DNA of 64,000 nucleotides, from assembly GCA_037042185.1 (NCBI GenBank), contig JAXQJY010000027.1:2914001-2978000 (forward strand), written 5' to 3'. The notes beneath the pieces are model-generated. The model was given only the letters and a program-made list of their open reading frames with translations, had not been told where the DNA came from and made no database searches. The DNA comes from Sordariomycetes sp. S80-01Y. Lineage: Eukaryota; Ascomycota; Sordariomycetes. This document shows, one piece after another, positions 1-64,000 of this stretch (the stretch's first letter is position 1; each line of letters starts with the position of its first letter). The position numbers were made by a program, and so were the translations under genes.

Positions 1-2240
1 GACCGCAAGGATGGTTCCCGTATCTGTTTCGGGATACCATTGATGTGGGCAGCCATCAGAAATAAACCTTTGCTATTCAGTACTCTGTTGAGAGCGCATG
101 AGAAGCCGGGTTTCCACCTCAGCCCAACGGATTACATCGCTTCGGTACAGCATTTGGCAGGGTTGAATCACCATGAAATGCTTCAGAGAAGTCTGGACGC
201 ATTTGAAACTGTCGTGGATTACACAACCATGAACCGCGAAACAATGAGCTCAAAATGGGTTGGCGAATTTTTCGAAATGAGTCAAAGATTTGAATGGCAG
301 TTTGATCATTTCTTGACATGCCCAACATTCACTTCCCTTCGGACACCACAATACAGCCAGTTGTTGTACTTTGCCGTGGACCATACCCCACGTATAACTC
401 TCAATCGCCGAATTTTGCATCGAGGAGCCTTTCGTTTCGCGAAAGAGGCCACAGTCCATCTGTTGTTGAAGCTGGGAGCTGACCCGATGCTGGTGTTCGG
501 TCGCGAATCGATAGATAAAGCAGCGTCATCGGCGCTCTCGAGGTCAATCATATCTGCCGATAGTATTTCTTTCTCTCTCATGCTTTCCGAGATGCAAAGT
601 CGCCACGCAGAGGAGGTGCTGCCCACTCTATCGAACCTCGAATTGTTTGGCGGCCGAAGTGCACTGCAAAGTGCCATTCACAACGACGCCATCGACATAT
701 TCCGACTCTTACTTGAAAAGTATCCCGAGTTGATGGTCGTTAAGGATATGAACCATAGGCAGCCCTTGCATACCGCTGCTTCGCAAGAGAGAACTGAGTA
801 CGTACAAATTCTACTCGCCCAAGGTGCCAGTCCGTTGGATCAGGCCAAGAACCACTCCACGCCTTTCAAAGCAAGCCTATTGTGGAACACAAAAACAGAA
901 TCCTCCATAAAGATCACTGAAATGATGTTCAATCACGCTGGTTCACGCGCGCCTAGCCTACTGGACCCCGATCGTATGGAGGATGGATCAGCACTTGTAG
1001 CTCTCATAGAAGCTACCATGCTCTACAAGCTGGACTATGGGGTGGAAAGACTCGAATACCTCATTCGAAGATATGGGAGGCCCAATTTCTATGTCGATGA
1101 GGATGAAACGACAGTTTTTAGGTGGTTGTTCCTTCACCATACGCCACCAAACGACCGTATTACTAGGTCATTGAGGGTCCTTATTCTCAAACTTTTGTTG
1201 GACATATTTCCAGACAAACTGAACTCCCGTGATTCCACGGGTCGCACTCTCCTGCAAATGTTAGTTTGCGTGGCAGACGTCGCTGCTGTAGAGCTTCTGC
1301 TCCAGAGAAAAGCAGACATCAATCTCGAAACCCAGTCTTTGGGCACAAAACTAGATGGATTTACGGCGCTGGGGCTTGGTGTGCTACTCCGAGACGGCGA
1401 TCCACCGAAGTGGATTCAAGGGGGCGGGCAAAGGGAGATTGAGGCATATCAACTCGACCGACACAAGGTCGTTGAGCTTTTGATTGCAGCCGGAGCCGAA
1501 ACCCCTGGTTGCGGTGCAAACACTGCCACTCAGTTCAAGACAATGGAGGCGCTCGAAAAGCAAAAAAGAAAAAATGGAGGAAGGAGTATGATCCAATGTC
1601 TTGACCTTTCTGGTACGTGTCCTGCTGAGCACCACTATTACTTTACAGACGGCTCAATGCCCATTCTTCTGGTGACCAAGAGCTGATGTTCGTAGAACGA
1701 CCTCAGGGACCTCATCGAGCAAGAGTGGCTGACTGGCCATCTCGAATGCCATGGGATGGTGCGAGTCAATCGCCGTTCGGGGCAAACGGCAGGACAAAAG
1801 AAGTAGAGATAATTGGCTCGAATGGCCTCTCGACCACAATGTCTGAGACCCCCGCACTATTGGCGCAACTCTTTGGGGCCGTATTCAATACTCGATCCCG
1901 AACCCTCGATTTCCACAAGCCCAGGCCACCGGCGCCTCAGGTGTTCATTGAGACACTGAGAGATGCGATAGAGTTAGCAAGGACTTCTAGAATGAAACAG
2001 GTGCCGACTCTTGTTGACGAGGATTGCTTTATTTTCACGACTCCACGAGCGTCATCGCCGCCAAGGATGCAGTCTGTGGGGGCCGATGCCGAATTGGCGG
2101 CCATCGATCTCCGTCTCCCGGTAGATTGGCGTGTCAGAAGAGACGACAAGGGAAGAATTTACTATATTGATGACTCTACGAGAACAACAACATGGCAGTC
2201 GCCACTAGTAGCAGGGGAGGGAGACAATTGTCAGACTTGA
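1..2240 (+). CDS. Ankyrin-repeat protein with C-terminal WW domain (5' partial)
   Basis: The reading frame is open from the first base, so the gene begins upstream of the window. The first part carries degenerate ankyrin repeats: one at the very start (GIPLMWAA), a clear pair around 660-850 (QPLHTAASQERTEYVQILLAQ) and more near 1250-1490. The frame hits a stop at 1684, but a donor GTACGT at 1613 and an acceptor with a GCTGAT branch site ending at 1695 remove 83 nt and join it in phase to a second exon that runs to 2240. That exon ends with a WW domain (about 2115-2204, LPVDW...YYIDD...TTW, signature tryptophans 22 residues apart), which should bind proline-rich peptides. Ankyrin repeats with a WW domain suggest a scaffold or sensor; the role is not known. 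The gene converges on the HeLo gene. The splice is inferred, and reading it as two separate genes is less likely. Confidence 0.75.
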
Positions 2241-2573
2241 AGTGCTCAGTGAAGTCGTTGCGGACCTTGAAGGAAGATGTGGTGTAGGCATCGAAGACGA
2301 GTTTCCATGCCAGAAGATAGCAGCGGACTGGTGAGGGAAATCGGATATCACAGGTCTTGGAGGTGTTGAAATCGCTTCAGTTTCAAAAGACAAGTTCTTC
2401 GCGTCAAGGAAACAAAGGGAATTGATAAGCAATTATGCGGCGTTGCAGTACATTGGCCTTGCATTCTACTATAATGTCCTTGCATTAGGGTCTTCCCGAG
2501 TCGGTCTCGTGCAAGCAGCAGACTGCAAAAAGTGACTTGAGAATTCAATATCAAAATGACTTATTTTGCAAAC

Positions 2574-4223
2574 TTACGCTTTGAGATGTGATAAAGGTTT
2601 CACCACTTTCTGAAAGTATCGAGTTGCCAGCAGCTTCGCTTCCTCATGGGCACAGCCCAAGCTCACTCCCAGCTCGCCACTCAGGCAACATTTGATGACG
2701 TCCACAAGCTCAGTCCCTACCATTCCTTGCAGATCTTCTCCGAATTTTCCAGATAGCTCCAACTGCAACGAATCAGAAACCTGCCTGGGTGTCATTTTCT
2801 CATATCCTGAGTCGAAAATAGGACGCCAGAAGGCCACTTCGAGAAGGACTATGCCGACGCTATAGATCTCCCTGACCTTTGTCCATCCATATATGGTGTC
2901 GGGATGGTAGTACAGGTCGGACTCTAACGTTTTCGATTGTCTTTGCTCTATCGAGGCGTCTGCGGCAGGGCGGCTATACTGGAAGCCAACGAGATATGGT
3001 TCGGCAATGATAGGGGCTCCCTTGACTGATCCGAAAATGATACAGTCGCTTCGAAAGGATTTGTGGAGCCAATTGGTAGCGTGAAATAAGGAGACGGCTG
3101 AAGCTAGTCTGTATGCCAGCGAGAATCTCTCGCCAAGGGCAGGTCGGGTCCGGCTCTTTTTAGCTATCCGAATAAGTTCCAAGAGGGAAGAAGGCCTCGC
3201 ATCAAAGTCAGTCGCGGGCAGACGATAGACGAGTGCTATGCGGCGATCCCCTTTGTTGCGTTTCTCGTATTCCTCGTCGGTATAGATTCCAAGGCAGTCC
3301 AGGCGGTGAAATTCTTCCGAGGTTGCTGTACCCAAGACAGCCCCGAGCGCCTGTATCCGGGTGAGGATCTCCCCCTTCGCGGGGTTGTTGGCTTCTATCG
3401 TCTTCCATTCCAGCAATATTTGCTCAGGTCCTTCGCCTGGCTCTTCGTAACTTCCTATGCTCCTGCTAAGGGCGTGATGTGCATCGCGAAAGACTTCAAG
3501 TGAGGATTTGGTGACATGAGTGACACGCTTCGCTGCGGTCTCTACATCTTCTTCTTGAATTGTCTTCAGTTGCGATGCTAGCAGCAATAGCTTTTCTTGA
3601 CCTCCCTTCTGGTGCTGTTGGTGTATTGCGGCAACTGAAATCCGCTGGTCGAGACCGCTGAGGATAGATGTGACGAGACGCGTTTCGTTGAATTCATCCG
3701 GTCGGACGAGTGTTTCCAGCTGACGATTCAGCCTGCTGAGGCTCGAGACAATGTTTTCAAATTGCCGTTTGTCTTTGGTAGCCCACTGTACCGGATTGTC
3801 TTGCTTAAATCTTGCTCGCTCTGCTCTGATATGATTGATCCACTGGCTGCTCTCATGGAACAGCAATGGGAGATTCGTAGATTGCGTTTTTTTCAGTCTA
3901 GCCATCCCGTACTTCTCGGCGATCTTTTTACCAGTAGACTCTTGTATGGTGAGGATTTCTGCGATTATACGGCCAACTGCGTCTTGAATAATACGTGGTT
4001 CTTTATTGAGCAGGCAAGCTCCCTGGTCGTCTATTTTCATACGCTCGCCCCAGGTTTGGAACTTGAGCTTCTCGATGTCGTATTCCAAAGCTGTGGATTT
4101 AACGCCATTTTCAGAAGCAAAAATGTCCGTCAGCAAGACGTAACCATCAATGGCACCCTTGATGGCGGCCAGTAGCCCGGTGGCGCCCAAGGTTGTTCCT
4201 ATAATCAGCTCCACGCCCGACAT
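2574..4223 (-). CDS. HeLo-domain protein with C-terminal pseudokinase (MLKL-like architecture)
   Basis: This frame encodes 549 residues from the Met at 4223; a Met at 4352 would add 43 residues that do not resemble the family. Residues 1 to about 200 match the HeLo (prion-inhibition and propagation, HET-S/LopB) domain: a hydrophobic start (GVELIIGTTLGATGLLAAIK) followed by YDIEKLKFQTWGERMKI. HeLo domains are helical bundles that insert in membranes and kill cells. A helical linker follows, then from about residue 325 a protein-kinase-like fold. Its catalytic signatures are lost: no beta-3 lysine (ALVYRLP), the HRD region reads LHKSFRSD, and the DFG region reads LVGFQYS. The structural EIYSVGIVLLE helix remains. 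It is therefore probably a pseudokinase. Its 3' end abuts a GTAAGT (2577-2572) that could splice to a further 58 codons ending at 2348. It converges with the ankyrin/WW gene. Confidence 0.8.
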   Translation of the reverse strand: MSGVELIIGTTLGATGLLAAIKGAIDGYVLLTDIFASENGVKSTALEYDIEKLKFQTWGERMKIDDQGACLLNKEPRIIQDAVGRIIAEILTIQESTGKKIAEKYGMARLKKTQSTNLPLLFHESSQWINHIRAERARFKQDNPVQWATKDKRQFENIVSSLSRLNRQLETLVRPDEFNETRLVTSILSGLDQRISVAAIHQQHQKGGQEKLLLLASQLKTIQEEDVETAAKRVTHVTKSSLEVFRDAHHALSRSIGSYEEPGEGPEQILLEWKTIEANNPAKGEILTRIQALGAVLGTATSEEFHRLDCLGIYTDEEYEKRNKGDRRIALVYRLPATDFDARPSSLLELIRIAKKSRTRPALGERFSLAYRLASAVSLFHATNWLHKSFRSDCIIFGSVKGAPIIAEPYLVGFQYSRPAADASIEQRQSKTLESDLYYHPDTIYGWTKVREIYSVGIVLLEVAFWRPIFDSGYEKMTPRQVSDSLQLELSGKFGEDLQGMVGTELVDVIKCCLSGELGVSLGCAHEEAKLLATRYFQKVVKPLSHLKA

Positions 4224-4352
4224 GACTGGCCGAGATTCCACAAGCTGCAATCTAGGCAGCTCATTCCACGAGAAGAGGAGTGAAAGAGGACTGAGACCCT
4301 GTTGAAGAGTATGCGCGGAATTTGAAAGATAGATTTGTGAGGGGAATGTCAT

Positions 4353-5437
4353 GCGCGAGCGTGGCGAAGTCGCGGCGACACGCTAAGACCAGCGGACTGC
4401 CAACATTACTTACTATCTGCAGAACCCCACGAAAACGGCCCTTGCGCAGAGGGAGGGGTCAAGACATCCACGAGCACGTGACTTCAGACCAGTAGGCGGT
4501 ACTTTGTGGATTCCCTTCGAGAAGAATGACACGAAAACCGAAATTTAGCTAGCTCACAGCATCCGTGTTCAGAGACACAATCGGTAGCGGCCATTAATCT
4601 GGAGGTCCTTCTACTCAAGTTTGGGTGAGAAGAAATCTCAGCCAGTCGATCGTTCAAGAGCAAATACAAAGGGCGTTTTCTGATCGACCAGAGCCTTCCC
4701 GATACCCTAGTATCAATTTCTTGATCTAGATACCGTCATAACCGTGCACCTCGAGTGGTTACTATTTTGGACTGGTCGTTGACCATGTCTAAGTGCCATA
4801 GTGTGAGGGAGCAAGATCTGCATTCTATTTCCATGAAGCAATTCAGCATTTTGTGGTCGCTATGTTCGATCTTTTAAGCACACGGAGGTATTATTGTTCA
4901 CCGCTCGGAGGGAACTCGATAGCGCCATTATAAACCACGCCCTATGTAGCCGTAAAACAACCTACATACCAGGCTCATCCGAATCATCGTCATCTCCAGC
5001 CTACGGAAAATGCCCTGTTGCGAAGCAAGCGAAATCCCATGGTGAGGTCGGTCAGCATCTACAAAGCATCCAGACCGTCACGTTCGTGCTTGCAGGGGTC
5101 TATGCTGGCCTCGCCTTGGGCCCGGCGATTCACGGCGTTCGGCGATCTAGGAACTTCGGGTCTTTCGGCTAGTTTCAGCGAATTGTTGGCTGAATGTCAG
5201 TAAGGGCAGACCGTTTTCGTATGAGGTTCAGACATGAGAGTCAGAGTCGGAAGATACCGCGATTATGACCAGCGTGATGTTGTTGATGACGAGCCGATCG
5301 TCGCAATGAAAGTGGTTATACAGAAACTCATAAGCAAGATCCAGAAAAGTCTTCCCGCTTTGTTGAATTCGTCAGACAGACTATGTTCTAAATTCACACA
5401 TAGAATAGCCCAGTATTCCATGAATATTGGGGTAGGC
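4353..5437. other. Intergenic, divergent upstream region
   Basis: This stretch separates the HeLo gene (minus strand) from the small Zn2Cys6 gene (plus strand). Only short open frames without recognisable motifs are present, including frames at 4894-5172 and 5263-5748 (opposite strand). It presumably holds both promoters; no specific site stands out. Confidence 0.5.
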
Positions 5438-6401
5438 ATGTCAACTGAAAAATGTTGCAAAGGCTGTAAGAACAGTAGCGCAAACACCAGGCGACGAGCA
5501 GCCACGTAAGGATTTCTTTTTCCTAGCAAAAACGATTTGAGACGGATTGTAACAAGGGTCTTTAGAGCCTGTTTGTCATGCCGCGCTCGCAAAGTGCGCT
5601 GCGATGTGTTTCGCAAAGGTGTACCCTGCACCAACTGCCATCTGGACTGCAAGGGCTGCGTGGTGAACGTGGTTAAGGCTCGTCGGTAGGTTCCCAAATG
5701 CAAACATAGCTTCCTCAGACTAAGAACCTGTGAGGGCACTTCTTTCAATCAATGCAACTGAATCTCATCCTCTCTGGGGTGGCTTGAGTGGTCTGCATAC
5801 GTCGACCAGGGAAGCTTCAAATACGACCCCCTTTAAGACTGAGCACGAGCTCAAGCTAGGTTCCTCAGAATTCTACCACAGCTTAAACGAGTCTTCGATT
5901 TCCGAGAAGCTGGCGGCTCGGTCGCCTGTAGGTGGACAAGGACGTATCGACACTTTGGGTACCGAGCAGCCTGAAATACGACCAAGTCTCGTCAGAGAGG
6001 CCCGTCCATCAACCTCTTTAACAAACGACAGTCCCGTTACATCTATTGACGATAGTTTCATACCCGAGTTCTCGCCCTCAATTACCAGTACACCCACAAC
6101 GTCAAAAGATTCCTATGGCTCCCACAGTTCTCCAGGGTTCCCTGAAAGTCATAGAGGCGAGAGCATCGCCACCGTTTCGCACTGCAGCCCGAGGCAAAGT
6201 TGTCTTAATCTAGACTTGAAGTCCAGCCATTTCAACAGAATCCCGCTCTATCAACGATATGGCGGACTGCACAACAGTCAAGCTCTACGTATCGAAAATC
6301 TATCTTTGGAAGAAGGTCGCGATTCAAACATGGGTACCATCCAGGTGGACGAGGAGCTATACAGCGTTTTGACGGCCGAGTGTCCATGGTTTGGTGCCTG
6401 A
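5438..6401 (+). CDS. Small Zn2Cys6 transcription factor, no middle homology region
   Basis: Exons are 5438-5505, 5566-5685 and about 5735-6401. The first intron (donor GTAAGG, branch TTGTAAC, acceptor TTTAG) cuts just before the finger and joins RRRAAT to ACLSCRARKVRCDV. The finger (ACLSC...VRCDV...VPCTNCHLDCKGC) has the six cysteines and basic first loop of a fungal binuclear zinc cluster that binds CGG-type sites. A donor GTAGGT at 5686 follows; the in-phase acceptor is either 5734 (GAG, unusual, but with a GACTAAG branch) or 5809 (CAG), giving about 284 or 259 residues. The rest is Ser/Thr-rich with no Fungal_trans domain, so it is short for this class and may be truncated or a dedicated small regulator. 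Start chosen at MSTEKCCKGC; a frame extends upstream to 5234 without family support. Confidence 0.6.
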
Positions 6402-6923
6402 GAGGGATGCGCAATGATTTGTTGATTTACTTCTGAAGACTTATGGATAACTTCATTATAATACTTCCAAAAAAACAGACTTCAGACGAGGGACAACTTA
6501 GCTTCCTCTTGAGTGGCCGCTCCCCCGGTTGGTAATGGTTTACAGGTTACTCATAGCCACACAGCGTTCCCGCCGTCCCATGTAAAACAATTAAAATCAC
6601 TGGAAGTTAGTGTTCCAGCTTTGCAACTGTTTGACCCATTGCCCATGGCAGAGTTGACCAGCTTCCCCAGATCTTGGCGGTTCACCCGGCGATTCTCGGC
6701 GATTCGACCCCTCGCCACTCACAGCCGACACCGGACGCTAAACCAGCTGAACCACCTGTCGCCTCACCTGCACTCATGATTTGCCGGCGCATTCCGACCA
6801 CAACCGCGTCGGTAAAGAGTCTCGGCACCTTTCTCCAAATGTTGTCATTGAGATATTGAGCGTGCCGGCGTCCTCTGAGACTCAATTCCCGCTACGCAAC
6901 TCCAATTCATCGGACAGCTCACC
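6402..6923. other. Intergenic, upstream of glutaryl-CoA dehydrogenase
   Basis: No gene is supported here. It should hold the 3' end of the small Zn2Cys6 gene and the promoter and leader of the dehydrogenase gene. Confidence 0.5.
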
Positions 6924-8207
6924 ATGGCAACTCTGTTAAGATCCTCGGCGATGAGAGCTGGTGCTCTTCGCCCGTTTCTCCGCCCACGCATCAGCAGGCA
7001 AGCACAGAGGTTCGCATCAAGTCGCGTCGCTTTCCAATGGGACGACCCCTTAAACCTCCAAAACTGCCTCAGCGAAGAGGAGCAGGCGATTCAGGAGACT
7101 GCGCGCGCGTACTGCCAGGAGAAACTCGCGCCACGCGTCCTCGAGGCGTACCGCAAGGAAGACTATGACCGCAACATCCTTCGTGAAATGGGTGAGCTGG
7201 GCCTCCTCGGCTCAACCATTGATGGTTATGGCTGCCCTGGTGTGAGCAGCGTCGCCTCGGGACTTATCACCCGGGAGGTTGAGAGGGTCGATTCGGGCTA
7301 CCGCTCTGGCATGTCCGTCCAGAGCTCCCTCGTGATGGGGCCAATCCACGAGCATGGCTCTCAAGAGCAGAAGGACCGGTGGTTGGAGAAGCTGGGAAAG
7401 GGAGAACTAGTTGGCTGCTTTGGTCTGACTGAGCCTAACCATGGCTCAGACCCAGGGTCTATGGAGACAAATGCCAAACCTCATCCGACGAAGAAGGGGG
7501 TCTACGTGCTCAACGGCGCCAAGACTTGGATCACAAACTCTCCCATTGCCGACATACTGGTGATCTGGGCAAAGCTGGACGGAAAGATCAGAGGCTTTGT
7601 GGTCGAGAGAGACCAGTGCGCGCCGGGAGCTTTGGAGACGCCCGCGCTCAAGGACAAGAACGGGCTTCGCGCGTCAATCACCGGCATGATCCAGCTCGAC
7701 AACTGCGAAGTACCCGCCGAGAACCTCTTCCCCGAGGTGGAAGGCCTCAAGGGACCCTTCAGCTGCCTCAACTCGGCCCGCTTCGGCATCGCCTGGGGCA
7801 CGGTCGGCGCGCTCGAGGACTGCATCGACCGGGCCCGCACCTACGCCCTGGAGAGGAAGCAGTTCGGCAAGCCGCTGGCCGGCTTCCAGCTCGTGCAGAA
7901 GAAGCTCGCCGACGCGCAGACGGACGCGGCCTTTGGGCTCATGGCGGCGTACCAGGTCGGGCGCCTCAAGGACGAGGGTAAGGTGGCGCCCGAGATGATC
8001 TCCATGATCAAGCGCCAGAATTGCGACCGTGCTTTGGTCGGTGCGAGGAACCTGCAGGAGGTTTTTGGCGGTAACGCGGCGAGCGATGAGTATCATATCG
8101 GAAGGCACGTAGCCAATTTGTTCGTTACTCAGACGTACGAGGGGCAGAGCGATATTCATGCTCTGATCTTAGGCAGGGCCATGACAGGGCTTCAAGCTTT
8201 CTTCTAG
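6924..8207 (+). CDS. GCDH: Glutaryl-CoA dehydrogenase, mitochondrial
   Basis: An uninterrupted frame of 427 residues, normal for the family. The enzyme is an FAD-dependent acyl-CoA dehydrogenase that oxidises and decarboxylates glutaryl-CoA to crotonyl-CoA in lysine, hydroxylysine and tryptophan breakdown, passing electrons to ETF. The N-terminus is rich in Arg, Ser and Ala with no acids (MATLLRSSAMRAGALRPFL), a typical matrix-targeting peptide. The family motifs are present: GCFGLTEPNHGSDP, TWITNSPIADI, RKQFGKPL, and near the C-terminus TYEGQSDIHALILGRA, whose glutamate (about residue 406) is the catalytic base. It converges with the CoA-transferase at 8373-9949, whose likely product, glutaryl-CoA, is its substrate. 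No stops, frameshifts or introns are seen. Confidence 0.95.
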   Translation: MATLLRSSAMRAGALRPFLRPRISRQAQRFASSRVAFQWDDPLNLQNCLSEEEQAIQETARAYCQEKLAPRVLEAYRKEDYDRNILREMGELGLLGSTIDGYGCPGVSSVASGLITREVERVDSGYRSGMSVQSSLVMGPIHEHGSQEQKDRWLEKLGKGELVGCFGLTEPNHGSDPGSMETNAKPHPTKKGVYVLNGAKTWITNSPIADILVIWAKLDGKIRGFVVERDQCAPGALETPALKDKNGLRASITGMIQLDNCEVPAENLFPEVEGLKGPFSCLNSARFGIAWGTVGALEDCIDRARTYALERKQFGKPLAGFQLVQKKLADAQTDAAFGLMAAYQVGRLKDEGKVAPEMISMIKRQNCDRALVGARNLQEVFGGNAASDEYHIGRHVANLFVTQTYEGQSDIHALILGRAMTGLQAFF

Positions 8208-8372
8208 ACCAAGCGACCCTCGGCAGTAGTGATGAATAGAATGTAAAGTAATTGGCATAATCACGGTATCCCCTTTGACAGAACAAAGGCTTGAATGGAG
8301 CTGCTAGCTTCAGTATAGCTTCTGCACTTTGAGTGAGATTTGTGAGCGTTTCTACCCCTCTAACTTCAAGCC

Positions 8373-9949
8373 TCAGTTTACAACCCCTTTCTCTCGCAAT
8401 GATTTAATTGCCGCCGACTCGTAGCCAAGGTGCTCAGCCAAGATTTCATCCGTGTGCTGACCCAACGTTGGCGGCGCCGTCCGAACACCGGGCTGGCTGT
8501 TGGAGAACTTGAACGGGGTGTTGACCAACTTGACAGGCCCACACTCCGAGTGCTCTGCCTCAACAACCATGTTGCGCGCCAGGGTGTGAGGGTGGTTTAA
8601 TGTCTGCTGGACGTCGTTCACTGCTGCGTAGGGAAGGCCCTTGCCCTCGAAGATCTTCTGCCACTCGGCAGTCGTCTTATTCGAAGTCAAGCTCTCGATG
8701 TCGGCCTCGAGCTCATCGCGGTTCTTAACGCGGTCTGCGTTGGTCTTGTACTTGGGATCATCCTTCCAGTCCGATCGGCCCAGACCGTGGCAGAGAATGC
8801 CGAAGAGCTTGTCGTTGCCGCCTCCGAAGAGGATGTCGCCGTCGAGCGTCTTGAACGACCTGTAAGGGACAATCGAAGCTGCGAGGTGGTTAGGGATCCA
8901 GATTGCTTCCACCAAGTTGTCACGTAGACTTACGATGTGAAGTTCCCCAGCGGCCGCTATCCGGCTTCCCACTGATAAGGCAGCTGCTGGCAATGTTGGC
9001 TAGCGTAGCCGTCTGGCAGTCGCTCAACGAGACATCAATGTGCTGGCCTTGACCGTTGATGCCACGGCCTATCAGCGCAGCCATGACGCTGTTGCTTGCG
9101 TAAAGGCCTGTCGTCAAGTCCGTGACGGCGACTCCCACTTTTACCGGCGGTCCGTCTCGAGCGCCGGTAATGTGCATCAGGCCGAACTCAGCCTCGACCA
9201 TGACATCGTATCCAGCCCGGCTTGAGTGAGGCCCATACTGACCGTAGCCCGTAATGGAAACGTAGATGAGACGAGGGTTGATCTTACTCAGAGTCTCGTA
9301 GTCCAGATTGTACTTCTTCAGCGTGCCAGGGAGGTAATTCTCAACAAGAACATCGCTCGACTCTACGAGCTTGTGCAGAATCTCGACACCTGCCTCGTGT
9401 TGGAAGGATAGGCCTAGTGACTTCTTGTTCCGATTGACCTGAGTTCAATCAGAGCGAGCACACAAGACAGGTGACCCCGGCATGTTGAGAACTTACACCA
9501 AGAAAATAGGCGGCCTCCCCCGGGCCATCCTTAGCGGATCCGGGTTTGTATTCAGCGTAAGGGGGCCCCCAGGCGCGCGTGTCGTCTCCACGAGTCGGGT
9601 GCTCGATCTTGAGCACCTCTGCGCTGGTGGCGCGTCAGATCATATAACTTGTCGAGCCAATGGTGTGGACAAGGGCACTTACCCAAGATCACCCAATATC
9701 TGCGTGCAGTACGGCTGCAGAAGACGAGCGTGAGCATCAGACCATGGACAATATTGAATAAAGTGACCTCACCCCAGCCAGGACCCTGGTCATGTCCAGG
9801 ACCCGGACACCTCTCAGCGGGAGGTTGCCATTGCTGGCCTGAGCGGAGAAGCGCCGAAGCGTAGCGTGCACAGACAACGGTTTCGCCTTGGAGGCACGGG
9901 CTGTCCGCAGCAGTGCTGAGCAGCTGAAGGGCATTCGCGTCGTCCACAT
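8373..9949 (-). CDS. SUGCT: Class III CoA-transferase, glutarate (succinate-hydroxymethylglutarate) type
   Basis: Five exons: 9949-9773, 9714-9683, 9623-9497, 9438-8934 and 8878-8373. All four introns are 55-59 nt with normal sites, and the joins rebuild conserved family text across every junction (VLAG/PYCTQILGDLG/AEVLKIEHP; AYFLG/VNRNKKS; WGTSH/PSIVPYRSF). The product is 448 residues with a basic N-terminal presequence. It belongs to the CaiB/BaiF family; the catalytic Asp that forms an acyl-anhydride lies in VAVTDLTTGL. In animals the closest relative, SUGCT, moves CoA from succinyl-CoA to glutarate. Lying tail to tail with glutaryl-CoA dehydrogenase, 165 bp apart, it most likely re-activates free glutarate in the mitochondrion. 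Other dicarboxylate substrates are possible. Confidence 0.9.
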
Positions 9950-11636
9950 GTTGGCGAACGATGAATCACGTGCGAGGGTGGCGCTGCCAGCATCCGGCGT
10001 CGTCTCGGATGGTGGGATGGATGCGGAGGCATTGGGGCTTCTTCAGTTGTTCACGAGTCGAGCTACGGGTGCAGAGACGCTATGACGGCACTGCTGCGGT
10101 GGTGCCCCAACACGAGGAGCCCCGACGCAGGCCGAGGCAACTGCCAGCGCACCCCAGCCGGAGTCGGAGTCGGAGGTCTTCGGCGCTTGCGACGGCGCCA
10201 TTGGGGACTCCAACGGCGATGGACAGGCGGTCTGAAATCGAGCCGGTGTGAATAGAATGAGACACAATTGAGGCAAGCTTTTGAGCGATGATGATTGTCT
10301 CACGCCAGCCGCGCGTGCCGCATCTCAGTCGCACACCCACTCGCTCCATCATGGACCAGGACTCCGACCCAAGCTCAAAAGCCAAGAGCAACTTACCCCG
10401 ACAGTGGATGCCATTATTGGGGGGGCCCAAAGACCCTGAATCTGTCTTCTACACCGGCCCGCTTTTCCAGGGAACTTAATCTCTCGTCTAATCACGAGTC
10501 GCATCTCGCATCCATGAACGAGCTTCGGCTCGCAACGAACTGCCACACGACGAACTGCGTCGTAGCCTGACGTGCCCTGACCCGCCCTGCCCTCACGCGG
10601 CGCTACGGCTTATGGGACACTTCGTACGCTGCCAGTGATGACGCGACTCATTCGAAGCGCGTAGCCCGCGCTCGCTCGGCTGTGACCTCGTACACTCGTA
10701 CGCACGTCGCTAACGGTCGCGAGTCAATGCGGCGCTCCACGCGTCTCTTGGAGGCTGCTGCTTTTGCTGGTGCTCCTGTTGCTGCTGCTCCGCCCCCTTT
10801 TCCAGTTTGGCTCGCATCCGTTGCGGAGATCTCCAAGGCAATTCTAGAACCCGGGACCCTTGAATCCACTCCTTGTCGCCTTTGCGCACCTTTTACTGGC
10901 CGCCTCCGTCAGGTGGACAAGGATCGTCGACCAACTTGTTTGAGCCTCCTTCCCCGTTGGCGGCAAATTGCGATGGCCACACACAGTGAGAGAGGCAGTG
11001 CCACGAGTGCCACCACAATGGTTTGAGTTGCGTGGAGTCTTGGCCCACGGCTGGTCCTCCACAAGGGGCTCGACAACCGTTTCCAGGGCTTTCAAGGGGT
11101 CCTACGGGACGAGGTTGAAGAAAATCCCCGTCGCCGTCGGTGCGCCATTCCCCCGTGTAAAGGCGTGCCCATTCTTTCACCCTCCCGCTCCACCCATGAC
11201 AGCAGGTATTAGTCGCCCCTGGGGCAGCTGCGACGACCTGCAGCCATGTCGAGTCCACGCAGAGATGGGATGACGATAGGGGATGAAGGGTCCAGGGCTG
11301 TTGCGGCAGGGGCTCGTCCACCGGTTGGCAGCGGCCACCACTGGATCAGCACCAGAGAAGCCGTGCGCGAATTCGCTCACCGCGGACGCCCATCTGTCCT
11401 CGGCTTGGATGTCCAGAGGCGCAAACGAGGTGGTTTGTTTCTTCATCGCCACTCTCCTGGTCCTTTCTTCATCATCCCCCTTCCTTCAAGTCTCCTTCAC
11501 ACCCCCAGGATCACTGGCCAGCCGTTCCTTTTGACCAAACATCGACCTTCTCTTCGTCTCTGCTTCCTGGTACCGACACTCTTTGAGAGCCACAGCATCT
11601 TCGAACCCGACCAAAAGCCTCCCACAATCCTTCGAC
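9950..11636. other. Intergenic, divergent upstream region
   Basis: A 1.7 kb divergent gap between the CoA-transferase and the sphingolipid desaturase. It contains several open frames on both strands, all with low-complexity or arginine/proline-rich translations typical of GC-rich noncoding DNA. The part nearest the desaturase (about 11,440-11,630) is pyrimidine-rich, as is common just upstream of fungal start codons. Confidence 0.5.
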
Positions 11637-13764
11637 ATGATCGAGGCCACCGCGAAGCGCGACCAGGTGCTGGCGCCGCGCCAGATCGAGGGTCTGATAG
11701 CGCAGGGCCAGACCATCGTCATCTGCGAAGACTATGTCTTGCGCCTCGATGCCTGGCTCGACCGCCACCCAGGAGGTCGGTTGGCGATTCTGCACATGGT
11801 TGGCCGCGATGCCACCGACGAAATAATGGCGTATGATACCCGAGCGATTCCTTAACCCCAAACTCGTCCTTCATGTGCGGCCCCGATTCCCCCTTCCCAG
11901 TTCTAGTCCCCAATCCGGTGCTTTGAGGCGTTGTCGCGGCGAAAAGTTGAGGTCAAGCCATGGTCATTCAAATGACCAAAAGCGTAGTCTCGCTTGAGTA
12001 GGAGGGGGACGAAGTGTTGATATATGTCCCGCGGACGTGAGGTCCGGCGCCAAGAACGCATAGGGAAGCATTTGTCATTTGTCATTAATAATGATGCCCG
12101 ATAGCACTCTGCTTGCAAAACTCCGAAGCCACGGAACAGAAAATGCTAACTCCGATGTGCTTACTGCAGATACCACCACGCCGCTACACTCCCTACAATG
12201 AGGGCGTTCCGGATCGGTCGGAAGCCGATGGGTCCTTGGATCAACATGAAGCCACCAATCCGCGGCGGCGTCTACAGAAACCTCAGTGTCACATCCGCGC
12301 CGCCCGGGGCCGCGGACGACTCCGAGTCGGATTCTGAAGAGTCCGTAACCTCCGGGCAGTCCTCCGGCGACTATACTCTTTCCACCGTGTCGAGCGTATC
12401 CACGCCGGCCGAGTCCGTCGTTGGCTCCGTGGCCTCCAAAGGCTCGGTCGCGGACCTCAATCTGAGGTATCGCGGTGGGCTTGCCCCCGAGACTCCGAAA
12501 TCCCAGGAGACCAAGGGACTGCCCACCCGGTCCGAGTTCACCACATCTGTTTTGCAAGCCAACGTCGACAACGACATCCGCGACTTCCCGTCGCTGGACC
12601 TGGGCGTGCAGCAGAATATCGTCTCGCGATACCGTTCTCTTCACAAGCAGGTCATCGATGAGGGCCTCTACCAGTGCAACTATGCCGCTTACGGCAGGGA
12701 GATGGTGCGGTACCTGACCCTCTTCGGCCTCTTCGCCTTTACTCTGCACCATGGCTGGTACACAACCTCGGCCTTCTTCCTCGGCTTGTTCTGGGTAAGT
12801 CATTTCCTGAAGCGCGATTGACACCGTTGCTAACCTTGGCCAGCACCAAATCATGTTCACAGCCCACGATGCGGGTCATCGTGCCATCACGGGCAACTTC
12901 ATCTTCGACACCTGCATTGGCATCTTCATCGCTGACTTCTGCTGCGGCCTTTCCATCGGCTGGTGGAAGAGCAGCCACAACGTTCACCATCTCATCACCA
13001 ACCACCCTGAGCACGACCCCGACATCCAAAACGTCCCGCTCTTCGCAACCTGCCCTCGCTTCTTCCGGTCCATCGTCTCATCCTACTACGAAGATTTCAC
13101 CTTTGTGTGGGACAAGGCTTGTGAGATTCTAGTGCCTTACCAGCAGTACACGTACTACCCCGTCATGGCCATTGCTCGCTTCAACCTCTATGTGCTCTCA
13201 TGGCTGCACGTTCTGTCAAATAAGTCATCTGGTCTCGGGGGCAGCAAGGCGTGGTGGATCCGCCCTGCCGAGGTCGCGTGCATGGCGTGCTACTGGTTCC
13301 TCTTCGGCTACTGCTTGCTTTGGTGTTCGATCCCGACCTGGACGTACCGCGTAATCTTTGTTCTGGTCTCGCACATTGTTCTCATGCCCCTTCATGTGCA
13401 GATCAACCTGTCCCACTGGGGAATGTCCACGTCGGAGCTTGGCGAATCCGAGTCCTTCCCGCAGCGACAGATGCGCACGACCATGGACGTCGATTGTCCC
13501 GCATGGCTCGACTGGGCCCACGGCGGTCTCCAATTCCAGGTTGTTCATCACCTGTTTCCCCGTGTTCCTCGACACAATCTACGAAGGGTGCAGACCTTGG
13601 TCAAGGAGTTTTCGGCAGCCACCGAGATCCCTTACTCGCTGCTGGGCTTTGTGGATGGAAACTACAAGGTGCTGGGGAGGTTAGGCGAAGTCAGTGATCA
13701 GGTCAGAATCCTGGTCAAATGTCAGAAGGACATGGCCGAGACTGGCGAGATGGGTTTCCATTGA
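11637..13764 (+). CDS. SLD: Delta-8 sphingolipid desaturase (cytochrome b5 fusion)
   Basis: Exons 11637-11830, 12170-12794 and 12844-13764 give 579 residues. The first intron is 339 nt, long for this window; the second is 49 nt with a TTGCTAACC branch. The enzyme puts the delta-8 double bond in the long-chain base of fungal glucosylceramides, in the ER membrane. The N-terminus is a cytochrome b5 domain with the heme motif HPGG (44-47) and a second histidine near 67, which the first splice completes (MAY/HHA). A Ser-rich linker (about 105-180) follows. The desaturase domain has three histidine boxes: HDAGH (281-285), HNVHH (318-322) and QVVHH (505-509, Gln replacing the first His as usual for front-end desaturases). 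Hydrophobic segments flank the boxes. The gene looks whole. Confidence 0.93.
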
Positions 13765-14174
13765 GCCCCGGGCTTTTGCTTTGTTTTGCGATTCGACTGA
13801 CTAGGGCGACGGCATGTTCTGGAGTTTGGCGTCACAACATTGACATAGACAACATCACACAGATAGACTTTCATTTCTTTTGACCCGAGGTCCCGGCACC
13901 CGATTGATCATCTCAGCGTGACTTGTCTACGTGACTTCGGTTGGGCTCCTGGAGTTTGCCCTGGAATTCGACCGACGGCTCGCCGCAACGGGCTGTCTCC
14001 GCCCATGACTCGGACATTCCCCGCCCAGCCATCTCGACGGACTTTTCCCGCCCTCACCCAAACTTGTCCCTTCAACAGACCCTTTCCGGGACGGCGGATT
14101 TCCATCTTTCAATCCCTTCAAGCCCCCCTTTTCCTACCCCAGACTTCCTTATCAGCCTCTTGAAGCAACGGGGT
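13765..14174. other. Intergenic
   Basis: A 410 bp tandem gap between the desaturase and the next regulator. No gene is supported; it is C-rich close to the downstream start codon. Confidence 0.5.
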
Positions 14175-16505
14175 ATGGCCGGAGTGGAGACTGTCCAGCG
14201 TCGCGGATCTAAGGAGCCGCGACGGAACTTGCGGCTGCGACTTGCATGTGCGAGGTGCCAAAAACGGAAGATCCGTGTAGGTGGTCCTTGTCTCCAATAA
14301 TCTTGATGGGTGGAAAGGAGAGCTGACTGGGGCAGTGTGACGGTAGTGCGCCGGCGTGTACTAATTGTAAGAAGGCGAGGGTTGAGTGCGTAGATGGGGA
14401 GAGCGTCCGACTGGGCGACCTACCAAGGGCGTATGCAACTATCTTTCACCACGCTCCGAGATATGCTGGGGTTGACTGATGTTTGATAGACAAATCTCGA
14501 GGCTGAAGACGCGTGTTCAGTGGCTCGAGTCTATCATCAAGGCCCGCTGCCCGGACGTCGACTTGTCCCAGGCGGCTGCTGCTGGGTCTGATGCCGATGA
14601 CACCTCCCCTTTCGAGGCGCCTTTGAATGAAGCTATTGATCAGCATGCCATATCTCCACCGCTGGAGGAGTCAGAGCGGCAGACTCGACTCCCCATCAAC
14701 TCAAGGGCTGAGCAGCAGCAGCAGCAGTGGCAGTCCTCTGGGCTGTCCCATGAGATTGGTCTGGTTTCGCTCAACGGCTCCCAAGACCCCCGATACATTG
14801 GGCCCTCAAGCGGACACTTTCTGGCGCGGGTGATGCTCGCCGGCAACCGAAGCTCGGAGGACCCTTTTCGACCGCGAGATCACGCACAGCAACAAGTAGA
14901 TTCAACGGACCTCGTCGAAGCCTTGCAGGGTCCCCTACCATTGCCGCCGGAGAACCAAGCCCGTCTCCTGGTGGACCACTACTTTGAAGTCATTCATCCG
15001 CAGTATCCGATCCTTCACCGGCCGTCATTCCTGGCAAAGCTGTCCCAGGTACTCATCGCAGACGAGCCGGAGCCGTCAGATGCGTTCCAGGTGTTCATGG
15101 TCCTCGGCATCGGCGCCATAGTCGCATCGCACCGTCGCAGGCTGCGGTTGCCGGGCGAGTCCTACTGCCTCTCCGCACTCGCGTACCTCGACCGCCTGAA
15201 CGTCGAGAACTCGGTGCAGGGTCTGCAGTGTCTGCTTCTGCTCTTCATCTTCACGATCCACTGCTCGAACATGAAGCTCAACATCTGGTATCTGAACTAC
15301 CAGTGCATTGCCTGCGTTCTGGATCTGGGGCTCCAGCGCAGCATCTCCGCGAGACCGGGGATCACGCACTTGGACGTCGAGATGAGGACGCGGCTGTTCT
15401 GGGTGGTCCTTACGCTAGATAGGAGGGTGGCTACCATGATGGGTAGGCCGATCGGGCTTCGCGACGAGGCTTGTGATCTACGTGTAAGTCCGTCGGTCTC
15501 CTTCCCTACCTAATGATCGCTAACATGATACAGTTGCCCAACGACATTTCCGAGGAAAATGGCGGCGCTCAAAGTGCACCGACATCGATGGCTTTCTCGA
15601 TTCATCTCTTTAAGCTCGCCAAGCTCAACTCCGAGATCAAGTACGTGGCGATGAGCGTCAACCACGATACACCAAGCTATGCGTATCCGGCAATCCTGGA
15701 CTACAGCGAATGGCAGCAGAAGATGCTCTCGCGGCTGGAGGAATGGGCGTCAGCAATACCACTTCCAGACGCAAGCACCTCTTTCATTCATACCATTAGC
15801 CAGATCCACTACCAAAGCCTCAAGATGGTGCTTCTTCGACCTAGCCCCGCCATTCCGAACCCACCTCGGTCGACACTACGCCAGTGCCATGATGCGGCGT
15901 TCCAGAACCTGAAGCTCATCGGCAACCTCTACAAGATCAACCAGCTTATCCAAAGCTGGGACATCTTCTATGCTTTGGTTCTGAGTGCCATCACGAGGAT
16001 GTACTGCATCAAGAGCGTGCCTGATTTGGCGAGGGAGACGGATGCAGAGAGCTTGCTCGCCGACATGGGAGACTGCCTCAGCATCCTAAGCGCGACTGGG
16101 GAGCACTGGCCCGGTGCGAAGCGCTGTCGGGATATACTGGATGATCTAGGTCGAGCTTTGGTCAAATGGTTAAAAGACCCAGCCGCTCTTCAGCAGGACA
16201 ACAGCGTTCCCCGACCTTCGCAGCCGCCTGCCGATATGCAAATGCCCAACGCAGCATCCTGGGATGCCGCGACGTCTGGCGATGCAATGAACACATTCCC
16301 CCCACTGTCGGATGGGAATCAGGTCTTCACCATGCCCAACGACGACGTGTCGGCGCTGCCCTTCTTCGGGACGGAGCCGTTCGATCCCTTCCCAATGGCG
16401 GGGTGGCCGAGCCTGCCACCCGATGCTGAGAACATGGACGCAATCATCAGGAGCCTTTTTGATGATTTTATTCCTAATTCCGGCGACGGTTTCCAGGTCC
16501 AGTGA
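14175..16505 (+). CDS. Zn2Cys6 transcription factor with Fungal_trans domain
   Basis: Exons 14175-14276, 14336-14430, 14490-15483 and 15534-16505 give 720 residues. Three introns of 50-59 nt all keep phase; the first splits the zinc cluster (ACARCQKRKIR/CDGSAPACTNCKKARVECV). A short coiled linker (QISRLKTRVQWLESII) follows, as is normal after the cluster. The fungal transcription factor domain begins near YFEVIHPQYPILHRPSF and includes the TRLFWVV...RRVATMMGRPIGL region. The C-terminus is acidic and aromatic, rich in Pro, Met and Asp, consistent with an activation domain. A short CAG tract (about 14,711-14,728) codes for a glutamine run. A short-chain dehydrogenase starts 183 bp downstream on the same strand, so it may be a target. 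The ligand and target sequence cannot be inferred. Confidence 0.9.
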
Positions 16506-16687
16506 GGTGTCCTTCCTGCTTCGGAGTGGTGGTGATGCTGGTCTTCTAGTGCGGACTTTCACCGCGCCCACTTACACCACAACGGACTTACTCCGCGTCT
16601 CCATCCCACGATACAAGAGCGGGCAGTCTTGAGCCTCATGTCCATACACACACCTTCTCATGCACTCATGCGCTTGAAACAGTCGAC

Positions 16688-17506
16688 ATGCTAGATCTCA
16701 CAGGCAAAGTCGCGCTCATCATTGGCGTGGGCCAATCCTGCACCCAGGGATGGGGCATCGGTTCAGCATGCGCCGCAGCACTGGCCCGACAAGGCGCCAT
16801 CATCTTCGGCGGCAACCGCACCCTCGCGTCCGCCCAGAGCACAAAGGAACACATCGAAAAGGCCGGTGGTGTGTGCGACCTCTTCGCCATGGATGCCACC
16901 TCGTCCAGCTCAGTGAAGGTGCTCGTCGACGCGTGCGTCGCGAAGCACGGGAGGATAGACATCTTGCTCACCAACGTGGGATATTCGCAAGCCGGATGTC
17001 CGGCGACGATGGAGGAGAGCGTCTGGGACGCGCAGATGGACATCAACCTCAAGAGCGTCTATCTGGCCTGCCACCATGTTCTGCCCGTCATGGAGAAGCA
17101 GGCGACCGGCGGATCCATCGTCTGCATCTCGAGCATTGCCGGGCTGCGGTACATCGGCAAGCCCCAAATCGCCTACAACACGGCCAAGGCTGCCATCATG
17201 CAGTTCGTCAAGGCCACTGCCGTCATCTATGCGGACAAGGGCGTGAGGCTCAACACGGTGGTGCCGGGCTTGATGGAGACGCCCTACACGCATCAGCTGG
17301 CGGAGCGGTTTCCGATGGAGGGGGGTTACGCGGCCTTCAAGGCGATGAGGGATCAGCAGGTGCCTGCGGGGAAGATGGGTGATGCGTGGGACGTGGCCAA
17401 CAGTGCCGTCTTCTTGGCTTCCGACGAGGCGAGGTACATTACCGGTCAGAAGATTGTTGTGGATGGCGGCATCACTTCTTCAACGGGAAAGCCCCCGAAG
17501 TCGTAG
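16688..17506 (+). CDS. Short-chain dehydrogenase/reductase
   Basis: An intron-free frame of 272 residues, the usual size of a classical SDR. The Rossmann start is unusual: in place of the common TGxxxGxG it reads GVGQSCTQGWGIG, the longer loop seen in some enoyl-reductase-like and FabG-like members. NNAG is replaced by NVG. The active site is present as ISSIAG with Tyr163 and Lys167 (YNTAK), and the C-terminus has the family ending ITGQKIVVDGG. It should be a cytosolic NAD(P)-dependent alcohol/ketone oxidoreductase. The substrate is unknown. It lies between the regulator upstream and a Dabb-domain gene that converges 74 bp downstream, which suggests a small catabolic set. Confidence 0.9.
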   Translation: MLDLTGKVALIIGVGQSCTQGWGIGSACAAALARQGAIIFGGNRTLASAQSTKEHIEKAGGVCDLFAMDATSSSSVKVLVDACVAKHGRIDILLTNVGYSQAGCPATMEESVWDAQMDINLKSVYLACHHVLPVMEKQATGGSIVCISSIAGLRYIGKPQIAYNTAKAAIMQFVKATAVIYADKGVRLNTVVPGLMETPYTHQLAERFPMEGGYAAFKAMRDQQVPAGKMGDAWDVANSAVFLASDEARYITGQKIVVDGGITSSTGKPPKS

Positions 17507-17580
17507 CTTCACCGGAAGAATAACAAGACTTTTTGCATTTCTACCAATGATTTCTAATAATTATTCCAACCTGTGACAGC

Positions 17581-18058
17581 TCACAATCCGCCCACTATTG
17601 ACTTGGCCATTTTTTGAAGAACACCCGGGTCCTCCTCGGGGATCTCAAAATCAAACCGCGTGACGTCCTCCTTGTACGGCCAAAGATATGTGCTCGTCAC
17701 CCTATCAAGATCAGCTGCCACATCATATACCCAGTCCTCGGTCTCAACATACCTCTCATGCTCCTCGCTGGCCTGGTAGGCCGCAAGCGCCTCGGGGCTG
17801 GCGTGGAAGCTGACGAGGGCGTGCTGGAAGCCCTTGCTCTTCTCGATGGGCGTGGTGATGGAGGGCCCACCGACCCAGAGCTGCCTGTCGCGCACGCACG
17901 GGAGGTCCCTGAGGGCGCTGACCTCCTCGACGAACTTGGCCCTGTGCGCCTCGGCCACGTCCGCCCTGAACTTGAAGAGCACTGCCGGTGGGTTAGCTGC
18001 CGTGCTCGGGCGTGGGGGCTTGGTGATGGCAATGCTCACCGATGTGGATGACCGTCAT
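17581..18058 (-). CDS. Dabb-domain (stress-responsive A/B barrel) protein
   Basis: Two exons, 18058-18040 and 17981-17581, give 139 residues. The intron (58 nt, donor GTGAGC, branch GCTAACC, acceptor GGCAG) joins MTVIHI to VLFKFRADV, rebuilding the standard first strand of the domain. Without splicing, a frame starting at 18039 would lose this strand. The core HALVSFHASPEALAAYQAS is the typical Dabb pattern of a small dimeric alpha+beta barrel. Some family members are stress proteins, others are enzymes (olivetolic acid cyclase, fungal cyclases or isomerases). The role here is unknown; its place beside a short-chain dehydrogenase hints at metabolism rather than stress. Confidence 0.88.
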
Positions 18059-19288
18059 GTTGGATTCTCGAGTGAATGAAACGATTGGGAGCAATCTTCG
18101 GGGGGTTTTACTCTGCTTGGGATCTCATTGCGTCCTTTTGTTGTCTCTTTATCTCGGCTACTGGTCGCGGACGGGCCGAGTCCGCGACGGCGGAGAGTGT
18201 CCGCTGCGCCCGGTAGTGGGACGGCAACTTCACGAGGCTACGAGGCTGATGATTTGAATCCATCACAATGTCCAAGCTTCGGTATGCATAAGCTGCACGA
18301 TATAATTTTCGGCCCTTTTTGCGCGTTGTAACACTCGGAACACGCGTATCGGTGACTCCACGTCCGACCTCCCCTTCTTGGAGACCTACCCTGCGGTTGA
18401 CACTTTGGCGTCATTTTTCGACACAATAAGCTTTGACTCATTAATAAGCTTGAAATTAAGGGTGCAGATGGGCTGTTTGAAGAATGCCTGCAGCTGAATT
18501 TTTCTGGGGTAGGGTTCTGTGGTGCTGTTTATGGCCGATGTGAAAACACGGTCAAAAGGTGCTGCGTTGAACAAGGTGTGATCTTGTATTGTCTTCTACA
18601 TTCTCGGCCAAGTCCACGTTCGTCCCGCGTCAACTGACCCGTGCAATTCCTGATAAGTCAAGATGCATAAATGCGCGAGCAGTTCACCGACATCCTTTTC
18701 CGAAGCACATATGCAGTCAGCTCGTCCCCAGCCGACCCATGGCCTCGGACCGGAGAACCGATGACGTTCGCACCAATTGCAGCCATTCCCAACAGTCAAG
18801 CCAAGTCAGTCCAACCCCACGCCAAGCCAGACTTGGACGGCAGCTGAAGGCACCGAGCGCCCTTTTTGACAGCTTTGGCAGCAGAGCTTAAGGCGTCAGT
18901 GCACCACCCCCTGGAGGGCAGACGGTAACTTATACCGCCGGCGCTAGGCCGAAGTGAACGATACCCCGCCGGAGCCCCGCTTCCCCAGAGGTCCCCGCAA
19001 CCCGGATTGGTGAATCGCCGCGGGCGAGCAGACGGACGGGGGTAACAAGGGTGGGCAGGCAATATATTGCAGCTCTTCGCGTGGCTGCAAGCCGTCGGCT
19101 ATTGGCTGGTAACATGGACTTCCTGAAGGGCCCCATTGTATTGGCATTCGTGGAAAGACATTTCGAGGTGGGGCGGCCTGACTGATATATGAACCCAGCC
19201 TGCCCATGTCGACCGTCCTCCTCTCTCTCGATTACCGTGATACAGCACTCTTGACCTTGAGCTTGATCTGGAGAGCAAGAGAGTCACC
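18059..19288. other. Intergenic, divergent upstream region
   Basis: A 1.2 kb divergent gap between the Dabb gene and the sugar transporter. No gene is supported. A TATA-like ATATAT at about 19,184-19,190 lies some 100 nt before the transporter start codon, and clustered CreA-type hexamers lie further upstream (see next entry). Confidence 0.5.
18964..18998 (-). promoter_or_regulatory. Cluster of four CreA/Mig1-type sites
   Basis: Four hexamers fit the carbon-catabolite repressor consensus SYGGRG when read on the minus strand: GCGGGG at 18964-18969, 18975-18980 and 18993-18998, and CTGGGG at 18983-18988. A further GTGGGG lies on the plus strand at 19168-19173. They sit about 290-325 bp before the sugar transporter start. 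Closely spaced pairs of such sites are the form known to act in vivo. The motif is short and GC-rich, so single hits mean little; four within 35 bp is the notable point. Glucose repression of the transporter is inferred. Confidence 0.45.
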
Positions 19289-20914
19289 ATGGCTATTCAT
19301 CGAAAGAAAGAGGAGCTGGGCGAATCCCGCATCTACGCCATCGCCCAGGCCGACAACAAGAAATGGTACCAGAAGCCCAACCTGAGGTTCTGCTACCTCA
19401 TCCTTATCCCCTGTGGCCTCGGAGTCGAATGGACCTCAGGCTTTGACTCATCCATGATGAACTCCCTCCAGGCTGTTGAGTCCTGGGTGGATTACTTCGA
19501 CAACCCGTCTTCGGCTCGACTCGGTCTCCTCAGCGCCATCTACTCCCTCGGCGCCCTCATGGCCATTCCATTCATTCCGACAGTCTCTGCCTATCTTGGT
19601 CGCCGCAAGACCATCATTCTGGGCTCTCTCATCATGGTTCTCGGTGCTGGTCTCCAGGCTGGATCGCTCAACACCGACATGTTCCTCGCCTCCCGATGGC
19701 TCCTCGGCTTCGGAATTCCCTTCGCCATTGTCAACGCCTCATCTCTGCTTGGTAAGACCCCGTGGAACCAAGTCTTCTGACTTGTACTGACAAGAAATGC
19801 AGGTGAGCTTGGTTACGAGAAGGAGCGCCAGTTCTTGACCTCGCTGTTCAACGCCAGTTGGTTCGTGGGCGCCATCGCCGCCGCGGGTACGACCTACGGG
19901 ACCTTCCAAATGGAATCGACCTGGGCGTGGCGCATCCCTTCGCTCCTCCAGTTCGTCCCCAGCGCCTTCCAGCTCACCTTCATGTACTGGTGTCCCGAAT
20001 CGCCCCGATGGCTCGTCAGCAAGGACCGCGGCGACGAGGCCTTTGCCATCCTGCAAAAGTACCATTCCGAGGGTGTTGACGGTGACGAGTACGTTCGCCT
20101 GGAGTTTGCCCAGATCCAGTCAACAATTGCCCAGGAAAAAGAGCTGGCGCAAAGGTTCATCTGGGCGGACGTATTCCGAGATGCTCCCATGCGACGCCGC
20201 TTCGCCCTCGCCTGTGTCGTTGGATTCTTTACGCAGTGGTCAGGCAACGGACTCTTGAGTTTCTATATGAAGAAGATTCTTAACCTTGTGGGCATCACGG
20301 ACGATCGTACGGTCCAGAAGGTTATCCTGAGCAACACGTGTTGGGGCCTCATCAACGCCGTCCCCATCGCCCTCATCGCCCCGCGCTTCAGAAGACGAGC
20401 CATGTTTTTGACGTGCACAATTGGCACGGCTTGCGTCTATACAGTGTGGACCATCGCATCGGCACGCTTTGATATCCAGCAGAACAGCGCGGCCGCCATC
20501 CCGGTGTTGGTCTTCATCTTCGTCTACTCGCCCTTCTACAACATCGGCTGGAACGCGCTCACCTACACGTACATGGTAGAGGTCTTCCCCTTCAACCAGC
20601 GTGCGCAGGGAATCGCCGTGGAGCAGATGACGGTGCGCTTCGCCGTCTTCTTCAACACGTACGTCAACCCCATCGCCCTGGACTCCATTGGGTGGAAGTA
20701 CTACATCGTCTACTGTGTTTGGATCCTGGTGGAGATCGCCACGGTCTACTTCTTCTTCCCCGAGACCAAGGGACGGTCTCTGGAGGAGCTCTCCTTCATG
20801 TTCGAGAGCAAGGAGGTGCGTGAACGGGTGGACAGGAACGTCGACAAGACCCTTGAGCACGAGATGCACACTGTGGAGGTTTCCTCGCAGCACAAGGCCG
20901 AGGACAAGGCGTAA
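19289..20914 (+). CDS. MFS sugar transporter (lactose permease/cellodextrin transporter-like)
   Basis: Exons 19289-19751 and 19803-20914 give 524 residues; the 51-nt intron (GTAAGA, branch TACTGAC) joins SSLLG to ELGYEKERQ. The protein shows the twelve-helix sugar porter pattern: SAYLGRRKT in the loop between helices 2 and 3, CPESPRWLVSKDR before the central loop, FFTQWSGNGLLSFYM in helix 7, and FFPETKGRSLEELSFMF after helix 12. The short charged N-terminus and the helix 1 text (GFDSSMMNSLQ) fit the fungal group containing lactose permeases and cellodextrin transporters. It should be a plasma-membrane sugar/proton symporter; the sugar is not determined. CreA-type sites upstream would fit glucose repression. 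Confidence 0.92.
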
Positions 20915-21347
20915 ATTTGCCTGTGGACGTTGTCAATTGAATGCTTATTTGGGGGCGAGGACTGGAGTTTACACGTCTGCATGTTCAGCTTTAGGACAGG
21001 GCTCCAATCCGGGGCTGAAGACAGAGACGCGTGGCGAATCTCCTCTTCAAAGCCTTTAAAATTGAGATTAGAGGAATTGACAAGCAACACTTTGCGAAAA
21101 GGGCTGCACATAACTAGTGATCACTTTGCGTAGTATCTGGGCGTCACAATTTGTCGCACATCCTAAGTTGTTGGCTGTTGCCTGCAGTGGGGAAATCATG
21201 CGGTTGCTGGAAAGAGGATAACGATGGACGCTGTCACTTACCACGCTAGGCGGACCCCGACTTATGATACTGGATACAGCAGAGAAATTTGGTGCAATTC
21301 GGTAATATGATTTATATACTGCACTACTTATGCGCATGGCCTCGTCC
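20915..21347. other. Intergenic, convergent
   Basis: Shared 3' region of two converging transporter genes. No gene or repeat is supported. Confidence 0.5.
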
Positions 21348-22904
21348 TTAAACGAGGTAACGGAAGCCAGCCTTCATGTTCAGAGCCTCGTCGGTGTTGG
21401 TCAGCTCAATGTTGGCGGTCTGCTGCGCCACGTCGGGCCTCGTCTCCCAAGCACCCTGACCGGCATCGAGCTTCTTGTTGAGGTTGACCAAGATGAGCTT
21501 GAAGCAGTAGCAGCCAACAATGGTGATGCCGAACATGGAGAGGACGATGCCGTAGCTCTTGCGGTAGCCGTTCTCCTCCAGGTCCCACACGTAGGAGCCA
21601 GCGACGTTGCCAAGCTGCGAGAAGGCGTTGATGAGGGCGATCGCCACGGCACGCTTGGCGGGAGGACGCGGGAAGGACGAGGAGATCCAGGAGTAGAAGA
21701 CGATGAAGCCAGCGTAGGAGCCGGCTTGGAGGAAGAGCGCGACGTAGCGGGCTGCAACCACCTCGGTGGACATGCTGATGATGAAGCCGACAATGCCCAT
21801 GCAGATGGGACCGGTGATGTGCCAGAACTTCTCCTGGGTGCGGTCGGAGCTCCAGGCGACGATGATTGAGATGATACACGAGAACAGCCAGGGCGGCGAG
21901 CTCATGAGCAGCGTGGGGACGTAGCCGAAGCCAAGAGTTCCCGTCAGCGTCGGGAAGAAGGCGTTGAAGGATAGACCGATGACGTAGGAGGTGAATGTGA
22001 TCATCATGAGGTAGATCTTGACGTCCTTGATAGCCAGGTTGAAGCCGTAGAAGACGCCCTCATCGGCGGAGTCTTGATCGGCCTCGCCAACGTCCTCACT
22101 CATACGCAGCTGGGCAACGTGGCGCTCCTCGTCGGTGAAGCCCCGAGCGTTGTGCGGCAGATCGGGCAGGATGAAGGCGGCAGAGATGGCGATGGCCATG
22201 GTGACGGCGCCCTCAATCCAGAACAGCCACCTCCAAGCGGCGTGTCCGAGCACACCTCCCATGTTGGACAGGATTCCGGCTCCGACAAGGGCGGAGAAGG
22301 CGTTGGAGATGAGGTTACCGCAGAAGAGGAGAGCGTTGCGCTTGGTGAGCTCGCTACGAGTGTACCACTTGGAAAGAATGAGCAGCGCTCCGGGCAGGAA
22401 AGCAGCCTCGACAAAACCGAGGAAGAATCGCGTAGCCACCATGCCACCAAAGTTGACAGCGACACCGGACAGGGTAGAGATCAGACCCCAGAGCAGCATG
22501 GCCGCGGCGATGTACAGACTAGGGCGCTCGATGCGGTTGATGAAGATGTTGGAGGGCACCTGCATGAGAATGTACCCCACATAGAGAATGCTCAGGCAGG
22601 TGGCATACTGGACGTCGTTGATGTCGAGGTCGTCCTGGAGACCCTTGAGACGCGCCGCCGCGATGTTGTTGCGGTCCAGGTAGTTCATGATGTAGATGAG
22701 GATGAACAGGCTGCACCGCGTGTCGAGCTTCCTCTTGAGGCTCTTCTCGACGGCGGCGCGGCGTGCGGGATCCATGACTGCGGCCGCGGTGCCCTTGAGG
22801 TCGTCGGCGGGCAGAGAAGCCGCGCCCTCGACGTTGGACACGCGCTCCTTGTCGGCGTCGACGGCCACAGGGTCGGCACGGGAGATATCGTCAACTGGCG
22901 ACAT
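21348..22904 (-). CDS. MFS carrier, anion:cation symporter (allantoate permease/Dal5) family
   Basis: An intron-free frame; from the Met at 22904 it encodes 518 residues. The longer frame to 23054 adds 50 residues without family character, so the internal Met is preferred. After a charged cytosolic N-terminus come the family signatures: FILIYIMNYLDRNNIAAARL in helix 1, YILMQVPSNIFINRI in helix 2, GFVEAAFLPGALLILSKWYT in helices 4-5, GWLF-type text WRWLFWIEGAVTMAIAI, then ARYVALFLQAGSYAGFIVFYSW and a C-terminal GFRYLV. Members move organic anions such as allantoate, nicotinate, pantothenate or dipeptides with protons. The substrate is unknown. It converges with the sugar transporter. Confidence 0.92.
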   Translation of the reverse strand: MSPVDDISRADPVAVDADKERVSNVEGAASLPADDLKGTAAAVMDPARRAAVEKSLKRKLDTRCSLFILIYIMNYLDRNNIAAARLKGLQDDLDINDVQYATCLSILYVGYILMQVPSNIFINRIERPSLYIAAAMLLWGLISTLSGVAVNFGGMVATRFFLGFVEAAFLPGALLILSKWYTRSELTKRNALLFCGNLISNAFSALVGAGILSNMGGVLGHAAWRWLFWIEGAVTMAIAISAAFILPDLPHNARGFTDEERHVAQLRMSEDVGEADQDSADEGVFYGFNLAIKDVKIYLMMITFTSYVIGLSFNAFFPTLTGTLGFGYVPTLLMSSPPWLFSCIISIIVAWSSDRTQEKFWHITGPICMGIVGFIISMSTEVVAARYVALFLQAGSYAGFIVFYSWISSSFPRPPAKRAVAIALINAFSQLGNVAGSYVWDLEENGYRKSYGIVLSMFGITIVGCYCFKLILVNLNKKLDAGQGAWETRPDVAQQTANIELTNTDEALNMKAGFRYLV

Positions 22905-24315
22905 CGTGGGGGCTGTAACGGAGGTTGGTGAGGTCTTGATAGGGGGTTGAGGCCGAAAAGACGTCGGCGCGAAGCACGATATAAGAACTTTGAGGTAACA
23001 TGCGCGATGACATGGCAAAGATTGAGTACATCTCTCGTGACCCCTGCCACTCACTGGCCTCGCTCCGCGACCCCGCTGCTCATCATCTCGTTGCCTTCAG
23101 CAAGTCGGTGACTCCATTGGCCATTCGAGGTCAATTGGAGGTCGACTCCGCACCCGACTCCCGTCAAAGCTCCTCTCGGCCTCCATTGCCCCAAGACTGC
23201 CGTCCGGCTTGTGTAGCCGGCTTGGGTGACATCTAGATTGATTGGCTACCACACCCTTCGCCTCCCCACCCTTCTCCAGCGCCAGGCGTGGAGGAGGGTT
23301 GCTTGGGGTCTCGGCGTCCAGATTTTGAAGCTGAAAAGTCTGCTTACAGTGGACGCGTCTCCAGCGAGCCCTAAAGACCATGACGTGAAGTCTTGGGAGA
23401 TACCTAACCCGAGAGCACAACAACTTCACGTCCAGAGATCCTTTAAGGTGAGGATATGCACTGGCTGCGTGTGATAGGTCGTTCCGGAAGCACTTGTGGT
23501 TGCGAGGCGCGTGCATCCTTCAAGGCGGCATATATCCGAGCATGCTTCTCGAAGGAAAAGCGTCACAACGCACCGTCGGATCCGGCAGCCCACAGCGGGA
23601 TTTCCCAAAGCCCGTTGGAGACAAAGACCAACCACGCCACAGGTCAACATTCGACCCGCGGGGGGCATGAGGACGGAAAAGAGAAAAGCCTAACCCCAGA
23701 CCCGCGGAGACTCCGCTGTCCCTTCTCCAGCGCCACTCGGACTAAAGACGGGGGATTTAAGGCAGCGTCCAGTCGAATCGCACGAAAAGATGGGGTTTTC
23801 CGCATCGGCAAATATATCGACGCTGTATGACCCTTAAGCTTTTTTTTCTAGCGTCCGTGATACCACCGAGCCACAAGGAGCTCGACCGAGCGCCCCCCTC
23901 GTTCGTCGGCCAGAAGAGGCAATCACCGGTGTTGAGCACCTGGTGATGCATGGGTAGGCAGGCAGCCACTGACCGACAGACCTCACCGAAGAGAAATTTT
24001 GTCGCTTTGGTGGGCCTGTCTTCGCTGCGACAAGTTGGATGTTTGGTATCTCGGTGGACTTCCTACCTTGCTTGCTACGTTAGTTGGGGGGATCTATGCA
24101 TTTCCTACGCTTGCCCATTGGAGATAACGTCGTGTTCCAGAGGCTTGAATTGAGGTACTCAATTTCTGCTTATCAAGCAGTAGTGACTGTGGGGAATTGG
24201 GTTCTTCAGATCATCCGAGACAGGCAGCAATGCGTTCCTCTCCGTAGGGACTGTATATGACAAGACGCAGGTCTCCGCGCGGTCAAGCAGGCGGGACCCC
24301 CAGTAAGCTACGGCT
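22905..24315. other. Intergenic
   Basis: A 1.4 kb region between two minus-strand genes, holding the Dal5-family promoter and the 3' flank of the tyrosinase gene. Open frames on both strands here (e.g. 23097-23516, 23456-23830) have no recognisable motif. I see nothing else in it. Confidence 0.5.
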
Positions 24316-25409
24316 CTACGGATTGTAGGAGTCGTACTTGTAGCATAACGGACCCTTCTCGGTGTCGGCAACATCCCGCACCGTCATGTTCGGGAAGATG
24401 CCCCACGATGTTAGCTCCGTATCCAATGTCACGGGCATGCAGGGTCGATCTTCGAACTCGGCACATCCCGAAACTATAATCCAGTCAGCACATGCTCAGA
24501 TGCCTTCAGTCCGGATATCGACCCGCTTACCATCTCTATTCCTCTTCTCGTCCACCACCTGCCAGCGCTTCCACTGCCAGTCGATGAAGCTGTGGTGCAA
24601 GAAGAACACGGGGTCGTTGACGGACCCGGCCACGAACCCTAGCATGGTCCCGATGGCGAGATGCGTGCTGACGTGTATGTTGCTCTGCACGCAGAGCTCG
24701 TGGTCCTCGAAGGTTGTGATGTTGTTGTGACAGGCTGCGAGCCATTCCTTGGTCGCCATCGCGCTGGCTTCTTTGTCTTCGCCGCGTGAGAGACACCTCG
24801 GCTTGTCGTAGCCGACGGTGACGGTGCGGTTAATGAAGACCTAGTTTTGAAAGTCAGCAACCTGCGGAACAACTCCAGGGGGACACAACTTACACCGTCC
24901 TCGACGCAGAATTTCTGGTTGTCGGGAGAACTGCCCTCCGGTAACGTCCCGAACAAGTCCGGCTCAAAGATGCCGCTACCCGCGAAGTTTCCAGCATCCC
25001 TGATCTCGTTCCACCAGGGGAACGGCCCATCGTAGCTGCACTCGGCTTTCAGCATGCCGTGGAAGCCGTGAACAAAGTACCGATGCCACGCGAGGAAGAA
25101 GCCATAGTTGTGGATCAGGTCCGTGTGGTCTAGATGGATCCGGACGAGTTCGTCGTAGCGAGATGTGACGTTCCAGGGGCCTTTGGGCGGCAGCTCCATG
25201 AGACAGGCGATGGACTTGGTGAAGGAGACTTGATCCTCGTGCGACATGTTCTGCCACTCGGGGCGGACTTCTGGCTCTGAACAGTGGTTTGAACTAGCAG
25301 AGAGCGAGACGGAGACATCATCTCTTTGGTGCTGGCCTCTCGAGGAGACACTTGCAGCTGAGACAGACAGAGCTGCCGCAAGAATTGGGAGAATGGTCCC
25401 GTGCCTCAT
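24316..25409 (-). CDS. Secreted tyrosinase-family copper oxidase
   Basis: Exons 25409-24894, 24840-24531 and 24473-24316 give 327 residues. Introns of 53 and 57 nt have GTAAGT/GTAAGC donors and GCTGAC branch points. The N-terminus is a signal peptide (MRHGTILPILAAALSVSAAS). The copper A site has His100 and His109 eight apart (IHNYGFFLAWHR), with the first ligand probably His92 or His95. Copper B has HVSTH (228, 232) and the FFLHHSFIDW segment (254/255). The last exon rebuilds a CYKYDSY ending that the unspliced frame lacks. This is a short, secreted tyrosinase or catechol oxidase without the C-terminal lid domain of the large enzymes. It should oxidise phenols outside the cell; pigment or secondary-metabolite roles are possible. 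Confidence 0.9.
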
Positions 25410-26429
25410 CGTGGTAGAGATCTTCGTGAGAATGAGGTGTTAGAGGAGCCAACCTGTGGCATCTGTTGCGAGACCAAATACTCTAAATAGTCCATCGTGC
25501 GGCGTGAAATTCCAAAGTCAAGAACATTCAAGCACGGTGCTGCCCACGTTTCATCAACTGATTTACGAATGAAACCCCGACAGCCGAGTTCACCGAGCGG
25601 AAACAGCATAGGTCGACCAGGTCGACTCCATCTCTAGCCTTGAAAGCGATCGGGAAGCACAGCTATTCCGTCGTTTCAGACTGGTCTCCAGGGCTGCCGT
25701 TACAGCATGTACTTCCATTGGCTTACATCGTCATTCGGCGACTTCCTCTTGCAGTAAATGAGCTGTGTAGATGTCTTAGCTCCTGCATACCGCCGTGGGG
25801 AATCGCTCAAATTAGTTGCTTCAGCCGCCTAGGCCGCGCAAGCATCGCAGAACGAGATCCGAAATGTCGTGGCTGTGTGGCACTTTTGCAAGACAATTGA
25901 TGTTTGTATGAAGCGTGGACGATTCAGCAAAATCAGTCCATAGCCAGGAACCATCGATCCCAAGCAGGCTTCCAAAGAAAGGGCTGTCATGATCGCGGTA
26001 TTTCTGGCGAAGCAATAAAGACCACCGAGCTCCCAAGTCTGTTATGCTCTCCGAATGATGAAGGAAAAGGATGGGTCTTCCCACGGCCCATCGGCAAACA
26101 AGATGCTCCACGCAATTTTATCTGCTGATGTGTCAGGACGAACTGCTGTCGATCCTCGAGCACTGCCACGATGAGCCCAGGGGTTGAGATGCCAACTGGG
26201 GGTAGAGCCTTGCACAAACGAAGCACAAGAGTGTTGGAATGAAATAAAGTTGAAACGCAATGTTTCTGGGGGCCAAGGACTCCTGAGCACTCCAGCTTAA
26301 ATTTTGAGAAATTTCTAGCTCACGAAACGGAGGAACCGTGTTAGAGGTTGCGTATATTCAAGGAAAATATGATGTCGTCAACGTAAACAGCGCCAAAATT
26401 CAAAGTCGCCCTTGCGGGTATCCTGTTGT
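25410..26429. other. Intergenic
   Basis: A 1.0 kb region upstream of the tyrosinase gene and downstream of the WW-domain gene. Small open frames have no family resemblance. No repeat or RNA gene is seen. Confidence 0.5.
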
Positions 26430-27774
26430 CTAAAAGTCAAAGTCGAAGCCGCCGCCGTCATCACCACCGCCAAAGTCACCACCTCCATCGCCGCCGCCGC
26501 CGTCGGAACCTCCTCCGTCAGAACTTGATCCAGACGATGATCCGCCGTCGCCGTGCTCGCCCTCTCCGCCATAGCCGCCCCCTCCGTGGTGGCCGCCGCC
26601 CATCATTCCACCACCCATCATGCCGCCGTGGCCTCCCCCCATCATACCACCATGGCCGTGTCCACCGCCATGGCGGTTTTTGAGCTTGTGCTTGACTCCG
26701 CTCAGGGCGGTCGCTCCCAGGGCACCGATGCCCGCGCCGCCTGCTGCCGCGCCAAGTGGCATGCCCCATTTGTTCTTCTTGGGAGGTTGGCCTGTGGGCA
26801 CAGCGTGTTGTCCTTGCGGCTGGCCATACTGAGGGGGGTATTGTCCTGGGTGTTGACCGTGCTGTCCCTGCTGTGGGTAGGCGCCATGTTGCTGATTCTG
26901 ACCATACTGGTGGGCCCCGTACGCCGCTCCTGCGCCAGCACCAGCACCAAGGCCGGCTGCCGAGAGTCTGCTCTTCGCTTTGCTGGTAATCTTGCCCAAG
27001 AGCCCTCCACTCTTGCCACTGCTCTGCGCAGATGGATTGGGGCTAGGTGGCGCCTGGCCGTAGGACGGCTGCGTGCCACCGAAGTACTCCTGTTGACCAT
27101 GCTGGGGTTGCGGCTGGCCGTATGGGCTTGGACCACCCTGAGGACCAGGTGAGTGACCGCCGAATGATTGATGCGACTGCGGCGGGTAGAGACCGCCACC
27201 GCCATAACTCGGCTGATGTTGCGGTGGATAAGGACCACCAGCGGCTTGAGCACCAGGTCCTTGCCCGGGCTGATGTTGACCCTGTCCCCGAGCATTCTCC
27301 TCTGCTTGTAGCCGCGCTGCTAGCGCAGCATCGTCCTCGTGAGGAGGGGCAGTCGTGTCGTGGTAAGGCTGCTGCTGAGGGGGCGGCTGAGAGCCCCCAT
27401 GCCGAGCGTTCTCCTCAGCCTGCAGTCTTGCCGCGAGATCAGCATCTTGCGAAGTCGCATTTTGCTGGAAAGGGTTCGTCGAGCCCGGAGCGGTGGGGGC
27501 GCCATCATGAGGGTATCCTGCATCGGGACCGGGAGGTGGCGCCGCATTCGGAGGCTCCCACTGCGAGGCGTGCGTGGTCGTGTTGACGTAGAACCTGCGA
27601 TGGTGTTAGATACCGGGTGCTGAGTCGCGACATTGCCGAGGGACGCTTTGAGCGACAGAAGACTAACCATGTCTGATATTGATCGTTCCACTGCGATATC
27701 CATCCCTCGGGAAGTGGAGGACCGCCTGGCTGGCCAGGAGCGGCGCCCGGGGCAGGTGAAGCGTAGCCTTGCAT
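26430..27774 (-). CDS. WW-domain protein with tandem LAARLQAEENAR repeats and Gly/His/Met-rich tail
   Basis: Exons 27774-27668 and 27594-26430 give 423 residues. The 73-nt intron lies inside the WW domain and restores it: LPEGWISQWND...TW/FYVNTTTHASQWEPP, with tryptophans 23 apart. After the WW domain come two near-identical segments, DADLAARLQAEENAR and DAALAARLQAEENAR, about 35 residues apart. A long Pro/Gln/Gly/Tyr-rich region (PPQ, YGQ, QHGQ) follows, then a small Ala/Gly hydrophobic stretch, and an end made of MMGGGH-type repeats and an aspartate-rich GGGDGG tail. Most of the chain should be disordered. A role in ubiquitin or trafficking scaffolds is guessed from the amphipathic LxxxLQxEE repeats only. 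Confidence 0.85.
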
Positions 27775-28565
27775 CTGCGTCGTACGTGTATACGTGTACG
27801 TATGCGCGTATAAGTGAGACTTTTGCGGGTTGCGGGGTCGCGGTGGTTCTTGGCTCGGTGGGAAGCTGTCGCGAGTCTCTCTGCTCGGTAAGGACAGACA
27901 GACGCACAATTAATAGTAGTCGTGGACGATGATGTCGCGCAGGGCCGTCAAGGTGTAACCTGTGGCGATGCGATGAAGGCAGTAGAGGCACAGAAAGGCA
28001 GAGAGGCGGGGGATGTCGCCGTGCCACGACGTCACCGATTCAGCTCCGGCTTAGCCACATCGAGGGTCGGCCATCTTGGCGGGTTCATGTTGGGCGAGAT
28101 GAGGGGGCGGTCCCCCAGAATCCATCCATAGGGCGGCGAGTCTGGTGCTGCGCCTTGCGGGAGTGGCATGGCATCATGGCTGAGTCGCCGGTCGGCTAAG
28201 CGGCTCCTCATGCCAGGCGAGCGAGGCGATGGGCTGCGCGCTACAGTACTGCCAGACTGCTGCGTAGGGCTCACCCAGGCCTTCTCCAGCTGCAATCCCC
28301 CACATTACGCTGTCAGTGCGCATGCTGCGTAGCTCCATACATCGTCCTTCATGTAGGTAATCAAATGCTCGCAGGATAGGATCCAATAGGGTAAATCGCA
28401 TCGCAATAAGCAGGGGTCCAAACCAGGCTTGACCACATGAGTGCAGCCGAGCCCTCTGACTTCCAATCTGCATGCCAATGAGTCCCAAGCACCGAGAAGG
28501 AATTCGCGCCTCAGGTCTGCGCCACCCTCACCGCCCAATACTCGAAGATTGTACAAGCCGTGAGT
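27775..28565. other. Intergenic, divergent upstream region
   Basis: A 0.8 kb gap between the WW-domain gene and the decayed Zn2Cys6 gene. No coding sequence is supported. A run of alternating TACGTGTATACGTGTACGTA-like sequence lies just upstream of the WW gene start (about 27,780-27,805). Confidence 0.5.
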
Positions 28566-29575
28566 ATGGATCTCAGCGCTTTAAGTGACGCGGGTGTGGA
28601 ATCGAGCGACGCATTGCCTGCATCTGGGCCTGGCACACTGAAAGTGACCAAATGGCGGCCCATCTCCTCAAAGGGACATACCGATTCTAGAAGAGGCTGT
28701 CACACGTGCATACAGCGCAATAACCAATGCGACGAGTCTGTCCCTACCTGCGCATCGTGTGCGAGGCTAAGTCTTGCTTGTACTTGCCCTAGGCTTGGCA
28801 TTGCAGCGGCAGATGTATTGGTGATACGTTCGTACGAGTTCGTCACGATGGAGAGGCCACCACGAGCCGAGGACTCGAGGCGGCAGTGCGATATCTCGCA
28901 CATCCCCTGATCGCCATTGGCACATTACATCTGATCATGTTCAATAGTCCTAGCCTCGCGAAATGAGGTTTGAAAGACCGCTTGAAAGCCATCAAGCTGT
29001 TGGGCATTCATTCCGTGAGAGTGCCCCGCGAAGGCGGACGTTGACGGTACTTTGGCCACGATCCTCACGCTGGCGTTCCAATGCGCCTGAGTTGCAGATG
29101 ACATGGCTGACGACTTTTCAATTAATCGCTGCTGCGAGTGTAGCCCGTGCGCAGAAGTCCCAGCACTGCTGATGAGATAGACTACATCATTGCGCTAAGG
29201 GACGTTCTCGACTTCAGCGGCTCAATGCTCAACAGAATGGTAGTCGACATCTACATCAACGGGTGAACCAAGCTTTGACTCCTCGGCGAATCTATGGCCA
29301 GCGTAGACCATGTCCACTGGGACTTCCTGCAGAGCCTCGGGCTCCTCGCCCTAGACTGACGGCGTCTAACAGCCTAAACACCCGGCCATTGTGCAAAATA
29401 TAGTGGCTTCCAGTCTGTCAGATTCGCCAGAAAACACAAGTTCCACGGCTTTTGACCCCTTTCCTTACTCTAGACATTAATGGACGATGACGCTGCCGTG
29501 GAAACTCCTACATATCCGAGAAAGTTAGGCGAGACCACCTATGAGCAGGCCTTGTCCTTCATCAAAGCCAAATAA
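28566..29575 (+). pseudogene. Decayed Zn2Cys6 transcription factor gene
   Basis: An open frame from 28566 to 28910 encodes a zinc-cluster-like segment (RRGCHTCIQRNNQCDESVPTC, then ASCARLSLACTC). The six cysteines remain, but the basic residues that contact DNA (normally CxxCRxRxxKC) are changed to IQRNNQ. The frame then stops. Further pieces that look like regulator protein lie downstream in shifting frames: HPLIAIGTLHLIMF near 28,905-28,950, EIDYIIALRDVLDFSGSM near 29,170-29,225, HWDFLQSLGLLALD near 29,310-29,360, and TYPRKLGETTYEQALSF near 29,510-29,560. At least two frameshifts and several stops separate them and no normal introns connect them. It could instead be a short expressed protein of the first frame. 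Confidence 0.5.
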
Positions 29576-32500
29576 TCACACAGCATATCTCATGCTCTAA
29601 CGTCTGTTGTTTGAAGAATTGAATTAAGTCATAGAGTCGTCAGGGGCGGGAAGAGCGACATTACCCTTCCTAGGCCTAAGGCACAGATAACTGGGCCAAT
29701 CGCTGGGGTATAACGAGACGCTGAGTACAACACATACAAAACGGGCCAGTGAACGATACTAGCCTTATGGTGAGTGGATCTCTAAGCGTGATTCAGGCCA
29801 GACAAGTTATACAAAGATAATAAGCTGGCAGTCGGTCTGGCGTACTCAATCTTTGCAGCTCAGGCTCGTTACGCAGTTGGTGCTCAGAGAGTTGGGTTGT
29901 TACCCCGAGAGCATCAAGGCGGTTTCAGTAGCTCTCTTTGTCATAGCTGTTCGCTATGGTCGGGGAGGAGTTGGCATGGTAGACTTCTTCGTTTCGTGAA
30001 ACTCTTCGGTCGACGCAGCACGCTTCCTACCGTTGAGAAGTCCCCAAATGCACTTCAGGGTACGTGTGAAGGGCCTCGGTGCATCTATTCGTATGTATTA
30101 TGTATTATTGATATCTGGCTATTGTATTTCTCGTATAAAGATCGGTGTTTTGGAAATATTCAGTTGCGGTGAACATCGTTAGCTGGCCGCGATCAATAAG
30201 GCTGCCTGTCCGCTCGGTATACAACGGCGCCTCGATGTGGGCGCCGACAGAAATCTTAATCAAGGTATTTGAAGCTTTTATTGATCTGTATTTATGGAGG
30301 GGTTCATGCCGAGGTTACTCGGTTTCTGCTGCACTGTGATACTTGAACCCATGAAGCTGTTCCTCTTGGCGACCATACGGCGACCTTGGCCTGCGAATGC
30401 GTTCGGATGACAGAGATCAAATGACAGGTAGAACAAGACCTCGATCTAAACAAGCTTTTGATACAATTCCCTCACGACTCAGAGCTCAAAGCTTCTTGAT
30501 GAGGCTTTAGACCATGTTAGCCACAGTCTTGGTCGCTTATCCCTGGAGCATTAGCAGACGTCAAGTTCACCGACTTAGACGGTCGAACCCAATTAGTCAA
30601 ACCTGGAGAAGGGACAAAGCTACCTCCGAGCACTCTCGGTCCGACTCCAGATGGTAGCAAACCCCATGACTGCCACGAGAGTTTCGTCGATGCCATCACA
30701 AGTCGTGCCTCGGTCCGATGACGAGGGCACTATGAGGAAAGGTCTGGGCAGTCCAAATGTGAAGCTAGCGGCTGAAGAAAGACAAAAAAGCAAACATGCT
30801 CTTCGGACGCTGGAAGGCTCGTTCGGAATCCTGGGTCAGGTCTTCTATAAGGCAGAAAGTACTTGCCATGAAGGCCAAGGTGACACAAGACTTGGTCTGT
30901 TGGGGCACCAACGTGACGTTCTCAAAACGATAGTCATCGCCTGGGCGATGAGTTACTGAAAATAGCCGTTGAGTGGTTACTCAAAATTGACTCCGGAGGG
31001 TTTCACGTCAAGCTGGCGCAAGGGGAGCACATGCCCTTGTTGGCGGCAACCAGCGGCTTACCAGCTAAGGGTCTTAGAGTTGCAACCGTAATGCCGTTGC
31101 TACAATAGGACAGCATTGAGTACAAGGACCCAAGGTTCGACGAAATTGTGTGACCACATTCTCCCAGCGCTTTGGTATCCCGGTGAACTGTGCACGAGGT
31201 CTTCGATTGCTAAGGCACCTCTTCTCAATGCCACGTTTGACGATGGCAAATGCTTGATCTTGCGGTATTTTATTGGTGACGAAGCCCTATGTCGACGCGG
31301 GTATGGCGCTGAAGAGCTCGTTGAGCATTCGTACAGGTGATTCGACGGAGTAGTGATTGGTCACTCAGGAGATCACGCGGGAGTATGTCAGCAGGGTTTC
31401 TAGCGGCTGCGGGACTGCAGTTACAAGTTTAATTTGAAACCTTGGATCGAGCATTAAACTTTATCAGCAGCGCTTGTTGACCCCGTGGGTCAACGTAGGC
31501 TGTGATTTGGGGGCGGGTACAACTCTAGCCAGGTAAACTACAGGTACTGAAGCCAGGAGTATCCGTGGTTCTCTGATGAAAAAAGAGTGCGTGACTGAAT
31601 GGCAGGCAGCCCTCGCCGATTCCCGGGATTTGGCAAGCGCAGTAAAGACGCGTGGCAAAGCTTCAACGACAATCATCACAGTATATGCCGCATCGCACCA
31701 TGGACATGTCTTCCGAACACAACCACACAACATCTTTATCCGGCAGTTGGCTTCCCCAGCTTTCCGTCAACGCCCGACCCCTGAGAACTCCAGGTTCCTC
31801 CACGATAGCTTCATGCCGCAGTTGGGGTAGATGTCGGGTCGGGACGGGCGACGTTGGGGTTTCTCTGTGTCAAGGCATTGCGCCCAGACGGTGCCTGAGT
31901 CGTTGCTTGCAGTTCCTCAGCCCGCAGAACAGATGCAGGGACAGCAGAACGAAAGTCATACGTAATGGCCGAGAGGCCTCCTTTACATCATTGCCGCTCC
32001 TAACGCCGCTTATCGTGAGTTTTGAGGGATTCAACAAGCCGATCGCTGGATGGAAGCATACCCCGGATCCTGGAAACATTCTCGAAGCCTTCCAATTTGG
32101 AATCCTCCGGCTCTCCGATGCCGACCTCCCACCCCTGCTCGGGAATGCCGTGCCTCTGATGACATTGCTAAGGGCGCGGTGTAACGCGCACCACCGCGCT
32201 AACAGCCGGACGCAGGACCAGCAGCAGCGCGGGCCCGCAAGCGGCGCGAATTAACGGAGAGTGGCTTCGGCGATTGACCGAGAACAAGCTTTTCGTGCTG
32301 TCATGGCTTTCGCAGGCTGCAGTGTGACTCGCCGAGGGCCGCTCGAGGTGCCTGCCAATGCGGCTCTTTCGTATTAGTCTGGCCTGTCCCGAAGTCCCGT
32401 AGATGCCGTCTTGGCGCATACGATCTGCGCCCTGCTTCGGGACTTGAGGAAGAATGGGTTTGCCTCATTGGGTATGTGGGCAGCAGTCAGTGAGAGGGAG

Positions 32501-33375
32501 ACTCGACTGCAGCGGCAGTGACGGATGAGAAGACAACTTGCAGGCACAAGAGAAACAGTCTGCGGGCTGGTGAGGCTGTTTGCAAACCCTTCTGGCGTTG
32601 AAACGGAGTCTCGCTCGCCCCTGGCGCTGACTCGAGGTGCCGCCCCACGATGGCTGGTAGCTCCGAGATGACGCCTGCGAAAATTCAACGACCCCATCCT
32701 ATCCATGTGTCAGAATATCCACCGTATTACCCTCACGAAAACCTTCAACACCATCCGAGTATCCGTCTCCGCGCAATCAGACAGCATCATGGCGCACGAC
32801 ATGCCTCACGATCCCAACCCTCCAGATTTGGGGGGGAAACGAAGCAACCGTTTGCGGGGTCCGGGGCCATGACGACCCTGAGCGCCTCGAGACTCTGCCC
32901 GCGATGCGTTTGCTCTGCGCGGGCATGTTACGGCCACGCTGCTGAACTCTGCCAGGACCGCTATCTAAGCTGGACAGTGCTCGGTTGACTCGGCCCTGAG
33001 TTTGACCCACTGGCCTGGTGACGGACCCCGTGCGTCGCCTCTGCCTGGCGGCCTATCGTAGTGCTGGAAAAAGCCCTATCTAGAGTTTCTGCTGTGGCTC
33101 GGGGTAGATCTTGCCCAGCTTGTTGGAGATAACAGTCCGAGGAGCGGCGAAGGGCACATTTAAGAACCTCATCGGGCCTTCCACACCTTTCCCTTCCTCC
33201 CAGCCCGCCATCCGCTCTTCAACATCTCCCAGGCCGATCGCCAAGTCATCGACCACGGCGCGGACCCTTCGGCTTTGAAATATCCTTCACACAACCCTCT
33301 CTCTCTGCTGTGAACTCCACCGTGGTGCTGCCTCTACAAGTACCGTCGTACCCCCCCACCCCCCCAAAAGCCGTC
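29576..33375. other. Gene-poor stretch
   Basis: About 3.8 kb with no gene I can support. Frames are short and interrupted. Between about 30,960 and 31,340 two stretches faintly resemble worn ankyrin repeats (AVEWLLKID...PLLAATSG and NATFDDGK...GDEAL), which is not enough to call a gene. The last 300 bp before 33,376 are pyrimidine-rich and are probably the leader and promoter of the amino-acid transporter. No strong AT bias of the kind left by repeat-induced mutation is visible. Confidence 0.45.
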
Positions 33376-34914
33376 ATGGATCACGCCGCAAAGCCCGACA
33401 GTGCCCAGAAGATGGCCTCCGACAAGAAGGAAAAGCCCAGAAACGAGGATGAGATCTCCAACGAAGACATGTTGAGCGCTCCCGACGCCTCGGTGCCCGC
33501 TGAGAAGAGAGACCTCGAGCAGCAAAAAACTGCTGAGGGGCAAGCCCACTTCAACCGTCTAGGCTGGAAACGCCTCACGGTTGTCCTCATTGTCGAGGCT
33601 ATCGCGCTTGGATCTCTCAGTCTGCCATCCGCCTTCGCCACGCTGGGCATGTGCGCCGGCATCATCCTCACCATTGGCATTGGTCTCATCGCCATCTACA
33701 CGTCGAACATCGTCGGTCAGGTCAAGCTCAAGTACCCCGAGGTTATGCACTATGCGGACGCCGGAAAGCTCATGTTTGGCCGCTTCGGATATGAACTCTT
33801 TGGCGCCATGTTCTCGCTGCAGCTCATCTTCCTGGTTGGCTCGCACTGTTTGACCGGCACCATTGCCTTCGAGACCATTGTTGGAGACCATGTCTGCGCG
33901 ATTGCATTCGGTGTCGTGTCCGCCGTCATCCTGCTCTTGCTGGCTATCCCGCCCTCTTTTGCCGAGGTTGCCATCCTGGGCTACATCGACTTCGGCTCCA
34001 TCATCATTGCTATTGGCGTTACGATGATCGCGACGGGCATCAACCACACCAACGGCAACTTCCCGGATGATCACGTCGAGTGGTCGTGGTGGCCCAAGGA
34101 CGACACTACGTTGATGAGCGCCGTCATCGCCCTCACTAACATTGTGTTCGCTTACAGCTTCGCCATCACTCAATTCACTATGATGTCCGGTACGTAAAGG
34201 CTTGTCTGCTCGCTCTCTGAGACAATGCACTAACCACTTCACAGAAATGCACACTCCCTCCGACTACAAGAAGTCTATCTGGACTCTTGGTATTTCCGAG
34301 ATAATTATCTACACCCTGACGGGCGCCCTCATCTACTCTTTCGTCGGCCAGACCGTCGAGTCCCCCGCTCTGCTCTCAGCTGGCAAGATCCCCGCCAAGG
34401 TTGCCTTCGGCCTCGGTCTGCCTGTCATCTACATCTCGGGTTCGATCAACACCACCGTTGTCGGCCGCTACATCCACGAGCGCATCCACAAGGACAACAT
34501 CAAGCGCTACATCAACACCAAGGGTGGCTGGATCGCCTGGCTGTCGCTTGTGACTGCCATCACCATTATCGCCTGGATCATCGCTGAGAGCATCCCCTTC
34601 TTCAACGACTTGCTGGCCTTGTCCTCGGCGCTCTTCATCACTGGCTTCACCTTCTACTTCCCCTCACTCATGTGGTTCTTCCTGCTTCGCGAGGGACCGT
34701 GGTACGCCAAGAAGAACCTGATGCTTGCCATCATCAACTTTGCCGTCGGTGCCATGGGCATCGCGATCCTCATAGGCGGTACCTGGGCTTCCATTGCCGA
34801 CATCGTAAGTTTATGCAATCCTTCGCTGCTAGTGGCACGCGCGCTAACGATGCCCAGAAACACCTCTACGAGGTCGGAGCTGTCCGCAGGCCCTTCTCCT
34901 GCCAACTGTCCTAG
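33376..34914 (+). CDS. Amino-acid transporter, AAAP (Aa_trans) family
   Basis: Exons 33376-34189, 34245-34804 and 34858-34914 give 476 residues. The introns (55 and 53 nt) have CACTAACC and GCTAACG branch points; the last exon is only 57 nt and gives the ending KHLYEVGAVRRPFSCQLS. After a charged cytosolic N-terminus, the first helix begins GWKRLTVVLIVEAIALGSLSL and is followed by LPSAFATLGM, the signature of the Aa_trans family. About ten to eleven hydrophobic segments follow, including LQLIFLVGSHCLTGTIAF and ALIYSFVGQTVESPAL. It should be a proton-coupled amino-acid carrier of the plasma or vacuolar membrane. Substrate specificity is not evident. Confidence 0.92.
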
Positions 34915-35351
34915 ATACCTAGATCCGACGAGTTACGTTTTTCAGCAGTTATCTGCACAGCGATTACGATGTATGAATAGTTGGCTAGCGAAATGAGGCG
35001 ACACGGAGTTTGGTGTATATATCCACATCAGCGCGATCATCTGAGGATCAGTGTACTTAGACAAGCCGGAGAGTTGATTCTCTGCCTCGGAAATACCATG
35101 CCTCATACTACCCTCTTTGACCAAATGCCCCGGTGCAGCATGTCCAGCCCGTGTTCTATGTAAATGCGGGGCGAAACATCTCGGGCACATTGTCCCCAGC
35201 AGGTGAGCGAAGACTTCGTATAGTGCTGAGGCCAAGCATCAGCTCAGTTCCACCTTTCAATCCACTGCTTGGCGGTTTCGACGCGTGTGCCCCGTGTTCG
35301 AGCTACCTACATGCACGTTACCAACTATGCAGTAGGCTTTCAGATCATAAC
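34915..35351. other. Intergenic, convergent
   Basis: Shared 3' region between two converging transporter genes. Nothing recognisable. Confidence 0.5.
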
Positions 35352-37042
35352 TCAAGCTGCCCTTGAAGAAGAGCCTTCCACTGACGTGGCAACTTCCCTT
35401 GGCGCTGGACCTTTGAGCGATTCCCCTCCCTCGACCTCCTTGGAAGCCTCTTCATCTCGTTGTTCAACCACCAAGGGCGCATCGCCATATCCGTGCTCCA
35501 CGATCTCCGGGTGTCGCCTGTCCCACCACAGCAGGCCCAACTGAGTGAAGATTGTGGCCGCTGCCATTGTCGTTGCGAGTGGGAATCCGATCGGGTACTG
35601 CGGTGAATCCTGCACTCTCCATGCCCCCAATGGAATTGTTGCATGTCCAACGTACACCAACGTGACTGTCATTGCCACGATAATGGATCTTGCCTCTGGC
35701 TCTTTGCGCAGTATTTCTCCCATCCAGGCCATGAGCGACGGATTACCGGCGTTGGTGCCGTATGTCAGGAAGTAGAAAGCCAGAAGAACCTTGTCGTTCT
35801 TGGGCCAGCCGCTCAGCACTGCCAAGAAAAGGACAGAGACAGCATTGGAGGCGACGGAGACCTGCCACCGCCAGTGCTTCCAATCCGATAGAGCGTTGAG
35901 TCCAATGCTGGTCGCGATCTGCAGAGCGTAGCCGCCTAGTGGTAAGATGTTAACTTGGTACGTGCTGTATTTCCGGCTGCCATCCGAATTCTTAATGCTT
36001 TCTAGATAAAGCACGAAGTAGGCGTTCGCCCGGTGGGCCCACGCCGACAGAGCAAAAGACACCATGACGAAATAAGTGACAGGATGTCTGACGAGGCTCT
36101 TCAGTTTCTGTCTCAAGACAGCCCACGGAATGAGCCTCGACGTTTTCGCGCCGAAATCGCCCATTCTCTCCCTCGCAAGCTGTCGCTCACTCTTACTCAG
36201 CCAAAGTGCCCGCGTGATGGCCGGTGAATCAGGCACCGTAATGAAGGCAAGCAAACCCTGGCCCATGGTGATTGCACCTGCAATGATGAACAGCCACTGC
36301 CATCCAGCAATACCATGAACGCCGTTCATGTCCCGGTACAGGGCGGCTTGGAGGATACCCAAGAACATGGCTCCGGCGACGTCCGAGACATTGAAGAAGG
36401 CGAGTCGGATGGCGAGCTCCTTTGGGGTGTACCAGTTGAAGATGAGGGCGACGACGGAGGGCCAGAAGGAGGCGGCTAGGAGGCCGAGGAAGAAACGGAG
36501 GGCGTAGATGGTCTCTGCGTTTGGTGCTTTGTAGGTGCTTTGCGAGTGTCAGCCCCAACGGCTGTCGCATGAGAATGAGTGATGGTTGTTCACTTACAAC
36601 AAAACCAGCAATCCCCAAGTAATCTCACAGCATGGCAAGAACACCGAAGGCCGTACCTTGGTCTGGATTAATTGACCGGGAACGAGGCCAATTGCGTACC
36701 CGATGGAGAAGAAGGTGTTGAACTCAACGAGCTCGTTGCCGTACAATCCCAGATCCTCACGCATGCCCGAAACGTACGCCTGGGTAGTTGCCGTTTGATC
36801 CAGTTCTTTGATGAGCTGCAGAAGTCAGTCCCGTGTCCAGTCGTGCGACAAGGCCAGGTCCAACTTACACCGGCAACGAACATCCAAAGCAGCAACATGA
36901 TGTCAAGCTTGAATAGAAGAACATGCTTCGGGTTCCTGAAGTACGGGATCACTTTTGCGATTTGCCCCCACACTCCCGAGGGCGTCGACCACGCAGCCTC
37001 GCTCGGGGCGTCATTCTGGTGAACTGGACCGCTCTCAGCCAT
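35352..37042 (-). CDS. MFS carrier, anion:cation symporter (Liz1/Fen2/Tna1-like)
   Basis: Exons 37042-36869, 36815-36598 and 36537-35352 give 525 residues. Introns are 53 and 60 nt; the second uses an AAAG acceptor after a GGGCTGACAC branch. Joined text matches the fungal pantothenate/nicotinate/biotin carrier group: FKLDIMLLLWMFVAG/LIKELDQTATTQAYVSGM, REDLGLYGNELVEFNTFFSIGY, VRPSVFLPCCEITWG, then a WRWLF-type segment and SDWKHWRWQVS near the middle. The pair LDQTATTQAYVSGM differs from the usual LDQTNxxNAYVSGM. It should import a small organic anion or vitamin with protons. It is co-oriented with the Zn2Cys6 gene (37,859-39,064) and a short-chain dehydrogenase, so substrate, control and enzyme may belong together. 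Confidence 0.92.
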
Positions 37043-37858
37043 GGTTGCCGCTGACGACCAAAGAACTTGAATGAGGTGCTGCCGAGGGCATCTCTGGAGA
37101 GGAAGACGTTGGGTATAAGAATCTTTGGTCCAGCGGATAAAAGTCCACACGGCTCGGGGCCAGTCCGACTCTCTGGATGTCGTGATGCACGGCGAGTGGG
37201 ACCCCTGGCAGAGGGCGGGGGAGGAGAGGGGCGTCAGCAAGGATGACATATTTATCCCAGATAGCTCTATTGTGTACGGACCCAATACACAATAACTGGC
37301 GATGACACCTGGCCAGCTATTATTGTCATTGCCACCACGCTCCCTCCAAATACGACCAAGTGCCATTGTCTGTTGAGAGCGGCGATAACGTGATTGACAA
37401 GTGCAACTTCGACATGGGAGGCGAATTGCAAATATCCAGAATAGGGAATAATTGTCGGCTGAGATAGTAGAATGCACTCTGCTCCGAAGCAACAAGATCG
37501 CAAACGAGACACTCCAGGCTGTTCATCTTCATGAATGCCAGGCTTGGCGAACCGTCCGTTGGATGCCTCTGGGCTCTTGGTGCGAGTCTTGATAACAGTA
37601 CTCTCCGCTGAATGAACCGTGGATCATGGGCAGCTGTAGCGAGGAAGGAGCTCGTGCATCAACATGGTCTCGACTGTAATCAAATCGTCCGAATATGCTG
37701 CCCTCGGAAAGATAATGGCACCCTTGCACGCCTCCAATTAAGCTTATTTTGTAAAAGCGACGGTTGATATCCACTCTGGTTAGCCCAAGTCAGGAGCGGG
37801 AGAGCCCCGAGCGAAAGATCGATTCGTCGTACTTAGGCTTGCGTAGTAGGAACTTTTA
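37043..37858. other. Intergenic
   Basis: An 0.8 kb gap between co-oriented genes, presumably the promoter of the MFS carrier. No gene or clear site is seen. Confidence 0.5.
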
Positions 37859-39064
37859 TCATTTGTCTTCTACATCCCGTATGGCTTCTAGGGGCCAACT
37901 GAGCCAGTCTTCCCAGTAGTCGCCCAAATTGGTCGCTATGGACTGGATCAGGAAGCGACCAGACGTACCGACGACCCAGTAATCTCTTGCATAGTGTAGC
38001 AAGACCGCATAGTGTGCGAAGATAGCGAGGGCTTCGGGACGCCTCTGTCGTAGGGAAATTGGATAGCTAGGTGGCACCCTCACCAGCCACTCTTGCACGA
38101 CCAACATTTTCCGGTCGCGTGGCGAGGACCGTAGGGAATCGAGAAGGTATTGTATGATGTTCACCGTCTCGCAGTACACGTCGATGGTGTTCTGCGCAAG
38201 CTCACAATGCCGTATTCTGGTGAGAAGCCCCGCACACTCCGTTCCCTGCGTGCTGCTCTGCGGGTTCGTCTTGAGGTAGCTCTGTTTCATCATGTCTTTG
38301 TGGAGCGACACTTGCTCGAGGCGGCTCATGGATTCGCCGGCAATGGTACGAATACCCTGATGCAGATCCAAGCACTGGACAAACTTATCCAGTATGACGG
38401 GAAAGGTGTCCCCGCTGTTGAAGATGTCGAACATTACGTGCTGGCCGATCAAGGTTGAGAAGATAAAGAGGGCCAGGGAGTTGTCGTCATTGACAGCATC
38501 GCGCCTCAAATCGATGAGATTCAAGGCACGCGTTTGTAATCTGGTCGCCTCGGTGCGGTAAAATTGTTGCAATTCGTTCCCATCTCCGACGACGGTGCTT
38601 TTGTGTGCTGCCGCAAGAGCGAGAAGCTGGTCCATAACGTACGGCACTCGCAGTCCCTCAGTATAGCCAAGCTGAAAAAAGTGATGTATGTCTGGCTGCG
38701 TCTCCCGGAAGGCGCCGGTCATTTCAGTTCTCAGGTGCTCAAGAAGATCCAGGTGAACGAGACTGAACCTCGCATCCACGAGCTCTGGGTCAAGCGAGAC
38801 ATCTTGTTGCCCTTCACCGCTGAGGGTTGAGACGCGGTCAAGGGCACCAAGCGCAGAGCCAGGTATCGCAGCCGAACAGCGCTCGTCTCCTAAAGCTGGG
38901 GTCGATGCAGGCGTAGGGAGCGAGGGCAACAATGCGGTATACGAGCAGGGTCGCCCTGATGATTTACACCTGCGGCAGGTAGGCTTTGTCTCGTCGCATT
39001 TGACCTTTCGCTTTTTACACACCAGACATCCGAGGCGAGATTTCTTATGGTTCTTCCGGACCAT
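37859..39064 (-). CDS. Zn2Cys6 transcription factor (Upc2-like class)
   Basis: An intron-free frame of 401 residues. The zinc cluster is at the extreme N-terminus: KKSRLGCLVCKKRKVKCDE followed by TKPTCRRCKSSGRPCSY, with all six cysteines and a lysine-rich first loop. A Pro/Ser/Thr linker follows, then the conserved domain of this regulator class (SLVHLDLLEHLRTEM...LGYTEGLRVPYVMDQLLALAAAHKS), which in Upc2/Ecm22 is the ligand-sensing part. The size and domain order are normal for the class. It lies upstream of the Liz1-like carrier and downstream of a short-chain dehydrogenase on the same strand, and is the obvious candidate regulator of both. The ligand is unknown. Confidence 0.9.
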   Translation of the reverse strand: MVRKNHKKSRLGCLVCKKRKVKCDETKPTCRRCKSSGRPCSYTALLPSLPTPASTPALGDERCSAAIPGSALGALDRVSTLSGEGQQDVSLDPELVDARFSLVHLDLLEHLRTEMTGAFRETQPDIHHFFQLGYTEGLRVPYVMDQLLALAAAHKSTVVGDGNELQQFYRTEATRLQTRALNLIDLRRDAVNDDNSLALFIFSTLIGQHVMFDIFNSGDTFPVILDKFVQCLDLHQGIRTIAGESMSRLEQVSLHKDMMKQSYLKTNPQSSTQGTECAGLLTRIRHCELAQNTIDVYCETVNIIQYLLDSLRSSPRDRKMLVVQEWLVRVPPSYPISLRQRRPEALAIFAHYAVLLHYARDYWVVGTSGRFLIQSIATNLGDYWEDWLSWPLEAIRDVEDK

Positions 39065-39947
39065 GGCAACGGCGATTCAACAGCATATGGTGGTCGGATG
39101 GTAGATGGTTCGCGCTTTTGTCGAGAAAAAGCGAGGGAAGCTCAGCCTGGGTCTTTGATGCGATGTGGTGTGAGTAGTGCTGCCGAGAGACGGCCATGAA
39201 TCGCGTGCCTCGGGTAGATGAATCCGAAGCGCTTCTGTTAAAGCGCAGAGAGCTCGGATTTGCACGGCCAGGCCACCAATGAGACACACTCCGATGCGAG
39301 CCTGGCATGCGAGCTTGGCTCGCGAAGTGGGCCCTGTTGGTTTCACAGTTAGGTGGGTTGCACTGATTAAGGCAGTGCGCCACGAGCATACATGTGGAGG
39401 TCATAAGTAGCCTTCAGTTTATATAAGTGAGAGATACCTTAGTTAAGGACTTTTATTTACCTGTAGCTATCTTCCGCCACCTCCTATCGGGCCATTTCTG
39501 CGTTCAATGCATTGACTATATATTTGGTTGCTTCGTGATCTCTATAAGACATTAGGTTCATATCCAGAGCTCGAGGAAGAGATTGTGTACCTATCCACGA
39601 CAGATAGTCGGGCAGGGCGTTTAGTTTCTGCATTTAGCATTGAATTGATCAGAGCGGAATGAGAACAACCATCATGAATTTAATATGCTGGTAGTTGTGG
39701 GTCAAGTCATATTGATCGACTTTCAAAGCTGGGGTGAGGCGGCAAGGAGGCTATCAATGAGGAGATGCTACCGCGGATGTGTGAAGATGCGTATTTAATC
39801 GAGGCTTGGTGTTCTGGCACGAGAATGTTTGGTATGAAACACAATTCACTCATCTTAACCTATATTGCCCTTGTCTTGAAGTACGTACGGTAAGCCCAAC
39901 GAAGATCAAGATAAAGCTAAGTCTCTCACTCTGAATTGCGCGTCAGC
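39065..39947. other. Intergenic
   Basis: An 0.9 kb gap between co-oriented genes; the part from about 39,410 to 39,900 is noticeably AT-richer than its surroundings. No gene is supported. Confidence 0.5.
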
Positions 39948-40856
39948 TCAGTCTTTCGGCGTGCCTAGATATACATTCTGAACTTCATCCATCGACCTCA
40001 ACATCACGGCACCTTCCATTGCCAAAGCGTCAGCAAAATTATCCCTAACAACCTCCGGAGTAAAATCTCCTTGGCTATTGAGTACCACGCCTTTAGAATG
40101 CATCAGTGCAACCTTGCCTATTCCCCGACCATAGGAACCGATAAATTCGCCATTAGCCTTACAGTCCTCATGAACAAGCCACGATGCCACTGAAGACACA
40201 GCTGAAGGTGGAAAGTGCTGCGACGCCCACTCAAACAACGCGTGGTCATCTGCAAACATATCCTTCGCCATAGCTGTTGCCGCGACCGGGCCAAGGAGAT
40301 TGACGTGAATGCCATCACTCTCCCCTTCGAGGGCCAATGTGCGACCTAATCCCAAGAGCGCTCCCTTGGCTGTAGTGTAGGCTGCGTTGCCGGGCATGCC
40401 AAAGATAGAATGGGAAGACACTATCAGGACCCGGCCATACTTTGCGCGTTGCATATGAGGCCACGACAGCTGTGTCAACAGCCACGTGCCCCAAACATGA
40501 ACGCCCAAGACGCGACTGAAGTCTGAGTCGGTGAACTCAGCGAAAGGCTTCGCGAAGTCAATGCCCGCATTGTTGATCAGGATGTCGATCCGACCCCAGG
40601 TGTTGATCGCAGCATCGACAATGGCCTCGACGACAACTCGCTCCGAAATAGACCCGGCGACAGCGATCGCTTCGCCTCCTGCAGCTTCAATAGCCTTGGC
40701 TGCCGCTTCAGCGCCTTTCTCGTCGAGATCATTAATGACGACCTTGGCGCCACGGCTACCGAGAAGCACCGCATGCTCTCGTCCCATGCCCTGGGCCCCG
40801 CCAGTGACGATCGCCACCCTCCCGTCGAATCGGAGTTTTGTAGAGGTTGCAGACAT
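39948..40856 (-). CDS. Short-chain dehydrogenase (multifunctional-protein-2 / FOX2 dehydrogenase-like)
   Basis: An intron-free frame of 302 residues. The cofactor motif is TGGAQGMGREHAVLLGSRGA (18-37), followed by VVINDL, which favours NAD; NNAG is at 95-98 and the catalytic Ser-Tyr-Lys set is VSSHS (147-150) with Tyr160 and Lys164 (YTTAKGA). The opening and the extended C-terminal part (VASWLVHEDCKANGEFIGSY) resemble the (3R)-hydroxyacyl-CoA dehydrogenase domains of peroxisomal MFP-2/FOX2, but here as a single-domain enzyme. The C-terminus TPKD is not a PTS1 signal, so it is likely cytosolic. The substrate may be a hydroxyacyl-CoA or other secondary alcohol. It is co-oriented with the regulator and MFS carrier downstream. 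Confidence 0.9.
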   Translation of the reverse strand: MSATSTKLRFDGRVAIVTGGAQGMGREHAVLLGSRGAKVVINDLDEKGAEAAAKAIEAAGGEAIAVAGSISERVVVEAIVDAAINTWGRIDILINNAGIDFAKPFAEFTDSDFSRVLGVHVWGTWLLTQLSWPHMQRAKYGRVLIVSSHSIFGMPGNAAYTTAKGALLGLGRTLALEGESDGIHVNLLGPVAATAMAKDMFADDHALFEWASQHFPPSAVSSVASWLVHEDCKANGEFIGSYGRGIGKVALMHSKGVVLNSQGDFTPEVVRDNFADALAMEGAVMLRSMDEVQNVYLGTPKD

Positions 40857-42781
40857 AATTTAATCTTTTTGTTATTTGACAAAGTTTCTGTAGGTGTTCA
40901 AGTAGACATTGATCAAAGTTGCTTCCCCCAATGCTTCTTGGCAGAAAGAGGAGCTATTTATCCTCGACGAGTCCTGTCCCAGCTACGAAGTCTATTGAAC
41001 GGACTTTGTCTACTTTGTCTACGGACACAGCTCAGCTCCGGGGCCCCGGTTGCGGCCCCACCCTTGTTCCGCTCACCGCGCAACCGGGCCACTTCGGGGA
41101 GTTTGATTCCTCGCAACACGGAGATGCTGTTTGCCGTGGTTGGCATCCGGGCGCAAACTTAACCCGGCGCTAAGGTCTTGTGATCGAAACGTGGTTGACT
41201 GAGACAATCCAGAATCAGGAAATGCAGCCCACCTCACTCCGTTTTCGGTCTCTGTCTCTCTCTCTCTCTCCGAGGGCTGGTTTCAACGGTTATTCTTTTA
41301 CGGGATAAGGTGTCACTGTCTTCTGGCAATGACCATGTTCTCGCCTCCGATAGCCCTGTTACGCGCCATGGCGTCTTGCACAAAAAGAAAATAATAAAAG
41401 ATTGAACCCCCCCCGTAAAAAGATAACACAGACCAAACCTGAACCTGAGCCGGAGAATTGTTTGCGCGGCCAACTTTAGACCTTTCAGTGAAGCGGAGGG
41501 GTACCCTCGTAGCCGCAACCTCGTTGCTGAGCAAATGTCAGATGGGCTGAATCTTCCTACCAAGAGGCAGCAACACTAACCCTATGAGTCGAGGTCGAAT
41601 AGTCCGTGCTCCCAGCCTCGATCGCCCCGCCTTACAGCCCATCACTTTCAACGCCCTTCGCAGATGGGTGGAGAATGGAACAGTCCCTCACGCTCTCCCG
41701 CACGCATACATGCCAGTTGAGGAAGGGCCTGAGCTTGAGCGCTTGCGTTGTCCTTACCCAAAAAAGGCCGTTGCCGATAGATGTGTGGATTATTAAATCT
41801 TCACTGCCATACCACAATGGGGGTTCAGATTCTGTTGTTAATAAAGCATCGTGGCTGAATATCCATGTAGAATAATCTGAGGCGCCATCGTCTTAAGGGT
41901 ACTCACATAAGTATGGACGAGTCACTATAGGTTTCAATATATCCTGCCCTAGCATCCATTTCCGCGACCGTGAGCTGCTTGGCATTCCATATGATCATAC
42001 CACCTCATTGCATGGTACTATCACGCTATTATCTCCTCCCTCGGAATGTAGAACTTCAGGACGCTAGGATTTATTTCTCGTTTCAACTTACAATCCTGCT
42101 TCGAACCCTTTCTCTCTTCCCCTCAACATCCAAATTTTATCCTCTCAGACGAGCTCGCCCTGGTCCCCCAGGGTCTTGCTTGTCACTCTAGAGCGATCAG
42201 CTGGAAGAGGCATGGTGGTAGCGTCTCAACACAGCCATTCTAACCACCCAAGGGCCCCTCATAATATGCTCGGGGATCAATTTATGAATGAACTGGCCAC
42301 CGTACGAACCAAATCGGGAAGCGCTTCCCACCGCGAAACAGAAGGTGCATCGAATGACTTTTGGAGAGTCACCGCTGCTACATTCAAATGTGCAACTCTT
42401 CCAAACAGTCAGTGAACCTCGTGCCAATCGTAGAAACTGTTGAATCGGAAGCTGGAGCATGTCTACATTCGTCAAGCCCGTGGCTAAGGGAGTTCTCCGC
42501 CGAACGAGGAGACACAAGCCCACATTGAACAAGGGTGCAGCTACCCAGTATCCATTGGACGGAGACAATGCTTTTTGCGATTGTGTTTGGGAACATAAAT
42601 GTGCTCATGCATCCGCAAGGTAGCTCTGGGGTTTAGGGCCCTGCCGATTTCTCTCAGACATGGATCGCCTACAGCGCGAAAGCTTGGTCATATAGAAGTC
42701 GTGCTTTAATCATAACTGCATGTGCTCCGGCGAATCTAAATCATTGCTGCATAAAATCGTCCCAGGATATCATTCATTCCC
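40857..42781. other. Intergenic
   Basis: A 1.9 kb region without a supported gene, containing a short CT microsatellite and a C-run (about 41,407-41,415). Open frames on both strands are short and motif-free. Confidence 0.5.
41255..41270. repeat. (TC)8 microsatellite
   Basis: Eight perfect TC units in a noncoding, pyrimidine-rich stretch. No function is implied. Confidence 0.9.
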
Positions 42782-44011
42782 CTAAACGCCCTTGGCCTTG
42801 ACTCCGTGGGAAAGTCCCAACATTCTCCCCACTGCCACCATCCTCATCACCGACTCGGCGCTCTCCCGGGTCAGCTTCTCTGCCTCCATGACTGCATCAT
42901 CCAATGTAGTGGGCCGCTGCAGAATGCAGGTGAAAGCATCAATTCCAACATCATAATTCACCCTTGCGCCGGGGCCAATGGTGCCCGCAATGGCAATGAC
43001 CGGTAAGTTGTGCATCTTCGCGCGACGGGCAATCTCGCCGGGGATCTTGCCGCGGGGAGTCTGATCATCAATACCTCCCTCAGCTGTGAGAACAAGATCG
43101 CAGTTGTCGAAGAGTCCGTCTAAAGCAATGTACTCCATGACAACTTCGTATCGGGGGCGCAGGGTCGCGCCAATCAGGCGAAGGCCTGTTCCAAGACCTC
43201 CTGATGCGCCGCCACCTGGTCCTAGGCGAACGTCATCGTCATGCAGAAGGGAGCCTGCTACACGGGCTAGAGCCTCCATGGCGTTGGAGAGAGTCTCTGT
43301 CTGTTGTGGTGTGGCCCCTTTCTGGGGTCCGAAAACGTTAGCGACGCCGTAGGTTCCGCAGAGAACGTTGTGCCAGTTAACCGCAACGTCAATCGAGACT
43401 TCCGTAACTCGAGGATCAATGCCGCTCAAATCAATGGATGCAAGACGGGTGAGTGACTCTCCTCCCTTGGCGAGGGGGATGACGAATCCGTCCTGGTCCA
43501 ATAACCGAGCACCCAGAGCTTGCAGCATACCCGCTCCGCCGTCACAGGTGCCAGAGTCGCCGCAGCCAATGAGTATCCTCTCAGCTCCAGCAGCAATGGC
43601 GGCCAGCAGAAGCTGGCCGACACCGAAAGTAGTAGTGACCCCTGGGTTACGGCAGTCAGAGGGGACGAGACTCAGACCTGCGGCGGCAGCCATCTCGATA
43701 ACAGCAGTCTTGGGGCCAGAGTCTGGAAATGGTTGGCCCAAAATGCCGAAGAAGGACAGTATGGGATCGCCAACGGGGCCAGTGACCGAGACAGTGTGCA
43801 TGATGCCTCCAGTGGTGGTGACCAGAGCTCGGGTGAAGCCCTCGCCACCATCGACAAGAGGCACCTTTTGCACCAAAGCGGTGGGGTCAACGGCAAGAAT
43901 CCCAGCTTCGATGCAATCGGCGGCGACGTCAGGTTGGAGACTACCCTTGAAGCCAGACGGACAGACCAGGACCTTCATGCTATGGCTCTTAGACGAGATG
44001 GCCATTTTCAC
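42782..44011 (-). CDS. Glycerate kinase, type 1 (GlxK/GarK family)
   Basis: An intron-free frame of 409 residues from the Met at 44011; a start at 43978 (MKVLVCPSGFKGS) would match bacterial homologues exactly. The enzyme phosphorylates glycerate with ATP (glycerate 2-kinase class in GlxK/GarK), feeding glyoxylate, serine or glucarate breakdown into glycolysis. The family text is complete: PSGFKGSLQPDVAA, PLVDGGEGF, MAAAAGLSLVP, GCGDSGTCDGGAGMLQALGA, CGTYGVANVFGPQKGAT, GPGGGASGGLGTGL and LTAEGGIDDQTPRGKIPG. Plants and animals use other glycerate kinase families; this bacterial-type enzyme, without introns in a window where most genes of this size have them, suggests old transfer from bacteria. 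No signal or targeting peptide is seen. Confidence 0.93.
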   Translation of the reverse strand: MKMAISSKSHSMKVLVCPSGFKGSLQPDVAADCIEAGILAVDPTALVQKVPLVDGGEGFTRALVTTTGGIMHTVSVTGPVGDPILSFFGILGQPFPDSGPKTAVIEMAAAAGLSLVPSDCRNPGVTTTFGVGQLLLAAIAAGAERILIGCGDSGTCDGGAGMLQALGARLLDQDGFVIPLAKGGESLTRLASIDLSGIDPRVTEVSIDVAVNWHNVLCGTYGVANVFGPQKGATPQQTETLSNAMEALARVAGSLLHDDDVRLGPGGGASGGLGTGLRLIGATLRPRYEVVMEYIALDGLFDNCDLVLTAEGGIDDQTPRGKIPGEIARRAKMHNLPVIAIAGTIGPGARVNYDVGIDAFTCILQRPTTLDDAVMEAEKLTRESAESVMRMVAVGRMLGLSHGVKAKGV

Positions 44012-45705
44012 GAGCCCGTAGACCTGACGTAATGACTCCTGGAAGCGTTGAAGAAGGTGGGGATCAGGTGAGGTCGGGATGGATAGCGAAAGTGTGTTTT
44101 GAAGCGAATGTGTTCAGCGAATGGGAAGTCAAAGACTTGGAAAGCGAGTGTGCTGATGCGACAACGGAGAAAGCGACTGATGGATGGTGATGTTTTCATG
44201 TCAATGGGGCCGGAAAAGCCAGACTTCATATACTCGGGAAGACTTGACCACAATTTGGTAACGATGAGCTGTTGACCCCTCTACGGAGGCATTCCTTGGC
44301 TCCAGTTGCTATTTTCTCCCACGATGCCGAGAGCTGCTTGTGCGCAGCAATCAAATCTAACTAAGCCCTGTTCACATAACAGTGCTCCTCAGTGGGAAAA
44401 CAGGACTAGACACTGTCGGATCAACATCACCGCCATTCCGAACGAAAATAGCAACGGATCGTGTGCTCCTTGATGCCGCGCCCTTGCGGTGTATATCGAT
44501 CTGCCTCAGCCCCCCGAGCCCGTCCGCTCCGTCTGCCGAGCTCGCACGCGACTTGATTCCTGATCCAGGATAGATTGGGTGATTCAGAGAGGGGAGGGCG
44601 CCTTGAGGGTGGCTTGGATGCATTCAAGACCTGAGGATTGGAAGCTGGCTTGGCTGGGCTAAGGACGCCACCATCGAAGGGAAGCGATACACGTCACGGT
44701 GGAGGCTAAGTGCCCGACACTTCACACAGCCAAAGGCAGATGAGACGCACCGAGCCCACCGGCAACCGTCTGAAGGAAGTCAGGTTTGGCTTCTTTCCAA
44801 GACACTAGCTTTGAGTGGCTGGGGGTACCTGTGACTTTCCGCACCCACCTCGTATTTAAGCTTAGATTTTGAGCTTGTGGGGGTGGGGCCCACGGCTGCT
44901 CTATACATAGAAAGGGGAGCTCCCGCTTGGCTCGATGAAATCATCAGGGATCAATCGACTGGTCGATCTACGGCCTGGCTCGTGGCTGCAGCCAATCAAT
45001 ATGATCCACGCAAGATCTGTGCCTATAAATACATGTTTCAAGCTTTCAGAAGCTTTTCAGCTCGAGGACCCTAAGGGTCTTGGCTCGCGTCGCCCACTTT
45101 CCCGAAGCTGGTCAGTCGCTGTAGATGGAGTCAACACAGCCACGATCCAATGACGCCAACCACGAGGATGAAAATCGGGGCAAATTACGTCCTTTCCTCC
45201 GGCAGCAAATGAAGAGGCCGCCGAGGACGGTTCTGCGCGACATATTTGAGTCTATCTGGTCGGGTCAGCCTTGTGCGATGCATCAACCATGCCACAGCCA
45301 AGTGACTATGACCGCAGACGGTAAAGACGCGTGGATCCGGAGCTGCGCCCACCCCCCGGGGCTCGTATTTTCCCTCAATTTCCCTTTACCTCATTTTGCT
45401 CTTGCCAGCTTCGGTATGCTGTACTTGGCCGGGGCGCCTGCGAGCTTGGTGGCTGGGGCGGACTGACGCTATCGAACCCAAGCCTTGCAAGCTCCCTTGA
45501 AGTCTCCGGTCTGACTAGGGTGAGCACACGATCAATCCGAATCTTGGATAAATCAGGTGCTACCCTGCCAAACTTTGATGCTATCTTCAATGACACTCGT
45601 TGGCTTATCTACTGCAATGTGCGTTTGAGTTGCACCACTCTCGCTGTCTTACTTCCTTAGATCACTCTCGCTTGTACAAACACTCGCTTTGCATAGACCT
45701 CAATC
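44012..45705. other. Intergenic, divergent upstream region
   Basis: A 1.7 kb divergent gap between the glycerate kinase and the DHA1 transporter. No gene, RNA or repeat is supported. Confidence 0.5.
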
Positions 45706-47682
45706 ATGGCTCCAAGCCTATCTCGCTCGCTCTCCCGAATGACATCCAAGTCGTCTCTATGGCGCTCTTGGACGTCCAACCCAGTCGCCGACTACGAAAA
45801 GTCTATGGAAAGGTTCCCGTGGCTCGCCAGGGAGGCCGGAGAGCCGGAGTTCTCAGATCGTGCTCCGTTGAGCGCGCCAACGCCTCTGCCGTCATTGGCA
45901 GAGATGGAGTACAGGCCTTGGGATGTTCTTCCCTCAAGCAGGCAGTACTACGGCGAGGTTCAAGTTACAGATCTGGAAAGAGACTCACTGGAGCAGACTA
46001 CAGACGATCTGATGGGTTACGACTACGAGCCTAGCACGTCCTCCGGGGACGACTCCCAGGCCGCAGCTGCAGAGGATCCTAACCTTGTACGTTATAGCCC
46101 GTCGCGGTGATTGATCTTTGCTGACTTGATGGACTTCAGGTAACATGGACCGGAGACGACGACCCAGATAACCCCCTGAACTGGACGCGTCGACGGAAGT
46201 GGACAGCGACGATCCTCGTCTCGAGCTTTACCTTCATCTCCCCGATTGCATCGACCATGCTGGCCCCTGCTCTGCCTGATATGGCTGACGACCTTAATAC
46301 TTCCTCTGGCTTCGAGACATACTTTATGATGTCCATCTTCCTCCTTGCCTATGCCATCGGTCCCTTTGTTCTAGCTCCTCTATCAGAAGTCTATGGACGC
46401 GTCGTAGTCCTTCAGTCTGCGAATATGATCTTTCTTCTGTTCAATACAGTTTGTGGATGGTCAACGACAAAGGAGCAGATGATGATCTTCCGATTCTTGA
46501 GTGGCTTCGGCGGAGCTGCACCTCAAGCAGTGGGTTCAGCCTCGCCATTTCTGAGAAAGGACTGATGCTGACGCATACAGATGGGGTCTGGTGTCCTTAG
46601 TGACTGCTGGTCCGCAGAAGAGCGTGGCGGCGCCACTGCTATCTATAGTCTGGCTCCCTTTCTGGGCCCGGCAATTGGTCCCATCGGTAAGCCTCCCCTT
46701 CTTCCTCTCAACACCACATCGCTGATTTAGTTCCCAGCTGGTGGATATCTCACCCAGTACGTTAGCTGGCGATGGATATTCTGGACAGTCTCGATCGCCG
46801 ACGCCTTGGTGCAGATACTTGCATTCCTCTTCTTGCCCGAAACATATCGACCCACGATCCTCAAGAGGAAAGCCAAGAAGCTCCGAAAGGAGACCGGGAA
46901 CAAGGACCTACGCACTGTGGAAGAATCATCAGGTCTGACCTGGGCCCAGCGCATGAGCAAGGCACTCGTGCGACCAATGATCATGCTGGCGACCCAGCCG
47001 ACAGTACAAATCACTGGTCTTTACCGTGCCTACCTCTATGGGTTGATGTATTTAGTGTAAGTTACGTCCAGTTGCTGTCTCTGTGCTTGTGGCTAACAAG
47101 TACAGTCTTGCGTCCTTTCCAATGGTCTGGGAGGAGCAGTACGACCAAGAGCCCGGGAGGGCTTCCTTGAACTACATTTCTCTCGGCGTGGGCTTCGTCG
47201 TTGGCCTCCAGATCTCCGGCCCCGTTCTCGACAGAGTCTATCGTCATCTGAAGATCAAGTACAAGTGCGAAGGAGTGCCGGAGTTCCGTATTCCCGTGAT
47301 GTTCCCAACAGCTCTGGTTGCTCCTGGTGGCCTCCTACTCTACGGCATCTCTGCCCATCACGAAACGCACTGGATCGTCCCCAACATCGGCGCCGCCATC
47401 TTTGCCATGGGCCTGATCCTCTCTTTCCAGTGTGCTCAGGCCTATATCATCGACTCTTACGAAACATACACCGCGAGCGCCACTGGAGCATCTGCATTTC
47501 TGAGGACGATGGCTGGTTTCAGTTTCCCTCTCTTCGCGCCAGCTCTGTATGACGCACTTGGCATTATGAAAGGCAATGCCGTCCTTGCGGGTGTTGCCTC
47601 GCTTATTTGCGTGGTTGTACCCACCATTCTTTGGAAGTACGGAGCTTGGATTCGAAAGAAGAGCCCTTACTGTGCTGGTTAG
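45706..47682 (+). CDS. MFS multidrug/polyamine transporter (DHA1 family)
   Basis: Five exons: 45706-46086, 46140-46529, 46581-46686, 46738-47056 and 47106-47682, giving 590 residues. The four introns are 49-53 nt and each join restores family text (DPNL/VTWTGDDDPDNPLNW; GAAPQA/MGSGVLSDCW; GPI/AGGYLTQYVSWRW; MYLV/LASFPMVW). A long cytosolic N-terminus (about 145 residues) precedes twelve helices. DHA1 markers include NPLNWTRRRKW, LAPLSEVYGR in the helix 2-3 loop, GPAIGPIAGGYLTQ in helix 5 and ASATGASAFLRTMAGFSFPLFAP in helix 11. Relatives (Flu1, Tpo, cycloheximide resistance proteins) export drugs and polyamines across the plasma membrane. It looks complete. Confidence 0.93.
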
Positions 47683-47885
47683 GGTTGGGTTTGGTTCTTT
47701 TGTTGCAAATCTCAATGACTTAATGCATGATGATTGATACCCTGCGCTTGAGGGTGGTTTGCTATTATAGATTGTATGAGCAGGCGTTTCACGGTGATCA
47801 TATAGAAGCTTGGATAGTTCGAATCAAAGCGCTTTTATAGTCTTGGCTGCGATGATGACAGGACATCTAGTAGTTGCTCGAAAGC

Positions 47886-48769
47886 TCACAGGCTACCAAG
47901 GTCCTTGCTCTCCGTCGTCCACCCGTCAGCTTCAGCTCCGCCCTCCAAGAAGAAGCTCGACGCTTCTGTCTCACCACGGAGTACCCATCGGAAGAAAGAC
48001 TGACCCGCAGTACCAAATTTGCCGCCATCGGGGTCCAGATAGGTACCACCATGCCCAACATCGAGGTTACCAACCCACGTCGGGACGCCGGGGTTGACGG
48101 CAGCGTAATCGCGCATGCCCTAGATAAGTGTAAGCAAATCAATTCTGTTGTGGAAAAGTTTTCATATCTTACATTCTCGTACGCAATATCACTAGGTCCG
48201 CCCAAGAAGAAGAAGATGGGAACGTTGATAGCCCCAAGTGTTGCATCCGTCTGGGCAGGGTCAAGGGTGCCCGAGTTGAAGATACCAAAAGCAGTGACAC
48301 GAGAGTCTTGGTTCTGAGCGTATGCTTGAGTGCCGCCACAGCTCATTCCGGCGGCAGCGATCTGCGAAGCATCTATATTGGCCCACTCTCCCTGGCCAGC
48401 GTTCGCGGCAGCCCAGTCAATTGCCTCAGTCATCTGCTCATTGGTGGTGCTCCCGGAACCGCCTGGCGTGCCCAAAGCGATCACTAGGAATCCCCAGGAA
48501 GCAACTTCCTCGAGGAAGGGGCCATGACCACCTGTTGGATCGGCGCTGCAGGCGCCGTTGCCCCAAACAACCACCGGGATGCTGTCAAAACTGTTGAGGT
48601 CCTGAGGGTGGAAGAGCGTGTGTCCTGGCAGCGAGTCATGGACATAGTACGTCTTGTCTTGGGTTAGCCTTCGAATCTTTTCGAGTTACAGAATGCTCTG
48701 TACCGTCGGGACTTGAGCTAAAACGACGTCTGCCAAAACCAACGCCAAAGAGGGGATGTTGAAGCGCAT
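47886..48769 (-). CDS. Secreted alpha/beta-hydrolase-like protein
   Basis: Exons 48769-48704, 48652-48173 and 48119-47886 give 259 residues. The first exon is a signal peptide (MRFNIPSLALVLADVVLA). The first intron has a GGCTAACC branch and an in-phase ACAAG acceptor; the second (53 nt) joins IAYEN to GMRDYAAVN. The core follows the alpha/beta-hydrolase order: IPVVVWGNGAC (oxyanion strand), GFLVIALGTPGG, then GMSCGG with nucleophile Ser126, a strand IFFFLGGPSDIAYE with the acid, and NLDVGHGG with His205. It resembles secreted esterase/chlorophyllase-like proteins of unknown substrate. The unspliced frame runs on to 47867 but loses the histidine region. Confidence 0.85.
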
Positions 48770-49659
48770 TTTGTTGCAGTCAAGGATCGTTTCTATTGTT
48801 CTGTCAGGGATAGTGAATTCGAATCATGGTTCCATTCCTCAAGACGCCCATAGATATTTATATATACAAGAGAGCTTTAGATTCCTCTTGACTCATCCAT
48901 TCCTAAACTGTTGGTTCCTTGTGCGTCTTGGAGTATATTCGACTTCATGGAGCAAAGCATCCGCGACAGATTGAGAAAATCATGCGAATACAACAGTCTC
49001 GGACTATGAGCAATGCTCCCACCATGACGTTTTGGACATGTTTCATCGGCTAATCACATTTATCCAGGGCCGGGGGATAAAGACCAATCCCACGTGGACG
49101 AAGCGCGCCAATAGTTACTATTCAGACTCCCAGAAGAGGAAATGATTTCCCAGATCCCGGGTTTTGTCTTGACGGCATTGTTATGCCTACGAAACTAATG
49201 TTCCGACCTACTGCCCGGTTACAATTGCCGGCATCGAACGCGGGGAAGCCTGAGCTCTACCCACCTGACATTACACCCGTCCTGACTCGGGGCTTTATGG
49301 AAGGTCACCGTAGGAATGATTCATGACGCTGTCCCTCGTGCCAAAGTAATATATAGTCAATATCCAGAAATTCCTTTCTGCGTCGGCGTTGACTAAAAGA
49401 CAAGGTAGCCCCCGCAGTCCATACCAAAAATGGCTAACCGTTGTCTCCGCATCAAGCGGGAGGCGTTCAGCCCTGTCACATGCTTCGGTTGTGGTGCTCA
49501 GGGCAGAGCTTGATGTTTCTTTCTGAAACCTGCTCACACAATATTCGCAGGTCTTGCTGTTACTTTTCAGGGAGTTTCCGTCATCTTACCATAACCAGCG
49601 AGAGCTGCCCGACCGACCTTACGCTTGGTTAGAGAACGGAACTCAAGTCCGCGGCCAAA
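48770..49659. other. Intergenic, divergent upstream region
   Basis: An 0.9 kb divergent gap between the hydrolase and the YhhN protein gene. No gene is supported. Confidence 0.5.
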
Positions 49660-50340
49660 ATGGAGCATGCGGACCGAACTACAGCCGACATGGCTATTGC
49701 CGCAGTTTCAGGGGCTGGAGCATTGATGTATCTCTTCAAAGCTCATCAGTCTCCGAACGGCTTGCGTACCGCCCACAAAACGACAGCAACATTGGCCCTT
49801 GCGGTATTCACGGCTCAGCGCAATGGCGTGACACCTGCGGGAATCACGCTCTCTCTTGCCCTCGCATTAAGCTCTCTGGGCGATTACTTCCTTGCCATTG
49901 AAGATACCGATGCGAACTTTCTTCGAGGACTAGGCAGCTTCCTCGTAGCACATCTGCTGTACATCAGCATGTTGATGCCCCGGACGTCTGGATACGAGAT
50001 TGTGACCTCTGACCTATTCCGTGCGGCCTCTTTCGTCATAATGGCTTCGACGGCGCCGGTCCTGAACTACTTGATGTTTTGGCGAGTCGAATCGAAGCTA
50101 AGAATACCGATCTTGGCCTACTCCGCAGTCATCTTTGTCATGTTCTCTTCCGCCCTATGTGTTGAAGACTCGGTGGTAGTGCGAGGGGCTGTATCGTTCA
50201 CGGTCTCAGACTGTCTGCTGGCTACCGATCGGTTTCTGCTTGGGCCTAAATCGAAGCTTGCTCGACCAATGCAGTATGCCGTCTGGGTATTTTATTACCT
50301 TGGCCAGGCTCTTCTGGCTGTTGGGCTTTCGGAACGATAG
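49660..50340 (+). CDS. YhhN/TMEM86 family membrane protein (lysoplasmalogenase-like)
   Basis: An intron-free frame of 226 residues with about eight hydrophobic segments. Family signatures are LALALSSLGDYFLAIED (the conserved acidic active-site region), GLGSFLVAHLLYISML, and SFTVSDCLLATDRF. In animals TMEM86A/B cleave the vinyl-ether bond of lysoplasmalogens in the ER; bacterial YhhN members have similar activity. Most fungi are not known to make plasmalogens, so the substrate here is open. The start has a reasonable context, and the length matches the family. No neighbour points to its role. Confidence 0.88.
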   Translation: MEHADRTTADMAIAAVSGAGALMYLFKAHQSPNGLRTAHKTTATLALAVFTAQRNGVTPAGITLSLALALSSLGDYFLAIEDTDANFLRGLGSFLVAHLLYISMLMPRTSGYEIVTSDLFRAASFVIMASTAPVLNYLMFWRVESKLRIPILAYSAVIFVMFSSALCVEDSVVVRGAVSFTVSDCLLATDRFLLGPKSKLARPMQYAVWVFYYLGQALLAVGLSER

Positions 50341-51345
50341 TTCAGTATAAGGACACTGCAACTAGGGTTCGAAAGTAGGATTTGATGGGGGTCGTCGCCA
50401 GACGAGATGGGGGGCCATCAGGTCTCAGCTTGGTGCGTTGAATTGGTAGTCTCACTTGGCAGCTGTACACATTATCATTGCGTGTGTGCGTCTCTGCTTA
50501 TATGAATACAACACATTGGATTGATGCTTCGTCATGGGTGTTGATTTGTAAAAATGTTGACTGCGTGAAATTTGACAGCCAAGAAAATGATATAGACTCT
50601 TCAACACAGTTGGTTTATCGGTTAATGTAAGGTGTACGGAACGACATTTGATTCCACCACTATTAGACTCCATTGGTGAGGCCCACATGTGTAGACGCTA
50701 CATACGTCGTCGTGCATCCCAATACGCCAACCTCAGTAAACCATTCACGGTAAATGCACATATTCTGGTTTCCCACTGACAGCATTTCAAACGGACCAAC
50801 CAGGCTTTACGCTGTCGCGTCCTGGCCGTTGTGAGGATTGTTTGATTGGGAACCCCTCAGTACACGGTCTGCAGCTTCGAGAGGGGTAACCCTCGGGGCC
50901 GAGGCAGGGTAAACCATCGTATTTGGGACGACGACCAATCTTGAGACTTCCCATAAGGTGCATGGATGGACTATACAAGGATTTTACGTGATATTGCGGG
51001 GTTGAAGAGCGGCACAGAGCTTGACCAGGGAGGTGTCAAGCACGTCAAGATATATGTGACGATGATGATGATAATCTTCACTTAACATTTCGCATTTGCT
51101 AACTTCCTTGATCTTTGAATGAATTATGCTCGGTCATATGGTTGTATTGTGAACGCTGGTCGTGTCAAACTCCAGCATAGAGCAACCAACCTCTTTTTTC
51201 TGGATCGACTGGTGCAGTGATACGAACCTAAGGCTCTGCGGACGGTGTTCAACAACTTATAATCCATCTGAATCTCCTAGCTTAGATTCAAAACATCAAC
51301 TAATTTGTATATTTACGTCTTTGATTCCGAAGTCGGTAATACAAT
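50341..51345. other. Intergenic
   Basis: A 1.0 kb tandem gap, the presumed promoter of the GMC oxidoreductase. It has a short GATGATGAT run (about 51,060-51,071) and a CCAATC at about 50,935-50,940. No gene is supported. Confidence 0.45.
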
Positions 51346-53196
51346 ATGGTCTTCAACAACTCTGAGGTGAAGTCTTCCTACGACTTCATCATATGCGGGT
51401 ATCACCGTTCTCTCCAACATTTCCCCATATATGTAGGCAAACTAACATGAGAAAAGAGGCGGAACATCAGGCTGCACTGTAGCCGCCCGGCTCGCCGCCA
51501 ATCCCTCAACGTCCATTCTCATCCTCGAAGCAGGGCCTCCCATCAAAGACCTCCCCACGGTGCACATGGCCGGGCTCTGGAACGAGAACTTCGACAAGGA
51601 AACAGACTGGAATATTATCACGCCGCCGCAGACCGCCCTCAACGATCGGCAGGTCAAGCTGTCGCGCGGCAAATTCCTCGGCGGGTCGTCGTCATGCAAC
51701 GCAACGCTCTGTGTCCGTGGAAGTCCCCAGGACTACGACGATTGGGGCGTCGACGGGTGGTCCGGCAGGGAAATGTTCGAGCACATGAAGAAGGCGGAAC
51801 GATTCGAGGGCAAGGACTGGTTCAAGACACAGGAGGACGCCCATGGGTACGAGGGCATAATTGGCACGGCGCCGCATGATGTCGCACCCATCTCCGAGCT
51901 CATCCTCGAGAGCATGCAGGACAGAGGATTGAGGTTCGACTGTGACATGTTCTCCCACGGCTTGAATGCACACGGTTGTGGACACGCGCCGCGGACAGTG
52001 ACGAAGGGGTTGAGGAGCACGAGTGCGGATTACGTGACCAAGGCTAACGAGAAGAGCAACATTGACATTGTGACTGACGCGCATGTTGACAGGGTTCTAA
52101 TCGAGAAAGAGGAGGGCGAGTTGGTAGCGAAAGGCGTGAGATTTGTAATGCAGGACGGATCGGAAGTTGATGTCAAGGCTGAAAAGGAGGTCATCGTCAG
52201 TGGCGGCACGTATTGCAGCCCCAACATCCTCAACCGTTCCGGCATCGGTGCGAAAGATGAGCTTGAAAAGCACGGTATCGAGACCTTGGTCGATTTGCCG
52301 GGGGTCGGCAAAGACCTAAAGGACCACATTGTGAGCTATCTTCACCTTACCCGACTTCGACCTTCGTACTGATCCGCTAGGTCTGCTTCATCTACTACGA
52401 GACGGAAAGGGAGGGCCTCACAACCGACCACCTCGCCTACCACGGCAACGCCATCGAGAACGCCCTGGCTCAGTGGAACACCGATCAGACCGGCTTCCTC
52501 GCCGAGATTCCGTTCGGCGGGCTCGCCTTCGCCCGTCTCGACTCCCGCCTGCAAGACTCGGAGCTCTGGAACACGGCGCCGCGCAAGGAAGGGCGAGATC
52601 CAATGGGCTTGACGCCGAACCAGCCCAACCTGGAGTTCATGAGCGTGGAGTGCTACGGCGGTCCGAAGCAGTACACGGATTTCCCCGTCGACAACAAGCA
52701 CTGCTTCATCATGATCCCCCAGCTCTTCGGGCAGAGGAGCCGCGGGACGGTGAGGCTCAAGAGCAAAGACCCGAGGGATGAGCCGGACGTCGACTGCGGG
52801 TACCTGACCGACCCGCTCGATCTGGAGGTGCTCGCCGAGGGATGCAACTTTGCCAACGACATCATCATGAACGGCGCTGGGACCAAGGACATCGTCAAGG
52901 GGGGCTGGCCGGCCGGGGCCGAACACCACACGTACAAGACGAGAGACCAGTGGAAGCCATTCGTGAAGGATCATGGCACGACGGTGTACCACCCAGTCGG
53001 AACATGCGCCATGGGCAACGACGACGATCCGAAAGCTGTGGTGGACCCGGAGTTGAGGGTCAGGGGCGTCAAGGGGTTGAGGGTGGTTGACTGCAGCATC
53101 ATGCCACTGCTGCCGGGGTGCCACACGCAGATGCCGGCGTATGGCATCGGCGAGAAGGCGGCGGAAATGATCAAGGAAGCGTGGAGCCTACAGTAA
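51346..53196 (+). CDS. GMC oxidoreductase (FAD-dependent alcohol/choline oxidase-like)
   Basis: Exons 51346-51398, 51457-52330 and 52381-53196 give 580 residues. The first intron (58 nt, AACTAACA branch) falls inside the FAD motif and restores DFIICGGGTSGCTVAARLA; the second is 50 nt. Further family signs are ILILEAGP, GKFLGGSSSCNATLCVRG (GMC signature 1), VSGGTYCSPNILNRSGIG (signature 2), and the C-terminal catalytic histidines His513 (TVYHPVGTCAMG) and His557 (GCHTQMPAYGIGEKAAEMI). There is no signal peptide and no PTS1, so it is probably cytosolic. GMC enzymes oxidise alcohols such as choline, glucose or aryl alcohols, usually giving peroxide; the substrate here is not clear. Confidence 0.92.
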
Positions 53197-53422
53197 CTTT
53201 TAGGACAAAGGTGCTCTCGCGGAGCAGTACAAGGAAATGAGATGTAGTTTCGTAAACAGAAGTGGAATCTATTGTGCCAAGTCTATGCCGGTGCTCCTGT
53301 TGGGGTGCTAGTGTTTTGCCGTTTTCATACACGCCCCAGTTACCCCATGCCATACAGTCATACATATGAGATATACACAATCGTCGAAGTGAAGTGGGGC
53401 TTTTTCCCTAGTCCATCCTCGT

Positions 53423-55089
53423 CTAGTTTTTCTTCTCCTCGCTGGAGGAGGCCTTCTGCTCCCTCTCGGCCTTGGCCTGATCAGTCTCGGCATCGGCCAT
53501 CTCGCCAGCAACGCCCTTCTCGACGCCCTCGGCAGAGGCAGCGGCTTGGATATCCTCCTTCTCGTCAATGTCCTCGCTGTCACGGGGCGTAGCCATGCCG
53601 GTGCTCTGGCTCTCCTGGTTCTGCTCGTTCTCCTCCTCGATGAGCTCTTGCTGCTCCTTGAGGACCTCGAGACGTTGCTTGTTGGTGGCCGCGCCCTCAG
53701 CGTGGTGCACCTCGAGCTCAATCTCGTGGAAGAGCTCCTCCGGAATGGAGGACAAGACACCAATCAAGGCGTCGATCTGGCTGGAGGCTTCACTGCCCTG
53801 GTCCTGGCCGTACATGTATGCGTTGCTCAGGACGAGTAGGGTAGAGGGCACACCCTCCTTGAGACGGAGGTTGAGCCAGGTGGAAAGGTCGCTACGCATG
53901 CGGGCAGGAGATACACTGTGCGTGCGGATGCCGCGGGCGGCACAGGCCATCTGAAGCTCCGAAACGGTCAGGCTATCGACACCCTCGTACTGAATAGCCT
54001 TGTCGTCGCGCTTGATCTGGCGCATACGATGGCGAATCTGATAACGCAGCATCATGTCGGTACCGAAGGTGTTGAGGTTCAGGTAGCGGCACATGGAGAC
54101 GAGCTGGGGCCGCGACAAGTTGTCGAGCGTCAAGTCATCCCTGAAGACCTTGCAAACCTTGATAACGTCATCGGTGGTGGGTGCCTCGCCGGTCGAGCGA
54201 ACCTTGCGGAAGAAGTTGGAGAATTCCTCCTTCTGCGCGGTGGCCTGACTCAATGGCAGACCGGTTTCCCTGAGAGTCGACCTCAAGAATGTGCTGACGT
54301 CCTTCCGGGTCGACCGCAGCACGCTGGCCTTGGCCTCCTTGGACTTTTGCCCCTCAAAGGTGCTGGGCAGCATGTTGGGGAACAGCTTCAGCGCAAGGGG
54401 GAGCAGCGCCTCACCGAGGGGCACGATGATGAACACCGAGAAAGGCACCAGACGTCCCAGATCCTGGACTGTTCGTTGCAGCTGCTTGTTCTCCCTGCGC
54501 GTCAGCTCGTACCCCGCCGCCATCTTCAGCGCCAACCGCCAACTGATCCTGACTTCAGCCGCCAGCAGCTTGCTGCCATCCCAGTAATGCCTCGCCTCTT
54601 TCTTGACCTTTTGCCAGAGCGTCAACTTCTTCTCCTCCTTCTCCTTCTTGATGATCTCGGCCTTTTCGGTGACCTCGGCCCTCTTGGCGTCTAACTCGCC
54701 CATCTTGGCCTCCTCGGGGGTGGTGGGCGCTTTTGAGCCCGCGCTCGCGCCATCCTTCGAGGCCTCCTTCGACTGTGCCGCGCCGGATTCGTTCTTTGGA
54801 AGAGGCTTCTTAGCCTGGTCTGCGTTGAAGCCAGGGGGTGGCGAGGAGGAGTCGGGGCGATGTTGCTCGGTGTTTAGCGACCGGAGAGGAACAAGCAGCG
54901 CAATGGCGGGGACCTGTGTGTGGCGTCCAATGTGTCGAGATAGAAGAGCAGGAGAAACGCCACGGGAGAGCGCGCGCGCTGCCGAAGGGGTTAGCGATTG
55001 TGGCGGGCTGGAGACAAAGTTTACTGACCGTTGCCCATCAAGGGGTTCCGCGCCGCGGCCCTCCGAGCGACTCCTGAAGAGGCACTCAT
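53423..55089 (-). CDS. LETM1: LETM1-domain mitochondrial inner-membrane protein (Mdm38-like)
   Basis: Exons 55089-55029 and 54978-53423 give 538 residues. The 50-nt intron has an unusual GTCAGT donor but a good CGCTAACCCC branch; it joins MGN to ARALSRGVS. The N-terminus is basic and serine-rich, a matrix-targeting peptide. The LETM1 domain starts near residue 140 (LTLWQKVKKEARHYWDG), with the single membrane helix at about 197-220 (LVPFSVFIIVPLGEALLPLA) and the ribosome-binding-like part after it (SRPQLVSMCRYLNLNTFG). The C-terminus is a Glu/Lys/Ala-rich coil. LETM1/Mdm38 handles potassium/proton exchange and helps insert mitochondrially made proteins. It is head to head with mitochondrial adenylate kinase. 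Confidence 0.93.
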
Positions 55090-56230
55090 GACGTGGAGAC
55101 GGAAAAGGTATTAAAAGAGCGTATCAAACAGAAGAGACTATATCGACATGGGCGGTGTGTTGATGGAAGTGCAGAGATGGTCGGCAATAATGGAAGGGTT
55201 CGGATTTGGAAAAGAAGGGTCAGATCGGGAGCCGTCAGTCTGCGCGGCGGATCAAGCCGCACTGCCAGTGGCAGCCAGTCAACAAAGTCTAGACTCCACG
55301 GGCCGGAAGTGGGTAAATCCGGGTCACGTGATAGCTCCGTCGATCTGGGCTGGCACATGCCGCAGCCGCAGCCGCAGCCGGATCCGCCAAAGGAGGCCTC
55401 GGATGGCTTCGGGATTTGTTTGCGAGGAACGTGTCCACTCACACTTGTGCTACGAAGGGCTACCTAGTGGTCGGAGTCTGGCGAGGATTGAACTCAAAGC
55501 AAGGGCCTCTCGCGCAATGGGCTGCTCTCTCTTCGGCGTGTTTCGACCCCCACTGACGCACTTCCGCCTGTCAGACCCTGTCCTCAACAAATCGCCTGGT
55601 GAGATACTAACGACCGCTAAGTCCGGCGCCACATCGCGGGTGGCTTCCCATGCCTACTGCCTACTATCAGGCGTAGCCATGACCGTCTTCACGTAATTTC
55701 GAATATATTTTTGCAGTAAACTTCCAACTCAATGATTGCAAACAGACGAGACAATCACGTGCATTTCCCCGGACTCAACGCGTCAGGCCCCACCTGATCC
55801 CACCCCGCCAAGCCGCTTCCCAGTCGCCTCTGGCCCGAGCGTTTCTGCGCCAGCGAAGTCGGGTCCCTGCAAGATTTCAACATCATCCAACCTCGCTCAC
55901 CCGCCCGCGTCCTCCCACCACCCACCCACCACCATGTCTCGACTGTAGCCCCTTGTCCCGTCCGCCCGCGCCGTGACCGACACCCTCGGCTCGTCCTCCG
56001 TCTTCACCTGTCAAGCGCACATTCTCTATCGCACACTTCTCTGTACTACTATTTTACCTGCCTGTCATTATATACATATACAACTCGAACCTAGAGGTCA
56101 CTCTCGCGGCGCTTCCGGCGCATCACTCGGACGGTAGCGACGTCGGCACGAGCGGCCAATTGCCCACGCGCAGCACCCAGACTGCCCAGTATCACCTGGC
56201 GCGGACCATTGTATACAGCAGGAAAGGGAC
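55090..56230. other. Shared divergent region of LETM1 and ADK genes
   Basis: The 1.1 kb between two mitochondrial genes. Near the adenylate kinase side lies a four-codon upstream frame, ATG at 55934 to TAG at 55948, in a good start context (ACCACCATG); whether it is within the transcript is not known. No other gene is supported. Confidence 0.45.
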
Positions 56231-56995
56231 ATGAAGCTCAAGCACGCGGCCCGGGTCATTCTCATCGGCGCCCCGGGCGTCGGAAAGGGCACTCAGACCG
56301 AGCGCCTCCTGAATCGCTTTCCCCAACTCCAGTCCATCAGCACAGGCGACCTGCTTCGCAACAATGTCAAGCAGCGCACGGCCCTCGGCATCCAGGCTGA
56401 GACTGTCATGAAGTCTGGCGGCTTGGTCGACGACAGCACCATGCTCCGCCTGATCTCGAACGAGCTGCGCACCAGAGGCTGGTTGGCAGCACCCACGCCC
56501 TCTGTCATGAACGCCGCGAGCGAGGCGCTGGAGGGCCAGAGGGATGTCGGCGAGGAGCCACCCCTCTCCAGACCTAGCGATGACCCGTCAGCTTCCTTCA
56601 TCCTCGACGGCTACCCCCGCACGCCCGCCCAAGCCGTGACGCTGGACACCATCGTACCCATCAACCTCGCCATCAACCTCGTCACGCCCTTCTCCGTGAT
56701 CCTCGAGCGCATTGGGTCGCGCTGGGTGCACGAGCCGAGCGGCAGGGTGTACAACACCGACTTCAACGCGCCGAGGACACCCGGCAAGGACGACGTGACG
56801 GGGGAGCCGCTGACGCAGCGGGCGGATGACAACCTCGAGGTCTACAGCAAGCGCCTGCAGCGGTTCCAGGAGACGAGCGAGCCCTTGCTGGAGCACTACG
56901 CTCAGAAGGGTGTGCTGGTGGAGGTGGATGGGATGAGCAGCGATGAGATCAGCCCGAAGCTTTTCGATCAGTTTGAGAAGATGTTTGTACGGTAG
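56231..56995 (+). CDS. ADK2: Mitochondrial adenylate kinase 3 (GTP:AMP phosphotransferase)
   Basis: An intron-free frame of 254 residues. AK3-type enzymes use GTP to phosphorylate AMP in the mitochondrial matrix and so recycle the GTP made by the citric-acid cycle. The nucleotide loop is GAPGVGKGT (13-21), with STGDLLR for AMP binding, FILDGYPRTPAQA, and a LID segment (RVYNTDFNAPRTPG...GEPLTQRADD) that lacks the four zinc cysteines, as in AK3. An insert of about 30 residues (SEALEGQRDVGEEPPLSRPS region) lies before the DGYPRT strand; the family core has none at this point. The N-terminus lacks a long presequence, which is normal for AK3. It is divergent from LETM1. Confidence 0.93.
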   Translation: MKLKHAARVILIGAPGVGKGTQTERLLNRFPQLQSISTGDLLRNNVKQRTALGIQAETVMKSGGLVDDSTMLRLISNELRTRGWLAAPTPSVMNAASEALEGQRDVGEEPPLSRPSDDPSASFILDGYPRTPAQAVTLDTIVPINLAINLVTPFSVILERIGSRWVHEPSGRVYNTDFNAPRTPGKDDVTGEPLTQRADDNLEVYSKRLQRFQETSEPLLEHYAQKGVLVEVDGMSSDEISPKLFDQFEKMFVR

Positions 56996-57321
56996 CAGAC
57001 CACGGTTCGAACGCCGGAGACTGGGTGTGGGTGGGTGTAGACGGGATAAGAAGCCTCGATCGATTTGGCTAAAGGGGAAATTAGGTGGCGAGCTTTCTTA
57101 CACGCAGCTGGCAAGCTGCCGGGTTACGGCTATCCTCAATCAGGGGCCTGGAGTCTGGGAACGTACATAAACCATCACGGGGGTCGGTATGCCACCGCTT
57201 GGAGAATACACATGAGTATTTGCTTCGTATTCCGTTGAATAAGTATATCTTTATCCTGCTCCGTGACCTCTTACAAGCTGCACATCGATGCCCTCCGCCA
57301 ATCTATAAGGATTCAAATCAT
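56996..57321. other. Intergenic, convergent
   Basis: Short 3' region shared by the adenylate kinase and ERD2 genes. Nothing recognisable. Confidence 0.5.
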
Positions 57322-58478
57322 TTAGTCCCTCCACTCATCGTTCCTGATACCACTTGCTCCACCGTTGTTCTCGTCCCTGTATGGTCCGGCTGCGTCGTCA
57401 TCGTCGTCATCCAGCGCTTTCGCCAGCTCATCGGGGTCCTTCATCTTGGCATCCGGGTCGTGAGGGCCCGACGTGACGCCCTCTTCCTGGTTCAGATGTT
57501 CCCTCTCAGCATCGAACACGCCGTCATCTGCACTAATCGAGATGCCCCTCGCTCCCCACTTCGGACGGCTGCCACCGCGACGCCCATTCTCCTCGCCGCC
57601 GAGCCCGGGACCGCTCTCCTCATCCTCGTCCTCATCGGTCTGTCTCGGTGCAACACGTCCAAAGATGCGGCGCAGCAGCCAAGACCGGCTCAGATCATCC
57701 GCATCGACGACGCCGCCGCCGCGGAGCTTCACGCGTTGACGTGTGTAGTACACCCAAGCAAAGTCGATGTACAACCCCGTCTGAATGATGCCGAAGATGA
57801 CCGAGACGGTGTCTGGGCCCGGGTCGGACTTGTCGAGACCGCGCCAGAGCCAGTTTAGGCAGTACAGAGCGCGGTAGGAGCCCAGAGTGAGCAGGTAGAA
57901 GGAGTCGATAACGGTGGGGACGGTAGTCTGACGGAGGAGGAGCAGTTGAGGAAGTACGCAGACGGATTCGAGAATCTCAGAGAAGACCCAGAGCCACTGT
58001 ACAATTTAGCATCCATCTCTAACTTCATTCGCGACGGGAGCAACTTACGTGGACGAAGCCCCAAAAGTCCTTCTTCTCAAAGATCATCATCGCGAACGGG
58101 CTGAGCACCAAGCTACCCCCGAGCACGATGGCCCCCAGCTTCCACGCAACTTCTCTCTCACGGCTCCTAGGGAACATCCACTGCATGGCGCCCAAGATGT
58201 AGAAGCTCGAGACCAGGTAGAAGGTCTTGAAGATGACGTTCCATGCTGGATGCGGCTTTCCCGAGTCGAACAGGTCGAGGTAGCGCGTGCAGAAGACGAC
58301 CGCGTAGAGGCCCTGGGTGATCAATGAGACACCCTCTGCGGAGCGGTTGCGGTGAATGGCGAGGATCAGGATCAGCTTGGAGAGGATATGGGAGATGTCT
58401 CCCAGGTAGCGGAAGAGCTGTGACGGTTAGCGGAGAGCTCCTAAGGTCGGGGGGGCTGGGGCGACCGACGTTCCACAT
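57322..58478 (-). CDS. ERD2: ER lumen protein-retaining receptor (ERD2 family) with long acidic C-terminus
   Basis: Exons 58478-58470 (only 9 nt), 58417-58049 and 57996-57322 give 350 residues. The first donor, GTCGGT, is weak, but the branch (CGCTAACC) and acceptor are good and the join gives MWN/LFRYLGDISHILSKL, the standard ERD2 start. The membrane core matches the HDEL/KDEL receptor: AIHRNRSAEGVSLITQ, FCTRYLDLF, FWGFVH/WLWVFSEILESVCVLPQL, and YRALYCLNWLWR. Receptors of this family return escaped ER proteins from the Golgi. Standard family members end after seven helices at about 215 residues; here about 130 more follow, rich in Asp, Glu, Gly and Arg (DEDEDEES, DDDDDD) and facing the cytosol. 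It may be a specialised paralogue. Confidence 0.9.
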
Positions 58479-59453
58479 GATCGCGGCGTGGTGATGGTGT
58501 GTCCAGACAAAGAGGAATGCAGCTCAAGGCCGGGAGTTCGATGTGTGCCGCTCGCGATGAAAGCGGTGGACGGTGATGACGAGGAGGGAGCTTCCTTGGG
58601 GAGGAGCAGCCAAAGCAATGGGATGCGGCTGGGATGGCAGACAACGTGACGTTGAGCGCGGCTCGCGTGGCGCATTCTGCAGCCACTGACCGGGCCGCAT
58701 TCCGTGGAAAGGCCCGCTTTTCTGTCCCTGCGTCGTCGAGCGTCTGCTCCAGGCTTCAACGTCAACGCTCAGTGACGCACCAGATGGGAGAGTCTCGGTG
58801 TTGCGCACTGCCATAATCGAATCATGACTATTGACTATTGGTCTACTTGGAGAGATGGCCCTTGATAGCTGCGTGCGAGGAACATCGTCAATACCACCAA
58901 AATTAGGCAAGGCTAGAGAGCAGGTCCAGAGTGTGTTCCATAATGTTCAACGGAACAGCTCACTACTTCGGCAGAAGCCCTTACCAGAGATGGGGAGAGC
59001 CCCCGATAAAGGGCAACATTTTATAGTTGAGTGAATTGATGCATCGGAGGCCCCAGCTGCTTGAGGTACGCTGGTGTTTCACGAGCCTTTGCATCAAACC
59101 GGGTGTTGCAGGCTCTTGCTTCCGGGTAGGATTCAAACAGAGGTTGTACCACCTCCCTCACAGGACGACATCTTCACGCCATGGTCACAGGGAACACGTT
59201 CAACCTATGCTTCCGTCAGTGGATAGCGTGGTACATCATTTCGTTCTTCCTCTCCACCATTATTTCTTACACGCTGTTCTGGGGTGCCCAATAAATCATG
59301 ATACGTTGAAAAGAAGTACTCATTAACAGTCTCAAGGGTATCCCATGTCTATCCTTCCTAACCCCTCGTCATATGTACTTGATCTAGCCCAATATACAGG
59401 ATGGCTTCGCGTGGTAATAATAGTCATCATGCGCGCTGCAGCCCGGCGACTCT
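58479..59453. other. Intergenic
   Basis: About 1 kb: the ERD2 promoter and the 3' flank of the next minus-strand gene. No coding sequence is supported. Confidence 0.5.
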
Positions 59454-60442
59454 TTATACCATCATAACAACACCAGCAACGGCACCAATCGCGGGCCAGA
59501 GACCCAATGTCTGGAGCGCAGTGTTGGCAGCGTTGGTGAGGTACTCAGCGTAGTCATCTTCGTCGCCGCTCTCGACCGTCGTTCCCTTGGGCAGAGTACC
59601 ATTGACCAAGATGGTGGTGGTGCCGTTAACCTCAGAAACATCGACTAGAGTCTTGTTCAGCTTGTCGTAGTCGCCGTCGCCGATCAACTCCTCCCAGAAG
59701 TCGTCATCCTCGATCTCGTCGCACATGCACACGCTGTCCTCGGCGCATCCGCAAATGATCTCGCGGTCCTCATCCTCATCCGAGGTTTCGTTGTGGTAGC
59801 GGTAGTGGTAGCCGTAGGGACCGTACATGTACGCGCCGCCGAGGAACAGAGCACCTGCAGGCCAGAAAGCCAAGGCAGGGCCAGATAGAGGGCCCCGCGC
59901 CCGGACGCCGCTCGGTGTTGCCTTTCCAGCTGCGTAGGGGACCTTTGCGCCTCCACCGTAAACAGTGCCGCCGAGGAAACGGGGTTGAGGACCAGAACCT
60001 CGTGCCGAGTATCCCCCTGTCGTTGAACCAGATTTCGTGTTGGGGAATCGCGAGTTCGAGGGGGGGCTACCGCCACTGCCTCCTCGTGAACCGCCGCCGG
60101 AAGAACCTAGTTTCATTGGTAAGCTTTTGTCATTGTAACTACGATTTGAACCGCTCCGCCGCCCGCCTTGCGAACCACCCGAGGTCCGAAAGGGGGCATT
60201 CGTGGGAACTTTAGGATTTGCATACCTCCTCGGGAACCACCACCACCACCACCTCCGCCTCTGCCGCCACCTCCACCGCCGCCCCTGCGCTTCCAGAGGT
60301 CGAAGGTTGAGTCTTCTACCGGGGGTGCTTGCTGGGGCTCGCCATCTACGCGCACGACATGGCGGCGCTCTTGTTGTGGGACGGCATTGGCTGAGACAGA
60401 GGTCAGGAGTAGAGAGGTAACGACGGCGAGGTCGAGTTTCAT
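59454..60442 (-). CDS. Secreted glycine-rich protein with CxC motifs and GPI-like C-terminus
   Basis: Exons 60442-60226 and 60106-59454 give 289 residues. The 119-nt intron (GTATGC donor, CTAG acceptor) links two glycine-rich stretches (GGSRG/GSSGGGSRGG). The N-terminus is a signal peptide (MKLDLAVVTSLLLTSVSANA). A run of glycines interrupted by Arg follows KRR, a possible Kex2 site. The middle has a hydrophobic patch (LAFWPAGALFLGGAYMYG) followed by tyrosines and histidines. Then comes an acidic segment with a cysteine motif (IICGCAEDSVCMCDE). Two NGT sequences offer N-glycosylation. The C-terminus is small residues then a hydrophobic tail (WPAIGAVAGVVMMV), as in GPI-anchored proteins. I do not know a function; similar proteins occur in many filamentous fungi. 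Confidence 0.8.
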
Positions 60443-63319
60443 TATGTGTGGTGTTGAGCGTTCTTTGCGATAAGTGCGGGATGTATGGTGCAGCAAAGAT
60501 AAAGACGTCTTGGTCGACGTCGTGTTAATCAGAGAAGTGTTGGGTCGGGTTTGATGATGTCGGGAAGAGGATGTCGAGAAGGTATGCGGCGGGATGTGGT
60601 GGTCTTATCCCCGGGGGAAATTTGGAAGATGCGCCTGGTGGCAGGGGCCTGACCGCTAACAGCAAACAGGTGTGTGAGGCAGTGTCTGTGCGGCTATGAC
60701 GCTCAGTCGCGTTAGGGAGGGGCTGGTGATTGGCTGATGGCAAGGCGCGAAGGTCGCTTCAGGCTGGGCGGGATGTGGCAACTGACAAGGGTCCACAGGA
60801 TGCGCCTGTGAGATCACGGACGAAAAGGGTAGGGGCCGATCTCCGGGGCTGTTTGCGCTGTCGATGACGGTGGTGATGCCCTGTAACCACTGGAACTGCA
60901 GCCGCCAGCTGTCAATTGCCGTCGTGTGGTAATTGTCATTTCGAGTGTGCTTGCGGAGAGGTTTCAAGCAGCACAGAGCTCGCGTCAGACGCAATCATTT
61001 GTAAGGCCAGCTGCGCCCAGCAGAACCTGACTTTCTGACTTAACGTTAAAGATGCAGCCCCCGGAACCCGTGCCCCAGTTCAATGGATCCAGTGGGGTTT
61101 CACCACGAGCATCGCGCTCCCACGCATGACACTGAGAGTCCATAACCCAAGTGCGCCTTACTGGAGTCCAGCCGGAGTTTGCAGAAATAACCCTCGCCCA
61201 AGGCACACGAATGATCTGCTCGTCGATCCGCTAAATCATCTTCAAATAACGCTGAGCCTTGCAAGCTCAACTTAATTGCTGCCTATTTACTTAGCTGCTG
61301 TGTTCCACGGGCTTTCTAGAAGCACAGCTGCGGCTCTAGTGGCGATCCCATTTTGCGCCAAGCCTCATGACGTCTGGGACTTCAAGTCTGCGGCGCATTC
61401 ATGCCCAGATCCAACTCGATGTTCGATGCAATCAAGATGCTTCCGTGACGAGTTTGCACGAACACTAGACAATGCGTCTTAGCTTCGGGTCCAGAGTCAT
61501 ATTGGAAAAGAGGTCTCACGAGCCTCTGCCCCAAACGTACCTCACTCCAGCCCTGTATGGTTCCCTGCACCGACTTACACGCCCAACGGCCAGGTCGCTC
61601 ATCACCCATCTTGCACAGTCGGTCTACTCTTCCCGTGGTTGATTTTCCGTACAAAAGTTCCAATGATTGATATTCCGAATACTCTGAACCAACCTCCCTG
61701 CATGTCTCCCCCGCAAATGCACCTTTCTTCCTGCAACAAACCCTCCATGTCTCCCAATGAGACGTGGTGGCTGTGCTGCGGAACCCTGGAAGCGGAACGT
61801 CGCTTCGCCATGCCTTGCGGAGAGCCTCGTGCGGATCTGACGGGGGAACTCCCACCTAGCGAACTTAGTCCTTGCATTCCGCTGACAGTTTCAAAGTTCG
61901 CTGCTTTGAGATCGGCAGGTTTCAAGCGAACCTTTCCCTAGGATTGTCTCGAGCTCGCCTGAGCTTGCATCAGGGACAGAACGCCTGAGGCTGAGTCTCC
62001 CTTGACCACTCCTTTTGAGTACCTGACATTTACTGTATTGGAGATATCACCCACACGGCATCAACATACCGGAAAGTCCGGAGTGCTCCTCCTTTGGGCA
62101 TAATGTGCGATGGCCTTCCGATGTGGTCTTGGCCTGCGGCAATGGAGCTGCCTTAGCGGCTACGTTGTTAAGATGGCACTTCGTCTATGAATGCTAAACT
62201 TACGAGCCGAACTGGCGAAAGGTATTCGAGAGCGTAGCAAGTATCAGATGTTCCGTCTCCGAGCTCAAACGTCGAAAGCTGCCGGGGCTCCTATTTCCCC
62301 CAGCGGCCATCAGGCCTGAACTGCCTTGCGCGAGCTCTAGGCATCGCGCACGGAAGATGCCTTCTGGCCGACAAAGATTCAAAAATCTCCCCTCACCATG
62401 TTCTCTAAGTGACAAGTGGGTCATACGAAACATTTTCTTTCTTTGAAGGCGGACCCTGTAATGAGGATTACCACGGACGGGATTGCGGGGACGGACTGGG
62501 CGCATATCATGATCTAGGCGAGTCTGCCGAGGCGGACTGGGAGTTCCCACCAGGCGCAGGGAATATGTTCGATGGTGAAATATGATTCATTACGCCAACA
62601 AGACAGGCTCTGAAGATTACTCGAAGGGACGTGAGACCAGCCCTGCTCCAACCATGCTGGCGGCAGCGCAGTTACGTCCTGCAGCAAGAGATCCGGTCAT
62701 GAAACGGCGCACTATAATCATTATCTATCCGATCCCATGAATTCGATAATCCTGATTGGATAGTCCTTCAGCATTCTGCCAGCCAACATCCCGTCGTCAG
62801 CAGAGGCTTACGCCAGTGCGCCCGACAAGCTGCTGACTCGAGGCATACACGCGCAGTCAGAGGAAAAGCAAGCGATATGCCTTGGATGCTTGACTTTGTC
62901 CTCGGGAGGGCTCTGATCTGAAACTACGATCTAAAATGGAACCGAGAACTGTTCCATCGTTTGAGTGCTGCAACCGCAACTTTGGATCCGAGACCTCCCT
63001 CGTATGGGCTCTTGTTGTCATGTCTCCAAGTCCTGTCCGCAAGTGACACCGTTTGTCGGCGCCGCATCCAGCTATACCATATTCAGCAAGAAATTTTTAA
63101 TCGAACAGACTTGAAAGAAGCCGTCGCGGTTGTTTCTTAAGGTACTTTTATCGGGCTACGGTATTGTATATCATAAGAGCTAACACATCGGGTATACTGT
63201 AACAATGATCTGAAACGCCAACGTCGGCATCCGAACAGATACCACGAAGCCTGTCTGAGGAACATTACTTCTGAAATTAGGAAATACTAGCCAAAGTGGA
63301 CAAGGCCATGTTGAATCCA
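60443..63319. other. Gene-free stretch
   Basis: About 2.9 kb in which I see no supported gene. Frames of up to 157 codons (61,382-61,855, minus) have no motif, no clear intron structure and overlap other frames on the opposite strand. No repeat or RNA gene is evident. Confidence 0.45.
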
Positions 63320-64000
63320 TTAGTACATGGGCCTAGACGATCGCCTCCTCGCCTGACCGTCACTCACATCCCCGGGAGTCAACTGTCCCGGAAACGCACT
63401 GCTCCTCCTCCTCTCGTGCTGACTGTACGCTAAGCTTGGGCGTCTGCCCTCAGCGACGGCCTCCTCCTTTGCTCCGGCCAACTGCTGCGCAAAGGCACTC
63501 TTCTTCCTCATAACGGGGCCCTTCCAGTAGATCAGATACACACTCGCCACAAGCGGCACACTAATTCCAAAGAGAATGAGACTCGCGTTCCTGAACGAAA
63601 CGGCACCCTCGGGGCCGATGTTGGTGAAAAACGGCTTACTGGGCAACACTAGGACGCCCGCGAGGAAGTCGCGCGCCCAGCCGTTGCCGCCGGTCGCTGA
63701 GGCCGAGTAAGGTCCGTAGGCGCAGATCATGTAGTCAATCGTGGCCATGTAGATGGCGTAGTTCGAGATACCGACCACTGCAGCGAAAATCATGGAGGCG
63801 ATCCAGTGGACCTCGTAGCCGACGACAAGAGCGAAGCCGAGAAGACCGATGGGCAGGCATGGGGCGGTCCAAAGCAGCATCCACAGGCGGGACTCGTACT
63901 GAGTGCGCTCATCGTTTGGGTTCTTCTCACGGGCTCTCTCATTGCGCTTGAACGCGGGAATGAACAGGAACCAGGCGAGGAAGTATGAGATGAGAATCGG
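63320..64000 (-). CDS. MFS multidrug/polyamine transporter (DHA1 family), 5' partial
   Basis: The frame is open to the window edge, so only the C-terminal 226 residues or so are present and the start lies beyond 64,000. The visible part covers the central loop (ERAREKNPNDERTQYESRLW) and the last helices: PCLPIGLLGFALVVGYEVHW, ISNYAIYMATIDYMICAYGP, then YSASATGGNGWARDFLAGVL, the helix 11 region that marks DHA1 polyamine/drug exporters. After the last helix (LVASVYLIYWKGP) comes a 60-residue cytosolic tail rich in Arg and Ser (RRRSS, twice), likely phosphorylated. It is a relative, not a close copy, of the transporter at 45,706. Confidence 0.9.
   Translation of the reverse strand, partial: PILISYFLAWFLFIPAFKRNERAREKNPNDERTQYESRLWMLLWTAPCLPIGLLGFALVVGYEVHWIASMIFAAVVGISNYAIYMATIDYMICAYGPYSASATGGNGWARDFLAGVLVLPSKPFFTNIGPEGAVSFRNASLILFGISVPLVASVYLIYWKGPVMRKKSAFAQQLAGAKEEAVAEGRRPSLAYSQHERRRSSAFPGQLTPGDVSDGQARRRSSRPMY

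Follow-up and report, generated by a model that had tools for sequence, protein, structure and literature searches.

A HeLo-pseudokinase gene and its kinase-ankyrin neighbour: a possible two-gene cell-death relay in a filamentous fungus

Closest described systems

In fungi, HeLo killer proteins are armed by NLRs, to which they are either fused or connected via amyloid templating, and both HeLo-NLR and gasdermin-protease gene pairs have been described (PMC12881547; here and below, we refer to selected sections of this paper, as well as of PMC10197012 and PMC3591445). In pairs of the HET-S/NWD2 type, a HeLo executioner adjoins the gene of its activator and the two form a two-gene cluster (PMC12881547, PMC10197012), which is also the layout of the locus described here. 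Unlike in HET-S/NWD2, the neighbour at this locus is a kinase with ankyrin repeats and not an NLR, a pseudokinase replaces the amyloid tail, and no shared motif was found. Similarly, the fungal gasdermin/protease pairs combine a pore-former with an adjoining enzyme that is fused to repeats (ANK/TPR/WD40) (PMC12881547), as here, but at the present locus HeLo takes the place of the gasdermin and a kinase that of the protease.

Fungal HELL-kinase/pseudokinase proteins are mentioned in one sentence in the sections of PMC12881547 referred to, with neither a partner nor a mechanism. Their domain order is like that of the protein encoded in our window (the whole stretch of DNA that was analysed, 64,000 nucleotides; hereafter the window protein), although their N-terminal domain is HELL (HeLo-like) and not HeLo (PMC12881547). 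The order of a HeLo-type domain followed by a pseudokinase is already in print for fungi (PMC12881547), and the kinase-ankyrin neighbourhood appears to be the new element. In the literature searched we found no pairing of a HeLo-pseudokinase with an ankyrin kinase, and an earlier mention is possible, for example in the 2016 HELLP paper or in subscription journals.

MLKL, like the window protein, consists of an N-terminal helical killer domain and a C-terminal pseudokinase, and its activator, RIPK3, is a separate kinase (PMC12881547). RIPK3 has a RHIM, whereas the window protein has as its presumed activator the product of the neighbouring gene, which bears ankyrin repeats. The RIPK3 and MLKL genes are not known to be neighbours.

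Kinases with ankyrin repeats are also described in Aspergillus nidulans, where FfkA-C are reportedly filamentous-fungus-specific, patchy in distribution and divergent; deletions of FfkA-C are viable and the sections referred to list no phenotype (PMC3591445). This dispensability is neutral toward the reading of such a kinase as an activator, which it neither supports nor excludes. The Ffk kinases and the neighbour kinases reported below both unite a divergent kinase with ankyrin repeats, a kinship by description only, and no mention of a HeLo neighbour of the Ffk kinases was found in these sections (PMC3591445).

The HeLo-pseudokinase protein and its paralogues

The HeLo-pseudokinase gene occupies 2574..4223 on the minus strand and encodes 549 aa in one intact frame that requires no intron; coordinates and length are those given in the first-pass annotation. 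Its start codon at 4223 agrees with the starts of the paralogues. The same annotation had placed a HeLo-type domain at the N-terminus, and the profile search bears this out: Pfam PF14479 (HeLo) matches residues 9-181 (3681..4199, minus strand) with an E value of 2.5e-16 and 60.5 bits, above the cut-off of 23.2. Moreover, a profile made from four HeLo halves (those of the window protein and of paralogues L031, L032 and L033) has HET-s HeLo structures as its top matches in the PDB (2wvn, E 2.2e-16). Judging by composition, residues 1 to ~25 are hydrophobic, as expected ahead of the bundle in a HeLo/HET-S-type executioner, and the top 19-residue Kyte-Doolittle window, which begins at residue 3, scores 1.64. 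AlphaFold, run on the single sequence without relatives, gave a pLDDT of 34.8 for the full-length protein and 40.1 when restricted to the HeLo part, and did not confirm the fold.

The GC content is 0.49-0.51 in positions 1-6000 of the window and in about 3 kb upstream of it, versus 0.55-0.60 at 7500-20000; this low GC near the gene has little weight, as 50001-52000 is also at 0.504. GC3 is 0.547 in the HeLo-pseudokinase gene versus 0.745 in an acyl-CoA dehydrogenase-family gene at 6924.

We searched the genome (30.9 Mb, 16 contigs) for paralogues, and the locus counts are lower bounds. As a result, at least five HeLo-pseudokinase loci were obtained, on contigs C10 (the window), C14 (L030), C15 (L031), C7 (L032) and C16 (L033). 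The five protein models, three of them exon-joined, are 489-626 aa long with pairwise identities of 22-33%. In L030 (G000:C14:2531001-2540500, minus strand, 3940-5444) the HeLo domain is short, covering profile positions 5-88 only, and the predicted fusion to the pseudokinase depends on a modelled intron of 38 nt, which is unusually short. This gene may be decaying, or its model may be incomplete.

Searches outside this genome and in other collections returned little. Among viral contigs there were 41 pattern matches and among prokaryote genomes 26, none of which was confirmed as a relative in either set. NCBIfam gave no match, and PADLOC gave the window protein a single weak match, to the PD-T4-6 model (E 0.0047).

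The C-terminal half of the window protein, residues 266-549 as aligned (2577..3428, minus strand), is kinase-like and DUF7580-like. DUF7580 (PF24476) matches residues 344-519 with an E value of 2.4e-5, at 24.6 and 26.4 bits against a cut-off of 27, which is exceeded by L030 (37.6 bits) and L031 (36.6 bits). No paper on DUF7580 was found in the literature searched. Two other DUF7580 loci, L034 (4562-6606, minus strand) and L035 (3851-6162, minus strand), have no Pfam HeLo in the ORFs scanned and no kinase within 10 kb among the matches listed.

The profile search against kinase families, which had been proposed along with the annotation, gave a divided answer. With Pkinase (PF00069) the window half alone reaches 11.6 bits, below the cut-off of 31.7, but paralogue L030 clears it at 35.2 bits, and a profile made from the five C-terminal halves (28-33% identical to the window half) finds kinases: at E<=1 it brings up 368 distinct PDB sequences, the best 60 of which are protein kinases or pseudokinases. 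Furthermore, hhalign aligns the pseudokinase family to the neighbour kinases with a probability of 96, and the segment WLHKS..S.N then falls on the catalytic loop HGD.K..N.

By alignment, the window protein has HKS at the HRD position (residues 387-389; 3057..3065, minus strand), and GFQ followed by YSR at the DFG position (residues 413-415; 2979..2987, minus strand). In the five-member alignment the paralogues read HKG, HKS, HKS and HKS at the former and GFD, GYT, GFE and GLG at the latter; the HRD Asp and the DFG Asp are absent in all five aligned pseudokinases. Where the catalytic-loop Asn belongs, the window protein has Cys and the other four members have Asn, and the APE position is HP-something throughout. 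The beta-3 region reads EWK, EKK, EWL, EYR and EWK, three of the five having a K close to where the strand is expected, and the alignment of the N-lobe is weak. Accordingly, the description of a C-terminal kinase fold that has lost its catalytic motifs stands for HRD, changed to HKS, and for DFG, changed to GFQ, but the claimed loss of the beta-3 Lys is not confirmed in an N-lobe that is too diverged. As far as can be read from sequence, the C-terminal half of the window protein is a degenerate kinase.

Comparison with MLKL had been at the centre of the first-pass annotation. Among the best 60 of the 368 PDB sequences, the best three are MLKL (4m68 with E 5.5e-7, 6vbz and 4btf). The MLKL segment LAGFELSKT aligns to LVGFxYSRP of the family, and the replacement of DFG is alike, being GFE in MLKL and GFQ in the window protein. 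When the six columns equivalent to HRD and DFG were masked, the order became CLK1 (26.8 bits), MLKL (23.7 bits) and IRAK4 (23.2 bits), and the window protein alone has IRAK4 first, at non-significant E values of 0.046 and 0.017. The candidate of MLKL as the sole nearest relative is weakened by this loss of rank 1 to CLK1. The comparison holds for the domain order and for the type of degeneration; a specific kinship is at most possible, with rank 1 obtained only with the HRD/DFG columns included. An MLKL-like way of working is better supported than shared descent with MLKL, and shared descent of the whole architecture is possible on these alignments.

Neighbouring kinase genes and their pairing across the genome

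The neighbour of the HeLo-pseudokinase gene is encoded on the plus strand. Its ankyrin-repeat part lies at 1..1612, in a frame that is open across the first base of the window. The start codon is predicted about 2.46 kb upstream of window base 1, and the kinase domain (Pkinase, E 7e-15) lies about 1.2-2.3 kb ahead of that base; a predicted intron, whose acceptor position is not fixed, would join the kinase domain to the ankyrin frame. The listed ORF 43-1686 is a truncated view of this kinase-ankyrin gene, and the first-pass annotation had no view of the kinase partner because the window contains only the ankyrin part. A further predicted intron of 83 nt (1613..1695, plus strand, GTACGT...TTCGTAG) links the ankyrin frame in our model to a WW frame; without it the ankyrin frame stops at 1686. 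The kinase gene would then end with an exon at 1696..2240 (plus strand), which contains a WW domain (2115-2204; PF00397, E 2.6e-9). No WW domain was found near the other three neighbour kinases (14 WW matches in the genome). The tail-to-tail interval between the two genes, 2241..2573, measures 333 bp, or 887 bp if the WW exon is that of another gene. In the intron-joined model, the neighbour has the domain make-up of the Ffk type, i.e. a kinase and ankyrin repeats.

This arrangement recurs. Four of the five detected HeLo-pseudokinase genes, on C10, C14, C7 and C16, adjoin a kinase gene with ankyrin repeats; there is no kinase gene beside the one on C15 (L031, G000:C15:1285501-1295000), where the nearest kinase is 88 kb away. 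The pairs on C14, C7 and C16 are head-to-head, with 257 bp, 443 bp and 347 bp, respectively, between the predicted start codons, and the window pair is tail-to-tail. The neighbours on C14, C7 and C16 match Pkinase with E values of 6e-23, 6e-22 and 9.5e-23, and their ankyrin repeats follow the kinase domain. On C16 the kinase and the ankyrin repeats share one open frame, and on C14, on C7 and at the window they occupy successive frames, which we took as intron-joined. No further gene with a kinase and ankyrin repeats was seen by eye among the matches listed, to which the repeats beside L032 do not belong.

The 140 matches of PF00069 in the genome merge into at least 104 kinase loci. A kinase domain is present within 4.5 kb of four of the five HeLo-pseudokinase loci, at 0.7-0.8 kb for three of them and at 4.0 kb for the window, where the distance is larger because the ankyrin part intervenes. 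A simple coverage estimate, calculated once the pairing was already known, puts the chance of four out of five at about 1e-5. Within 5 kb, a kinase occurs at four of the five HeLo-pseudokinase loci versus none of the eight other HeLo loci (Fisher p 0.007), and the closest kinase to any of these eight is 5.5 kb away (L036). C16 also carries a second kinase match, an unrelated one 3.1 kb off on the opposite side (C16:3486362-3486943), so single kinase neighbours do arise by chance. The pairing was counted in one genome, and in this genome it is well supported.

The eight HeLo loci without a detected pseudokinase have other neighbours, and five of them adjoin or precede NLR genes. The neighbour is of the NB-ARC-TPR kind at L036 and L037 (with the NB-ARC of L037 slightly below the cut-off), of the NACHT type with WD40 at L038, and NACHT-ankyrin at L041 and L042, where a fusion to the HeLo ORF is possible. 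The scan covered one neighbour each at L039 and L040 and none at L043, a short partial HeLo match that is counted among the eight. In this genome, the usual neighbour of a HeLo protein is a kinase where the protein bears a pseudokinase, and an NLR where none was detected.

We considered whether the neighbourhood might be incidental, that is, an ancestral tandem duplicated en bloc whose HeLo-pseudokinase is functionally unrelated to the kinase. One duplicated block could give all four pairs, and L031 has no kinase neighbour; against this, the four paired HeLo-pseudokinases are 22-25% identical and lie on four contigs, three in divergent pairs and one in a convergent pair. Low identity, four contigs and differing orientation together argue that the linkage has long been kept or rebuilt, and we regard an incidental neighbourhood as very unlikely.

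The kinases beside these genes are also related to each other. When the genome is queried with the window's neighbour kinase, the best other kinases are those on C14 (68 bits), C16 (57 bits) and C7 (44 bits), the next reaching 36 bits; by our own calculation, three given loci out of 103 would rank first by chance with a probability of about 6e-6. With the C16 protein as query, C14 (160 bits) and C7 (83 bits) lead and the next unrelated kinase has 30.5 bits, with the window's neighbour at 24 bits, under five matches to unrelated kinases. The kinship of the window's neighbour kinase therefore comes from the search in which it was itself the query, and not from the C16 query.

An identity of the neighbour kinases as RIPKs was not supported, since their profile ranks an EGFR-recorded construct, LRRK2/Roco4, ULK and CERK1 above RIPK1. 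Co-divergence of the pair members was not seen either: similarity among pseudokinases and among kinases correlates weakly (Spearman 0.43, p 0.40 over six comparisons), and pseudokinase-kinase scores do not consistently favour matched over mismatched combinations, with the matched score highest for L030 and tied for L033, and not highest for the window or L032. The C16 neighbour kinase (L033, 5713-9498, plus strand) matches the anti-phage kinase models mad6 (E 7.8e-31) and PD-T4-6, which is possibly a generic similarity.

Control of the HeLo-pseudokinase proteins

With its MLKL domain order, the window protein is likely a killer of cells, and the kinase next to it suggests how it may be switched on. 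We consider that the window gene probably does not encode a lone protein and instead supplies the executioner of a recurrent gene pair, kinase-ankyrin plus HeLo-pseudokinase. Our main reading, to which we give a probability of roughly 0.55, is a two-gene relay resembling RIPK3-MLKL, in which the ankyrin kinase senses and activates and the HeLo-pseudokinase executes. First, the N-terminal HeLo bundle would be the membrane-attacking part, held off by the C-terminal pseudokinase. Second, the ankyrin region of the neighbour kinase would sense something, and the kinase would then act on the pseudokinase, with phosphorylation of the loop that follows GFxYSR as the most likely means. Third, this action would release the HeLo domain for attack on the membrane. 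Direct interaction, phosphorylation, membrane attack or killing, and a role in immunity or non-self recognition are what we infer for the pair.

The first-pass annotation had already proposed control through the pseudokinase rather than through an amyloid motif. We searched each of the four pairs for a motif that the HeLo-pseudokinase protein has in common with the kinase's N-terminus and found none; 40-82% of 300 shuffles each reach the observed score. No short repeat was seen by eye in the last 60 residues of the HeLo-pseudokinase proteins. In the L036 pair (G000:C3:292001-301500; HeLo gene at 4305-5510 on the plus strand, NB-ARC-TPR gene at 311-4321 on the minus strand), the HeLo protein at its C-terminus and the NLR at its N-terminus do have a common motif, of the type used in amyloid signalling (score 54, reached in none of 500 shuffles), which makes L036 a candidate amyloid-type HeLo/NLR pair resembling HET-S/NWD2. 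The same kind of test gave nothing in the HeLo/NLR pairs L037 and L038, so the shuffle test misses weak motifs. Control without an amyloid motif fits the four negative pairs, set beside one positive among three HeLo/NLR pairs, and the kinase with catalytic residues beside four of the five genes. That the window protein is a HET-S-like executioner controlled by an amyloid motif that was missed would fit its HET-s-like HeLo domain and the presence of the L036 pair in the same genome; set against the missing motifs and repeats, it is the reading to which we give the least credence.

The catalytic state of the neighbour kinases bears on what they may do to the pseudokinase. As aligned, the beta-3 K, the alpha-C E, the catalytic D, the catalytic-loop N and the D of DFG are kept in all four, with the beta-3 Lys of L030's neighbour being alignment-dependent. 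The HRD position reads HGD, or QGD in the neighbour of L032, and the window's neighbour has DFC in place of DFG. These departures from HRD and DFG would suit a mechanism by binding and not phosphorylation, in which the pseudokinase would serve as a lock or scaffold, held or freed allosterically by the kinase-ankyrin protein with no need for catalysis. It would also suit such a mechanism that a conserved phospho-site is not nameable from five sequences that are 28-33% identical to the window half. The retention of the catalytic residues in all four neighbours is unexpected in a pure scaffold, however, and we consider control by binding unlikely.

An active-looking kinase adjoining a pseudokinase could also be a guard or decoy arrangement, in which the pseudokinase baits kinase attackers or inhibits the neighbour kinase, and the output comes mainly from the kinase instead of the HeLo domain. 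It would agree with this that fungal ankyrin kinases of related appearance are divergent and patchy (PMC3591445). But all five pseudokinases are modelled with a HeLo-type N-terminus (shortened and model-dependent in L030), and HET-S, the best-studied member of the HeLo family, is a killer (PMC12881547); in our estimate a guard or decoy is decidedly improbable.

We return to the relay from kinase to HeLo-pseudokinase. More tentatively, and at slightly less than even odds, such a linked kinase-to-pseudokinase death relay may exist in filamentous fungi generally, with ankyrin kinases, perhaps including the Ffk kinases, as sensors and activators of the HeLo-pseudokinases encoded next door. This would be a third route by which HeLo killers are armed, next to fusion with an NLR and amyloid templating. 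If the relay is true, the kinase/pseudokinase logic of necroptosis would be present in fungi as a compact gene pair, and a function would be suggested for the ankyrin kinases of filamentous fungi. Moreover, the age of the MLKL control switch relative to animals would become directly testable.
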